In this document: piece after piece, positions 1-64,000 of the stretch | Numbering within the stretch: the first letter of the stretch is position 1 | How the letters are laid out: each line of letters opens with the position of its first letter | NCBI RefSeq assembly: GCF_020283565.1 | Contig: NC_060063.1 | Span: forward strand, 34,992,635 to 35,056,634 | Direction of reading: 5' to 3' | DNA length: 64,000 bases | Origin: Trifolium pratense | Taxonomy: Eukaryota > Streptophyta > Magnoliopsida > Fabales > Fabaceae | Notes under the pieces: generated by a model | What the model saw: only the letters and a program-made list of their open reading frames with translations | What the model was told of the DNA's origin: nothing | Databases searched by the model: none | Made by a program: the position numbers and the translations under genes

Positions 1-825
1 ATTCCTTTTATTTTTGTCCTTCCAACAGATGCTATAGATGAGGACCCTTCATTTTCCTCCGCTCTTTTTCAACGCCAAGGAATACTACTAACCTTTAACA
101 AATGCACAGCTAACAACAATTTTGTGGAGTGTTCTTTCACTTTTTTTATTTATATTTTTGTCCCTTAATCAAATTAATTAATCATAGGTTTACTATTTTA
201 TTCCATAATTTTTTTATTTCATTTTGGTCCTTAAGCTATAAACATTATACAATTTGATCCTTTATTTTTTTTTATTTCATTTTGCTCTATTAAGTTTGAA
301 TAATCGACACTTTAATCCTTTAAGTAACTAAATTTTGACAATTTAATCCTTCTAACCATTAAGTTTAAGCCAAAATTGCATTTAAGCCAAAAAAAATCTT
401 TCTAATTTAAACTTTGTGCAAGATATTTTTAGTAATTAGAGTTTGTACTATTATTCATCAAGAGCATTGATATATATGGAGGAGGGAAGAAGAGAAGAGA
501 GAAAGTCACAAAGAATATAATTTTTCTTATTTACTAAGAGTTCACTTTACATGATGCATAAGATCTATTTATTGATAAATATAATGGGTCAATAACATGG
601 ATCAATAATTTATATGGAAACCCACTAATATTCATAATAAAATTATATTTTTTTAAAAATTAAATTTTTTCTTTCTTAAAATTTAAAATGATTAAATTGT
701 TAGTTTTTTTTTTTTTTTTTAACATTTTTATGTTGTAAATGTAATCTATCAATTGTTATAAAATAAATATACTCTCTCAATTCACACCATGGAAAACCAA
801 TATTCTACGCACCACACAGTCTCGT
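1..825. other. AT-rich flank, possible Helitron interior
   Basis: This stretch is AT-rich, with long T runs and several variants of a 'TTTGGTCCTT'/'TTTAATCCTT' phrase at about 220-360. A frame open at about 27-168 follows a CAG that looks like a 3' splice site and encodes roughly 45 residues, but I do not recognise it. If 826-854 is a Helitron 3' end, this may be the interior of that element and the short frame a captured fragment. No gene can be called. Confidence 0.3.
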
Positions 826-854
826 CCTGTGCATCGCACGGGTACACGGACTAG
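826..854 (+). mobile_element. Probable Helitron 3' terminus
   Basis: A 7-bp stem (CCTGTGC at 826-832, GCACGGG at 836-842, one G-T wobble) with a 3-base loop is followed after 8 bases by CTAG at 851-854 and then T. A short GC-rich hairpin just before CTRR, with insertion before T, is the known structure of Helitron 3' ends. The 5' end (TC after A) would lie left of the window, so the element cannot be delimited. No Rep/helicase coding is visible. Confidence 0.55.
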
Positions 855-882
855 TTTTTATGGTGTTAGACTACACTTTATC

Positions 883-909
883 CTCTCAAGTGTAAATTAC
901 ACTTGAGAG
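883..909. repeat. Perfect 13-bp palindrome in MITE-like flank
   Basis: CTCTCAAGTGTAA at 883-895 and its exact reverse complement at 897-909 flank a single A. The following 150 bases repeat phrases such as 'AATTGAGTTTG' and 'AAGTGATTT', which resemble degenerate MITE interiors. No ORF is present between 855 and 1106. Confidence 0.5.
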
Positions 910-1111
910 AATCCATTCCCGTTGCGATTAGAATTGAGTTTGGAAGAATTGAGTTTGACAAAATTGATTTTGGTTAGAAGTGAGTTGAATGTAAAATGAT
1001 TTATGTTTGGATACCTTTACGATAAAAGTGATTTGTATCAGATATGTTGTTTGGATAATTTGGATCAAAATTAATTTTAAAAGTGTAAATTACCAAAAAG
1101 GACTAGCATAT

Positions 1112-2122
1112 TGAAATTCTGGTATTACTAGAAAGATGTTGCCTAAGATGTCCCAACAACTTCTTTATGAATAATGTTGTTATCTATTGTTGGCACATCT
1201 TATATAACATATAAAATACTAACAGAGAATAAATAAAATGCACAAGTAATTGTTAACCCAGTTCAGCTAACTGCCTACTCTGGGGGATACCAATCCAGGA
1301 AGGAAATCCACTAATAGTTCTAGTTACTAAGACCTCCAGCAAACCCTAGGATTTACGTCTTAAACTAAGACCTCCAGCAAACCCCTGGTTTACGCCTTAT
1401 AACCTCGACACTACTCATGCAACTTCTGCCTAGTAACTCCTAGACATGAGATCCCATCTCACTTCCACTCACACAACACAACCTATGTTGTTTAAACAAT
1501 GTTGGGAATGATGTGGCAATAACTTACCAAGACACTACTTCACTTTTGCTTAAAAGCTTCAAGTGAATCACACACGGTAAACTCCGTACTTCAAAGCTTA
1601 GGAGTAACCTTAAAATAATAAACTCACTTCTTAACTCGTGTTATAGAATCCACAAGCAAGAATTACAATCAAATAATAAAAGACTCAACAAAGACTCAAT
1701 ATGTGTAACTAATATTTTTCAATGAGATGCTTAGTCTTGAACTTGGTCTTCGTATATATAGCATAATAGCACGCTCCTCTTGCTTCAGAAAAGATAGGAC
1801 GCTCCTTGTCAATCATAAAAGGTGATCTGATACTTTTTCAATCTTCATTAAGGATATATCAAGACTTTCCAAAAGTGTTTAAAGGACTTTATAAGATAGG
1901 ATAAGTCATCCAGCTATTCCATTAAGTTTGTCTTATCCTTAAAAACTCCTGATCAGATCAAATCTTCAATGTGCGTGCTTATCAGTGGATTTCCATATAT
2001 AGCAGATGCTTCTCATAAATGCGCGAGATTTCCTTTAATAAATATGATGTTGTAACATGTTTTCCAACATCTTGTTAGTATATTTGTTTTAGCAAAATTA
2101 AGCCAATTTCAAATATCCAACA
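1112..2122 (-). repeat. 3' LTR of copia A
   Basis: This LTR is 1011 bp with TG...CA ends (TGAAATTCTGG...CCAACA) and pairs with 52443-53453 without a net length change. A TATA-like stretch on the minus strand lies at 1753-1761. About 430-500 bases downstream of it in the sense direction (1253-1320) is a block shared with copia D's LTR. Confidence 0.93.
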
Positions 2123-2716
2123 ATCTCCCCCTTTGGCAATTTTTGGCTAAAACAATTTCAGACCATTTAATCACCTTTGAGAGATATAAAAAGCGCAATC
2201 CTTCAAATCACCATGATCACACAAAAGAAGGATGTTAGAGCATCTTTAAAAAGATTTCACATAGGTGAAAAACATATAAGTATCAGAGGCGTCAGCAGCG
2301 GATCATCATCAAATAGCCTCGAGCAAAATAGAACATGTGTTAGCAAAGATGTTTTAACATGTTTATCTAGCATGGTATCAGAGCGAGACTTCTAATCATA
2401 TGTTATCAAAGATGTTGTAACATATGGGAGCACAACTTCTAGCACAGGTTCGTCCAATCAGGGCAGCATCCATTCAGCAGCAAACTCCCCATGACTTCAT
2501 CAGCTTGTGCATCATCTCAGGGAAAAAAAAATTTACTCCCCCTAAATACTTGCTTACTGCTACTTCAAACATGTCATAACAAAAGACACAACAACATGTA
2601 GCAGAAACAAACAAATCAAAATGCTAATGCTACTCCCCCTTTTTAGCCACAAAATGTGCCAAAATAGGAAAGTAAAGTATCCAAAGTGCAGAATTAAACA
2701 AAGTACAGACCATGCA
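2123..2716 (-). other. Copia A 3' noncoding region with polypurine tracts
   Basis: The polypurine tract abuts the LTR at 2123-2136 (plus strand ATCTCCCCCTTTGG). Two more CTCCCCCT tracts occur at 2535-2543 and 2632-2640. There is no coding. The region continues across element E at 31487, and 2712-2716 is the left copy of E's ATGCA duplication. A frame at 2177-2395 is open but looks fortuitous. Confidence 0.8.
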
Positions 2717-3506
2717 TGTAACACCCAAACCCATTATTTATATATATTTCTACCTTTAGTAAAATCTTTTTCAAAATACGCAACGGAAAATCACATTTAA
2801 TTTATTGAATATCGGTTCGAGTATTACACTCCTCTATCAAAATAATACTAATGTAATTAATTAGTAAAAATAGTGTTTATACAAATCTTTGAATCAAATA
2901 ATGTATTTATTGATTATACAAAACAACCTAGACAATAGATTTTATATACAATATAAAACCCTTTCCCGTGTCACAATCAGAGCAAAGCTTCACCGACGAC
3001 TCGACATCGAATACCACAAAACCTGTAAATCTGGACCCCCAACGGTCCAGCACATAACACATAAAAGAGAGTTAGATAACATACTCAAAATATACAAGTG
3101 TAAGTAAAGGGTACTTAAACACTTCTTCATAAAACATGCATAATCATACATTGTACATATATATCACTATCATTCATGCATATTCATATATCATGCATAT
3201 ACTTCATTTATCACCTAATCAATCATTCACAAAATACATCAAACATATAGTTTCACGTCGTCTCGGACAATACCAAAACATCAACAAATACATTGTTCAG
3301 ATTATGGTCATGACGGACCCTGCATTGTTCATTTTATAGTCATGACGGACTCTGCTCCTCACATACGGATTAACAATCAACATTTACCAAGTATGTGTCA
3401 AACATCATTTATTATAAAATGCACACATAATCCCTAATGCAATCTAATGCTTCACATTCATGTTATGTCCTCTAGACACCTCTAATGCATGTGGTACCAT
3501 CGTCTT

Positions 3507-3814
3507 TATCAGAGTATTTCACCTCTGATATCCGTCTTTATCAAACAAATATAGTTCGATATCCTTCTTTATTGGACAAGCCAATATCCCTAAATATTCA
3601 TGATGCATGCACTCAAAACTCATGAATATATCCATCAACAATTATGGCATATAGCCCATCAACAATAACGTGGAACACTATCCAACGTCCGTCTTTATTA
3701 AGATAATCAATACCTTAATATCCGTCTTTATCGAATAACATAATTCGATATACTTCTTTATTAGAATAACATACTCTAATATCCTTCTTTATTAAGTTGA
3801 TTAACACCTTAATA
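3507..3814 (-). repeat. Hairpin array in E LTR
   Basis: Eight short inverted repeats lie in series: 3507-3530, 3539-3561, 3570-3586, 3594-3629, 3696-3720, 3729-3750, 3759-3781 and 3790-3814. Most start TAT, end ATA and are followed by TCCTTCTT, TCCGTCTT or TACTTCTT. The stem sequences differ from unit to unit (for example TATCAGAG/CTCTGATA, TATTGG/CCAATA, TATCGAAT/ATTCGATA), while the linker is nearly constant. One unit (3539-3561) has a single mismatch. The array recurs at 9205-9512 in the partner LTR. Confidence 0.85.
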
Positions 3815-4011
3815 TACTTCTTTGACATTTAAACAAACATCATCAACACAATCAACAACAATTATATTCCACACATATAATCAACAACTATCATCACAAT
3901 ACAATTAATCATGGTTATAAACACCTAATTGCATGTTAGGATACCTTAAATCCATGTTACAAGTGCCTAATTGCAGTTAAAACAACTATCAAAAAGTTGC
4001 TGTCACAATGC

Positions 4012-4132
4012 TGTTCGCTAAGCGAAGGCTTAGCGAAGGCTTAGCGAAACTCATCAGAGGATCACCTGCTCATGGCGAGCATGCAGCGAGCTGTTCGCCA
4101 CACGTTCGCTAAGCGAAGGCCTAGCGAACGTC
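4012..4132 (-). repeat. Palindromic cassette of TTCGCTAAGCGAA-type units in E LTR
   Basis: Repeated self-complementary units (TTCGCT-A-AGCGAA and GCTTAGCGAAGG variants) are interspersed with GCGAGC words. The partner LTR (about 9710-9845) has an extra unit. F and B carry unrelated GGCGGAAA-type repeats at the same place in their LTRs. Confidence 0.8.
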
Positions 4133-4895
4133 TCCTGTCAGGACAGTTCAAAACCTGCGTTTTCCACACCAAATCACCCAAAAATCCCATTTTTCATGTT
4201 ATAAACCCCAAATAAGTTTATATTCAAGCATAACAAGCATATCTAAACACAAAAGGACGGTTCATTTCACCGATCTACCATTTTTACTACGAAAAAGTAG
4301 AGATTCAACACTTTTACTCAAAACTCTGAAGAACACAAAGTTCTTGAGTTTAATCCTTTATAAATCTCGTTTTTAACCATTAGATTTGTTCATACATCAT
4401 GATAAGAGCATGTTAAACATGTTATGAACCTTAGAATCGATTTCCATTAAGAAAATCCATTCACAACTAAAACGAAAATGGGGTGGAGGAAGTTCGGGTG
4501 AGGAGAAATCGACATTCTCCCCTTCCTCGAGTCACCCACGAATATGAAATCTACTCTCTTACCTGGATTCGAAGAAAACACGACGAAGCTCTCGAATCCC
4601 TAGCTCTCCCTTTGCCCTAGCTCCTCAAGCTCTCTCTTCTCCTCTCAAGAACACAAAAGAAACATGAGAAATGAATTCTCATCCTCACTATGCCCTTATG
4701 GGCGCCTCCTCACACTCACAAGGCCCATTGGGCCTCAAGCCCAATTGGCTTGGCCCAATAACGCGTTAACTCACTTTACTCGCTTAATAACTAAAGTACT
4801 CGATAAATAACCCTAGTTATTAACTTAATAAAATGCCACGTTAAATAAAATATTTTAACACATAAAAATAATAATATGAAAATTGGGTCGTTACA

Positions 4896-7800
4896 ACTCT
4901 CCCCCACTTAAAAGATTTTCGCCCTCGAAAATTACGCTACTAAAATCACTACGGATAACTCCTGTATCCGACCCTCCAACGAAACGCTCAAAACGCTACA
5001 CATTACCAAGTTTGACAAAATTAGTTTATCCCATCCAACACAATTTTTGTCCATTTATCAACAAGAGATCAAGGACGGCCAGTTCCTCAATTTGTCGATA
5101 GATAGTCAACAATCATGATATCGGCATAAACCATTCTTATCAAACCGCTAAAACGTCAACTTCGCACGAAACATCCACAGACTCACATTCTACGGTACTC
5201 ACAACTCTACCCCAAAACAGGTATAACCAATCGAACTCTCCGAAAGATACTCCCGTGGAATACTTCTACAACTCCATAATTCTCATAAATCTTTGATTCC
5301 CTCATGAATCACTTAACCGTGTTACATCACTTATTCATATTCGAATCTTATTCCAACTTATCACTCGATATTTCAATTCCAACAATCACTTGATGACCAA
5401 CATTCTCAAACTTCATTGACACATGCTAAAAACTACCGTCTCTAGCCGTCAAATTCCTTTTCTCACATTGAGTCGAATCCAATACGACTACTCTGTTCCC
5501 AAGTAATCTCTCAACCAATATTTGCATTCCTTAACGCAAACATTTTCCAATACCACTTCTCCTTAATCCCTTAGCAATTCGCTACTTCAAAATTAGGCTA
5601 CCGCCTAAAATTGGTTCTCCAAACAATCATAACCTCTATCTCGTTGATTCCAAACGACATCTTCAATTCGTCCACAATCCATCTATCCATGTTCCTCATC
5701 ATCTTGTATTGCAACAAGTATACTCTTCTTCGTTTATTCACCCATCGGTTTCTTATTCACCTCCGACCTCTACCAATCATCATCTTTCTATGGATAGCTA
5801 TCTTTAAACTCTCCCTTAGTACATTCGATACCAAAATCAAACTCTTGAATTTAATCTACAAAGCTCCAAATATTCGTCATACAATCTAATCCCATCCATT
5901 AAATTCTAATCAACCTTTGTCTTAGTATTCTTACTCATGACTCCTTGTCTAATCCCAATATGACATCTCTAGAAAATTTCCAAAATTCTCGTCCAAATAC
6001 ATTTTAAGTTATGCACCAAGTCACTACCGTTTCATCATCCATGATGAAACAATTTAAAATCCTTTACTTCATTGTCACCGATTGTGACCATACCACATCA
6101 ACATCCACGATGCATCTAACAAAACTAGTCTCTACCGACTCTTCCATTCCATGAATCCAAATTCCTTAGCAAATACTTACTCACTCTTATCTTTTGGGCA
6201 CTACAAAATGCTCTCTGACACTTACTTTAGGCATAGCCTTCAACTCCTTACTATATGTGCTAAAACACGACATCTACTCACGTGTGCGATAATCCTTTTC
6301 GCAAATTCTCACCTAACACAAGTCACTTCCAACATGACCTCATACTACTCATTCTCAACACGTTCTCCAACGGCGAACTTTCTTATTCTTCATCATTCAA
6401 AATGATACCTCTCATTTAGCTTCATCTCCACTTCTAGGATCTCATTCAACTTCGACACAAATTGCCCGGTCATTATCCAAATCCAATTACCCTTTCTTCG
6501 GCAAGCCTCTCACAAAATCTTTCGAATTGTTATCCTACTTCCATCTTCGAATAAACTCGACTACTCATACAATCCTTACTTCCAACGATTCAACAAACAT
6601 ACCAATCCTATTATGATATTTCTCAATTCCATTCTCATCTACTTTAAAACTTACTTCCCTTCCTTGATTAATTAACACCAACGGTTCACTAATCTTCACA
6701 TCTCTTTTGAAAATTACTTCACACACTAGACTTAGAACTCCAAATTGTTCAACCAATTCAACCTACTACCAAATGCACGACTCACGTAAAACTTCTTACT
6801 CAAGAATCCGCTACAACATCCGATCCACTTGGATGACAACTTACTTCAAAATCATCACCTCTCAAGAATCATAATCACTTCCTCTTCCTCATATTCGACT
6901 CCTTCCGATCAAACAGGTACTTCAACCTTGGTCCACAAAAATGATGCCTTCAAACTTTTAGTGTAAGACACAATCTCCAACCGTTCCGAATACTCTTCAT
7001 CTCACTTAACCAATCTCACTAACGCCCCACGATGAAACACTTGGTCCGACAACTTCTCTTCTAGTAGTTTCTCACAACTTGTTGTTCCCATCCATTCCAC
7101 TTCGAACAACGTCACCACTTCCTGAATATTCCGCTTCAAGAACATCTCTACTCATCCCATCTTCTCACGTTCGAAACATCTCGGAGGGATATAACCTTCT
7201 CCCCCACTTATCTCAAACTCACTCTTACTCTTCCACTAGAACTTCCGGTGCTCACACCTAACGGTTCTATCGTCTCTAAACATATTCTTCCTAAGAAGAA
7301 ACTAGTATCGACATCGTTTACACGCATGTCGCATACGGGGCAAAACCTAACCCACGATACCTAAACACTAACACAAATTCATGCAAGCATTCAAGTAACC
7401 TATACTTCCCTCACTTCTCAAAGTTAGGAAATCAAAACAACACAAGAAAAATGAACATTGCATAGCAATAATTCATACTCACATCTAATCAACTTAGAAC
7501 AAGACATTAACAAAATAAATTTCTTGTCTGGCTCCCTCGCTTAGCAAAAGCTAGCGAGCTCCCGGCGAGACAAGTCAAAAACATTCACAGGATTTAGCAA
7601 GACTTAGCGAGACTCAGCGAGGTTCATTCTTCGCCTAGCGAGCACATCCAAAAATCTGGGTGCTCTGCTACGGTTTTGAACTTACGCTCACTAAACTCTC
7701 GTTTTCTCGACTCACTAATCCACAAAATCCAAAACATCAAGCATATAACATCATTATAGACTTGAAAGCACAATTAGAATCATGCATCAACAATCACGAC

Positions 7801-8414
7801 ATAGAATTATGAGGTCTTCATGTTTGTACTCATAAAACGCATAGCAATTCAAATGCCTAGTAATCATCTAGCACATGTTATAAACAAACATATAACAAAC
7901 ACATACCAGGACACATTAATATCCTACTCTTCTCACCATTTTGAAAATTAATTTTCACTTATTCAAAAGAAAATAACTCTTTATTTTCACCAAAATCTTC
8001 AAGAAATAATATTAGTTTTTAAAATTATTTCAAATCATTACCACATGCAGTTTTATATCATGCCGGATCGTCACATGCAGTTTTATATCATGCCGGGTCG
8101 TCAACAATTAGCAAATAAGCATCAATCAACCAAGTTTAAACTACGCAATGGTTAAACTCTAATCATATACAACTATTATAAACATAGAAGTATAATACTC
8201 ACACAACTACTCACAAAAGAATGGATAATCTAATCCAATTCACATCACTCATAGTTCCTAAACGAACAACATGAATGATTTCACAAAACAAACACGACAA
8301 AATTGTTAGACAAACACGACTGACACACAATACTCACTTGGTCTGACTGCACAGACCTGCTCTGATCGACACATAACCCACACAGTCCGAAGACAACGGG
8401 GCTCTGATACCAAT
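4896..8414 (-). pseudogene. Degenerate pol remnant of element E
   Basis: No long frame survives. Three stretches match F's polyprotein in collinear order. The end next to the 3' LTR (4896-4940) matches F's terminus just outside its LTR. The frame at 6565-6756 encodes residues similar to F's linker between RNase H and integrase (shared LSLVCEV and FKVDENG). About 6870-6945 matches the RNase H region that follows RQRRW in F. A 30-bp unit is duplicated at 8042-8071 and 8072-8101. The rest is AT-rich, with scattered stops in all frames. GCGAGC/CGCTTAGC words like those of the LTR cassette recur near 7530-7640. Confidence 0.7.
8401..8412 (-). other. Primer-binding site of element E
   Basis: The minus strand reads TGGTATCAGAGC, complementary to the 3' end of initiator methionine tRNA. 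It lies two bases from the LTR start at 8415, which fixes this as the 5' LTR side and minus orientation. Confidence 0.9.
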
Positions 8415-10403
8415 TGTAACACCCAAACCCATTATTTATATATATTTCTACCTTTAGTAAAATCTTTTTCAAAATACGCAACGGAAAATCACATTTAATT
8501 TATTGAATATCGGTTCGAGTATTACACTCGTCTATCAAAATAATACTAATGTAATTAATTAGTAAAAATAGTGTTTATACAAATCTTTGAATCAAATAAT
8601 GTATTTATTGATTATACAAAACAACCTAGACAATAGATTTTATATACAATATAAAACCCTTTCCCGTGTCACAATCAGAGCAGAGCTTCACCGACGACTC
8701 GACATCGAATACCACAAAACCTGTAAATCTGGACCCCCAACGGTCCAGCACATAACACATAAAAGAGAGTTAGATAACATACTCAAAATATACAAGTGTA
8801 AGTAAAGGGTACTTAAACACTTCTTCATAAAACATGCATAATCATACATTGTACATATACATCACTATCATTCATGCATATTCATATATCATGCATTTAC
8901 TTCATTTATCACCTAATCAATCATTCACAAAATACATCAAACATATAGTTTCACGTCGTCTCGGACAATACCAAAACATCAACAAATACATTGTTCAGAT
9001 TATGGTCATGACGGACCCTGCGTTGTTCATTTTATAGTCATGACGGACTCTGCTCCTCACATACGGATTAACAATCAACATTTACCAAGTATGTGTCAAA
9101 CATCATTTATTATAAAATGCACACATAATCCCTAATGCAATCTAATGCTTCACATTCATGTTATGTCCTCTAGACACCTCTAATGCATGTGGTACCATCG
9201 TCTTTATCAGAGTATTTCACCTCTGATATCCGTCTTTATCAAACAAATATAGTTCGATATCCTTCTTTATTGGACAAGCCAATATCCCTAAATATTCATG
9301 ATGCATGCACTCAAAACTCATGAATATATCCATCAACAATTATGGCATATAGCCCATCAACAATAACGTGGAACACTATCCAACGTCCGTCTTTATTAAG
9401 ATAATCAATACCTTAATATCCGTCTTTATCGAATAACATAATTCGATATACTTCTTTATTAGAATAACATACTCTAATATCCTTCTTTATTAAGTTGATT
9501 AACACCTTAATATACTTCTTTGACATTTAAACAAACATCATCAACACAATCAACAACAATTATATTCCACACATATAATCAACAACTATCATCACAATAC
9601 AATTAATCATGGTTATAAAAACCTAATTGCATGTTAGGATACCTTAAATCCATGTTACAAGTGCCTAATTGCACTTAAAACAACTATCAAAAAGTTGCTG
9701 TCACAGTGTTGTTCGCTAAGCGAAGGCTTAGCGAAGCTGTTCGCTAAGCGAAGGCTTAGCGAAACTCACCAGAGGATCACCTGCTCATGGCGAGCATGCA
9801 GCGAGCTGTTCGCCACACGTTCGCTAAGCGAAGGCCTAGCGAACGCCTCCTGTCAGGACAGTTCAAAACCTGCGTTTTCCACACCAAATCACCCAAAAAT
9901 CCCATTTTTCATGTTATAAACCCCAAATAAGTTTATATTCAAGCATAACAAGCATATCTAAACACAAAAGGACGGTTCATTTCACCGATCTACCATTTTT
10001 ACTACGAAAAAGTAGAGATTCAACACTTTTACTCAAAACTCTCAAGAACACAAAGTTCTTGAGTTTAATCCTTTATAAATCTCGTTTTTAACCATTAGAT
10101 TCGTTCATACATCATGATAAGAGCATGTTAAACATGTTATGAACCTTAGAATCGATTTCCATTAAGAAAATCCATTCACAACTAAAACGAAAATGGGGTG
10201 GAGGAAGTTCGGGTGAGGAGAAATCGACATTCTCCCCTTCCTCGAGTCACCCACGAATATGAAATCTACTCTCTTACCTGGATTCGAAGAAAACACGACG
10301 AAGCTCTCGAATCCCTAGCTCTCCCTTTGCCCTAGCTCCTCAAGCTCTCTCTTCTCCTATCAAGAACACAAAAGAAACATGAGAAATGAATTCTCATCCT
10401 CAC
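8415..10403 (-). repeat. 5' LTR of element E, first segment
   Basis: This is collinear with 2717-4670 and carries the hairpin array (9205-9512), the palindromic cassette (9710-9845) and the donor-like splice site (intron side from 10277). Copia D interrupts it within the upstream promoter-like part, with CTCAC at 10399-10403 as the duplicated target. It resumes at 31275. Confidence 0.92.
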
Positions 10404-11414
10404 TGAAATTCTGGCACACTAGTGTTAAGATGTTGTACTCAACGCTTCACCACTATAATACACTTTTAATGCGTGAATCAATGATCCAACATCCAACCGC
10501 GCATACACAAGGAATAATAAACTTAACAAACTGAAAGTAAATTAACACAGTAATTTGTTAACCCAGTTCAGCATAAGCCTACTCTGGGGGATACCAATCC
10601 AGGAGTGAATCCACTATGATAGTATTAGTTTGAAGCCCTCAATAAACCTCCCGTTTATGACTTCTCACCTAATCACCACCCGTGCTATATCCTACCTAAG
10701 ACACACCTAGGTATGAGAACCTCCGCTCACCTCCTCTTGACCACAGCCACTGTGATCGTACAATTCTAGATTTAATATGTGAAGACACACTTCATAAAAC
10801 ACTCACACCACTTCCGTGCTTAAAAGCTTTGGAATGATATACACACACTATCTCCTTGCTTAGAAGCTCCAGAGATATTACAATGCACAAACACACAGTT
10901 CCTAGTCTAGTGGGAAATCAACACAAGACTTAGAACACAATAGACACAATACTAAAACCTAAACTCACGCTTTGTAAGACTCTAATCTGGTTTCAGTGAC
11001 TTGAACAATGGTGTCAACATTCTTTAAATAACCTTCACTAGCTCAGGCTAGGTCTTCAATTAGGCTTCAATAGCATAGCTTGATTAATGGTTCCTTCAAG
11101 GAATATTCTTCAATTAAAATGTTTTGTTTCCTTAACTTGAAGATCTGATTAGCAAGCAAAACTTGATCACGAGATCCATTAATAATTATGCGTGACAACG
11201 CTCCTTATCACAAACGAACATTTATTATGGATTCCATATTTAGAACTTAGGCGCGAGATCTCACCATACACAGGCCCGGCCTACTGGATGTGGTATCCAA
11301 TGTTGAAGCATTGTACCGAACATCTTGCTTAAACTGGATGGTGGAAGCATGTAGTTCCACATCAGGAAAGATCACATGTTTTAGCAAAATGATGCCAACC
11401 ATACAACGCCAACA
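10404..11414 (-). repeat. 3' LTR of copia D
   Basis: This LTR is 1011 bp and pairs with 30259-31269. A block at about 10555-10620 (TTAACCCAGTTCAGC ... CTACTCTGGGGGATACC) is shared with copia A's LTR at 1253-1320, although the surrounding sequence is dissimilar. Confidence 0.92.
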
Positions 11415-12428
11415 ATCTCCCCCTTTGGCAATTTTTGGCTAAAACATCCTAAGATAATTTCAACCGTTCTAAAGGGATACACAAGCTACCTTTTCTTCAA
11501 CTCAACGTAGGCACACAGTCAAGAAGTAAAGTAGGACATTTTAACATGCTTGTTTTAATAACCCCTCATATAAAAATAGCACATTTAATATGTATCAAAT
11601 TAGAACTTCAGAGGCATGCAACAGCGGAAGGATAAGTGTAACGACCTGATTTTTAGTAAATCGATATTTTATATATTTGCATATATTTTGGGTTAGTGTT
11701 AAATATTTATTTACGCGACCTATTATTATTTATCGCGAACATAAGTTTGTGAGCGAAACCTTTGTCGTGTTAGTGGGCTTGGGGCGTGTGAGAGCTTAAT
11801 GGGCTTAGGCTATTGGGCTTGGTTCATGACCATTGGAGAGTAGTATAAGTACCAAGTCAAACTAAGGAATAGTATCATAACTTGTTTTTCATGAGAAGTT
11901 AGAGTTTGTGAGCTTGAAGCAAAGCAAGAACCCTAGGAGAGCAAGAAGAAGAACTCGAGCAAGGAGAAGAGATTTAGAGGCCAAGAATCATCATTCAATC
12001 TAAGGTGAGAGTGGTTAAGCATAAGCTTGGGTGATCCAAGAGAGGGGAGGTGTCTAGCCTCCATTCCTAAACTCTCTCATCCAATTTCTTTGGGGTTTGG
12101 GTGAAATTTCTTTATCATAAACATGTCTTTTCATCTTAGTATGCTTAATGAACATCTAGGAGGGAATATGTATATGTTTGATGATGGTTTTGCATGTTTA
12201 TGCAACTTTGCTTATTTTGCAAGAAATTGACATGATTTTGAGTGTTTGATGTATTTGGATGTTTGGAAGGGATGATTAATGTTCCTTGATACCATATATG
12301 CTTGAATTAGCTGTTTATAAGAATTTATAACATGTTTAGATGTATTTTTGAGTGGATTCAAGGTTAAACCGCCTTATTGAAACTCAAGAACAGATATTTT
12401 TCTGGTGTAGTTCGCTAAGCGACCAAGA

Positions 12429-12444
12429 GTTCGCTGCAGCGAAC
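12429..12444 (+). repeat. Perfect 16-bp palindrome in G cassette
   Basis: GTTCGCTG is followed directly by its complement CAGCGAAC. It lies among TTCGCTAAGCGA-type units; another hairpin nearby has arms TCGCTAAG and CTTAGCGA. It corresponds to the cassette position in E. Confidence 0.8.
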
Positions 12445-12683
12445 AGGTTCGCTGAAGCTCGCCAAAGCTCGCCATGAGCAGGTGACTTCCGGGTATGGTT
12501 CGCCATGTCTCGCTAAGCCCTCGCTTAGCGAAGGCCTCAGTGACAGCAATTTTTGCTGATGTTTGTAAAGTGTGTGTATCCATGTATTTGGTTTCGTTTT
12601 GGTTTGGAATTATTATATGTTTAATAATTGTGTTGTGTAATGGCATTTATATAAAATGTCAAAGAAGTATATGTATTTTTGTA

Positions 12684-12912
12684 TATCGGGTTGTCCGATA
12701 AAGAAGAATATCAGTTTGTCTGATAAAGAAGTTTAATGGATTATGTTATCCATGTAGTGAGCAGTAGCTTCGTGCTAAGTGATTATCATATGTTTGGTAA
12801 ATGCATGGCATTCATAAATTCATGCATTATTTAGGGATATCAGACTTGTCTGATAAAGAAGGATATTGGACTTGTCCAATAAAGAAGGATATCAATGGTA
12901 AGTTCCTTGATA
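12684..12912 (+). repeat. Hairpin array in solo LTR G
   Basis: Inverted repeats lie at 12684-12700 (TATCGG/CCGATA), 12709-12725 (TATCAG/CTGATA), 12736-12753 (ATGGAT/ATCCAT), 12800-12828 (AATGCATG/CATGCATT), 12838-12855 (TATCAGA/TCTGATA), 12864-12881 (TATTGGA/TCCAATA) and 12890-12912 (TATCAA/TTGATA). The linker AAAGAAG or AAGAAGG follows most stems. This is the sense-strand equivalent of the E and F arrays. Confidence 0.85.
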
Positions 12913-14126
12913 AAGAAGATGGTACCACATGCATTAGTCGTGTCTAGGTTGGCATGACATTGAATGTTTGGCATTAGTCGCATTTGAGTAAATGTGCAAT
13001 TATGTGTTATGTGTTATGTGAGTTCTTTGTGTTGTCCGAAACGACGTGAAAATATATGGTTGTGTATTTGTGAGTATGTGTTATTTGGTGTATTGCTTAT
13101 TGAGGCATGTGTGTGAGTTAGTAATACGTGATAGGTTGAATATAGGTGCGTTTCTATATTCGTATGTATGTGATTATGTTTACTAACTCTCTACCTATTT
13201 GTTATGTGCTGGACCTTTGGGGGTTCAGGTATTCAGGTCGAGGTTTCGATCGAGCTTTAGCTGTAGATCGTTTTGGTGTGGAGCACTTTTGGTGAGGAGC
13301 TAGTGTAGGCTACCTTTGTATAGTTTTGTTAAGTTTAGTTTGGTTGAGATGTATATTAGTGCTCTGGTATTTTGTAACATCGAGTCGGGGATCGTTTGTA
13401 TTCCGTCGTATATCGATGTGAACATCTTAACTTATGTTTTATGTAAATGAATTATCTTTTGAACTATTTTGTTCATTGCTTTGAAAATCCTTTACTTAAT
13501 GTTTTCCGCTGCGACGTTTCGTGTCATGTGCACGATCGTTTTATAAAAATGTTTTCCGTAGCGCTCCGGCTACTTATCTTTAAAAAGTTTTTAAGATCAC
13601 GTTTTTTTAAGGGTAGTTAGTTCGGGGTGTTACAATAAGCACAAGCGCCTCACAGGAAATTGCCAATAGAGAGTATAAGATTCTCATAAAAGAAACACTG
13701 GGGAAAAATAAATTCCCTCAAAGCTGAGAAAAATAAATTCTCGGAAACAGATGATGCTTCAACATGCAGTAGCACATTGTGTGCTAAGCAAAAATAAATA
13801 TTGCTCCCCCTCAAAGGTAGAATCGAGTACCAAGTTCATGTTACTCCCCCTTAATTCATGCATAGGATTATTCAGATGATCCAGCATCTGGTGGCACATC
13901 AAGGCCTCAGCAACCTATTATGGCATACAATACAATAACTACTCCCCCTTTTTAGCCACAAAATAGACAAAATGGGAACTGCATAAAATAGTATCCAAGA
14001 GCAGTGCAGATAGTAGCAGAACAGAAAGTGCAGACAAAATATTACAAACCATGCACACTAGGTGCTAAATTCAGGGCTCAGCCCACAGACATGCAAAACA
14101 AAAATCCAAATAAAGAAACATCAGAA

Positions 14127-16337
14127 TTACACAGAAGCACTTGGGGAGGAATCACTTTCTTCTCCTTCAGCATCTGAGTCAGCTTCTTCTCCACCACTAG
14201 AACCATCATCATCTGCATCAGCTGCTTGAGCTGCAGCCTCTTCAACCCTGAGAGCATGTATCATCCTTTCAAACTGCAACTTCTTTTCATCTAGCTCTTT
14301 ACAGTTTGCTTCCAGCATAGTAATCATCTCCTTCCTTGTCATAGGAGTGTCAGCAGCAGCATTTGATGGTCCAACAATATCTGGAGCATGCTGTTTACTA
14401 TACAGCTTCTGATGAATGGCCAGAGGAGTTGCCCTTTTCTTAGCAGACTCATCCTCATGCCTTATATTCAGATGTTGGGACAAGATGATGTCACAGATCA
14501 AAGTTGGAAATGCAATGGGTTGCTTGGTGACAGAGGTCTTAGCATGCTGCACAACTTGATTGAAAATATATAGACCAGCATTAAACTTAGTACCAGTACC
14601 AATCATATAAATGAGCTTACCCAGATTTGTTGCAATGTCAGATGCATGTGTTGTAGGAACCCAGTTGACAGATGCAATACGATTCAAGATGGCATACTTT
14701 TGGGTTAGCTTGACAGCAGGTACCTTCTCCTTCTTGGGCCAGGTTTTCACCTTTTCAGCTGTGATAGTTTTGCAGACCACATTGTCAGATACATCTATGT
14801 CAGGGTGAGGATCATCAGCATTACCCAGCACCTTGTTGATCACACTTGGAGAAAATGTCACACATTTTCCTCGAACATATACCTTCTGAAATTCTTTGTC
14901 CAAGGGATTGTCACAACCTATAGGGATGTTGACAACAAACTCCCTAACCAGCTTTTCATAGCAGGAGCCTAAGCCCCACACAGTTTTGATCAATCCAGCA
15001 TCATTGATCAAACTCACAATCTCTTCACATTCCAGAATATCTTTGCCTAGTTCCCTTTCCAGAGCCAATCTTCTTTTGCAAATGATTCCCCATCGTTGAG
15101 CATAAGATGGAAGATGAAATGAAACATTGTCACAAGGAAAGTCTTCAATGTCAGGAGCAACAGATTGAGGCATGGCCTTCTTAGCAGACATAGCCTTCTT
15201 AGCAGGAGGCTTGATGCTTGAGTCATCCTTTTCAGCTTCAAAATCAGAGTCACTTGATGGTGCATTCTTCCTCTTCAGCACACCCTTTTTCTTTTCAGAA
15301 GGAGGTATAGGCTTGCTCCATCCTTTCTTAGGACCATACTTGACAGGCTTCAGAGTATTGTCCTTTGTTTTCTTGGTGACAACAGGGGTAGTGGTAACAG
15401 CAGGTGCATGTGTAGTGGTCCTGCTTCTCAGTCTTCTCCCAATACCCTTTTGGGTGGGTGGAGGTTGCAGATCTTCTTCAGAGGGGACTTCATCAACATC
15501 CACTATGTCCTGTTCTTCATTGGTGGTTTTCTCAGAGTCCTCACCAGCTTCATTCTCTGGCTCAGAATCAGCCACATCTTCAGGGGTACTTTCTTTGTTT
15601 ACTTCCTCTTCAGTGGAAGCTTCAGTATTAGATCCACTGCCAAACGACCCAGTGGCAGTGTTAGCATGTAGGCTAGATCCTCCTTTGGATGCTTCAACAT
15701 CCTTCTCAGCATCAGTTGGTATAGAGGATGGCTCAACACCGGTTGGAGCATCGGTTACAACAACCTTTTCTTGAGATTTTTCAGTAACATCAGTTATGAC
15801 ATTCGTGGGAACTGCCATATTCTCAGGACCACTAGGATTATTGGTCACACAAACATTCTCAGCAACATTTTGGGTTTTTCCTAGGGTTTCAACAGAACTA
15901 GGGTTTTCCTTTGCAGAAGGGGTTTCTTGATTCACCTTTTCAGACACAGACTTAACACTTTCTTCATTAACTTTATTAGACGATTCAACATTCGCATTTT
16001 TGCCGGAGGCAACATCATGCGATTCCACATTCGCCGTTTCAGAAGAATTCTTACTTAAGTAGAGATCAGACATGCTCAAACCCCTTTTTACAGGAGATTG
16101 GGGTTTCTTCTTCTTAGACTTAATAGAATCAGACTTAATAGAGATCGAGGGAGACGATTCACTTACTTTCTTAGAAGATTTTGCAGATTTCTTCTTCTTA
16201 GAAGTAGTTGCAGGAATACTTGATATGGGCATTGCATCGACCACAACAGTTGTTCCTTCCTTCTTAGATTTTGATCTTGTTTTCACAGTATCAGCAATTT
16301 TGTTTTTGATCTGAGCGGAACCGGAAGATTGAGACAT
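14127..16337 (-). CDS. Second ORF of SIRE copia D (putative plant transposon protein)
   Basis: The protein is about 736 residues from the ATG at 16337 (MSQSS...); the frame runs further upstream only through a non-ATG start. The first half is low-complexity and rich in Lys, Ser, Glu and Thr, with basic clusters such as SKKKKSAKSSKK and an acidic middle. The second half is a folded-looking domain of about 250 residues (from PCDNVSFHLPSYAQRW) of the kind annotated in plants as putative plant transposon protein. It ends in a short coiled coil (KEMITMLEANCKELDEKK) and an acidic Ser-rich tail. This ORF sits where SIRE elements carry a so-called envelope-like gene, 247 bases after pol. I see no signal peptide and no convincing membrane segment. 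The frame is intact. Function is unknown. Confidence 0.8.
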   Translation of the reverse strand: MSQSSGSAQIKNKIADTVKTRSKSKKEGTTVVVDAMPISSIPATTSKKKKSAKSSKKVSESSPSISIKSDSIKSKKKKPQSPVKRGLSMSDLYLSKNSSETANVESHDVASGKNANVESSNKVNEESVKSVSEKVNQETPSAKENPSSVETLGKTQNVAENVCVTNNPSGPENMAVPTNVITDVTEKSQEKVVVTDAPTGVEPSSIPTDAEKDVEASKGGSSLHANTATGSFGSGSNTEASTEEEVNKESTPEDVADSEPENEAGEDSEKTTNEEQDIVDVDEVPSEEDLQPPPTQKGIGRRLRSRTTTHAPAVTTTPVVTKKTKDNTLKPVKYGPKKGWSKPIPPSEKKKGVLKRKNAPSSDSDFEAEKDDSSIKPPAKKAMSAKKAMPQSVAPDIEDFPCDNVSFHLPSYAQRWGIICKRRLALERELGKDILECEEIVSLINDAGLIKTVWGLGSCYEKLVREFVVNIPIGCDNPLDKEFQKVYVRGKCVTFSPSVINKVLGNADDPHPDIDVSDNVVCKTITAEKVKTWPKKEKVPAVKLTQKYAILNRIASVNWVPTTHASDIATNLGKLIYMIGTGTKFNAGLYIFNQVVQHAKTSVTKQPIAFPTLICDIILSQHLNIRHEDESAKKRATPLAIHQKLYSKQHAPDIVGPSNAAADTPMTRKEMITMLEANCKELDEKKLQFERMIHALRVEEAAAQAADADDDGSSGGEEADSDAEGEESDSSPSASV

Positions 16338-16583
16338 TTTCACAAAGAACTTGTTGAAGTTTTTGAGATTTTTGATGATTTGAGATGATGATTTGTGATT
16401 GCGGATCGCAGCAGGAAGTTCAGAGGAAGTTGAAAGTTTTGGAAAGAAATAATGATGATATGAGAGTTGATAGCGTGTAATTGAGCAGTTATGGAAAGTA
16501 TTTTTTGTCTTTCCTTGATTTACGTGCGCCAATAGATGAAATTTGGAGAACAAAACGGTTGCGCGCACATAATGCCTTAACTG

Positions 16584-19285
16584 CTATAATTCCTCATATA
16601 GGCAAATTCCTAATTTGCCCCTAAGCCTTTCAAATTGATGAGCATCTAATGCTTTAGTAAAGATATCCGCTACCTGTTCTTCAGTTGCAACATGTTCCAA
16701 CTTCACAATATTTTCTTCTACTAAATCCCTGATGAAGTGATGACGAATGTCAATATGCTTTGTTCTACTGTGCTGTATAGGATTTTTTGAAATATTTATG
16801 GCGCTTAAATTGTCACAGTACAATGTTAGAGCATTCTGTTCAACATTGTATTCCTTAAGCATCTGCTTCATCCACAATAATTGAGAGCAACTACTCCCAG
16901 CTGCAATGTACTCAGCCTCTGCAGTGGATAGAGAAACACAGTTTTGTTTCTTGCTAAACCATGAGATAAGATTTTCTCCTAGGTAAAAACATCCACCAGA
17001 GGTGCTTTTTCTGTCATCAGCACATCCAGCCCAATCTGCGTCACAATATCCCATCAACCTAGCATTGTTGGTGTGGGAATACATTATTCCATAATCAGAA
17101 GTTGCATTGACATACTTCAAAATTCTTTTTACTTGTGTAAGATGGCTCATCTTTGGCTCAGCTTGGTACCTTGCACATACACCAACAGCAAAGGTGATGT
17201 CAGGTCTGCTTGCTGTGAGGTATAGTAGGCTCCCTATCATGCTTCTATACAGGCTTTGGTCTACATCTACACCTTTCTCATCCTTGGTTAATTTTAGATG
17301 TGTGGCAGCAGGTGTTCTTTTGTGTGCAGCATTTTCCATGCCAAATTTCTTTATGATATTTTTAGCATACTTGCTTTGAGACACAAATATTGTGTCTTCC
17401 ATCTGTTTCACCTGTAATCCAAGAAAATAGGTTAATTCTCCTACCAAGCTCATCTCAAATTCAGACTGCATCTGTCTCACAAAGTGTTGGACCATCGGTT
17501 CCGCCATCCCTCCAAAGACTATGTCATCAACATATATCTGTGCTATCAACAAGTTTCCATTCATTTCTTTGACAAATAAGGTCTTGTCATTTCCACCTTT
17601 CTTGTAACCTTGGTTGATCAGGAATTCAGTTAGCCTTTCATACCAAGCCCTTGGTGCTTGTTTCAAGCCATACAAAGCCTTTTTCAGTTTGTAGACATGA
17701 TCCGGATGATTTGGATCTATGAAACCTTTGGGCTGTTCAACAAACACTTCTTCATGAAGATACCCATTTAGAAAGGCGCTCTTGACATCCATTTGGTAGA
17801 GTTTGAGCTTGAGGATGCAAGCTACACCAAGAAGCAGCCTTATGGATTCTAGTCTTGCCACGGGAGCAAAGGTCTCATCAAAGTCAATTCCCTCCACCTG
17901 AGTGTAGCCTTGAGCTACCAGTCTTGCCTTATTCCTTGTTACTGTACCCTTCTCATCAGACTTATTCTTGTATATCCATTTAGTGCCTATGACATTTACT
18001 CCATGTGGTCTTGGAACAAGATCCCACACTTCATTTCTCTTGAACTGATTCAATTCTTCTTGCATTGCTCCAATCCAGAACTCATCAGTAAGAGCCGCTT
18101 TTATGTTTTTAGGTTCAAATTTTGATACAAAACAAGTGTTTGAGATAGCATCAATCTTTCTTCTAGTAGCAATACCTTGGTCTGGATCACCTATGATTAG
18201 ATCTTTGGGGTGATTTTTCTGTGTTCTAATAGATGGTGCTTTAGCTGGGGCAGGTACAGAGTCTTGATCGGATTCCTCACCTTTTAATTCAGACTTTTCA
18301 CTTTGTGTTATCCCATCAGCATTGTCAGGGGATGGTTCAACATCTATTTCCACATCCTGTGATTGAGTGGATGGTGCATCATCAATCACAACATTGATCG
18401 TTTCCATAATGACTTTGGTTTTTGAGTTATAGACCCTGTAGGCTCTGCTATTCAAGGAATATCCCAGAAATATACCTTCTTCACTTTTAGGATCAAGTTT
18501 TCGTCTTGGTTCTCTGTCAGCAAGAATGTAGCATTTACTCCCAAAAATGTGAAAGTGTTTCACAGTTGGCTTTCTTCCCTTCCATAATTCATACAAGGTT
18601 GCAGATGTTCCCTTTTTGAGTGTTACACGGTTGTGTATGTAGCAGGCTGTACTCATAGCCTCTGCCCAGAACTGATATGGAAGACCCTTGGCATGAAGCA
18701 TTACCCTAGCAGACTCTTGAATGGTTCTATTCTTTCTCTCTACTACACCATTTTGTTGTGGTGTTATGGGAGCAGAGAATTCATGTTGGATACCTTCTGC
18801 TGCACAGAAATCATAGAATTTGCTATTCTCAAATTCCTTTCCATGATCACTTCTGACCCTTATGATGACAGACCCCTTTTCTCTTTGAAGTTGTACACAT
18901 AAGTTTCTAAATGTTTCAAAACTATCTGATTTTTCTCTAAGGAAGTCTATCCATGTAAATCTAGAGAAATCATCCACCATAACAAAAGCATACCTTTTTC
19001 CTCCAAGACTTTCAGTCTGCATAGGTCCCATCAAATCCATATGTAACAATTCAAGTGTTCTGGTAGTAGATTGATGTTGAAGCCTTGGGTGCGCCACCTT
19101 GGTTTGTTTGCCTATCTGACATTCTCCACATATTGTTCCTTCGTCTATCTTTAGCTTGGGTAATCATCTGATTGCTTCTTCAGCTATGGCCTTTTTCATT
19201 CCTCTCAGGTGTAGATGACCCAACTTTTGATGCCAGAGTTTGACTTCCTCATTTTTGCTTATGAGGCAAGTAGACATATAATTTC
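16584..19285 (-). pseudogene. Copia D pol, 3' part (integrase, reverse transcriptase, RNase H)
   Basis: An 837-residue open stretch (19097-16584) covers the integrase core (LLHMDLMGPM, then [12 protein letters not shown]), reverse transcriptase ([19 protein letters not shown], then [10 protein letters not shown]) and RNase H ([19 protein letters not shown], ending FTKAL region). Upstream in the same frame an in-frame TGA at 19164-19166 replaces a Gly codon of copia A (IRGIPKL), in the pre-integrase region. The frame then runs to the insertion point of element F and continues at 28030. The catalytic residues visible are intact, so the defects are the stop and the insertion. Confidence 0.88.
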
Positions 19286-20088
19286 TGTAACACCCAAACC
19301 CCTTAACGCGTATTTATTGAATATAAATAAATAAAACACTTAAGAAAATTCAGGCGTCACATGATATAATACAAAACCACGGCATAATTAAATCAATCAT
19401 GCTAGCACAGCGGAAATTAAAAACGATATTTATCATAATGTATATCATACAATGATCATAATTGTTCACACAATATCCCTAGGCTCTAGGCCATATCAAC
19501 AAGGATATTATGTTTACAACCCAAAAGATAGGATTAGCAAAGTTAAATATGCCATCACGGGCTTAGATACAAATCAAGCGAATATCCCAACACGGTATTA
19601 CACCTAATCAGAGCAACTCTATACAACCCGTCAAAAGAGATATACAAATATATCTAAAGGAGTAGTCTAAGCTAAACTCCTCACCAAAAAGCGCACTACA
19701 CGAGCACGAGCAACCTCTAACTTTGATCGGGATCCTCAACCTGAGAATCTGAACCCCCAACGGTCCAGCACATAACACAAAGCATGAGAGTTAGATCACA
19801 TAATCAAAATATAAGTGTAAGCAAAAGGTACTTAAACACTCCTTCAACAACAACAAGCATATTCATAATTTATAAACATGCATCACCATTAACTACTCAA
19901 TTACAAGTTCTAAACATGTATAATCAAGTACCAAATAATCAATCTACAACTCATTACACTTAGCCAAATTATATGTCACATATCACTTATCAAGTAATGC
20001 ACACACATATAACCTAATGCAACTCTAATGCTTCAACTTCATGAATGTCAATCCTAGACATTACTAATGCATGTGGTACCATCTTCTT

Positions 20089-20299
20089 TATTAGAGTATC
20101 TCACCTCTAATATCCTTCTTTATCGGATAAATATAATCCGATATACTTCTTTATTGGAATATCCAATATCCTATTTAATTCATGAATGCATGTATATGTG
20201 TTCATGAATTCACTCACAAATAATTAGCATAAGCTCTTCATTTACTATGTGGAACACTATCCAACATACTTCATCATTAAGATTTAACAAAACCTTAAT
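20089..20299 (-). repeat. Hairpin array in F LTR
   Basis: Stems lie at 20089-20112 (TATTAGAG/CTCTAATA), 20121-20143 (TATCGGAT/ATCCGATA), 20152-20168 (TATTGGA/TCCAATA), 20177-20210 (AATTCATGAA/TTCATGAATT) and 20276-20299 (ATTAAG/CTTAAT), with TCCTTCTT or TACTTCTT linkers after the first two. Compared with E, both arms change together: E has TATCAGAG/CTCTGATA where F has TATTAGAG/CTCTAATA. It is repeated at 26710-26920. Confidence 0.87.
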
Positions 20300-20457
20300 A
20301 TTCTTCATTTATACTTCATACATGATTAACAATCATTATAAGCTTCAACAAGCATCAACAAGCATCAACAATCATCAACAATCATGTAAGAATAAGCCAC
20401 TGATTGAAAATACATGCAAAGGAAGACAGCAGATGAAAAATTGGTGAAAACTGCAGT

Positions 20458-20651
20458 ATTTCCGCCTGGGGCGGAAATTTTTTACGTTTGAGGCGTAAGT
20501 TTACGTTTTAGGCGCAAAAATTTACGTTTGAGGCGTAAGTTTACGTTTTAGGCGCAAAAATTTACGTTTGAGGCGCAGAAAAGTCTGAAAGGTTGGCTGC
20601 TCACTGCTCTTCCGTTTCAGGCGGAAATTATTGCGCCTGAGGCGGAAAAAC
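20458..20651 (-). repeat. GGCGGAAA/TTTACG cassette in F LTR
   Basis: ATTTCCGCC (20458-20466) and GGCGGAAAT (20470-20478) form a 9-bp stem. Tandem units of about 40 bases alternating TTTACGTTTGAGGCG and TTTACGTTTTAGGCG follow, then a second TTTC/GGCGGAAA pair. It is repeated at about 27079-27272. It occupies the place of the TTCGCTAAGCGAA cassette in E. Confidence 0.83.
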
Positions 20652-21378
20652 ATGCGTTTTCTACACAAAAACGCCCAAAAATCTCATTTTTCATGTTATA
20701 AATCCCAAAAGAGTTTGTATTCAAGCAAAACAAACATATCTAAACACAAAAGGACGGTTCATTTCTCAGATCTACGCCATAAACATCGAAAAAGTAAAGA
20801 TTGACACTTTTTCATCAAAACTCTCAAGAACACAAAGTTCTTGAGTTTAATCCATTAGAAAGCTCGTTTTAACCATTATTTCCGTTCATTAATCATGTTA
20901 CAAGCATGTTAAACATATTAAGAACCTTAGGAACGATTTCCATCAAGAAAATCCATTCCAATCTAAAACGAAAATGGGGTGGAGGAAGTTCGGGTAAGGA
21001 GAAATCGACATTCTCCCCTTCCTCGAATCACCCACGACTATGGAACCTACTCTCATACCTGGATTCGAAGAAAACTCGAAGATTTGATCTTGATTCTCCT
21101 CACTTTCCTTTGCCCTAGCTCTTGAGCTCTCTTCTCTCTCCAACTCTCTCTCAAGAACACAAAACTATGAGAAATGAAATGTTCTCTTCTCCCCCTCATG
21201 GCCATATGGCGCCACCTCACACACACAAGGCCCATTGGGCCTCAAGCCCAATTGGCTTGGCCCAATAACACGATAACTCTCACTATCGCTTAATAACTAA
21301 AGTATTCGATAAATAACTCTAGTTATTAACTTAATTAAAATTTCTACGTTAATAAAATATTTTAACACATAAAAATTA

Positions 21379-24300
21379 TTAATTTGAAAATTTGGTCGTT
21401 ACAACTCTACCCTCCTTAAAGAATTTTCGCCCTCGAAAATTACCTGGAAATAACTCTGGATACGAACTCATCATCTTGCTCTCCAATTCCCAAGTCGCAT
21501 TCTCACCAGCGGGTCCTCCCCATACCACCTTCACCGAGGCGATATCCTTGTTTCTCAACCTCTTCACTTCTCTACCTTCGATCCTCAAAGGCACAACCTC
21601 GACCGTTAAGTCATCCCTCACTTGAACATCATCCGATTCAATCACATGTGACGGGTCTCTTACATATTTCCTCAATTGTGACACGTGAAACACATCGTGC
21701 AAATTCGCCAATGATGGCGGCAAAGCAATCCTATACGCCACTTTCCCCACTCTTTTCAAAATCTGATAAGGACCAATAAACTTCGACGTCAACTTCCTCG
21801 ACTTCAAAGCACGTCCAATTCCGGTAGTCGATGTAACTCTTAAGAAAACATGATCACCTTCTTGAAATTCAATGTCCTTCCTCCTCTTGTCATGATAACT
21901 CTTTTGACGACTCTGAGACGCTTTCATCTTCTCTCTAATCATTCTAATCTTTTTCGTAGTCTCTTGCACAATCTCCGGACCAAGAATCATACTCTCTCCG
22001 GATTCAAACCAACAAAGCGGTGTCCTACACCTCCTCCCATACAAAGCCTCAAAAGGTGCCATTCCAATACTCGAATGAAAACTATTGTTGTACGTGAACT
22101 CGATCAACGGCAAACACGAATCCCAACTTACTCCTTGCTCCAAAACACAAGCTCTCAACAAATCTTCCAAAGATTGTATCGTCCTTTCCGATTGATCATC
22201 CGTTTTAGGATGATAAGCCGAACTCAACCTCAACTTAGTCCCTAAAGCCTCTTGCAAACTTTCCCAAAATCTCGAAGTAAACCTCGGATCTCGATCCGAA
22301 ACAATACTCGACGGAATACCGTGCAACTTCACAATTTGCTCCACATAGATCTCGGCCAACTTAGGCACCAAGGTACCTTTCTTAATAGCAATAAAATGCG
22401 CACACTTCGTCAAACGATCCACTACCACCCAAATCACTTCATAACCTTTCGTAGTCTTGGGTAAACCTCCCACAAAATCCATCGCAATACTATCCCACTT
22501 CCATTCCGGGATAAACAAAGGTTGCAACAAACCAGACGGTTTCTGATGCTCAATCTTCGACTTCTGACACACTAGGCAAGCATAAACAAACTCAGAAATT
22601 TGCCTCTTCATTCCTGGCCACCAAAATAACTTCTTCAAGTCTTGATACATCTTGGTTACTCCCGGGTGAATACTCATTCCACTCCTATGACCTTCTTCCA
22701 AAATCATCTTCTTCATCTCGGGCACATCGGGCACGCACACTCTTCCATGAAATCTCACAACTCCATTCTCGTCAACTTTGAAATTAGCTTCTTTTCCTTC
22801 CTCAACTACTATTGCCAACTTCTCCATTAACTTCTTATCCGTCTTTTGACATTCTTTGATATTCTCCAGAAAAGGATTCGTCAACTTCAACATTCCCAAT
22901 TTAACACTCTTAGGAGTCACTTCACATACTAGACTCAAGTCTCGAAATTCTTCAATCAACTCTAACTCTTTCACCATTAGTGATGACATGTGCAACGATT
23001 TCCTACTCAACGCATCGGCCACCACATTAGCTTTTCCGGGGTGATAACTCAAATCAAAGTCATAGTCCTTCAAAAATTCGAGCCATCTTCTTTGTCTCAT
23101 ATTCAACTCCTTTTGGTCAAACAAATACTTCAAACTCTTGTGATCACTAAAGACTTCAAACTTCGATCCATACAAGTAATGTCTCCACACCTTCAATGAA
23201 AACACAACTGCGGCTAATTCAAGATCGTGTGTCGGATAGTTCCTCTCGTGAACCTTCAATTGTCTCGACGCATACGCTACCACTTGACCTTTTTGCATAA
23301 GCACACCTCCTAGTCCCATCTTCGAAGCATCACAATACACGACGAAAGATTCCTTAGCATCCGGTAAAATCAACACAGGCGCGGTAGTCAACCTCTTCTT
23401 AAGCTCTTGAAAACTTTCTTCACACTTCACATCCCAAACAAACGCTTGATCCTTCCGAGTCAACTGCGTCAAAGGCAAAGCCAACTTCGAAAATCCTTCA
23501 ATGAACCTTCTATAATAACCGGCCAATCCAAGAAAACTTCTTATCTCAGAAACAGACTCTGGCGTTCCCCATTGCAATACGGCATCAACTTTCGCTGGGT
23601 CAACCGCTATTCCTCCACTTGAAATCACATGACCAAGAAAACTTACTTCTTTCAACCAAAATTCACACTTCGACAATTTGGCATACAACTTCTTCTCCTT
23701 CAAAACTTGCAAAACAATCCGCAAATGCTCCTTATGTTCCTCTTCGGACTTTGAGTAAACTAAAATATCATCGATGAATACCACTACAAACTTATCCAAG
23801 AATGAATGAAAAATCCTATTCATGTACTCCATAAAAACACCAGGTGCATTGGTCACACCAAAAGGCATCACCGAATATTCATAATGACCATACCTCGTCC
23901 TAAAAGCAGTCTTTGGTATATCCTCCGTTTTCACTCGAATCTGATGGTATCCGGATCTCAAATCAATCTTACTAAAAACGCAAGCTCCAACCAATTGATC
24001 CATTAAATCATCTATCCTCGGAAGTGGATACTTGTTCTTGATCGTCACTTTGTTCAACTGTCGGTAGTCAATACACAACCTCATACTCCCTTCTTTCTTC
24101 TTAACCAACAACACAGGTGCACCCCACGGCGATACACTAGGTCGAATAAACTTCTTCTCAAGTAGTTCTTCTAGTTGCTTCTTCAACTCATTCAACTCTG
24201 ACGCTGACATTCTATACGGTGCCATAGATATCGGACTAGTACTAGGTACCAAATCGATCGTAAACTCTACTTCTCTCTTCGGCGGTACATCTGACACGTC

Positions 24301-25770
24301 TTCCGGAAATACATCGGGAAATTCACAAACAACCGGTAACTCTTCCACCTTAACTTCACCTTCCATCTTCAAGGATGCAAACAACGCATACACCTCTACA
24401 GGTTCCTTCAACGACTCTACTACTTCCTTCTTACTCATCAAATGCAAACTCTCCTCCGGTTTAGGAAATACAACGGTCTTCTCGCAACAATTGATATGGA
24501 CTCGATTAAATATCAACCAGTTCATACCAAAGATAACATCTATTCCACTAAGTTGGATACACACTAGGTCCATTCCAAAGTGTCTACCAAACACGGTTAC
24601 GGGACAGTCACGACATACGAGACGGGTAGTTACAGAACCATTAGCAGGAGTTTCTATTTCCATACGACCAGACATTTCTGACACAGGTATACTAAGACGC
24701 TTCATGCAATCAACGGATATAAAAGAATGTGTTGCTCCCGTATCAATAATCGCAATTAAAGGAGTGTTATAGATGAAACACGTACCTCTAATGAGATTAT
24801 CTCCCTGATCCGCATCATCTCCACTCAAGGCAAACACCTTTCCCATAGTCTTCTTCGGCTTCTTGCACATAGGACTCTTGTGACCCTCTTCGCCACAATT
24901 GAAACAAGTCACTTTCACTTGACACACATCCGACTTGTGTCCCAATCTCCCACAATTAAAACACTTGTCCACCTTCTTTGGGCACTCATAAGACTTATGA
25001 CCCAACTCACCACACTTGTAGCATTGTCCACCACCTCTCTTCTTTCCCCCACTATTCTCAACAACTTTCTTCCCCTTGTCACCATAGGGCTTCCCACGGT
25101 CTTGACCTCTTCCTCTTTTGTCACTCATGGTCTTGTAGTAGTTAGTCTTGGCCTTTCCATCATCATCACAAATACGGCACTTATCCACCAAAGTTGCAAA
25201 GTCTCGGATTTGAGAAAATCCGATAAGATGCTTGATGTCCGGGCGCAACCCACTTTCAAACTTGACACACTTAGCCTCCTCAGCGTCCACGGTGTTGTAG
25301 TGTGGACTAAACGCACAACGTTCTTCAAACTTCGCGGAATACTCCGCCACAGACATGTTCCCTTGCTTGAGCTCCATGAACTCCACCACTTTCTTGTTCC
25401 TAATATCAGCCGGAAAGTACTTCCTCAAGAACTCTCCCTTGAACATCTCCCAAGTGATTACCACACCACCAATTCCCATCCTTAGCTTAGCATTCTTCCA
25501 CCACTTGTTAGCTTCCTCACGAAGTACATAAGTACCCAAGGTCAACTTACTCTCCTCGGTACACCTCATAGCCTCAAAGACAATCTCAACTTCCTCTACC
25601 CACTTGACAGCAGCATCTGGAGCATAGCCTCCAGTGAAAAGTGTCGGATTATGCCTCATGAATCTCTCTAACCTCATCTCATCTTCCCTCCCGGGTTGAT
25701 GATCTCTAGCCACGATGTTGGTCAAAGTAGCTATCGCATCTGCCATCTGATTGTTAGCCCTTCCAGCCAT
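21379..25770 (-). CDS. Ty3-type gag-pol polyprotein of F, intact
   Basis: The protein is about 1463 residues from the ATG at 25770 (MAGRANNQ); the open frame extends 12 bases upstream without ATG. Domains in order: retrotransposon gag (about 40-200); three CX2CX4HX4C knuckles (about 248-310: [14 protein letters not shown] and two more); aspartic protease with DTGATHSFI (about 342); reverse transcriptase with the FIDD form of the active site ([11 protein letters not shown], about 665); RNase H ([13 protein letters not shown], about 811); integrase HHCC zinc site (about 1030-1070) and DDE core ([15 protein letters not shown], then Glu in SERT, about 1092-1193). A C-terminal segment (VKVVW...ATWELE...YPELF, about 1410-1450) resembles the chromodomain-like tail of Tekay-type chromoviruses. 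Gag and pol share one frame with no stop, and the last codons lie inside the 3' LTR. It is the best candidate here for an active element. Confidence 0.95.
21404..21417 (-). other. Polypurine tract of F
   Basis: The minus strand reads AAGGAGGGTAGAGT immediately before the 3' LTR (TGTAACGACC). Here it also encodes codons near the end of gag-pol. The equivalent in E is AAGTGGGGGAGAGT. Confidence 0.8.
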
Positions 25771-25890
25771 GATCCTGAACAACCAACCAATCCAAGAACA
25801 GACTTAGAAAGGTAATATCAACAGTGTTATCTCTACACAAGTTGAATATATGGGTAACTAATCCTAATTGGTTCCACATGAACCGACCTT

Positions 25891-25902
25891 GCTCTGATAC
25901 CA
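25891..25902 (-). other. Primer-binding site of F
   Basis: The minus strand reads TGGTATCAGAGC, complementary to initiator methionine tRNA, four bases from the 5' LTR start at 25907. The leader between it and the gag ATG at 25770 is about 120 bases. Confidence 0.92.
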
Positions 25903-25906
25903 CTAT

Positions 25907-28024
25907 TGTAACACCCAAACCCCTTAACGCGTATTTATTGAATATAAATAAATAAAACACTTAAGAAAATTCAGGCGTCACATGATATAATACAAAACCA
26001 CGGCATAATTAAATCAATCATGCTAGCACAGCGGAAATTAAAAACGATATTTATCATAATGTATATCATACAATGATCATAATTGTTCACACAATATCCC
26101 TAGGCTCTAGGCCATATCAACAAGGATATTATGTTTACAACCCAAAAGATAGGATTAGCAAAGTTAAATATGCTATCACGGGCTTAGATACAAATCAAGC
26201 GAATATCCCAACACGGTATTACACCTAATCAGAGCAACTCTATACAACCCGTCAAAAGAGATATACAAATATATCTAAAGGAGTAGTCTAAGCTAAACTC
26301 CTCACCAAAAAGCGCACTACACGAGCACGAGCAACCTCTAACTTTGATCGGGATCCTCAACCTGAGAATCTGAACCCCCAACGGTCCAGCACATAACACA
26401 AAGCATGAGAGTTAGATCACATAATCAAAATATAAGTGTAAGCAAAAGGTACTTAAACACTCCTTCAACAACAACAAGCATATTCATAATTTATAAACAT
26501 GCATCACCATTAACTACTCAATTACAAGTTCTAAACATGTATAATCAAGTACCAAATAATCAATCTACAACTCATTACACTTAGCCAAATTATATGTCAC
26601 ATATCACTTATCAAGTAATGCACACACATATAACCAAATGCAACTCTAATGCTTCAACTTCATGAATGTCAATCCTAGACATTACTAATGCATGTGGTAC
26701 CATCTTCTTTATTAGAGTATCTCACCTCTAATATCCTTCTTTATCGGATAAATATAATCCGATATACTTCTTTATTGGAATATCCAATATCCTATTTAAT
26801 TCATGAATGCATGTATATGTGTTCATGAATTCACTCACAAATAATTAGCATAAGCTCTTCATTTACTATGTGGAACACTATCCAACATACTTCATCATTA
26901 AGATTTAACAAAACCTTAATATTCTTCATTTATACTTCATACATGATTAACAATCATTATAAGCTTCAACAAGCATCAACAAGCATCAACAATCATCAAC
27001 AATCATGTAAGAATAAGCCACTGATTGAAAATACATGCAAAGGAAGACAGCAGATGAAAAATTGGTGAAAACTGCAGTATTTCCGCCTGGGGCGGAAATT
27101 TTTTACGTTTGAGGCGTAAGTTTACGTTTTAGGCGCAAAAATTTACGTTTGAGGCGTAAGTTTACGTTTTAGGCGCAAAAATTTACGTTTGAGGCGCAGA
27201 AAAGTCTGAAAGGTTGGCTGCTCACTGCTCTTCCGTTTCAGGCGGAAATTATTGCGCCTGAGGCGGAAAAACATGCGTTTTCTACACAAAAACGCCCAAA
27301 AATCTCATTTTTCATGTTATAAATCCCAAAAGAGTTTGTATTCAAGCAAAACAAACATATCTAAACACAAAAGGACGGTTCATTTCTCAGATCTACGCCA
27401 TAAACATCGAAAAAGTAAAGATTGACACTTTTTCATCAAAACTCTCAAGAACACAAAGTTCTTGAGTTTAATCCATTAGAAAGCTCGTTTTAACCATTAT
27501 TTCCGTTCATTAATCATGTTACAAGCATGTTAAACATATTAAGAACCTTAGGAACGATTTCCATCAAGAAAATCCATTCCAATCTAAAACGAAAATGGGG
27601 TGGAGGAAGTTCGGGTAAGGAGAAATCGACATTCTCCCCTTCCTCGAATCACCCACGACTATGGAACCTACTCTCATACCTGGATTCGAAGAAAACTCGA
27701 AGATTTGATCTTGATTCTCCTCACTTTCCTTTGCCCTAGCTCTTGAGCTCTCTTCTCTCTCCAACTCTCTCTCAAGAACACAAAACTATGAGAAATGAAA
27801 TGTTCTCTTCTCCCCCTCATGGCCATATGGCGCCACCTCACACACACAAGGCCCATTGGGCCTCAAGCCCAATTGGCTTGGCCCAATAACACGATAACTC
27901 TCACTATCGCTTAATAACTAAAGTATTCGATAAATAACTCTAGTTATTAACTTAATTAAAATTTCTACGTTAATAAAATATTTTAACACATAAAAATTAT
28001 TAATTTGAAAATTGGGTCGTTACA
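25907..28024 (-). repeat. 5' LTR of Ty3 element F
   Basis: This LTR is 2118 bp, the same length as the 3' LTR, with a constant offset of 6621. The hairpin array lies at 26710-26920, the cassette at about 27079-27272 and the TGGGCY cluster at 27849-27887. It should hold the promoter that drives gag-pol. Confidence 0.93.
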
Positions 28025-28029
28025 ATTTC

Positions 28030-30190
28030 CTTCTTCAGACACCCACAAGTAACAATTGTCTTTGGACCTTACTCCCTTCATTATCAGTCTTCCTTCTTCA
28101 AATGTAACAAGACATTCTGATTGTGTGAAGTTCACCTTCATGCCTTGGTCACATAATTGACTGATGCTAATCAAATTGGCTGTAAGTCCTTTTACTAACA
28201 GAACATTGTCTAAGTTTGGTAACCCATTATCAATTAGGTTCCCAATTCCTTTTATTTCTCCCTTAGCTCCATCTCCAAATGTTACAAAGCTTGTGGCATA
28301 GGACCTTAGGTTGGCTAGATACCCTTCCACTCCAGTCATGTGTCTAGAGCATCCACTGTCAAAATACCAATCTTGTCTAGATGATGCCCGCAGTGATGTA
28401 TGAGCTATCAGGCTTACACCATCTTCCTTCTTCTTCCACTCTTTCTTGACATTCACGTTCTCAGATTTGGGTTCAAGTGGCCGTGAATTCTGTGGATAGC
28501 CGTACAGTTTGTAGCAATAAGGTCTAATGTGCCCTTTCCTACCACAATAATGACACCTCCAATTCCTTCTTTTAGTCCTAGACCTTGACCTGTTGTATCG
28601 ATGGTGAGGTGGGTGTTGAGGCATCGAGTTAGTCTGGACATGCTGCTTGGGTTTTAACCATGTGTCAGTTCCCTGATGTGTGGGAGGATGAGGAGGTAGT
28701 AACCCACCACTAACAGGAAAAGTTTTATCAATGGGAGTAGTGATTGTAGCTTTGTTGTAACCCATTTCTTGATCCACTATCTCGTAATCAAAGCCAATAG
28801 GTTTCTTACCAGCACTTTGTTTTAGCAGCATGGCTTGAAACTTTTCTTCTCCTGATGCAAAGACTCTAACTTGTTTTCTAGCATGCTCCAAGTCTTCATT
28901 CAGCTTTTCAATCTCTTTGTTGAGAGTCTTAATTATATCCAGACATTCATTCTTCTCGGCCTGTAGTTGACAATTCGCCTTCTTTTGTTTTTCCAAGGCT
29001 TTGCAGAATTCATTGCTCCTGATGAATAAGTCCTTATAGGTAGCCAGAAGTTCTTCATATGATGTTTCATCGCATGATTCAGCATCAGATTCATAGACAC
29101 CTGTCAATGCATTGACAAGTTTAGCAGATTCACCTTCATCTTCTTCTGAATCATCCTCATCTGACCAAGTAACAGCAAGACTCTTCTTCTTCTTCAGAAA
29201 TGTAGGGCATTCAGATTTGATATGACCAAATCCTTCGCACTCATGACACTGAACTCCTCTAGATGAAGTACTTTTGTCATCACTTCTGGTCCTCCTTTGA
29301 CTAGATACAGGTTTGTTGAAGTCAGATTTGGTGCTTGGACCATTGAACTTATTGTTGAAGTCAGATTTGGTACTTGGACCATTGAATTTATTTCTTTTAT
29401 CCATCCTCTTCATGATACGGTTGAACTATCTTCCAAGTAACACCATGGCTTCAGATAAACTTTCATCACTCTCCATATCTATCTCATCATCTTCTGCAGT
29501 ATTAGAAGTAAAAACCAAACTTTTGTTTTTCTTCTCTTTTCTTTGGTTTATGCTCATCTCATAGGTTTGAAGTGAGCCTATTAGTTCATCCACTTGAATG
29601 TTGGCCAGATCCTGAGATTCTTCTATTGCTGTTACTTTCATGTCAAACCTCTTAGGTAGAGATCTGAGGATTTTGCTCACCAGCTTTTCATCTGATATGG
29701 GTTCTCCCAAGGCATCAAATGAATTTGCAAATTCTAAAATATTCATGTGAAAGTCATGAATAGTCTCTTCTTCCTTCATACTCAGGTTTTCAAAGTTTGT
29801 GCGAAGCATCTGAAGTTTGGACAGCTTTACCTTGTTGGTTCCTTCATGTGCTTTCCTGAGTATTTCCCATGCCTGTTTGGCCACAGTGCATCGTTTAACA
29901 AGTCTGAACATGTTGATGTCCACCCCATTGAATATGGCATTCAAGGCTTTTGAATTTCCCAGAGCTAAGTCATCCTCGTCTTTAGAATAGTCTTTATTAG
30001 GCTTGATTTCACCTGTTACCTTTCCATCCTTATCAATGACCATTGGGGGTTCCCATCCATTTTCTACAGCTTTCCATGTTCTGCTATCAATGGATTTAAG
30101 AAACACCATCATCTTAGCTTTCCAGTAATCATAGTTCTCAGGCCCAGTTAGCAGTGGTGGTTTAGAAACCGTTCCTCCTTCCTTGTCCAT
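28030..30190 (-). pseudogene. Copia D gag and protease part of gag-pol
   Basis: Starting MDKEGG at 30190, the gag (UBN2-type, PPLLTGPENYDYWKAKM) stays open for 254 codons to an amber TAG at 29426-29428, where copia A has Gln (GRQFNK). The same frame then continues with a knuckle ([14 protein letters not shown]), a coiled-coil stretch, a second knuckle ([14 protein letters not shown]), the protease ([13 protein letters not shown]) and the start of the pre-integrase domain, where element F is inserted. The CAG to TAG change is the only stop in this part. Such a change fits deamination of a methylated C, though that is inference. Confidence 0.88.
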
Positions 30191-30244
30191 CTCACCAGAA
30201 ATTTCCGTCCCTGAAGCTCACCCTGAGTTTTGAGCAGGGTGCCT

Positions 30245-30256
30245 GCTCTGATGCCA
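30245..30256 (-). other. Primer-binding site of copia D
   Basis: The minus strand reads TGGCATCAGAGC, the methionine-tRNA complement with one base different from the Ty3 elements' site. It is two bases from the LTR start at 30259. A and C have the same variant. Confidence 0.88.
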
Positions 30257-30258
30257 AT

Positions 30259-31269
30259 TGAAATTCTGGCACACTAGTGTTAAGATGTTGTACTCAACGC
30301 TTCACCACTATAATACACTTTTAATGCGTGAATCAATGATCCAACATCCAACCGCGCATACACAAGGAATAATAAACTTAACAAACTGAAAATAAATTAA
30401 CACAGTAATTTGTTAACCCAGTTCAGCATAAGCCTACTCTGGGGGATACCAATCCAGGAGTGAATCCACTATGATAGTATTAGTTTGAAGCCCTCAATAA
30501 ACCTCCCGTTTATGACTTCTCACCTAACCACCACCCGTGCTATATCCTACCTAAGACACACCTAGGTATGAGAACCTCCGCTCACCTCCTCTTGACCACA
30601 GCCACTGTGATCGTACAATTCTAGATTTAATATGTGAAGACACACTTCATAAAACACTCACACCACTTCCGTGCTTAAAAGCTTTGGAATGATATACACA
30701 CACTATCTCCTTGCTTAGAAGCTCCAGAGATATTACAATGCACAAACACACAGTTCCTAGTCTAGTGGGAAATCAACACAAGACTTAGAACACAATAGAC
30801 ACAATACTAAAACCTAAACTCACGCTTTGTAAGACTCTAATCTGGTTTCAGTGACTTGAACAATGGTGTCAACATTCTTTAAATAACCTTCACTAGCTCA
30901 GGCTAGGTCTTCAATTAGGCTTCAATAGCATAGCTTGATTAATGGTTCCTTCAAGGAATATTCTTCAATTAAAATGTTTTGTTTCCTTAACTTGAAGATC
31001 TGATTAGCAAGCAAAACTTGATCACGAGATCCATTAATAATTATGCGTGACAACGCTCCTTATCACAAATGAACATTTATTATGGATTCCATATTTAGAA
31101 CTTAGGCGCGAGATCTCACCATACACAGGCCCGGCCTACTGGATGTGGTATCCAATGTTGAAGCATTGTACCGAACATCTTGCTTAAACTGGATGGTGGA
31201 AGCATGTAGTTCCACATCAGGAAAGATCACATGTTTTAGCAAAATGAGGCCAACCATACAACGCCAACA
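30259..31269 (-). repeat. 5' LTR of copia D
   Basis: This LTR is 1011 bp and matches 10404-11414 except about four substitutions. A TATA-like TATTTAAAG on the minus strand lies near 30875-30885. CTCAC follows at 31270-31274. Confidence 0.92.
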
Positions 31270-31274
31270 CTCAC

Positions 31275-31481
31275 TATGCCCTTATGGGCGCCTCCTCACA
31301 CTCACAAGGCCCATTGGGCCTCAAGCCCAATTGGCTTGGCCCAATAACGCGTTAACTCACTTTACTCGCTTAATAACTAAAGTACTCGATAAATAACCCT
31401 AGTTATTAACTTAATAAAATGCCACGTTAAATAAAATATTTTAACACATAAAAATAATAATATGAAAATTGGGTCGTTACA
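31275..31481 (-). repeat. 5' LTR of element E, second segment
   Basis: This is the far end of the LTR broken by copia D. It includes the TGGGCY cluster (31308-31345) and the terminal GGGTCGTTACA. Together with 8415-10403 it gives one full LTR of about 2.2 kb. ATGCA at 31482-31486 closes element E. Confidence 0.92.
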
Positions 31482-31570
31482 ATGCACTCAGAAGGTGCTA
31501 AATCCAGGGCACAGAAACCCACAAATCAATTAACAAAGTGCAGTAAAAAAAATAGTAAAGGATTACAAAA

Positions 31571-32190
31571 TTATTCATCATCACTGCTATCAGACTCATC
31601 ATCCTCATCTGTAGCAGTATCATATCCTTCATCCTCATTAGGTTCACTTGCAGCAGCCACATTTGCACTAGCTTTGACAGGCACCTCATCTGCTTCCAGT
31701 CCTTCAATCATCTTCAGAAATATTTTCTTTTTGTCCTCAAGCTCAGCCTGCTGTTTATCTATCTCCTGACATTGAACCTTTAACCCAGCAATAATCTCCT
31801 TTTTGGTCATAACACCAGCTCCAGCAGCAGATATCCCAACATGATCAGCAACATTATAATTACCAAATAGCTTATGATGAAAGGTGAAACCTGATTCCCT
31901 CTTCTTAGGTGTGTCAGTCACAACCTTGATGTCTGGATATTGGGCCAAGATGATTCCACATAACAAAGATGGAAATGCTATTGGCATTTTCACAGCAGTA
32001 GATCTGATATGCTTAATGGTTTGATCAAAGATAAAAGTGTCATAATCATAGTCAACCTTGGTTCCTACAGCATATATAAATCTACCCAGGTTGGTGGCAA
32101 CATTGGTTGCATGCTTAGTTGGTACCCAATTAGTTGACCCTATCCTATTGAGGATGGCATACTTGACATTCAACTTACTGGTGGGTATCA
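31571..32190 (-). pseudogene. Copia A second ORF, C-terminal part
   Basis: About 206 codons match the end of copia D's second ORF (shared KYAILNRI, NWVPT.HA, ATNLG, then MTKKEII and a coiled coil), ending in an acidic Asp/Ser tail at 31571. The N-terminal part is at 45765-47361, beyond solo LTR B. The two join in frame across the TATCA duplication, so the insertion itself split the gene. The 3' noncoding bases 31487-31570 continue copia A's sequence from 2716. Confidence 0.85.
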
Positions 32191-32676
32191 TGTAACACCC
32201 AAACCCATTATTTATATATTTCTACCTTAGTAAAATCTTTTTCAAAATACGCAACGGAAAATCACATTTAATTTATTGAATGTCGGTTCGAGTATTACAC
32301 TCCTCTACCAAAATAATACTAATGTAGTTAATTAGTAAAAATACTTGTTTATACAAATGTTAAATCAACTAATGTATTTATTAGCTATACAAAACAACCT
32401 AGATAAGGAGACTCTATATACATATAAAACCCCTTTTCCCGTGTCACAATCAGAGCAGAGCTTCACCGACGACTCGACATCGAATACCACAAAACCTGTA
32501 AATCTGGACCCCCAACAGTCCAGCACATAACACATAAAAGAGAGTTAGATAACATACTCAAAATATAAGTGTAAGTAAAGGGTACTTAAACACTTCTTGA
32601 TATTCATGCATAATCATACATTATACATATACATCACCATCATTCATGCATATTCATATATCATGCATATACTTCA

Positions 32677-34418
32677 TGAAGTAGCAAAGTTTTTCACAAG
32701 AAAGGGGGGTTTGAATTGTGAACCTTTAAAAATTGTCCTTTTAAAAATTAGATATCAAAACATACGTTAGAATGATCTCAGAATAAATAACATAAGTTAG
32801 GAGAATGATCTTAGAACGATCTCTGAGCTGCAAACAAAAACAATAAGTGATTTGTGTGTGTTAGTGTTTGCACAAAATTAATATGAGTTTAAGGGAGAGA
32901 AGAGACACAATAATTTTATCCTGGTTCACCCCTTAATAGTATGGGCTACTCCAGTCCCCACGCTCCTGTGAGATTGTCCACTAAGAGATTCTACCGATCT
33001 CAAGATACACTTCTTCTTTGATCTAATCCAAGATCACAATCTTCCAAGCTTCACTTGCTTGATCTACCTAAGTCTTTCCTAGACTTTATGAGGTGTCACT
33101 CAATCAATAGTTACGTATTGACTTGAGCCAATCTTTACAATATTGATAATGGTTTGGATCTTAAAGCTTTCTCACTCAAACTAAGTTGAAAAGCTAGTTA
33201 CAATAAAATCTCTCTTTGTTCACTCAAAATGGATACTGATCCTAGTATGATATTACAATATATGGAGTGAAAGAGATCTTCAAAGAAGAGCTTGAAAACT
33301 TGTATCACAAAGACAAGTAGATTGATTGTTGTAGCTAAAACTCTTGCTCTTCAATGTTGCCAAAGCCTTCCTTTTATAGTTGAACCTTGAGTCTTCAGTT
33401 CCTTGGTCCCAAAGGAAGTTCTCCAACGGCTAGTTGATTCAAAATAGACAGCTCATGCTGAATTGTTGAGTGGATAAGCTCAAACTGATCTTTCTCAGAA
33501 CGTTCTCCCTGCTGTTCTTCATATTTTCACTTAAAAGGGCCAAAATGACAGCTTGCAATGGGCTGTAGCTAGTTGTTCATTGCTTCCTCACCAAGTATAT
33601 CCGTTATAGATCATTTAGGCACGTTTTGGCCAGCTGTAGATGAGCTTGCAACTTCAAAAGCAAAGGACAGTCATTCTCAGCATCATTCTGAGATCGTTCT
33701 CTAATCTGGGCGAATTTTGCACTTGATCTTCAAATGGAGAATGATGCAGACCTGTGGTCAGCTGTAGTGTGAAGGGAATGCAGCTGTGATGTCCTTGCAT
33801 AACTATTCACTTGTCCTTTCCATGTACTTCTTTTTCTTGATTAAGAATTAATCTCTTGGAGAATGTTCATTAAATAATGACATTGAAGGTACATGACAAC
33901 TATGAGTTGAATGTGTGTTGTCTCATCCTTATTGGTCTATGTAATTCTTGTCCAAATATTCTTGATACACCTGATTAGATGATGCCTTGAGAAATTATCA
34001 TGTTGCACATGCTTGATCATTAACTTTGTCCAAAGAGGAAAGTCACTTTCTTTCCAACTTATTCCTTGCCTTAAATGTTCATGAACTGTTGTGATCTTGT
34101 GAGTTAAAACCAAGATAAAGTGCTTCTTTGTCTTGTATATGGTTGACTTAATGAAATAAGTGCTTTTGCATTTATTCTTGTTCATAAGAAGAATGTTGCA
34201 ATTAAACCAGAGATCATTCTCAGACTGATCCTGAAGCTTCTCTTTTTGCCAAAACATAATGAATATCATTGAGATTAGAAGCTTAATTGTTCCTGACTAA
34301 TTAAAACACTCAAGAGCACTTGTTAGATAACAATGAGATCAGAATTACATTTAAAATATAATTAAGATGTTTGTTATCTTTAAAACATCAAATTGGGATT
34401 TTGCATTTTGCCTCAACA
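32677..34418 (-). repeat. 3' LTR of copia C
   Basis: This LTR is 1742 bp. A TATA box (CTATAAAAG on the minus strand) is at 33371-33380. A block about 380-450 bases downstream (32919-33000: GGACTGGAGTAG, then GTGAACCAGGATAA in the sense direction) resembles the one in A and D. A 110-codon frame at 33937-34269 has no recognisable product. Confidence 0.93.
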
Positions 34419-34910
34419 ATCTCCCCCTTTTTGATGATGACAAACTTCTTGAATTATGTTTTAAAAATGGGATTCTGATATAATCAATAAACACAAATAA
34501 ATTGTTTAGTGTTTTAATTTTCAAGCTCCCCCTCAATTCAAGCATCCAATTTTCATAATTGCTTAAGCATAAAGAATTGAGCAAAAACACATAATATGAA
34601 TCAAAATAGATTTCATTAATCATCAAGCTCACAAAGTGAGAATCCAACATGATTTCTAGTTCATGATTAACACATAATGATTCAAGCAAAAGATAAAATA
34701 CAAATCCTAGTTTAGAAAATAAAAACATAGTAGGAGAAGTTCTAATAGTAGCAAAAGGAACTTCCCAAAATATCTAATCCTCTAAACAGGTAAATTAAAA
34801 CATGATTAAGCATTCAAAAAGACAAGTTCAATCTCCCCCTCATTTTCTCAAATCATTCTCCCCCTTTGTCATCATTGAAAAGGGTAGAAAAAAGAGGGTT
34901 GCAGCAGAAG
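34419..34910 (-). other. Copia C 3' noncoding region with polypurine tracts
   Basis: The LTR-adjacent tract (plus strand ATCTCCCCCTTTT) is at 34419-34431. Further CTCCCCCT tracts occur at 34525-34533, 34831-34840 and 34857-34867. No coding. The pattern matches copias A and D. Confidence 0.8.
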
Positions 34911-37175
34911 TTATTCAGGAATGGTGGGGCTGGAATCATCAGAGGATGTGGAGTTTTCAGGTTGTGGGAATGGCTCAACAGGTGGTGGTGGATTTGGAGG
35001 AGGTGGAACAATCTGAAGAGGAGTACAAACACACTCATTCAACCAGTTTCTCATGATCTGAAACTCAAGCATAATATACATTAACATGTCATTTTGCATT
35101 GACATGCCTCTCATCAGCTGAGTTAAATCCTTTCTCATCTGTGACATTCTCTTTTCAATCTTGGTACGTTTGGGAGGCCTGGGATCAGTGGAAGTACCAG
35201 CCTCATGTTGAAAATTTCCTTCAAAACCAGCAGGCATAGACCAAGTAGCAGCAGCAGCAGCATTTGCAGAGGAGCAAAAAGAGTCCAAAGTTGCAAAAGA
35301 GTTTGGTAAAGATGGTAGTGTACCAGCAGAAAAGATGGGAACAGGTATTTGTGATGGATCAGGGCTGTTGGAAGTCATTAGATTCCTTACAAAATCAGTG
35401 CTAAACATGGATTGCAGGCTTCCATGAGATGATGACATAAGTGGTGAAAACACAGAGGTATTGAATGGAGCAGTTGTAGAGTGAAATCCTTGGAGAATCT
35501 TTCCAGCTTGTTGAGATGATGTTTCTACTTCATTAGAGAAAGTTGGTCCAAGATTCAAAGATGTATTCAAATTGATTGGCTGTGTATCAGAGATGGTGGT
35601 GTGAATATCCACATTTTCACCAGTTGGGAGAACATTCTCAGATTGTTCTCCAGATGCTCTAGCAAGCATATCCAGGTTGTTATCAGGATCAATTCTCTTC
35701 CTTTTGTTTCCAATATCAGTAGAGGTGTTGCCAGGAGTGATTTCCTTTTTCATGTGACTCAGATTTTTTGTTCCAAAAGTAAACCATTGATTATCAAAGA
35801 GTTGTTTAGACTCATCTACATGGTTATCTCTAAAAATCCTAGTGAGTAACATTCCATAAGGTAAGGCTATCTTTTTGATTCCAGAATTTGCAATTGTGAT
35901 CATGTGTTGAAGAATCAAATAAGGTAAATCAAGTGGAATACCTTTAGATAGATGATACATGACAAGTAGATCATTATCAGTTACCTTATCTTTGCTTCCT
36001 GTCCTAGGAAAGAAGGAATGTTGACACATGTTGTGGAAGATTTTAAATTCCTTCTTCAGCATAGATGATGGTGGTTGCTCCTTGTAAGCTCCTTCAGCAA
36101 TGAACATCTCAACAATTAGATCATCTTTGCTTATGTTCTGAGCAGCATACCAGTCTTTTCCATACAGAGTTTCTCCATTTCTCTTCACTTCAAGTAGCCT
36201 ACTTATTGAGTCTGCTGTAACATGGATTTCGACTCCCTTGATGTTGGAGATGATCAAATCTTTGTCAGGATGTATCTTGGCATTGAAATAGAATGCTTGT
36301 ACCAACAGAGGCATTGTGGTATCTTTCATCTGGAAAAATTTTGTCCATCCTTGTGGTTCCACAAACTTCAGCAAGTCTACTCCTCCCTTAGCAATTTCTT
36401 CAAAATCATAAACTCTTCCAGAAGCAACAGGTTTGATTTTCCAATATTGATCAAACTTAGCTTCTTCTTCTTGATGAATGAGTGGAACTTCAAGCAGCTC
36501 TCCTTGAGGTCTTTTCCTTTTAGGTAAGCTCTTTTTCTTAGGGGCTTTGACAGCAGTAGCAGAACCCTTTTTGATTGAAACAGGTGAATGTTTTGCAGGT
36601 ACAGATTTTGATGAGGTGAGAGGTTCAAGCACAATTTTTTCAAGTTCAGAATCTGAGATGGTTTTATCAGAATCTGAATCATGAATGGTGTGTACAGTGT
36701 TGTCAACAACAGGTTTCTTTCCTGTACCAATTCCAGACATAATACGAGATGATCTTCTGATTTTTGAAGAATCATAAGATTTGGCTTTCTTAGATTTGAA
36801 AACGATTGGTGGAGTTTCAGCTTGACTTGGTACAACAATGGTAGGTTTAGGAGTGGTGGTACCATCAGTTTTAGGGTTAGGTTTCTGGGTAAGTTGAATG
36901 GTTTCTTCTTCTGAGGGATCGTTCTCAGAAGGTACATCAGTTGGTTCAGCAGGAGGTTCATTAATTGATTGTGCAGGAGGTTCAATTAATTTCGGTGGGA
37001 AAATTTGAGAAAGAGGTTGAAGATCTAAGGGTTCATTTGGATCATAAAAATTCGATTGATCAAAGGTTTGAGGGTTTGAGGAATCAGAGGTATCTGATGA
37101 GGATGAAGAGTTTGATGAGGATGAGGGTAATGGTGGAAATGGAGCTCTTCTTCCTGGGTTCTTTGTTCGTGCCAT
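34911..37175 (-). CDS. Second ORF of SIRE copia C (putative plant transposon protein)
   Basis: The protein is 754 residues from the ATG at 37175. The N-terminus begins MARTKNPGRRAP and is rich in Ser, Pro and Glu (about 1-150), followed by basic patches (KKKSLPKRKRPQ, about 215). A domain at about 240-470 (from GRVYDFEEIAKGGVDLLKF to LLTRIFRDNHVDES) is of the type annotated as putative plant transposon protein. The second half is Ser/Asn-rich, then a short Met-rich helix (MRGMSMQNDMLMYIMLE), and ends in a Pro-rich tail (PPPPNPPPPVEPFP). No signal peptide and no clear membrane span are seen, so the label envelope-like rests on position only. The frame is intact, 357 bases downstream of pol. 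Confidence 0.82.
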   Translation of the reverse strand: MARTKNPGRRAPFPPLPSSSSNSSSSSDTSDSSNPQTFDQSNFYDPNEPLDLQPLSQIFPPKLIEPPAQSINEPPAEPTDVPSENDPSEEETIQLTQKPNPKTDGTTTPKPTIVVPSQAETPPIVFKSKKAKSYDSSKIRRSSRIMSGIGTGKKPVVDNTVHTIHDSDSDKTISDSELEKIVLEPLTSSKSVPAKHSPVSIKKGSATAVKAPKKKSLPKRKRPQGELLEVPLIHQEEEAKFDQYWKIKPVASGRVYDFEEIAKGGVDLLKFVEPQGWTKFFQMKDTTMPLLVQAFYFNAKIHPDKDLIISNIKGVEIHVTADSISRLLEVKRNGETLYGKDWYAAQNISKDDLIVEMFIAEGAYKEQPPSSMLKKEFKIFHNMCQHSFFPRTGSKDKVTDNDLLVMYHLSKGIPLDLPYLILQHMITIANSGIKKIALPYGMLLTRIFRDNHVDESKQLFDNQWFTFGTKNLSHMKKEITPGNTSTDIGNKRKRIDPDNNLDMLARASGEQSENVLPTGENVDIHTTISDTQPINLNTSLNLGPTFSNEVETSSQQAGKILQGFHSTTAPFNTSVFSPLMSSSHGSLQSMFSTDFVRNLMTSNSPDPSQIPVPIFSAGTLPSLPNSFATLDSFCSSANAAAAATWSMPAGFEGNFQHEAGTSTDPRPPKRTKIEKRMSQMRKDLTQLMRGMSMQNDMLMYIMLEFQIMRNWLNECVCTPLQIVPPPPNPPPPVEPFPQPENSTSSDDSSPTIPE

Positions 37176-37532
37176 TTTTTTGAAAAAACAGAAGAGATAA
37201 TTGGATGAAGATGATGTGATAAACTGATGAGTTTAGGTGAGTATAAAAAGAGGTGGAAGCTTGGGAAGGAGGAAGAGTGTTAGTAGACTATGTGTACTTG
37301 ATTGAAGAGATGAATAGTTGGTTGTACTTGATTTTAGAAAAGAAAAAGGAGAGAGAGAGAGAGAGATCAATCGTGTTAAGCCAATGAGGAGAAGGTAAAC
37401 ATATCTTCTTTAATGCTTATCATTAATTAAAGAAGGCTAAAACCAAGGAAGAGACCGTTTGAAAAAGAATTCAAATATTTCCTTATGCCCAGATTTGAGA
37501 ACGTTCTCAGATCGTTTGAAAATTTTAATTTT
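37176..37532 (-). other. Spacer between pol and second ORF of copia C
   Basis: It is noncoding, with a GA microsatellite at about 37348-37366 (TC on the sense strand), just upstream of the second ORF. It could be a leader for a separate transcript, but no promoter is clear. Confidence 0.5.
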
Positions 37533-40500
37533 TCACACTTTGTTTGGATTTTTGATGATTTTCAATTTTTCTTTGATAAAATTGAAACGTTCCTCAACTA
37601 ATGGCTTAGTAAAAATATCAGCTAACTGATTTTCAGTATCAATAAAAACTAATTCAACATCATTTTTGTTGACATGATCACGAATAAAGTGATGTTTGAT
37701 TTCAATATGTTTTGATCTAGAATGCTGAATGGGGTTTTTTGATAAATTAATGGCACTAGTGTTATCACATAAGATTTTGATTTTTGTGTACCTTAATGAG
37801 AAGTCTTCAAGTTGATTCTTGATCCATATTACCTGAGAACAACAAGTTGCTGCAGATACATACTCTGCTTCAGTTGTTGAAAGTGCTATGGTGTTTTGTT
37901 TTCTGCAACACCAACTTACAAGAGCTTCTCCAAGAAATTGACATGCTCCACTGGTGCTTTTTCTCTCAACTTTGTCACCAGCATAATCAGCATCACAAAA
38001 TGCTTTTAACTCAAAATGTGATTTATTTTGGTACCAAAGACCAACATCTGGTGTACCAACTAGATATCTGAAGATCCTTTTTACTGCAGTTAGGTGAGAT
38101 TCCTTTGGTGATGTTTGAAATCTAGCACATAGACCTACTGAGAAGACAATGTCTGGTCTACTTGCAGTTAAATATAGGAGAGATCCAATCATTCCCCTAT
38201 ATTCCTTTTCAGATACATCTTTTCCTTTTTCATCTTTGTCCAAGCTTGTTGATGGATGCATTGGTGTTGACATTATCTTGGCCTCATTCATCTTGTATTT
38301 CTTGAGAAGATCCTTTATATATTTTTCTTGACTGATGAAAATTCCATTTTCATGTTGCTTGACTTGCAAGCCAAGAAAGAAACTAAGTTCTCCCATCATG
38401 CTCATTTCAAATTCACTTTGCATAAGTTCAGAAAATTCTTCACATAACTTTTCATTAGTAGCACCAAATATAATATCATCAACATATACTTGTACAATAA
38501 GTAAATCATGTTTATCAATTTTTCTAAAAAGTGTAGTGTCAATTTTTCCTCTAGAAAAACCATTTTCAAGTAAAAATGAGCTTAATCTTTCATACCAAGC
38601 TCTTGGAGCTTGTTTTAGTCCATAAAGAGCTTTGGTTAATTTAAAAACATGATTAGGTTCTTGTTGATCAATAAACCCAGGAGGTTGATGTACATAAACT
38701 TCTTCATTTAAAAAACCATTTAGAAAAGCACTTTTCACATCCATTTGAAAAAGTTTAAAACATTTGTGTGAAGCATATGCAAGTAAAATTCTAATGGCTT
38801 CTAATCTAGCCACTGGAGCAAAAGTCTCATCATAATCAATACCTTCTTGTTGATTATATCCTTGAGCTACAAGTCTTGCTTTATTTCTTATTACCTTACC
38901 ATTTTCATCAAGTTTGTTTCTGAAGACCCACCTTGTTCCAATGATTGAGTGATTTTGTGGAAGTGGTACTAGATTCCAAACTTCATTCTTTTCAAATTGC
39001 AGGAGTTCTTCTTTCATGGCTTCAGTCCAAGATTCATCAGTGATAGCTTCATTTATTGATCTTGGTTCTATCTGAGAGATCATTGCCAGATTATTCTCCT
39101 TGTTCAGTAAAGCCCTTCTAGTTCTTACACCATCTTCAGTATTCCCTATAATTTGTTCTGGTGGATGATAACCAACAGTTCTCCAAGTCTTTGGAGGTCC
39201 TTGAGCTGTAGGTTCTTGATTCTCATTATTACTTTGTTCATTCCTTACTTCTTCTTCATCATTAAAGGTGTTGGTATATGATATATCTTCATATTCATCA
39301 AACTTGACATGCATGCTTTCTTCTAGAGCTTGTGTTTTCAAATTGTATATTCTATAAGCTTTTGAGGTTAGAGAGTAACCTAAGAATATTCCCTTATCTG
39401 ATTTGGAATCAAACTTACCTAAGTTGTCTCTGATATTCAAAATGTAACAATAACATCCAAAAATATGAAAGTAGGAAATATTTGGTTTAATTCCTTTCCA
39501 AAGTTCATAGGGTGTCTTATTCAAAAATTTTCTTATGGTAACCCTGTTCAAGATGTAGCAAGAAGTATTGATGGCTTCAGCCCAAAAATATTTTTCAACA
39601 TTTGATTCATTTATCATAGTTCTTGCCATCTCTTGTAAAGTTCTATTTTTCCTTTCAACAACTCCATTTTGTTGAGGAGTTCTTGGACAAGAAAAATTAT
39701 GAGATATACCATTATTGTTTAGGAATGATTCAAAGTGAGAGTTTTCAAATTCTCCTCCATGATCACTTCTTATAGAGACAATATTGGTACCTTTCTCATT
39801 TTGAACTTGTAAACAGAATGTTTTAAAAGCTTCAAAAGATTCATCTTTATGTTTTAAAAATAACACCCAAGTGAACCTTGAAAAGTCATCAACTATGACA
39901 AAACCATAATTTTTGCCACCAAGACTAGTAGTTTTGACAGGTCCAAATAAATCTATGTGAAGTAGTTCAAGAGGTCTTTTTGTTGAAACAAAATCTTTTG
40001 GTTTAAAACTACTTTTAACTTGTTTACCCTTTGCACAAGATTCACACACTTTATCTAGGTCAAAACTAATATCAGGTAAGCCTCTAACTAGATCAAGTTT
40101 AGAGAGTTTTGACATAGTCTTCATACTTATATGTCCAGCCCTTTTATGCCAAATCCATTTGTCTTTTTCAAGAGAAACAAAGCAGGATTCAGTAGGCAGT
40201 TCATCTAAGTATATGACATATACATTCTTTATTCTTGATCCATAGAAAAGAGTTTTGTCAGATTGTTTTATTTCACAAGTATGAGATCTAAAAATAACTT
40301 CAAGACCATTGTCACATAATTGACTAATGCTAATTAAGTTATGTTTAAGTCCTTCTACATAGTGAACATTTTCAATTTTTGCAGAATTATTCTTACCAAT
40401 AGTACCTTTACCTTTTATACTTGCTTTTTCATTGTTTCCAAAGGTAACTGTTCCTCCTTCCTTTTTGTCAAATGAAAGAAAGCTTTGTCTATCTCCTGTC

Positions 40501-40547
40501 ATATGTCTTGAGCAACCACTGTCCAAGTACCAAGGCTTTTTCTTCAT
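37533..40547 (-). CDS. Copia C pol (protease, integrase, reverse transcriptase, RNase H)
   Basis: The protein is 1004 residues from the ATG at 40547. The protease begins at once ([13 protein letters not shown], residues 6-18). Next come the pre-integrase zinc region (about 130-175, [28 protein letters not shown]), the integrase core ([32 protein letters not shown], about 195-300), reverse transcriptase ([30 protein letters not shown] at about 689) and RNase H (FCDADYAGD at about 852; [17 protein letters not shown]). All catalytic residues I can see are present. It overlaps gag by 59 bases in the +1 frame, so it needs a frameshift, internal initiation at this ATG, or a one-base repair relative to gag. 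Confidence 0.94.
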
Positions 40548-42309
40548 TGCTAGATGACATTCCTGTATTTGAATTTAATAAATTCTTAGGTACCCATAAT
40601 TTTTTGGGTCCTTGAAGGTTAGTACTCTTATAAGGCATCTTCTTATATTGATAAGATGATCTCTTATAAGGAGGTTTTGAATAAAAATCCTTTTTTAGAT
40701 TGTTCTGAGAATGTTCTGATCTATAAAGAGATTTCTTTTTAAAACAAAATGGTTCAAGATGTCCATCCTTGTGACAGAATGAGCATTTATATTTTTGAAA
40801 TCTTTTTTCTTTATGAGGAACAAAAACATTTTCAATTAGTTTCTTATTTTGAAAAGGTTTGTATCCCAATCCAGTTCTATTATATGAATTACCTTGTGAT
40901 CCCAATATATTTTCAAAAGTTTCTGTGGTGCTGACAAACTTTGTTAAATCTTTTTCAAGTTTAGACACTTTTTGTTTTAAAGTGATATTCTCTTTTTGAA
41001 TCATAGAACATTCTTTCATTTTATTATTGTCTCTAAGTTCTTTAATTTGCTTAGAAAGTCCATCATGTGCAAGTTGCATATTTTTGATTATCTGTTTCAT
41101 TATATCATTATCAGATTTATATTCATCTCTTTCTTTAGTTAACTTAGTGACTTCATCTCTAAGTTGACCATTTTTAGAATTTAGAATTTGAGAGTCATAT
41201 AAGAGATTATCAAAGAGATGTTCAGTTTTTTGACAAGATGAACAAGGATCTAGAGTTACCTCTTCAATGTTTGCATTTGTCATGAGACATACATTAGCTT
41301 CTTGTTCTTCTTCTGCTTCTTGTACTTCATCTAACTCATCCCAGGTTGCCATCATGGATTTGTAAGGAGAGTTCTTTTGTTTAGGACATTCATTCTTGTA
41401 GTGTCCAAATTGGTTGCATCCATAGCATTGTATTTTGCTGATATCTACTTCTGGTTTAGATCCATTTCTTCTTGGTGGAAAGTTCTTCTTAATCTGATTT
41501 CTTCTCATCATTAGCTTTTGTATCCTTCTGGATAAAAATGCTAACTCTTCTTCATCATCTTCTTGAAGAAACTTGTTGTCTTCCTCCACTGCTTCTTTGT
41601 TCTTAGAACGTTCTTTAGTCTGTGAATCTAATGCAATCATCTTGTTTTTCATAGGTTTGTCTTCCTGGAGAATGGACTCATGAGCTTTTAAAGATCCAAT
41701 GAGATCTTCTAATTTAACCTCAGTGAGATCTTTTGACTCTGTGATTGCTGTTACTATGTGTCTCCAACTCTTTGGTAAGCATCTAAGCACTTTTCTTACT
41801 CTTTCATGTATAGAGAATTTCTTCCCTAATGAGTTAAGTTCATTTATGATAATTGTGAATCTTCCATACATCTGATCAATTGATTCATCTTCCTTCATTT
41901 CAAATAGCTCAAATTTTCTAACACCAATGTCAATTCTTGTTTCCTTGACACGACTTGTTCCTTCATGGTGAGTTTGGAGTGTTGTCCACATTTCTTTGGC
42001 CGTTTTGCATTCCATGATCCTGTCATATTCTTCCCTACACAAAGCACTTTTAATAAATAATTGAGCTTTAGTATTTAGAAGTACCCTATCTGCTTCTTGA
42101 GTTGTCATTTCATCTTTTGTCTTTGGAGTAGTAGAGTCTTTTACTAATGGAGTATAGTCACCAACTTCAATCACTGTCCACATGTGCGTATCTTGTGATC
42201 TAAGAAATAGTTCCATCTTGTCTTTCCAATAGTAGTAGTCATCTCCTTCAAATAGTGGTGGCCTATGTGAAGATCCTCCTTCTGATATAAACTTTGCGCT
42301 TTTATTCAT
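40489..42309 (-). CDS. Copia C gag
   Basis: The protein is 606 residues from the ATG at 42309. A UBN2-type gag domain (about 10-230, [16 protein letters not shown] ... [11 protein letters not shown] ... [12 protein letters not shown]) is followed by a first knuckle ([14 protein letters not shown], about 300), a long coiled coil (about 370-460) and a second knuckle ([14 protein letters not shown], about 515). The frame runs out at 40489, inside the pol start, after the frames cross near 40547. The plain reading is a gag product that ends where protease begins in the other frame. Confidence 0.92.
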
Positions 42310-42368
42310 TACTTCCTTCCTGAATCTTTTCCTCTAGCACTTGTTAGATGCTCAACCTTAGAGGCAGA

Positions 42369-42380
42369 GCTCTGATGCCA
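42369..42380 (-). other. Primer-binding site of copia C
   Basis: The minus strand reads TGGCATCAGAGC, two bases from the LTR start at 42383. It is identical to the sites of A and D. Confidence 0.9.
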
Positions 42381-42382
42381 AT

Positions 42383-44124
42383 TGAAGTAGCAAAGTTTTT
42401 CACAAGAAAGGGGGGTTTGAATTGTGAACCTTTAAAAATTGTCCTTTTAAAAATTAGATATCAAAACATACGTTAGAATGATCTCAGAATAAATAACATA
42501 AGTTAGGAGAATGATCTTAGAACGATCTCTGAGCTGCAAACAAAAACAATAAGTGATTTGTGTGTGTTAGTGTTTGCACAAAATTAATATGAGTTTAAGG
42601 GAGAGAAGAGACACAATAATTTTATCCTGGTTCACCCCTTAATAGTATGGGCTACTCCAGTCCCCACGCTCCTGTGAGATTGTCCACTAAGAGATTCTAC
42701 CGATCTCAAGATACACTTCTTCTTTGATCTAATCCAAGATCACAATCTTCCAAGCTTCACTTGCTTGATCTACCTAAGTCTTTCCTAGACTTTATGAGGT
42801 GTCACTCAATCAATAGTTACGTATTGACTTGAGCCAATCTTTACAATATTGATAATGGTTTGGATCTTAAAGCTTTCTCACTCAAACTAAGTTGAAAAGC
42901 TAGTTACAATAAAATCTCTCTTTGTTCACTCAAAATGGATACTGATCCTAGTATGATATTACAATATATGGAGTGAAAGAGATCTTCAAAGAAGAGCTTG
43001 AAAACTTGTATCACAAAGACAAGTAGATTGATTGTTGTAGCTAAAACTCTTGCTCTTCAATGTTGCCAAAGCCTTCCTTTTATAGTTGAACCTTGAGTCT
43101 TCAGTTCCTTGGTCCCAAAGGAAGTTCTCCAACGGCTAGTTGATTCAAAATAGACAGCTCATGCTGAATTGTTGAGTGGATAAGCTCAAACTGATCTTTC
43201 TCAGAACGTTCTCCCTGCTGTTCTTCATATTTTCACTTAAAAGGGCCAAAATGACAGCTTGCAATGGGCTGTAGCTAGTTGTTCATTGCTTCCTCACCAA
43301 GTATATCCGTTATAGATCATTTAGGCACGTTTTGGCCAGCTGTAGATGAGCTTGCAACTTCAAAAGCAAAGGACAGTCATTCTCAGCATCATTCTGAGAT
43401 CGTTCTCTAATCTGGGCGAATTTTGCACTTGATCTTCAAATGGAGAATGATGCAGACCTGTGGCCAGCTGTAGTGTGAAGGGAATGCAGCTGTGATGTCC
43501 TTGCATAACTATTCACTTGTCCTTTCCATGTACTTCTTTTTCTTGATTAAGAATTAATCTCTTGGAGAATGTTCATTAAATAATGACATTGAAGGTACAT
43601 GACAACTATGAGTTGAATGTGTGTTGTCTCATCCTTATTGGTCTATGTAATTCTTGTCCAAATATTCTTGATACACCTGATTAGATGATGCCTTGAGAAA
43701 TTATCATGTTGCACATGCTTGATCATTAACTTTGTCCAAAGAGGAAAGTCACTTTCTTTCCAACTTATTCCTTGCCTTAAATGTTCATGAACTGTTGTGA
43801 TCTTGTGAGTTAAAACCAAGATAAAGTGCTTCTTTGTCTTGTATATGGTTGACTTAATGAAATAAGTGCTTTTGCATTTATTCTTGTTCATAAGAAGAAT
43901 GTTGCAATTAAACCAGAGATCATTCTCAGACTGATCCTGAAGCTTCTCTTTTTGCCAAAACATAATGAATATCATTGAGATTAGAAGCTTAATTGTTCCT
44001 GACTAATTAAAACACTCAAGAGCACTTGTTAGATAACAATGAGATCAGAATTACATTTAAAATATAATTAAGATGTTTGTTATCTTTAAAACATCAAATT
44101 GGGATTTTGCATTTTGCCTCAACA
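42383..44124 (-). repeat. 5' LTR of copia C
   Basis: This LTR is 1742 bp and nearly identical to 32677-34418 at a constant offset of 9706. The TATA box CTATAAAAG lies at 43077-43086 on the minus strand and should start transcription of gag and pol. Confidence 0.93.
43077..43086 (-). promoter_or_regulatory. TATA box of copia C 5' LTR
   Basis: The sense strand reads ACTATAAAAG, a strong plant TATA match, well inside the LTR with several hundred bases of LTR downstream for R and U5. Confidence 0.65.
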
Positions 44125-44129
44125 CTTCA

Positions 44130-45759
44130 TTTATCACCTAATCAATCATCCACAAAATACACCAAACATATAGTTTCACGTCGTCTCGGACAATACCAAA
44201 ACATCAATAAATACATTGTTCAGATTATGGTCATGACGGACCCTGCGTTGTTCATTTTATAGTCATGACGGACTCTGCTCCTCACATACGGATTAACAAT
44301 CAACATTTACCAAGTATGTGTCAAACATCATTTATTATAAAATGCACACATAATCCCTAATGCAATCTAATGCTTCACATTCATGTTATGTCCTCTAGAC
44401 ACCTCTAATGCATGTGGTACCATCGTCTTTATCAGAGTATTTCACCTCCGATATCCGTCTTTATCAAACAAATATAGTTCGATATCCTTCTTTATTGGAC
44501 AAGCCAATATCCCTAAATATTCATGATGCATGCACTCAAAACTCATGAATATATTCATCAACAATTTTGGCATATAGCCCATCAACAATAACGTGGAACA
44601 CTATCCAACGTCCGTCTTTATTAAGATAATCAATACCTTAATATCCGTCTTTATTAGAATAACATAATTCTAATATCCTTCTTTATTAAGTTGATTAACA
44701 CCTTAATATACTTCATTTATACTTCATACATGATTAACAATCAATTAACGATTAGCAATGAGCATTATAAGCATCAACATGCATCAACAATCATGTAAGA
44801 ATAAGACACTGATTTGAAAATACATGCAAAGGAAGACAGCAGATGAAAATTTGTGAAATCTGCAGTATTTACGTCTGGGGCGGAAATATTTACGCCTGGG
44901 GCGGAATATTTACGCCTGAGGCGGAAATGTTTACGCCTGGGGCGGAAACACTTCTGAAAGACTGGTTGCTCACTGTTCTGCCGTTTCGGGCGAAAATTAT
45001 TGCGCCTGGGGCGAAATACTTGCGTTTTCTACACAAAAACGCCCAAAAATCCCATTTTTCATGTTATAAATCCCAAAAGAGTTTGTATTCAAGCATAACA
45101 AACATGGATGAACACAAAAGGACAGTCCATTCCTCAGATCTACATCATAAACATTGAAAAAGTAAAGATTGAACACTTTTTCATCAAAACTCTCAAGAAC
45201 ACAAAGTTCTTGAGTTTAATCTTTCATAAACTCGTTTTTTACCCATTAAATCCGTTCATTAATCATGTTAAAAGCATGTTAAACATATTAAGAACCTTAG
45301 GAACGATTTCCATCAAGAAAATCCGATCTAAGCTAAAATGAAAATGGGGTGGAGGAAGTTCGGGTGAGGAGAAATCGACATTCTCCCCTTCCTCGAGTCA
45401 CCCACGAATATGAAATCTACTCTCTTACCTTGGATCGACGAACTCACGAAGATCGCTCCTCGAATCCCTTCTCCAAGCTCTTGCTCTAGCTCCATGCTCT
45501 CCCTTCTCTCTTCATTCTCCCAAAAACAAGAAAAATGAACTCTTTCTCTCACTACAAGGGCTAAATAGCGCCCCCCTCTAGCTCACAAGGCCCAATGGGC
45601 CTCAAGCCCAATAGCTTGGCCCAACTCACGTTAACTCTCACTAACTCACGCGTTAACTAAAACTCTCGATAAATAACTTAAAGTTACTATCTTACTTAAA
45701 AACCACATCACCAAATAATTAAACACTTAAATAGTGAATAATAAATTTGGGTCGTTACA
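44130..45759 (-). repeat. Solo LTR B, larger segment with hairpin array and cassette
   Basis: The hairpin array is at 44430-44708. Its sixth unit (44652-44675) has arms TATTAGAAT and ATTCTAATA where E has TATCGAAT and ATTCGATA, so both arms changed together. The first unit has lost one pair (TATCAGAG/CTCCGATA). The cassette at 44867-45019 is built of GCCTGGGGCGG units. The TGGGCY cluster is at 45588-45624. Confidence 0.87.
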
Positions 45760-45764
45760 TATCA

Positions 45765-47361
45765 GTTTCTTCTTGGGCCACACTTTGACTTTACCAGCAG
45801 TTATCTCAGAACTCACAACATCATTTGCAACCTCTAATTCATCCTTAGGTTCTATAGATCTTCCTAAGTAGTTATTGATTACAACAGGAGAGAAATTGAT
45901 ACATTTACCTCTGACAAAAACTTTGTGGTAGTCCTTGCTCAGTGGATTATCACATTCTTCAGGGATGTTCACAAGAAATTTTTTCACTAGCAGCTCATAG
46001 CAGGGACTGAAGTCACAGACTGTCTTCAGCAGACCAGCTTCCTTGATGTAGTCAAAGACGTCTTGACATTTTAGAGCATCTTTGGTCAATTCCCTCTCAA
46101 CTGCTAATCTCCTCTGGTAGATGTAGTCCCATCTCAGTGCAAAGGCAGCATGATGGAAAGAGATGTTGTCACAGGGGGCTTCTTCAATACCTTGAGGTAC
46201 CTTCTTTGCAGTAGTCTTTTTAGGGTTGGGAGATGAGATGTTAGCAACATCTTCAGCAACATCATAGTCTAAGTCACTAGATGACTCCTTCTTCCTCTTC
46301 AGGGTCTCCTTCTTCTTGCTGGGAGGAGAGAAAACTTTGCTCCAACCTTTGACTAGTCCAACACCTTTTGTTTTCACTCTTGGTGCAGAAGTCTTGCTTG
46401 TAGTGGGCACAACCTTTCCTGTACAGCTTCTCAATCTCTTTGTTATACCACCACTTGGTCTTTCAGCAGTCTTGGTGGGCTCGTAGTCATCAACATCCAC
46501 TACATCTTTTTCTTTCTCTTTCTCAGCTTCTACAGACTTGTCAGCTTCAATCTCCTGTTCATTTGTGGGTATGGACTGGTTGCTCTCTTCAGACTGAGTG
46601 TCCTCTTCATCATCAGAGGTATCCTCTTGTGCAGTTCCAGCTTCTTCATCAGAAGACTCAGATGTTGTGACAGTTGTCTCAACATCTTTTTCAGCAGCAG
46701 CTTCCTTCACTGGTTTCTTGTCAGCAGTTTCAACTTCTTCACGCTCATTCAAGGATGTCTCAACATCTGGCATGACAACCTCTTCAGTGACAACATGGGT
46801 TGGTTTCTCAATCACCATCTCAGTAGTTGTTGGTGATTTATCAGCAATGTCAGGTTCAACCTCTGTAGGGGTGTCTTCCATTTCAGTTTCAACCGGTTTA
46901 GTATTAAGATCTCTCTTTTCAGCATCAGATCCCAAATTTTCTTGACTAGGGTTACCAGCAGTTGACATAATTGTTTCAACAACTTCAGACACAGGTTTAG
47001 GGTTCTGAGGTTCTCCTTCGTTGGTTTCAGATGTTTTCTCAGATGTATCGACATTGGATTGAAATACCAAATCAGACATAGAAAGAGAAAACATAGATTT
47101 ATAATCCCTTCTATTCATTTTAGAAGTTCCTTTCTCAGATTTATTACCAGAGGGAGAGATAGCATCACTTACTTTTGGAGTTTTCTTCTTTTCAACTGAT
47201 TTTCCCTTCCCTTTCTTCTCAGCAACACTTGATTGAACTTTGGGTTTGGAAGCACGAACAGTTGTGACAGGTACAGCATCCTTGATGATTAGAGCAGATT
47301 CGATCTTTGCCTTTGATCGAGTAGAACGTGCAGACTTTGTTGTTTATGATGATTCAGACAT
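45765..47361 (-). pseudogene. Copia A second ORF, N-terminal part
   Basis: By alignment with copia D the gene starts at the ATG at 47361 (MSESS), but codon 6 is TAA (47344-47346). The same frame is then open to solo LTR B; an internal ATG at 47118 would give a shorter product. The sequence is Lys/Ser/Thr-rich, then strongly acidic (TTVTTSESSDEEAGTAQEDT), then enters the conserved domain (APCDNISFHHAAFALRWDYI) and breaks off at VKVWPKKK, where B is inserted. It continues at 32190. Two independent lesions, the nonsense codon and the insertion, make it a pseudogene. Confidence 0.85.
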
Positions 47362-47586
47362 GTTTAGTTGAAGTTTTCTGAGGGTTGAGAAGATGAATAG
47401 ATGGAGTTTGATGAGAGAAGTGTGAGAATAGGGTTCACAAACAAAAGCTAGATTTTGGGAGAAAAGTAATTGAATGCGTGTGATGACACATTTAAGGGAA
47501 GTTTGTAATGATTTCCCTAAATTAGCGTGCATTAATGGATGTAAGAGAAAACGGTTTCTTTTTGCACGCCTTAACTGCTGTAACTG

Positions 47587-50500
47587 CTATGCTTCTTCAT
47601 GCAGGCAAATTAATTTGCCCCTCAAAAATTCAAACTGATTTGCATCAAGTGCCTTTGTAAAAATATCAGCTAGCTGTTCACTTGTACCAATATGCTTAAG
47701 TTCCACGCAATTTTCTTCCACAAAGTCTCTAATGAAATGATGCCTGATGTCTATATGTTTGGTTCTTGAGTGTTGAACAGGATTCTTTGATATATTGATT
47801 GCACTCAAGTTGTCACAATATAATGTCATGACATCTTGGTCAACATTATATTCTTTCAGCATCTGTTTCATCCACATTAGCTGTGAATAACTGCTACCTG
47901 CAGCTATGTATTCAGCCTCTGCAGTGGATAAAGACACACAGTTCTGCTTCTTGCTGAACCATGAGATTAAATTGTCACCCAAAAAGAAGCAACCTCCTGA
48001 GGTGCTCTTTCTATCATCAGCACTTCCAGCCCAATCTGCATCACAATACCCTACTAAGGTAAAGTTCTTTGTCTGGGAGTACAGAATCCTATAATCACTA
48101 GTGCCCTTAATATACTTCAGAATTCTTTTGACTTGTACAAGGTGGCTCATCTTTGTCTTGGCCTGATATCTTGCACACACACCAACAGCAAAGGTGATGT
48201 CAGGTCTACTTGCTGTAAGATACAAGAGACTACCAATCATGCTCCTGTAAAGGCTTTGATCAACATCAATGCCATTCTCATCTTTGGTTAGCTTTAAATG
48301 AGTAGCAGCTGGAGTTCTCTTGTGTGTTGAAGTGCCCATTCCAAACTTCTTGACCATATTCTTTGCATACTTGCTTTGAGAGACAAATATGGTATCTTCC
48401 ATCTGTTTGACTTGCAGACCAAGGAAGTATGTTAACTCACCTACCAAACTCATTTCAAACTCTGACTGCATTTGTTGAACAAAATGTTGCACCATCTTTT
48501 CAGACATTCCTCCAAATACTATGTCATCAACATAAATTTGGGCAATCATCAGCTTCACTACCTGTTCTTTAACAAACAAGGTTTTGTCATGGCCTCCTTT
48601 TCTGTATCCTTGACTAACAAGGAAATTTGTCAGCCTCTCATACCAAGCCCTTGGAGCCTGTTTCAGTCCATAAAGAGCCTTCTTTAGCTTGTACACATGA
48701 TCAGGATTGGCAGGATCTACAAAACCTTTTGGCTGCTCCACATAAACTTCTTCATGTAAGTACCCATTAAGAAAGGCACTCTTGACATCCATTTGGTACA
48801 GCTTGAATTTAAAGATGCATGCTATACCAAGAAGTAGCCTAATAGATTCCAGTCTTGCTACTGGAGCAAATGTTTCATCAAAGTCAAGTCCTTCCACTTG
48901 AGTATACCCTTGAGCCATTAATCTTGCCTTGTTCCTTGTAACAACACCATTTTCATCTGATTTGTTTTTGAACACCCATTTTGTGCCTATGACATTCACA
49001 CAATTGGGTCTAGGAACAAGATCCCACACACCACTTCTTCTGAATTGAGTTAGTTCATCTTGCATGGCTTCTATCCAAAATTCATCAGTAAGGGCCTCTT
49101 TTACATTCTTAGGCTCAATCTTGGAAACAAAACATGAATTAGTAACTACTTCATTTGACCTTCTTGTAGCAATTCCCTGGTTAGGATTTCCAATGATGAG
49201 ATCCTTGGGATGGTTCTTCTGTATTCTTATTGAAGGAACTTTGCTAACAGGACCAGGCGTAGGAATAGTTGATTCATCATCTGAATCTGATTCTTTCTCT
49301 GCTACAACTTCTTCAGATGTTGGCAAAGTTGTTGCAACATCTTCTTCAGTGTCTGATGTTCTTACAGATGTTAAGTCATCTATCACAACATTGATAGATT
49401 CTACTATTACCTTGGTTCTCTGGTTGTAAACTCTATAGGCCCTGCTGTTTGTTGAGTATCCAAGAAATAACCCTTCTTCACTTTTAGGATCCATTTTTCT
49501 TCTGTGTTCTCTATCAGATAAAATGTAACATTTACTTCCAAACACATGAAAGTGTTTAACAGTTGGTTTTCTGCCTTTCCACAGTTCATATATTGTAGTG
49601 GAGGTTCCAGTTCTGAGAGTGACACGATTGTGAATGTAACAGGAAGTATGCATAGCCTCAGCCCAGAATTGATATGGAAGATGTTTTGCATGCAACATTA
49701 CTCTGGCTGACTCTTGTATTGTCCTGTTCTTCCTTTCAACAACACTATTTTGTTGAGGTGTGATTGGAGCTGAGAATTCATGCTTGATTCCTTCAGAGGT
49801 ACAGAATTCAAGGAAGCTTTCATTCTCAAACTCTTCACCATGATCACTTCGTATCCTTACAATAGCAGAGTTCTTTTCTCTTTGGAGTTGAAGGCAAAGT
49901 TCTTTGAATGCATCAAAGCTTTCAGATTTGTCTTTTAGAAATTCAATCCATGTGAACCTTGAAAAGTCATCTACCATGACAAATGCGTACCTTTTTCCTC
50001 CAAGGCTCTCCACTTGCATTGGCCCCATAAGGTCTATGTGCAACAATTCTAGCACCCTTGTTGTGGTAAGATGTTGCAACTTTGGATGTGACATCTTTGT
50101 CTGCTTCCCTATTTGACACTCTCCACATATACTTCCTTCCTCTATTTTGAGCTTAGGAATACCTCTGATTGCCTCTTTAGCTATTGCCTTTTTCATGCCC
50201 TTAAGATGCAGGTGGCCAAGTTTTTGGTGCCACAATTTTACCTCATCTTCTTTGCTAATAAAACATGTGGATAAATCTTCTTCTTTAGGGATCCAAAGAT
50301 AACAGTTGTCTCTTGACCTTACTCCTTTCATCAACAGCTCTCCTTGCTCATTTGTAACTAGGCATTCAGCTTTTGTGAAGTTTATTTTCATGCCTTGATC
50401 ACAAAGTTGGCTTATGCTGATTAGATTTGCTTTAAGTCCTTTTACAAGCAACACATTATCTTGCTTTGGTAAGCCATAGTTTGCAAGTTTACCAACTCCC

Positions 50501-52374
50501 TTAATCTCTCCTTTGGCTCCATCTCCAAAGGTCACAAAACTGGTAGCATATGACTTCAGATCTTCAAGATAGTGTTCAACACCTGTCATATGTCTAGAAC
50601 AGCCACTATCAAAGTACCAAGTTTCTCTTGAAGAGGCTCTCAAGGATGTATGAGCTATCAGACCTGTGATCTTCTTCTTTTCTCTCCATTCCTTTCTAGT
50701 TGTATCATTAGAAAAGGCAGAAGTATGTAACTCTTGGTGAACTCTCTTTGGATATCCGTGCAGCCTATAGCAGAAAGGCCTAATATGTCCTTTCCTTCCA
50801 CAATGATGACATGTCCAGTTATAGAACCTGGGCATAGGATGTCTCATAGGTTGTTGCGACAAACCTCCTGACACAAATGTGTTGTTGATTGGAGTATGTA
50901 TGGTGGCATTGTTGAACTTCATCTGCTCCTTCATTCTTTCATGTTCAAAACCAATGGACTTAGGTTTCCCATAGTTTTGTCTTTGTAGCATTTCTTCAAA
51001 GGCATCAGTACCTTTGGTCATCATTTTAGCCACCTTTGTGACTTGATCCAAGTCAGCTTTTAACTTGGTCACTTCTTCACCTTGTTCAGCAATCTTACCT
51101 AGGAGGTTGGATTTCTCCATTTCCAACTGATGAATTTGACTACTCTGATCTTCAACCTTAATGTTGAGATTATCAATGTTTGTGAGTAACTCATTTCTTT
51201 CAGCTTGCAGTTTGCCATTGATTTTCTTTTGCTTCTCCAATGCTTTGCAAACCTCTATGCTTCTATTATGAAGATCTTTGTAAGTAGCAGCTAGTTCTTC
51301 ATAAGTTACCTCATCATCATCACATGATTCTGAGTCAGATACACAAACTCCTGTTAATGCATTAACAAATTTAGCAGATTCTTCCTCCTCTGAATCTGTA
51401 TCAGACCATGAAACCACAAGACTTTTCTTTTGCCTTTTTAGAAAGGTTGGACATTCTGTTCTGATATGGCCAAAACCTTCACATTCATGGCATCTCACTC
51501 CTCTTTCATCTTCATTTGTCTTTTTCTGAAAGCTGGACTGTTTGTTGTTGTTGAATCGACCATTTGACTTGGGCCTTTGGTCCACTTTCTTCATCAACTT
51601 GTTGAACTGTCTCCCAAGCATAGTCATAGACTCAGCTAAGCTTTCTTCACCTTCAGATTCAATTTGTAAGTCATCAGCAGCACTTTTTGAAGCAAAGGCT
51701 AGATTCTTATCTTTCTTTTCATTCCTCCTGTTCAAGCCAATTTCATAGGTTTTGAGTGATCTTATGAGTTCATCTAAGTTTAGACTTGAGAGATCATGAG
51801 CCTCCTCAATGGCTGTCACCTTCATATCAAATCTTTTAGGCAAAGATCTGAGTATTTTTCCAACTAGCTCCTCATCTGAGATAGGTTTTCCAAGTGCATC
51901 AAACGAATTTGCAAAGTCAAGCACATTCATTTGAAAGTCATAAATACTTTCCTCCTCCTTCATTCCGAGATTCTCAATATTAGTTTTGAGCATCTGAAGC
52001 TTAGATAGCTTTACTTTAGATGTTCCTTCATGAGCTTTTCTCAGAATTTCCCAGGCATGCTTAGCAGTAGTACATCTCTTGACAAGCCTGAACATGTTAG
52101 CATCCACACCATTGAAAATTGCATACAAGGCTTTGGAGTTGCCAAGTGCCAGATCATCCTCATCTTTTGTCCATTCATCGTCTGGCTTCTTTACATCAGT
52201 TTTCTTGTCATCCTTGTCAAGAACCATTGGTGGTTCCCATCCACGTAACACAGCCTTCCATGTCCTGCTGTCAATTGATTTTATGAAAGCCTCCATATGA
52301 GATTTCCAATAATCATAGTTCTCATGACCTGTCAGTAAAGGGGGTTTAGACACTGACCCTCCTTCTTTATCCAT
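47587..52374 (-). CDS. Copia A gag-pol polyprotein, intact
   Basis: The protein is about 1595 residues from the ATG at 52374 ([16 protein letters not shown]); the frame extends 10 codons upstream without ATG. It has UBN2 gag (about 10-230), a first knuckle ([14 protein letters not shown], about 298), a coiled coil (about 370-470), a second knuckle ([14 protein letters not shown], about 530), protease ([13 protein letters not shown], about 588), pre-integrase zinc region, integrase core (HIDLMGPM about 785, [11 protein letters not shown] about 843, VVERKNR about 883), reverse transcriptase ([10 protein letters not shown], about 1283) and RNase H (YCDADWAGS about 1448, [17 protein letters not shown]). 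The usual QQNGVVERK reads QQNSVVERK, a Gly to Ser change beside the catalytic Glu. No stop or frameshift is seen, despite this being the oldest element of the stack. Confidence 0.95.
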
Positions 52375-52428
52375 TGTACCAGAAAGTACTTCCCTGGAGC
52401 TCACCCAAAATAACAGAACAGGGTGCCT

Positions 52429-52440
52429 GCTCTGATGCCA
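52429..52440 (-). other. Primer-binding site of copia A
   Basis: The minus strand reads TGGCATCAGAGC, two bases from the 5' LTR start at 52443. The gag ATG follows 54 bases downstream. Confidence 0.9.
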
Positions 52441-52442
52441 AT

Positions 52443-53453
52443 TGAAATTCTGGTATCACTAGAAAGATGTTGCCTAAGATGTCCCAACAACATCTTTATC
52501 AATAATGTTGTTATCTATTGTTGGCACATCTTATATAACATATAAAATACTGACAGAGAATAAATAAAATGCACAAGTAATTGTTAACCTAGTTCAGCCA
52601 ACTGCCTACTCTGGGGGATACCAATCCAGGAAGGAAATCCACTAATAGTTCTAGTTACTAAGACCTCCAGCAAACCCTAGGATTTACGTCTTAAACTAAG
52701 ACCTCCAGCAAACCCCTGGTTTACGCCTTATAACCTCGACACTACTCATGCAACTTCTGCCTAGGAACTCCTAGACATGAGATCACATCTCACTTCCACT
52801 CACACAACACAACCTGTGTTGTTTAAACAATGTTGGGAATGATGTGGCAATAACTTACCAAGACACTACTTCACTTTTGCTTAAAAGCTTCAAGTGAATC
52901 ACACACGGTAAACTCCGTACTTCAAAGCTTAGGAGTAACCTTAAAATAATAAACTCACTTCTTAACTCGTGTTATAGAATCCACAAGCAAGAATTACAAT
53001 CAAATAATAAAAGACTCAACAAAGACTCAATATGTGTAACTAATATTTTTCAATGAGATGCTTAGTCTTGAACTTGGTCTTCGTATATATAGCATAATAG
53101 CACGCTCCTCTTGCTTCAGAAAAGATAGGACGCTCCTTGTCAATCATAAAAGGTGATCTGATACTTTTTCAATCTTCATTAAGGATATATCAAGACTTTC
53201 CAAAAGTGTTTAAAGGACTTTATAAGATAGGATAAGTCATCCATCTATTCCATTAAGTTTTTCTTATCCTTAAAAACTCCTGATCAGATCAAATCTTCAA
53301 TGTGCGTGCTTATCAGTGGATTTCCATATATAGCAGATGCTTCTCATAAATGCGCGAGATTTCCTTTAATAAATATGATGTTGTAACATGTTTTCCAACA
53401 TCTTGTTAGTATATTTGTTTTAGCAAAATTAAGCCAATTTCAAATATCCAACA
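52443..53453 (-). repeat. 5' LTR of copia A
   Basis: This LTR is 1011 bp, matching 1112-2122 with about eleven substitutions and no length change. The TATA-like stretch is at 53084-53092 on the minus strand. CATAT follows at 53454-53458. Confidence 0.93.
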
Positions 53454-53458
53454 CATAT

Positions 53459-53872
53459 ATATAAAAACACCCATCCAACCCAATTAATTTTTTTTTGGAA
53501 AAAAAAAATTTCTACCCCAACAATCTTCCATCTACCCCAACACAAAATTTTTAATGACGAAAATGCCCTCGTATATAAAGTAAAACCTAAAAAAAAATTC
53601 ATTTTCTACTCACATCTCAAAAAAGTGTTCCGGTGTTGTGAAAGAGGAAATCGAGAGAGTAAGTATGAATAACAAACCGGAACTCTTTTTTCAAGTGTTC
53701 CGGTATGCATATTCATACTGGAACACTTCAAAAAAGAGTTCCGGTATTCTATTTCTCATCTGTTTCGCTTGTTAATATTTGCATACCGGAATACTCAAAC
53801 CCAAGTGTTCCGGTATGCATTTTTAAACTGTATTTGCATTTTTTATTAAACGAATGTTGTTTTTTTTCATCA
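53459..53872. repeat. Left subterminal region of a MULE element
   Basis: At least four copies of the motif AGTGTTCCGGTA or its complement occur here (about 53623, 53694, 53716, 53739 and 53804), and the same motif recurs inverted at 63944-63974 at the other end. This fits the inverted terminal or subterminal repeats of a Mutator-like element. The exact end and target duplication cannot be placed; copia A inserted at or near the outer edge. The first 130 bases are AT-rich with two CTACCCCAAC phrases. Confidence 0.6.
53677..53744. repeat. 31-bp-armed inverted repeat
   Basis: Arms 53677-53707 and 53714-53744 are reverse complements except two positions, with a 6-base loop. Each arm itself starts CCGGAAC and contains GTTCCGG, so smaller hairpins can also form. 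It lies about 130 bases upstream of the plant-mobile-domain gene relic. Confidence 0.85.
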
Positions 53873-54572
53873 GTGGCGCGTATCAGAGGACGCGATGGTA
53901 GAATTAGGCGTTCCGAAGATCCCGGACATGAAGAGTTTCTACGGCGCCAGGCGGAGGAGCAGTAGGAGGAGGAGCTTGTGCCTGAGGTGCCACCTGTGGT
54001 GCAGCCTGTGGTGTGGCCTGGAGGACCGGTTGATACTAGTCTTCTAACACGGTATCATGAGCACGTTGCTCGTCATGTATGGTTTGGCGAGGTCAATTTT
54101 TATTTATAGTTTTAGTTAAAGTTCAATGAAATGTATAGCAGTAGGATGTATCTTATGATCAATGTCTGGGGAAAGAATCCCAGGTCAAAAATTATGAAAA
54201 AATTCACTTAATGTTTTGGTAACACTCGTAACCTAGTATTATTTATAAATAGCTATTGCATTTGTTTTGTTCACTTACTTACTGCCTTATTGCATTTGTT
54301 TTATTTTGTTCACTTAATTACTACGCTATTCTCTGGTTTCTGTCACCCACAATATGACCAAAAAAGTTGTAATTGTGATAAACTTATTTACAATCCTTTG
54401 TCATATAATGTAGGAACGTCATGGACCAAGAATTGAATTAAAGATACCATCTCTCAGTGGCAAACTGGCCGAATGGGTTCCTGATCAACATCCACCAATT
54501 GTTGAAGGTTGGATGACTGCATCTGGGTTGAGTCCACTTGAGCGGACCAGTTTGAACAAGGTCGATCCCTAG
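53873..54572 (+). pseudogene. Plant mobile domain (MAIN-like) gene relic
   Basis: Exon 1 (about 53873-54091) encodes ARIRGRDGRIRR followed by a Pro/Val stretch and VDTSLLTRYHEHVARHVWFGE. An intron of about 322 bases with GT (54092) and AG (54413) follows. Exon 2 (54414-54572) continues in frame and contains IVEGWMTASGLSPLERTSL. These phrases match the N-terminal half of plant mobile domain proteins of the MAIN/MAIN-like group. The expected ATG is GTG (53873-53875), there is an in-frame TAG near 53963, and the gene stops after about 125 codons at a junction with the transposase relic. It is a broken copy. Plant mobile domain genes occur both as host genes and inside transposons, and the subterminal repeats favour the second. 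Confidence 0.68.
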
Positions 54573-55323
54573 GTGTTATTGACATATTCGACAAACTTGC
54601 TTGAATTAACACATGCTTGCTGAAACGCATTCAACCGCTGCTGATACTCCACCTCATTTGGACTTTCAACAACATCTCTCCAAAAAAATTTCACCTTCTG
54701 TCGCATATCCTTAGGTATATGCATGGTGCATCTCGCATTCACATTTTTGATTATGTGCCATGTACAAAGCATATTAGTAGTATGTGGGAATATATCTTTA
54801 ATTGCATTCATCAAAGCAAACTCTCTGTCAGTCAAAATTACTTTAGGAAATATATCTTGCTTAGTAACCAATTCCTTCAACTTAACTAACGCCTAATGAT
54901 AATTGTCCGTCTTCTCAGATTCCATGTAAGCAAATCCAACAGCAAATGTCATGTTAGTTGACGTTATGCCAGTAATTTCAAGCAGTGACTGTCTATATTT
55001 ATTAGTTTTGTATGTGCAGTCCATAACCAAAACAATGGGAAACAAGTTCAACAACTTGATTGAATCTGGATGCGCCCAAAAATATCACTCAAAACATCGG
55101 AGCCATCATCTTTTCTTCTATTCCAGCTGACATATTTTGCATCATCTAACCACTGCAGCAAGTGTTGCAGCTCTGTTCTAGAGCCTCTTTTCTGTATTTG
55201 CATCATGTGTCTTTTCCTATATATAAGTGTGGCATCAACAACAGACTCTGGATTTTGATCTTTCAAATCTAAAACAATGTGTCTTGGTGCTACTTTACGC
55301 TTTGTCAAATCTTGAACACGTTT
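54569..55323 (-). pseudogene. MULE transposase relic, catalytic part
   Basis: This continues from 63500 across copia H. One base is missing in an A run at 55078-55082 (plus strand), shifting the frame just before the first catalytic Asp (in VMDCTYKTN). A TAG at 54893-54895 stands where Trp is expected (plus strand CTA for CCA). After it, KVILTDREFALMNAI holds the second Asp, and CTWHIIKNV is the CxxH motif typical of MuDR-type transposases. The C-terminus is lost at 54569, exactly where the opposing gene also ends, so a deletion probably removed both 3' ends. FAR1-type proteins share this fold, but two lesions and the terminal repeats argue for a transposon. Confidence 0.8.
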
Positions 55324-55328
55324 GTTTT

Positions 55329-56868
55329 TGTTGGAGTAAGCCCTAAGAGCCAATCTATTTTCATAGTATTTGCTTTAGGAGTTTGAATATAAATATGGCA
55401 TTTCTTTATTATATTTGTAAGGTTGCAAAATAATGAAGTCCCTAGAATAGAAAGTCCGTTTAATAATTAAGTGTGACTTAATCATGAGATAATATTAAAC
55501 ATAAGGACACTATTCTTAAAGTATCCGTAGTCGAGCTTTAAGGTAAAGGGGATAACCTTAAAGCATAAAGACTATTATGAAGATAGACTGATGATCACAT
55601 CTCATGGATCATGGGATAAGGAGTTATCAAGTCTTGACGTAGGTATAAATATTAGGAGTAATATTTATACTGGATTGACCCGCTATGAGAGTACTACATG
55701 CAAAGTTATGCAAAGTGTCATAAGTTACTCTCATGGTGATAATGGTGTAAACCGCCCTTAGACCTGAAACCACTTTGTACCCTAGATGTGGAGTCAAGTA
55801 CTTTGTTGCTGATCTAACGTTGTCCGTAACAGGATAACCATAAAGGCAGTTGATGGGTACTTCACAAAGCATGCTGAGGGACAGTAGTGACCTAGATGGA
55901 ATTTGCCAATCCTGCATAACAGGATAAATGTCATGGGCCCAATATTGAACTGGACAAAGATGACACCAAGTATGTTTTGTGTTCAATATAGACATAAAGG
56001 GCAAAGGGGTAATTATACACACTGATATTATCACAAGAGGTTATGTTTAGATCACATGTTAATTTCTCGTAACTTGAGTAGCAGTGATGTGTTGCTAGAT
56101 ACCGCTCACTGTTTATTGTAATAAATAGTGATTTATTATAATTGTCAATGTTACGGAAACCTACAGGGTCACACACATAAGAACAATCTAGTGAGATTGG
56201 AACACCGTAAGGTACGGTGCACCTTGGAGAAATAAGGAAATATGATAAGGGTATTATGGTAATTAAAATGAGCATTACATCATATGGTATGATGTAGCAA
56301 GAAGGGGGTGCAAATATGTACTAGACATATTTACATGAGAATGGCGCCCACTATAGCCCATTTAGTTAAAAGGGCTTTAGTGTAATTTTGCCATGGCAAG
56401 TGGTTCTATAAATAGAACCCTTGTGGTAAGGAGAAATAGTTACACACTTTTGTTACTCATTCTCATGAGCCTTTGTTCTCTCCTCTCTTGAGAAACCCTA
56501 ATCACCTTTCTAGAGTTTTTGTGAAAAACCCTAATCCTTATTTTGTGCCTCCTTTCTCCTAACCCTTCAAACCATTGGAGCTAGCACTCCATTGAAGGTT
56601 GTTGTTCGTGTGGACTGGCTAGAGGCGTTATACCTTTAACGCTTGTGATCAAATTCGTTGGTGACTTGGTGGTGACCTTGTTCGTGACGGTTCGAGGTTC
56701 TTGTTCGTGACCTTGTTCGTGATTCGAAGTGTTCGATAGCCGTTCGTGATTTAAAGGGAGTTTTCGAACCAAACGGTAAAACTCTAAACACAATTCATGA
56801 CCATTCGTAAGGATCACAAAAGGAAAATTTTAAAATTCCGCTGCTTTTATCGTATCAATTTTCCTTCA
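55329..56868 (+). repeat. 5' LTR of copia H
   Basis: This LTR is 1540 bp. A TATA box sits inside an 18-bp palindrome at 56402-56419. Short frames here (for example 55627-56034 on the minus strand) recur exactly in the other LTR and have no recognisable product. Confidence 0.93.
56402..56419. promoter_or_regulatory. TATA box within a palindrome, copia H 5' LTR
   Basis: GGTTCTAT and ATAGAACC flank AA, giving a perfect 18-base palindrome centred on CTATAAATAG. It is followed at the expected distance by a purine-rich leader. It recurs at 63028-63045. Confidence 0.65.
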
Positions 56869-56869
56869 G

Positions 56870-56883
56870 TGGTATCAGAGCCA
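56870..56883 (+). other. Primer-binding site of copia H
   Basis: TGGTATCAGAGCCA follows the LTR after one base. It is complementary to the 3' end of initiator methionine tRNA and sets plus orientation. Confidence 0.9.
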
Positions 56884-59800
56884 CTTACGAAACCATGAAT
56901 TGATGTTTGTTTAAATTCATGAATTCAGTTTTAATATGATTAAAACAGTTAATAAAAGATTAAAATCGAGTAATTAAAATTTGACGGTTGTTTGTGTATA
57001 AATTGGATGATTAACATTGAAACGGCTCCGGAATCCGACACTTGTATGGTGGAGCATGCGATATGTTGATTGTCCTAAGGTTACACGAACAAGAACGGTC
57101 AATACTTACATGTGATGTAAGTTTTGTGTATGAATTGGGTAATTAACATTGAAACGGCTTCGGAATCCGACACTTGTATGGTGAAGCATGCGATATGTTA
57201 ATTGTCCTAAGGTTACACAATCAAGAACGGCCATAAACTTATATATGATATAAGTAACCGTAATGCAAAATGGTGTATGTGATATACCGTTAGTAATTTC
57301 GTTAAAATTATTATGAAAGTTATTCAATTAAAGCGAGCCGTGTTCATTTGTTTCGGAATCCGACATTTGTATGGTGAAACAATGACATGTTGATCAATTG
57401 GATTGAATTTGGTCATAAGGAATTTTGACGGCATGAAAGGGTTGCACAAATGTTGTGTCATTAAAATTAGGATTTGCAAAACGTATCAAGTGTTGATGCG
57501 AAAAGTAGATAATAAATATATTTAATTTTGAAATCGTTTCAAAATTCTAGAAATATCTTTTAAAATTGTTTTAAAAGATAATATCATCAATTTTGGAAAT
57601 ATTTTATTCAAAAGGGTTTTGATTAAATAATTTTCCATATTTGACAAATATATTTAATTATGAAATCGTTTCAAATCTCTAGAAATATCTTTTAAAATTG
57701 TTTTAAAAGATAATATTACCAATTTTGGAAATATTTTATTCAAAAAGGTTTTGATTAAATAATTTTCCATATTTGGAGAATTGTCAAAAGATTTAATTCT
57801 ACTTTAAAATAATGTTATTTATTTTAGCAAATTTTGATTCGACATATTTAATTGTGAATTAAATATTTGAATCAAACTTACCTGATTTGATCAATCGCCG
57901 GATTTAATTAATTATGAGACTTTAATAATAATAAAGTTTGTTTGTTATTATTATATTTGATGATCGGTTATGGCCTTAGTTTATTTATTTTATTGCATTT
58001 GGTTTTTAAATACGGTCTGCGTGTCGTGCCTTATCTCTATTCTCTATATTCTCTTCTCATCCACTCCCTCGTATGTAAAACGAGTATTCTTTTATATTAT
58101 TATGTAATATTATGAAGAAGAAGAACAATGGAGGTCAACCTTGGAGATCATGCTTGGAGAAGTATAGATCGTTTTAGGTTAGATTAGGTTCTCTCATTGG
58201 CTTGGGAGAACAAATGCGCTATGGGCCATAACTGTTTCATTTTATTATATTATGTATGTTGATGCATGTTATGTATGGAGTGACGTCATTGTATGTAAGC
58301 CGTGGTAAGGTGAGATCAAATTAATTATAAAAGCCCTCAAAGGAATTAATATTAAGTTTTATTGCTTTCCAACGAATAGCGCCCTTCAAGATCAATATCG
58401 ATCAATGTAGGTTTTGCCAACGCGAAGTGCATTGTCAATATTGATAAGTTGCGGTGAGGTAATTTATTTATCCGATCGCTATTTAATGGGTCTAACTTAA
58501 CTAAAGAAAATATAATAAGATTATATGACTTTAGAAGCAAGTATTGGGTCATTCCATGTGATGGATTAGAATAAGTGTTATTCACCCAATAGAAAGGATA
58601 TGAGAGTTGTATGAGATACAATTGGAAAGGAGTTTCCTACCTAAATAACTAAGTTTTGTGTAATCAGCCCAACGCTGACTTAAAACGAAGTGAAATATGG
58701 ATCTCATTCTCACTAGAAAATCTTCCAACGGGATTTTCCGAATCAAATGTCGAGGGTCATTTGTTTTGAGTAAAATAGTGAGAGAGCGTATTTAATTAAA
58801 AACCAAATTAAATATGATTTAGTCATAATATCTTACATATCTTTGTAATTAGAATTTCGAAATACAATACATATTAAGTTGTCCTTATGAAGGACAAGAT
58901 TTTCAGAAAGGAGTTTCTGTATTGGTACAAATTGAGAATTGTTCTCAAATGCGAGAAAACTATAAGTCTTGAACTATAAACTGTGAACAACCTACCATAA
59001 CTAGATTGGAAAAGGGATACTTGTTAGAAGCATCAAGTTGACGTCTAGATATAGAATATATAATAAATGATGTGATCATTTAATCTCAAGTAAGATCCTT
59101 TTGAAAGAACTTTAGAGTATGATAAATTTCTCAATGGATCAAAAGGTTGGTCATAGGATCAATCTAACAAATTATAATGGAATAGATATAGACAAAATTG
59201 TTTTGAATATCTACCGGAATTTGTTGAGTTGAATGAGAATTAATTTGCACTATCAAAGATTTGAGATATAATATAAATAAGATTTATATTCCTCTTATTT
59301 GAATAGTACAAAATGGTTGTCAAAGTAGAACGGCTATGGTTAGACCATTAAATAAAAATGACGTAAATAGTTCTTGGAAGAGTCAAACCAAAAGTATGAA
59401 GTGAGACCTCAATAATGCACATATTGTTATAGAAAGTCAAAATTTCTATTTCTACATCAAAAGTATATGATACAAGATGTTGAATCTCAATTTTTCGAAA
59501 ATAGAGATGCTTAAAGAATTAGAACATTGGCTATAATTTTAAGTCAACCCATATCTAGAATGAAAATTGTTTCATTGATAATGAGAGCTTATGCAATGAC
59601 TTAAAATCGAGTTTGAAATGGAACACAATAATTGTTATTGAATTCCATCTAGTAACAGAAGTAGCAATTGTATATCTTGTATTGACAATATATGAATTGT
59701 AGCCTTAAATAATAAGACAAGTAATGGTCCTATCATTTAAGCAAAGTTTTCTATACTATTACTCCAAGTCAAGTAATGGACTAGGGTTCCATGGTCTTGA

Positions 59801-61954
59801 TAGGGTTATCTATAACAATCGTGATAAGAGCCAAATATGATTTGGACCTCAAATATATCAAGAGCATTGTTGTTTAGTACAAATATTCGATGTGTCAATA
59901 AAATAACGCATGACCTATTTGAACAATATACATGAGATGTATGTCGACCACTAAACATATTTTGTATATTGAGTTTATTTTACTTCATTAACATTGATGA
60001 TTAAAATCATTAGATGTTGGTAGGTGTATGACACCAATTAGAAATCTTTGAATTTGTCAAAGAAATTCAACAATGAAGAAAATAGAACTCGACAAAAGTA
60101 TTTAAGTTATATGAATGAGTCATATCAGTAAATACTTAATTAAAAGACTATAATAACTATTTTATCACATCATGTTTGACATGATTTAAGGATAGTTTAA
60201 GTATATATTGACTCTTTCTATAAATCTCTTTACTTATAATTAATCTTCACCCACAATTAGTTCCCTTTTAAAATGATCATAAAGACACCATATGCGATAT
60301 GGAGGTAAGAGTACCAAGTTTGTCTTTATGAGAATTTTGGATTAAAATTTATTAGATAAATCTAATTCCAAATGAATGAATGAATAAGTGGAAATATCCT
60401 AAAGAAAGGGATATTGGTCCTATATCACTCTTAAGGACAAAAGGTTGTTTTGTTGCTAGGTTTGAAACATTCCTCTAGTGGGAGTGTGTCTCTAAAAGAG
60501 ACAGTGGGAGTGATATAGAACTTGAATAAATTCAAGTACCACAAAACATATTTATTTAAAAGGGAATGCAAACCGGTTCCTCAAGGTTGTTGAAGAACCA
60601 TTGTTTTAAAGTTGCACAAATCCAAGATAAGTCTAACATATCACATATGGCTACAAGGTATGGTTTTATCATGACTCAGCAATGTGATATGATTCTCATG
60701 GAAGATGAGTCTTTGACTTTCTAAAAGGTCGTAAGACGATCTAGATTATGAGAAGTGGCTAAATGCCATGAAATCTCATACAGAATCCATATACACTAAC
60801 CTTATGTAGATAATGGTTATGTCTTCAAGATGAGTAAGACTCATACGATGAAAGTGAGTATTCTTTTTGAACACTGATATGGATGGTATTAAGAATACCT
60901 TATAATATTTGATTGCTTCTGCTAAATGTTGTACTACATGTTTTGGTAGATGGATAACAAAGTTGCATTCCTTAATTGGAATGACCTCATATATATGCGT
61001 TGGACATATACGTAAGGGTTTTGTTGATCCAAATGATGCTAGAAAGGTATATAACTTGTAGCTATCTAATTTTGATTAGATAGAGTTCTCAGAAAATTAA
61101 ATTATTGTTTGTTCCTTTTATGAAGTTTTATGAAAACAAATTAACAAGGACAAACCTATCTAACTTTGATTAGATCGAATAAATTTGAATATTTGTTCCT
61201 TTTGAAAGTTTTGTGGAAAACAAATGAAGGACGAATATAAATCTTGTGCATACAAAGTTTTAGTGGGAGTGATAATATCTGATATCATATTAATCATCAA
61301 GACATTTTTCTTATACATGTGAGACATGACTAGGAAAATAACTCTTGATGAAACACTTAGGCAAGAATTCCTAAAGAGTTAGGAATAACCTATGTACCAA
61401 AATTGAAATTAGTGTTTGACACTAACTTACCTTCAAGAATATCCCTAAGGACCTTAAAGGAACTAAGGCCTATTTCTTGAAATAGATAGGTATGGGAAGG
61501 ATCATTATAAGGAAGTTATAATGAAGGAAGTTTCCATACCAATGTATTGTATATCATGGCTGAATACAAGCATTGAAAGCTATAAGATAAGCTTCGTAAT
61601 ATGTTTGTTTCAGTTAAATAAGTTGAGTATTTAAGATTGGATCGTTTGGCTCATGATTGAGCTAAAGATATGTTTCCGGTGTTACAAGTCACATTAATCA
61701 CATTAGTGATGGTAATAGTTTAATCTTGCAAGAACACTTGAAAATAGATCTCACCGACGATTTTTGAATATACTTAGACACTTATATATTTCGATAGAGA
61801 TCGAAATAGAACGTTGGAAGATACGTAAGATACCAACATAGGAAATAGTTCCTTATCCACTAACAAAGCCTCTTGCGCAGTTGAAGCGTGATGGGCATAC
61901 TAAGTCTATAGGTATTAAGAGAAACCTAGATTGGCTTTAGTGCTAGTGGGAGAT
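56884..61954 (+). pseudogene. Decayed interior of copia H
   Basis: Recognisable copia relics on the plus strand, in order: 60753-60800 (KWLNAMKSHTESIYTN, before reverse transcriptase), 61017-61058 (GFVDPNDARKVYNL, inside reverse transcriptase), about 61559 (AEY, RNase H) and 61857-61940 (PLTKPLAQLKRDG to a stop 14 bases before the LTR). Stops and frameshifts separate them, and no gag, protease or integrase is recognisable in 56884-60700. A 132-bp unit is duplicated at 56994-57257, and another unrelated 132-bp unit at 57514-57777. The rest is AT-rich without ORFs. Confidence 0.75.
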
Positions 61955-63494
61955 TGTTGGAGTAAGCCCTAAGAGCCAATCTATTTTCATAGTATTTGCT
62001 TTAGGAGTTTGAATATAAATATGGCATTTCTTTATTATATTTGTAAGGTTGCAAAATAATGAAGTCCCTAGAATAGAAAGTCCGTTTAATAATTAAGTGT
62101 GACTTAATCATGAGATAATATTAAACATAAGGACACTATTCTTAAAGTATCCGTAGTCGAGCTTTAAGGTAAAGGGGATAACCTTAAAGCATAAAGACTA
62201 TTATGAAGATAGACTGATGATCACATCTCATGGATCATGGGATAAGGAGTTATCAAGTCTTGACGTAGGTATAAATATTAGGAGTAATATTTATACTGGA
62301 TTGACCCGCTATGAGAGTACTACATGCAAAGTTATGCAAAGTGTCATAAGTTACTCTCATGGTGATAATGGTGTAAACCGCCCTTAGACCTGAAACCACT
62401 TTGTACCCTAGATGTGGAGTCAAGTACTTTGTTGCTGATCTAACGTTGTCCGTAACAGGATAACCATAAAGGCAGTTGATGGGTACTTCACAAAGCATGC
62501 TGAGGGACAGTAGTGACCTAGATGGAATTTGCCAATCCTGCATAACAGGATAAATGTCATGGGCCCAATATTGAACTGGACAAAGATGACACCAAGTATG
62601 TTTTGTGTTCAATATAGACATAAAGGGCAAAGGGGTAATTATACACACTGATATTATCACAAGAGGTTATGTTTAGATCACATGTTAATTTCTCGTAACT
62701 TGAGTAGCAGTGATGTGTTGCTAGATACCGCTCACTGTTTATTGTAATAAATAGTGATTTATTATAATTGTCAATGTTACGGAAACCTACAGGGTCACAC
62801 ACATAAGAACAATCTAGTGAGATTGGAACACCGTAAGGTACGGTGCACCTTGGAGAAATAAGGAAATATGATAAGGGTATTATGGTAATTAAAATGAGCA
62901 TTACATCATATGGTATGATGTAGCAAGAAGGGGGTGCAAATATGTACTAGACATATTTACATGAGAATGGCGCCCACTATAGCCCATTTAGTTAAAAGGG
63001 CTTTAGTGTAATTTTGCCATGGCAAGTGGTTCTATAAATAGAACCCTTGTGGTAAGGAGAAATAGTTACACACTTTTGTTACTCATTCTCATGAGCCTTT
63101 GTTCTCTCCTCTCTTGAGAAACCCTAATCACCTTTCTAGAGTTTTTGTGAAAAACCCTAATCCTTATTTTGTGCCTCCTTTCTCCTAACCCTTCAAACCA
63201 TTGGAGCTAGCACTCCATTGAAGGTTGTTGTTCGTGTGGACTGGCTAGAGGCGTTATACCTTTAACGCTTGTGATCAAATTCGTTGGTGACTTGGTGGTG
63301 ACCTTGTTCGTGACGGTTCGAGGTTCTTGTTCGTGACCTTGTTCGTGATTCGAAGTGTTCGATAGCCGTTCGTGATTTAAAGGGAGTTTTCGAACCAAAC
63401 GGTAAAACTCTAAACACAATTCATGACCATTCGTAAGGATCACAAAAGGAAAATTTTAAAATTCCGCTGCTTTTATCGTATCAATTTTCCTTCA
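61955..63494 (+). repeat. 3' LTR of copia H
   Basis: This LTR is 1540 bp and apparently identical to 55329-56868, including the TATA palindrome at 63028-63045. It ends next to the GTTTT duplication inside the MULE transposase relic. Confidence 0.93.
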
Positions 63495-63499
63495 GTTTT

Positions 63500-63899
63500 C
63501 ATCAGCGGTTAAACGTGTCTTGCGAGGATGACCATGATATTGGTCAAGTAACCCATGGTTGTGAACTCCATGAATAACCTGAACTTTCCATCCTAAACCA
63601 TCTGTTGAAGGTGCATCTCTAATTTTAAATGGACAGTTACACTTTTTCGATGCAGTTGTCGTGGAACTTTCTAAAGAGTCATACTTTTCAGCTTTATCAC
63701 AACCTAAAACCAACTTGTCATTTCTACCTCTTATTCTGTTCTTTTTATCTGACCGAGTAATGATAATACTGACTTTGTTGGCATCTCCAACATCTCGAGC
63801 CCATGTGAGAACAGCATCCGGTGTAGCAAATTTTTGATCAGTTGTAAAAACATTGGTAGTATCTACTAATATTTGACTTGTATTGCCGATTTGAGCCAT
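63500..63899 (-). pseudogene. MULE transposase relic, N-terminal part
   Basis: It starts MAQIGN at 63899 and runs open for 133 codons to copia H. It carries a FAR1/WRKY-GCM1-type zinc-binding region (LVLGCDKAEKY ... KKCNCPFKI ... VIHGVHNHGL: Cys, Cys-x-Cys, His-x-His) typical of MULE transposase N-termini. The frame continues without shift at 55323 once H and one GTTTT are discounted (LTADEN to KRVQDL). This part has no lesion of its own. Confidence 0.82.
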
Positions 63900-64000
63900 A
63901 TCTATTTAAAAAAATAAAGAAAAATAAAATTAATAAAACTGCTATACCGGAACACTTTTAATGTACCGGAACAGTTTTTACAACTTGTTCAACACACTGG
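63900..64000. repeat. Right subterminal region of the MULE element
   Basis: TACCGGAACACTTTT and TACCGGAACAGTTTT are the inverse of the motif at 53620-53815. The element's right end is beyond the window. Confidence 0.6.

Follow-up and report, generated by a model that had tools for sequence, protein, structure and literature searches.

To our knowledge, it is largely unknown how plant Ty3-type retrotransposons mark their genomic RNA for packaging. The stretch of red clover (Trifolium pratense) DNA analyzed here, 64,000 nucleotides long and referred to as the window, raises this question in a particular form. It contains nested LTR elements, and the LTRs of four of them (E, F, B and G) carry a series of small hairpins. 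The initial annotation described the stems of these hairpins as changing on both arms together, and took such paired change as the trace of either selection for a folded RNA or repeated correction in which one arm serves as the template for its partner. Which of these kept the arms complementary, and what the hairpins might do for the element, are the questions considered here.

The elements that carry the arrays differ in coding content (Table 1). Element F is of the Ty3 type (Metaviridae): Pfam domains of gag, protease, RT, RNase H and integrase follow one another in this order, and direct LTRs, a 5-bp target duplication and a primer site, TGGTATCAGAGC, which we take to be that of tRNA-Met, are also present. 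No chromodomain was detected at the C-terminus of its integrase at E<=0.001 (only SH3_Tf2-1 and Integrase_p58_C, window positions 21382-22203), and F was therefore not assigned to the Tekay-like chromoviruses. Element E spans 2717-31481. In its internal region, matches to F are confined to scraps at F residues 866-1022 (in and just after the RNase H domain), and pieces of F Gag gave no match. L131, a G-type element of 5.1 kb with 2.0-kb LTRs and a 1.1-kb internal region, has a frame of 315 residues that includes gag and zinc knuckles, and the pol pieces of F gave no match to it. L131 and L132, the G-type elements examined, are Gag-only retrotransposons; L132 has three array copies and two gag regions in a row. 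The array is thus kept in autonomous (F), Gag-only (L131) and apparently gag-less (E) elements.

Table 1. Hairpin arrays and the elements that carry them (window coordinates).
Feature	Position	Strand	Remarks
Hairpin array, left (3') LTR of element E	3507..3814	-	7 standard units and 2-3 single-copy hairpins
Hairpin array, right (5') LTR of element E	9205..9512	-	Same as left
Hairpin array, left (3') LTR of element F	20089..20299	-	One degenerate unit, single-copy hairpins, 3 standard units
Hairpin array, right (5') LTR of element F	26710..26920	-	
Hairpin array, solo LTR B	44430..44708	-	One unit fewer than E (unit loss, AAGACG linker left)
Hairpin array, lone LTR G	12684..12912	+	Most divergent of the four (E, F, B, G)
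Element F	19286-28024	-	Ty3-type; 2.1-kb LTRs, uninterrupted gag-pol frame, 5-bp target duplication
Left LTR of element F	19286..21403	-	99.86% identical to right LTR; target duplication ATTTC
Right (5') LTR of element F	25907..28024	-	PBS TGGTATCAGAGC adjoining (25891)
gag-pol frame of F	21379..25803	-	gag, zinc knuckle, protease, RT, RNase H, integrase, SH3_Tf2-1
Candidate 5' splice site, F 5' LTR	27671..27682	-	Prediction, cut between CAG and GTATGAGAG; upstream of array; corresponding sites in E, B and G
Left LTR of element E	2717..4895	-	TGTAACGACCC...GGTGTTACA; target duplication ATGCA (5 bp) here and at right end, 31481
Right LTR of element E	8415..10404	-	Remainder ~31270-31481; split by inserted element H (1014-bp LTRs)
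Solo LTR B, main part including array	44124..45759	-	
Solo LTR B, distal part	32191..32677	-	Target duplication TATCA; split from main part by element K
Lone LTR G	11637..13634	+	No second copy in window

Two further pairs of direct repeats were observed in the window. The copies at 55328-56870 and 61954-63496 are 1543 bp long and 100% identical, with a primer-site motif starting at 56870, and probably belong to a very young LTR element of another family. Those at 1110-2122 and 52441-53453 are 98.9% identical and are possibly the LTRs of an element within which most of the nested insertions lie.

The sense strand of the arrays is the minus strand in E, F and B and the plus strand in G. A standard unit, in sense, consists of the linker AAGA(A/C)G with two further bases (mostly GA, AA or TA), TAT-Y-R.., a loop, ..Y-R-ATA and the next linker. 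The linker had been described as nearly constant, and in 106 copies three 8-base forms, AAGAAGGA, AAGAAGAA and AAGAAGTA, indeed make up 320 of 346. By one pattern, these copies carry 3 to 7 standard units each. Slots e, f and g are single-copy hairpins between the upstream and the downstream units; slots 6, 7 and 8 are the three downstream units, which are followed by a conserved ATGGTACCACATGCATTAG.

A GC-rich, palindrome-rich module lies just upstream of the array (~4014-4131, 9712-9845, 12409-12532, 20458-20640 and 44870-45010; also in L053). It differs wholesale between subfamilies, with a TTCGCTAAGCGAA type, a CGCCYCAGGCG type and a GAGCCTGGCTCAG type between flanks that are alike. LTR B (44124-45759) looks mosaic, being 92% like E from the array onward and 79% upstream, where its GC-rich module, like the bases that precede the array, is F-like.

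Inverted repeats of this density are not expected by chance. Perfect ones (arms of at least 7, loops of 3-24) number 6 in each array of E, 4 in each array of F, 4 in B and 3 in G; 200 dinucleotide shuffles of each array gave 0.5-0.7 on average and at most 2-4. All six arrays exceed the shuffle mean and equal or exceed the largest of the 200 shuffles, which rejects chance and places an array at every position first annotated in E, F, B and G. The arrays of E reach the window maximum of 5 inverted repeats per 300 nt (mean 1.08); a second stretch tied at 5, 7751-8200 (starts 7751-7901), lies in the internal region of E.

The family was sampled in the 413.6-Mb red clover assembly, in which a 28-base 3' motif of the array has 1,692 sites with up to 3 mismatches (reversed-pattern control, 0). 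We collected 106 copies, i.e., 97 of 100 listed sites of this motif, 3 other loci and the six window copies, and these gave 74 distinct 3' halves, 27 of G type and 47 others. They are not a random sample, because they were picked by the exact 28-base motif, which covers the last bases of slot 8, and nearly all come from one chromosome. The structure tested was defined on E. L066 and L054, whose array is partly replaced, were left out of the R-scape-like, divergence-bin, tree-event and flanking-control counts, and the outlier L109 out of the G part of the divergence-bin counts; twelve copies found by a mutated motif were inspected and kept out of all counts. Rfam families, including hammerhead, gave no match in the whole window or, separately, in the left LTR of E. 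The 3' motif had 0 matches in viral contigs and in genome contigs, and unit-pattern matches in viral contigs (18 stretches, one match each) were taken as chance.

Other identities of the array were discarded. A repeated polyadenylation signal (AATAAA after each stem) was rejected, since the base preceding ATAAA changes with the stem pair and many units have a G there. A TATA box directly upstream was rejected as well: F, B and G have TATA-like sequence at this place, E and L051 lack it, and it is thus not shared by all subfamilies. The structured insertions from transposons described for enod40 appear unrelated to the array, as far as the accessible part of that report goes (PMC10578108).

Pairing in the stems is kept through changes of sequence. 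In 50 distinct units, the Watson-Crick fraction of pairs 4-7 is 0.825, versus 0.511 after arm permutation (largest of 2000, 0.660), with each unit's start set by best pairing, which raises the observed value somewhat. E and F differ by 56 substitutions, and 7 double, 2 one-sided and 1 broken pair changes separate them, against null means of 1.4, 4.6 and 15.0. Across 14 subfamily representatives, 97.1% of cells are paired and double changes occur at 10 of 53 pairs, in 6 of 7 helices; controls with the partner slid 1-3 columns gave at most 2 such pairs. RNAalifold, to which the structure was not supplied, recovered 6 of 7 helices and 8 pairs with double changes. Pairwise among 7 representatives (overlapping comparisons), broken pairs are depleted in 16 of 21 comparisons and doubles are in excess (p<=0.05) in 8.

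Individual hairpins illustrate the pattern. The orthologous units E7 and F7 have five differences, which amount to two double changes and one G.U to G-C. A single-copy hairpin reads ACGTtGGA/TCCACGT in some copies, ATGT../..ACAT in others and AAGT../..ACTT in L053, this third state being alignment-dependent and unpaired in the alignments of the R-scape-like and divergence-bin tests. The initial annotation had offered three examples. The change from TATCAGAG/CTCTGATA to TATTAGAG/CTCTAATA holds, with one pair going from C-G to U-A. The second, ATATTCATGA versus AATTCATGAA, holds in part: one pair does change from T-A to A-T, but 10 of 14 rows have no pairing at the outermost E pair. The third, TATCGAAT in E versus TATTAGAAT in B, is a unit loss and no paired change: L043 and L074 carry both units in series, which implies that B lost one.

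The phylogeny-aware check was made on 45 distinct copies with a tree built from non-stem columns and a null of 300 runs. Double pair-keeping changes number 10 (null mean 1.5, largest 7), one-sided pair-keeping changes 20 (null mean 25.7) and pair-breaking changes 20 (null mean 54.8, smallest 37). Two flanking LTR stretches were treated by the same event procedure, with E's predicted fold as structure and 100 runs each. The downstream stretch gave 6 doubles versus 2.7 (largest 7) and 94 breaks versus 105.9 (smallest 79), and is thus itself slightly rich in double changes; the upstream stretch gave 2 versus 1.1 (largest 4) and 70 versus 31.9 (largest 43), and is a poor control because it crosses the module that differs wholesale between subfamilies. 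Neither stretch has a depletion of breaks, and the depletion is therefore particular to the array. Selection for a folded RNA, the first of the two processes proposed at the outset, is supported by this excess of doubles and depletion of breaks.

Other results weigh against it. Pair by pair the signal is weak, and the R-scape-like test of 34 copies reached E<=0.05 at only 1 of 48 pairs; this is because the E type differs from the rest by several double changes at a time, and many double changes trace to the branch leading to the E subfamily. The paired fraction overall in this test was 0.947 versus 0.767 in the null (largest of 150 runs, 0.848). In the 14 representatives, further standard pair types are no more frequent than in shuffles, of which 481 of 500 equal or exceed the observed value, and the 10 pairs changed on both sides compare with 7.5 in shuffles, a modest excess (8 of 500). 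A unit-level tree test was weak in events (1 double versus a null mean of 0.34), with a paired fraction of 0.929 versus 0.831 (largest of 500 runs, 0.918). The excess of doubles is not significant in 13 of the 21 pairwise comparisons. The same A.C mispair turns up repeatedly at slot 7 pair 5, a CpG position, and one slot 8 A.C is common to six copies. The slot 7 mispair was observed in copies of different subfamilies (e.g., L034, L039, L043, L051, L058 and L071), and perhaps reflects an old polymorphism or methylated DNA that was deaminated more than once.

The place of the changes on the tree is informative. Of the double, one-sided and breaking events, 9, 8 and 3 fall on internal branches and 1, 12 and 17 on terminal ones (45 copies). 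Double changes are thus mostly internal and breaks mostly terminal, and we conclude that pairing is kept through replication and lost after insertion. On these grounds we consider it likely that the LTRs of this red clover Ty3-type family contain a folded-RNA hairpin array under selection, and we infer that selection acts on the element's sense RNA in its folded form.

What such an RNA would do may be approached from its position. In F, predicted splice signals lie on either side of the array: a candidate 5' site upstream, and CTAAC/AG candidates downstream, near the LTR end. By one pattern, the 5' site was found at 34 of 60 fetched loci; 19 of the 26 loci without it are of G type, which carries AGGTGAGAGTGG (window copy), a splice-site variant outside the pattern. 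The array would then sit in the long leader of the unspliced RNA. Being downstream of the conserved candidate 5' site, it would thus mark unspliced genomic RNA, if splicing occurs. The hairpins would space and expose the single-stranded purine linkers for Gag zinc knuckles, and the array would be a multivalent cis signal for packaging or dimerisation. Serial stem-loops with conserved pairing, which characterize packaging signals of the retroviral type (Psi), are found in the array. This role is suggested because of position and analogy; a repeated cis signal on the unspliced RNA, most likely bound by Gag, is the role that we tentatively place first.

A role in RNA processing or translation is also possible: as part of a long LTR intron or leader, the array may decide between splicing and retention, or govern export or the passage of ribosomes. 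A folded RNA is selected in this case too, and the two proposals share the structural claim and compete on role alone; we regard control of splicing or translation as about as likely as a Gag-binding signal. Besides the candidate splice signals on both sides, the composition of F is in keeping with processing, as the stretch before the candidate 5' site is purine-rich and T-poor (T 0.20) and the interior of the candidate intron is T-richer (0.36). F also has 59 ATGs between LTR position 300 and the first gag-frame ATG, taken as the gag start, and 51 of the 59 are inside the candidate intron. The AAGAAG linker resembles purine-rich splicing enhancers. On the other hand, E keeps its array without matches to F Gag, and perhaps has nothing of its own to translate. 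For BARE, separate RNA pools, spliced and packaged, are described (PMC3735527), which again counts for processing.

That single-stranded DNA (cDNA) or a DNA cruciform was selected, and not RNA, is unlikely. Both strands fold, and in nine arrays the folding z-scores (sense, -2.5 to -5.5; antisense, -3.4 to -7.0) do not single out the sense strand. The departures from Watson-Crick pairing on internal branches are G.U in 6 cases, A.C in 2 and other in 1, a small excess of G.U over A.C (terminal branches: 8, 8 and 9). The inherited wobbles nevertheless fit sense RNA, i.e., G.U at slot 7 pair 5 in E-type copies and U.G at slot 8 pair 4 in L043, L044 and L079.

Arm-to-arm templated correction, the second process raised at the outset, would have a polymerase switch within the hairpin and copy one arm onto the other, with no function involved. 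It agrees with stems that are often perfect, and with two adjacent G units whose only differences are two double changes. It predicts doubles at all divergences, however, and the divergence bins disagree (overlapping comparisons, so that the counts are not independent events). Below 8% divergence, 676 comparisons (352 non-G, 324 G) contain 0 double, 270 one-sided pair-keeping and 556 broken changes. At 8-20% (373 non-G comparisons) there are 455 double, 644 one-sided and 1089 broken changes, and above 20% (265 non-G comparisons) 1438, 606 and 896. Where subfamilies differ on both sides of a pair, one-sided intermediates segregate at that same pair: U-A, U.G or C-G at slot 8 pair 4, and G-C, G.U, A.C or A-U at slot 7 pair 5. 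Copying between arms also predicts no slowing of stems, and at divergences above 0.2 the stem rate is 0.18 versus 0.32 in loops. The loops, said to drift freely, do change faster than stems in all divergence bins except the lowest of the non-G set, below 1%, where stems are not slower (0.0074 versus 0.0029), as decay after insertion would lead one to expect. The lack of doubles below 8%, the intermediates and the slow stems therefore favor selection on pairing, and correction is improbable. In chromosomal DNA it is rejected by the divergence-bin data; a version acting only during reverse transcription may be conceived.

A tandem set of transcription-factor sites is a still weaker candidate, and we hold it to be very improbable. 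Enhancer repeats are found in other plant LTRs, such as the BII boxes of Tnt1, and the tandem units and constant linker of the array recall them. Such repeats conserve the sequence of the unit; in the array, the linkers are conserved, but the variable part is the stem, in which complementarity is kept and not sequence. Unit duplication, loss and shuffling alone, which might mimic paired change, account for the E versus B example among the three and agree with the varying number of standard units, but double changes occur in the single-copy slots e, f and g too, and this largely refuted explanation is hardly credible.

The preferred reading, a selected array of RNA hairpins, was compared with known systems. 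No tandem covarying hairpin array in LTRs was found in the literature by titles and abstract starts, with subscription journals thinly covered, which agrees with the earlier remark that no named LTR feature of this design is known. A close likeness is to the leader of MMTV, in which Gag binds a single-stranded GGAGAAGAG purine loop among serial small stem-loops (SL1-7, Psi) with exposed purine-rich single strands (PMC8096270). The MMTV purines are upstream of the major splice donor; in the clover family, many of the hairpins repeat a single unit in tandem, joined by a constant linker, inside a plant LTR, and here Gag binding is putative. BARE2, a Gag-less parasitic relative among plant LTR elements, is described as keeping dimerisation and packaging signals (PMC3735527). 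BARE belongs to another superfamily (Ty1/copia), and the word 'hairpin' is absent from the main text of that paper. Stem-loops of long R regions in retroviral LTRs differ in that the study concerned, in its accessible part, was unable to model plant Metaviridae LTRs and describes no tandem array. Retrozymes likewise have structured RNA in plant retroelements (PMC4918200); the array family differs in having no hammerhead in the whole window or the left LTR of E.

It is conceivable, if somewhat doubtful, that the array is a tandemly amplified packaging signal, in which one hairpin and purine-linker unit was multiplied into a multivalent Gag-binding leader that autonomous, Gag-only and apparently gag-less relatives keep. 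If so, each type of relative would renew its stems by compensatory change. With the array motif at 1,692 sites and shared by members of all three kinds, the question of the packaging mark becomes directly testable. In addition, compensatory evolution can be read in this family within a single genome, from changes on internal branches, where elements replicate, and on terminal branches, where inserted copies decay.
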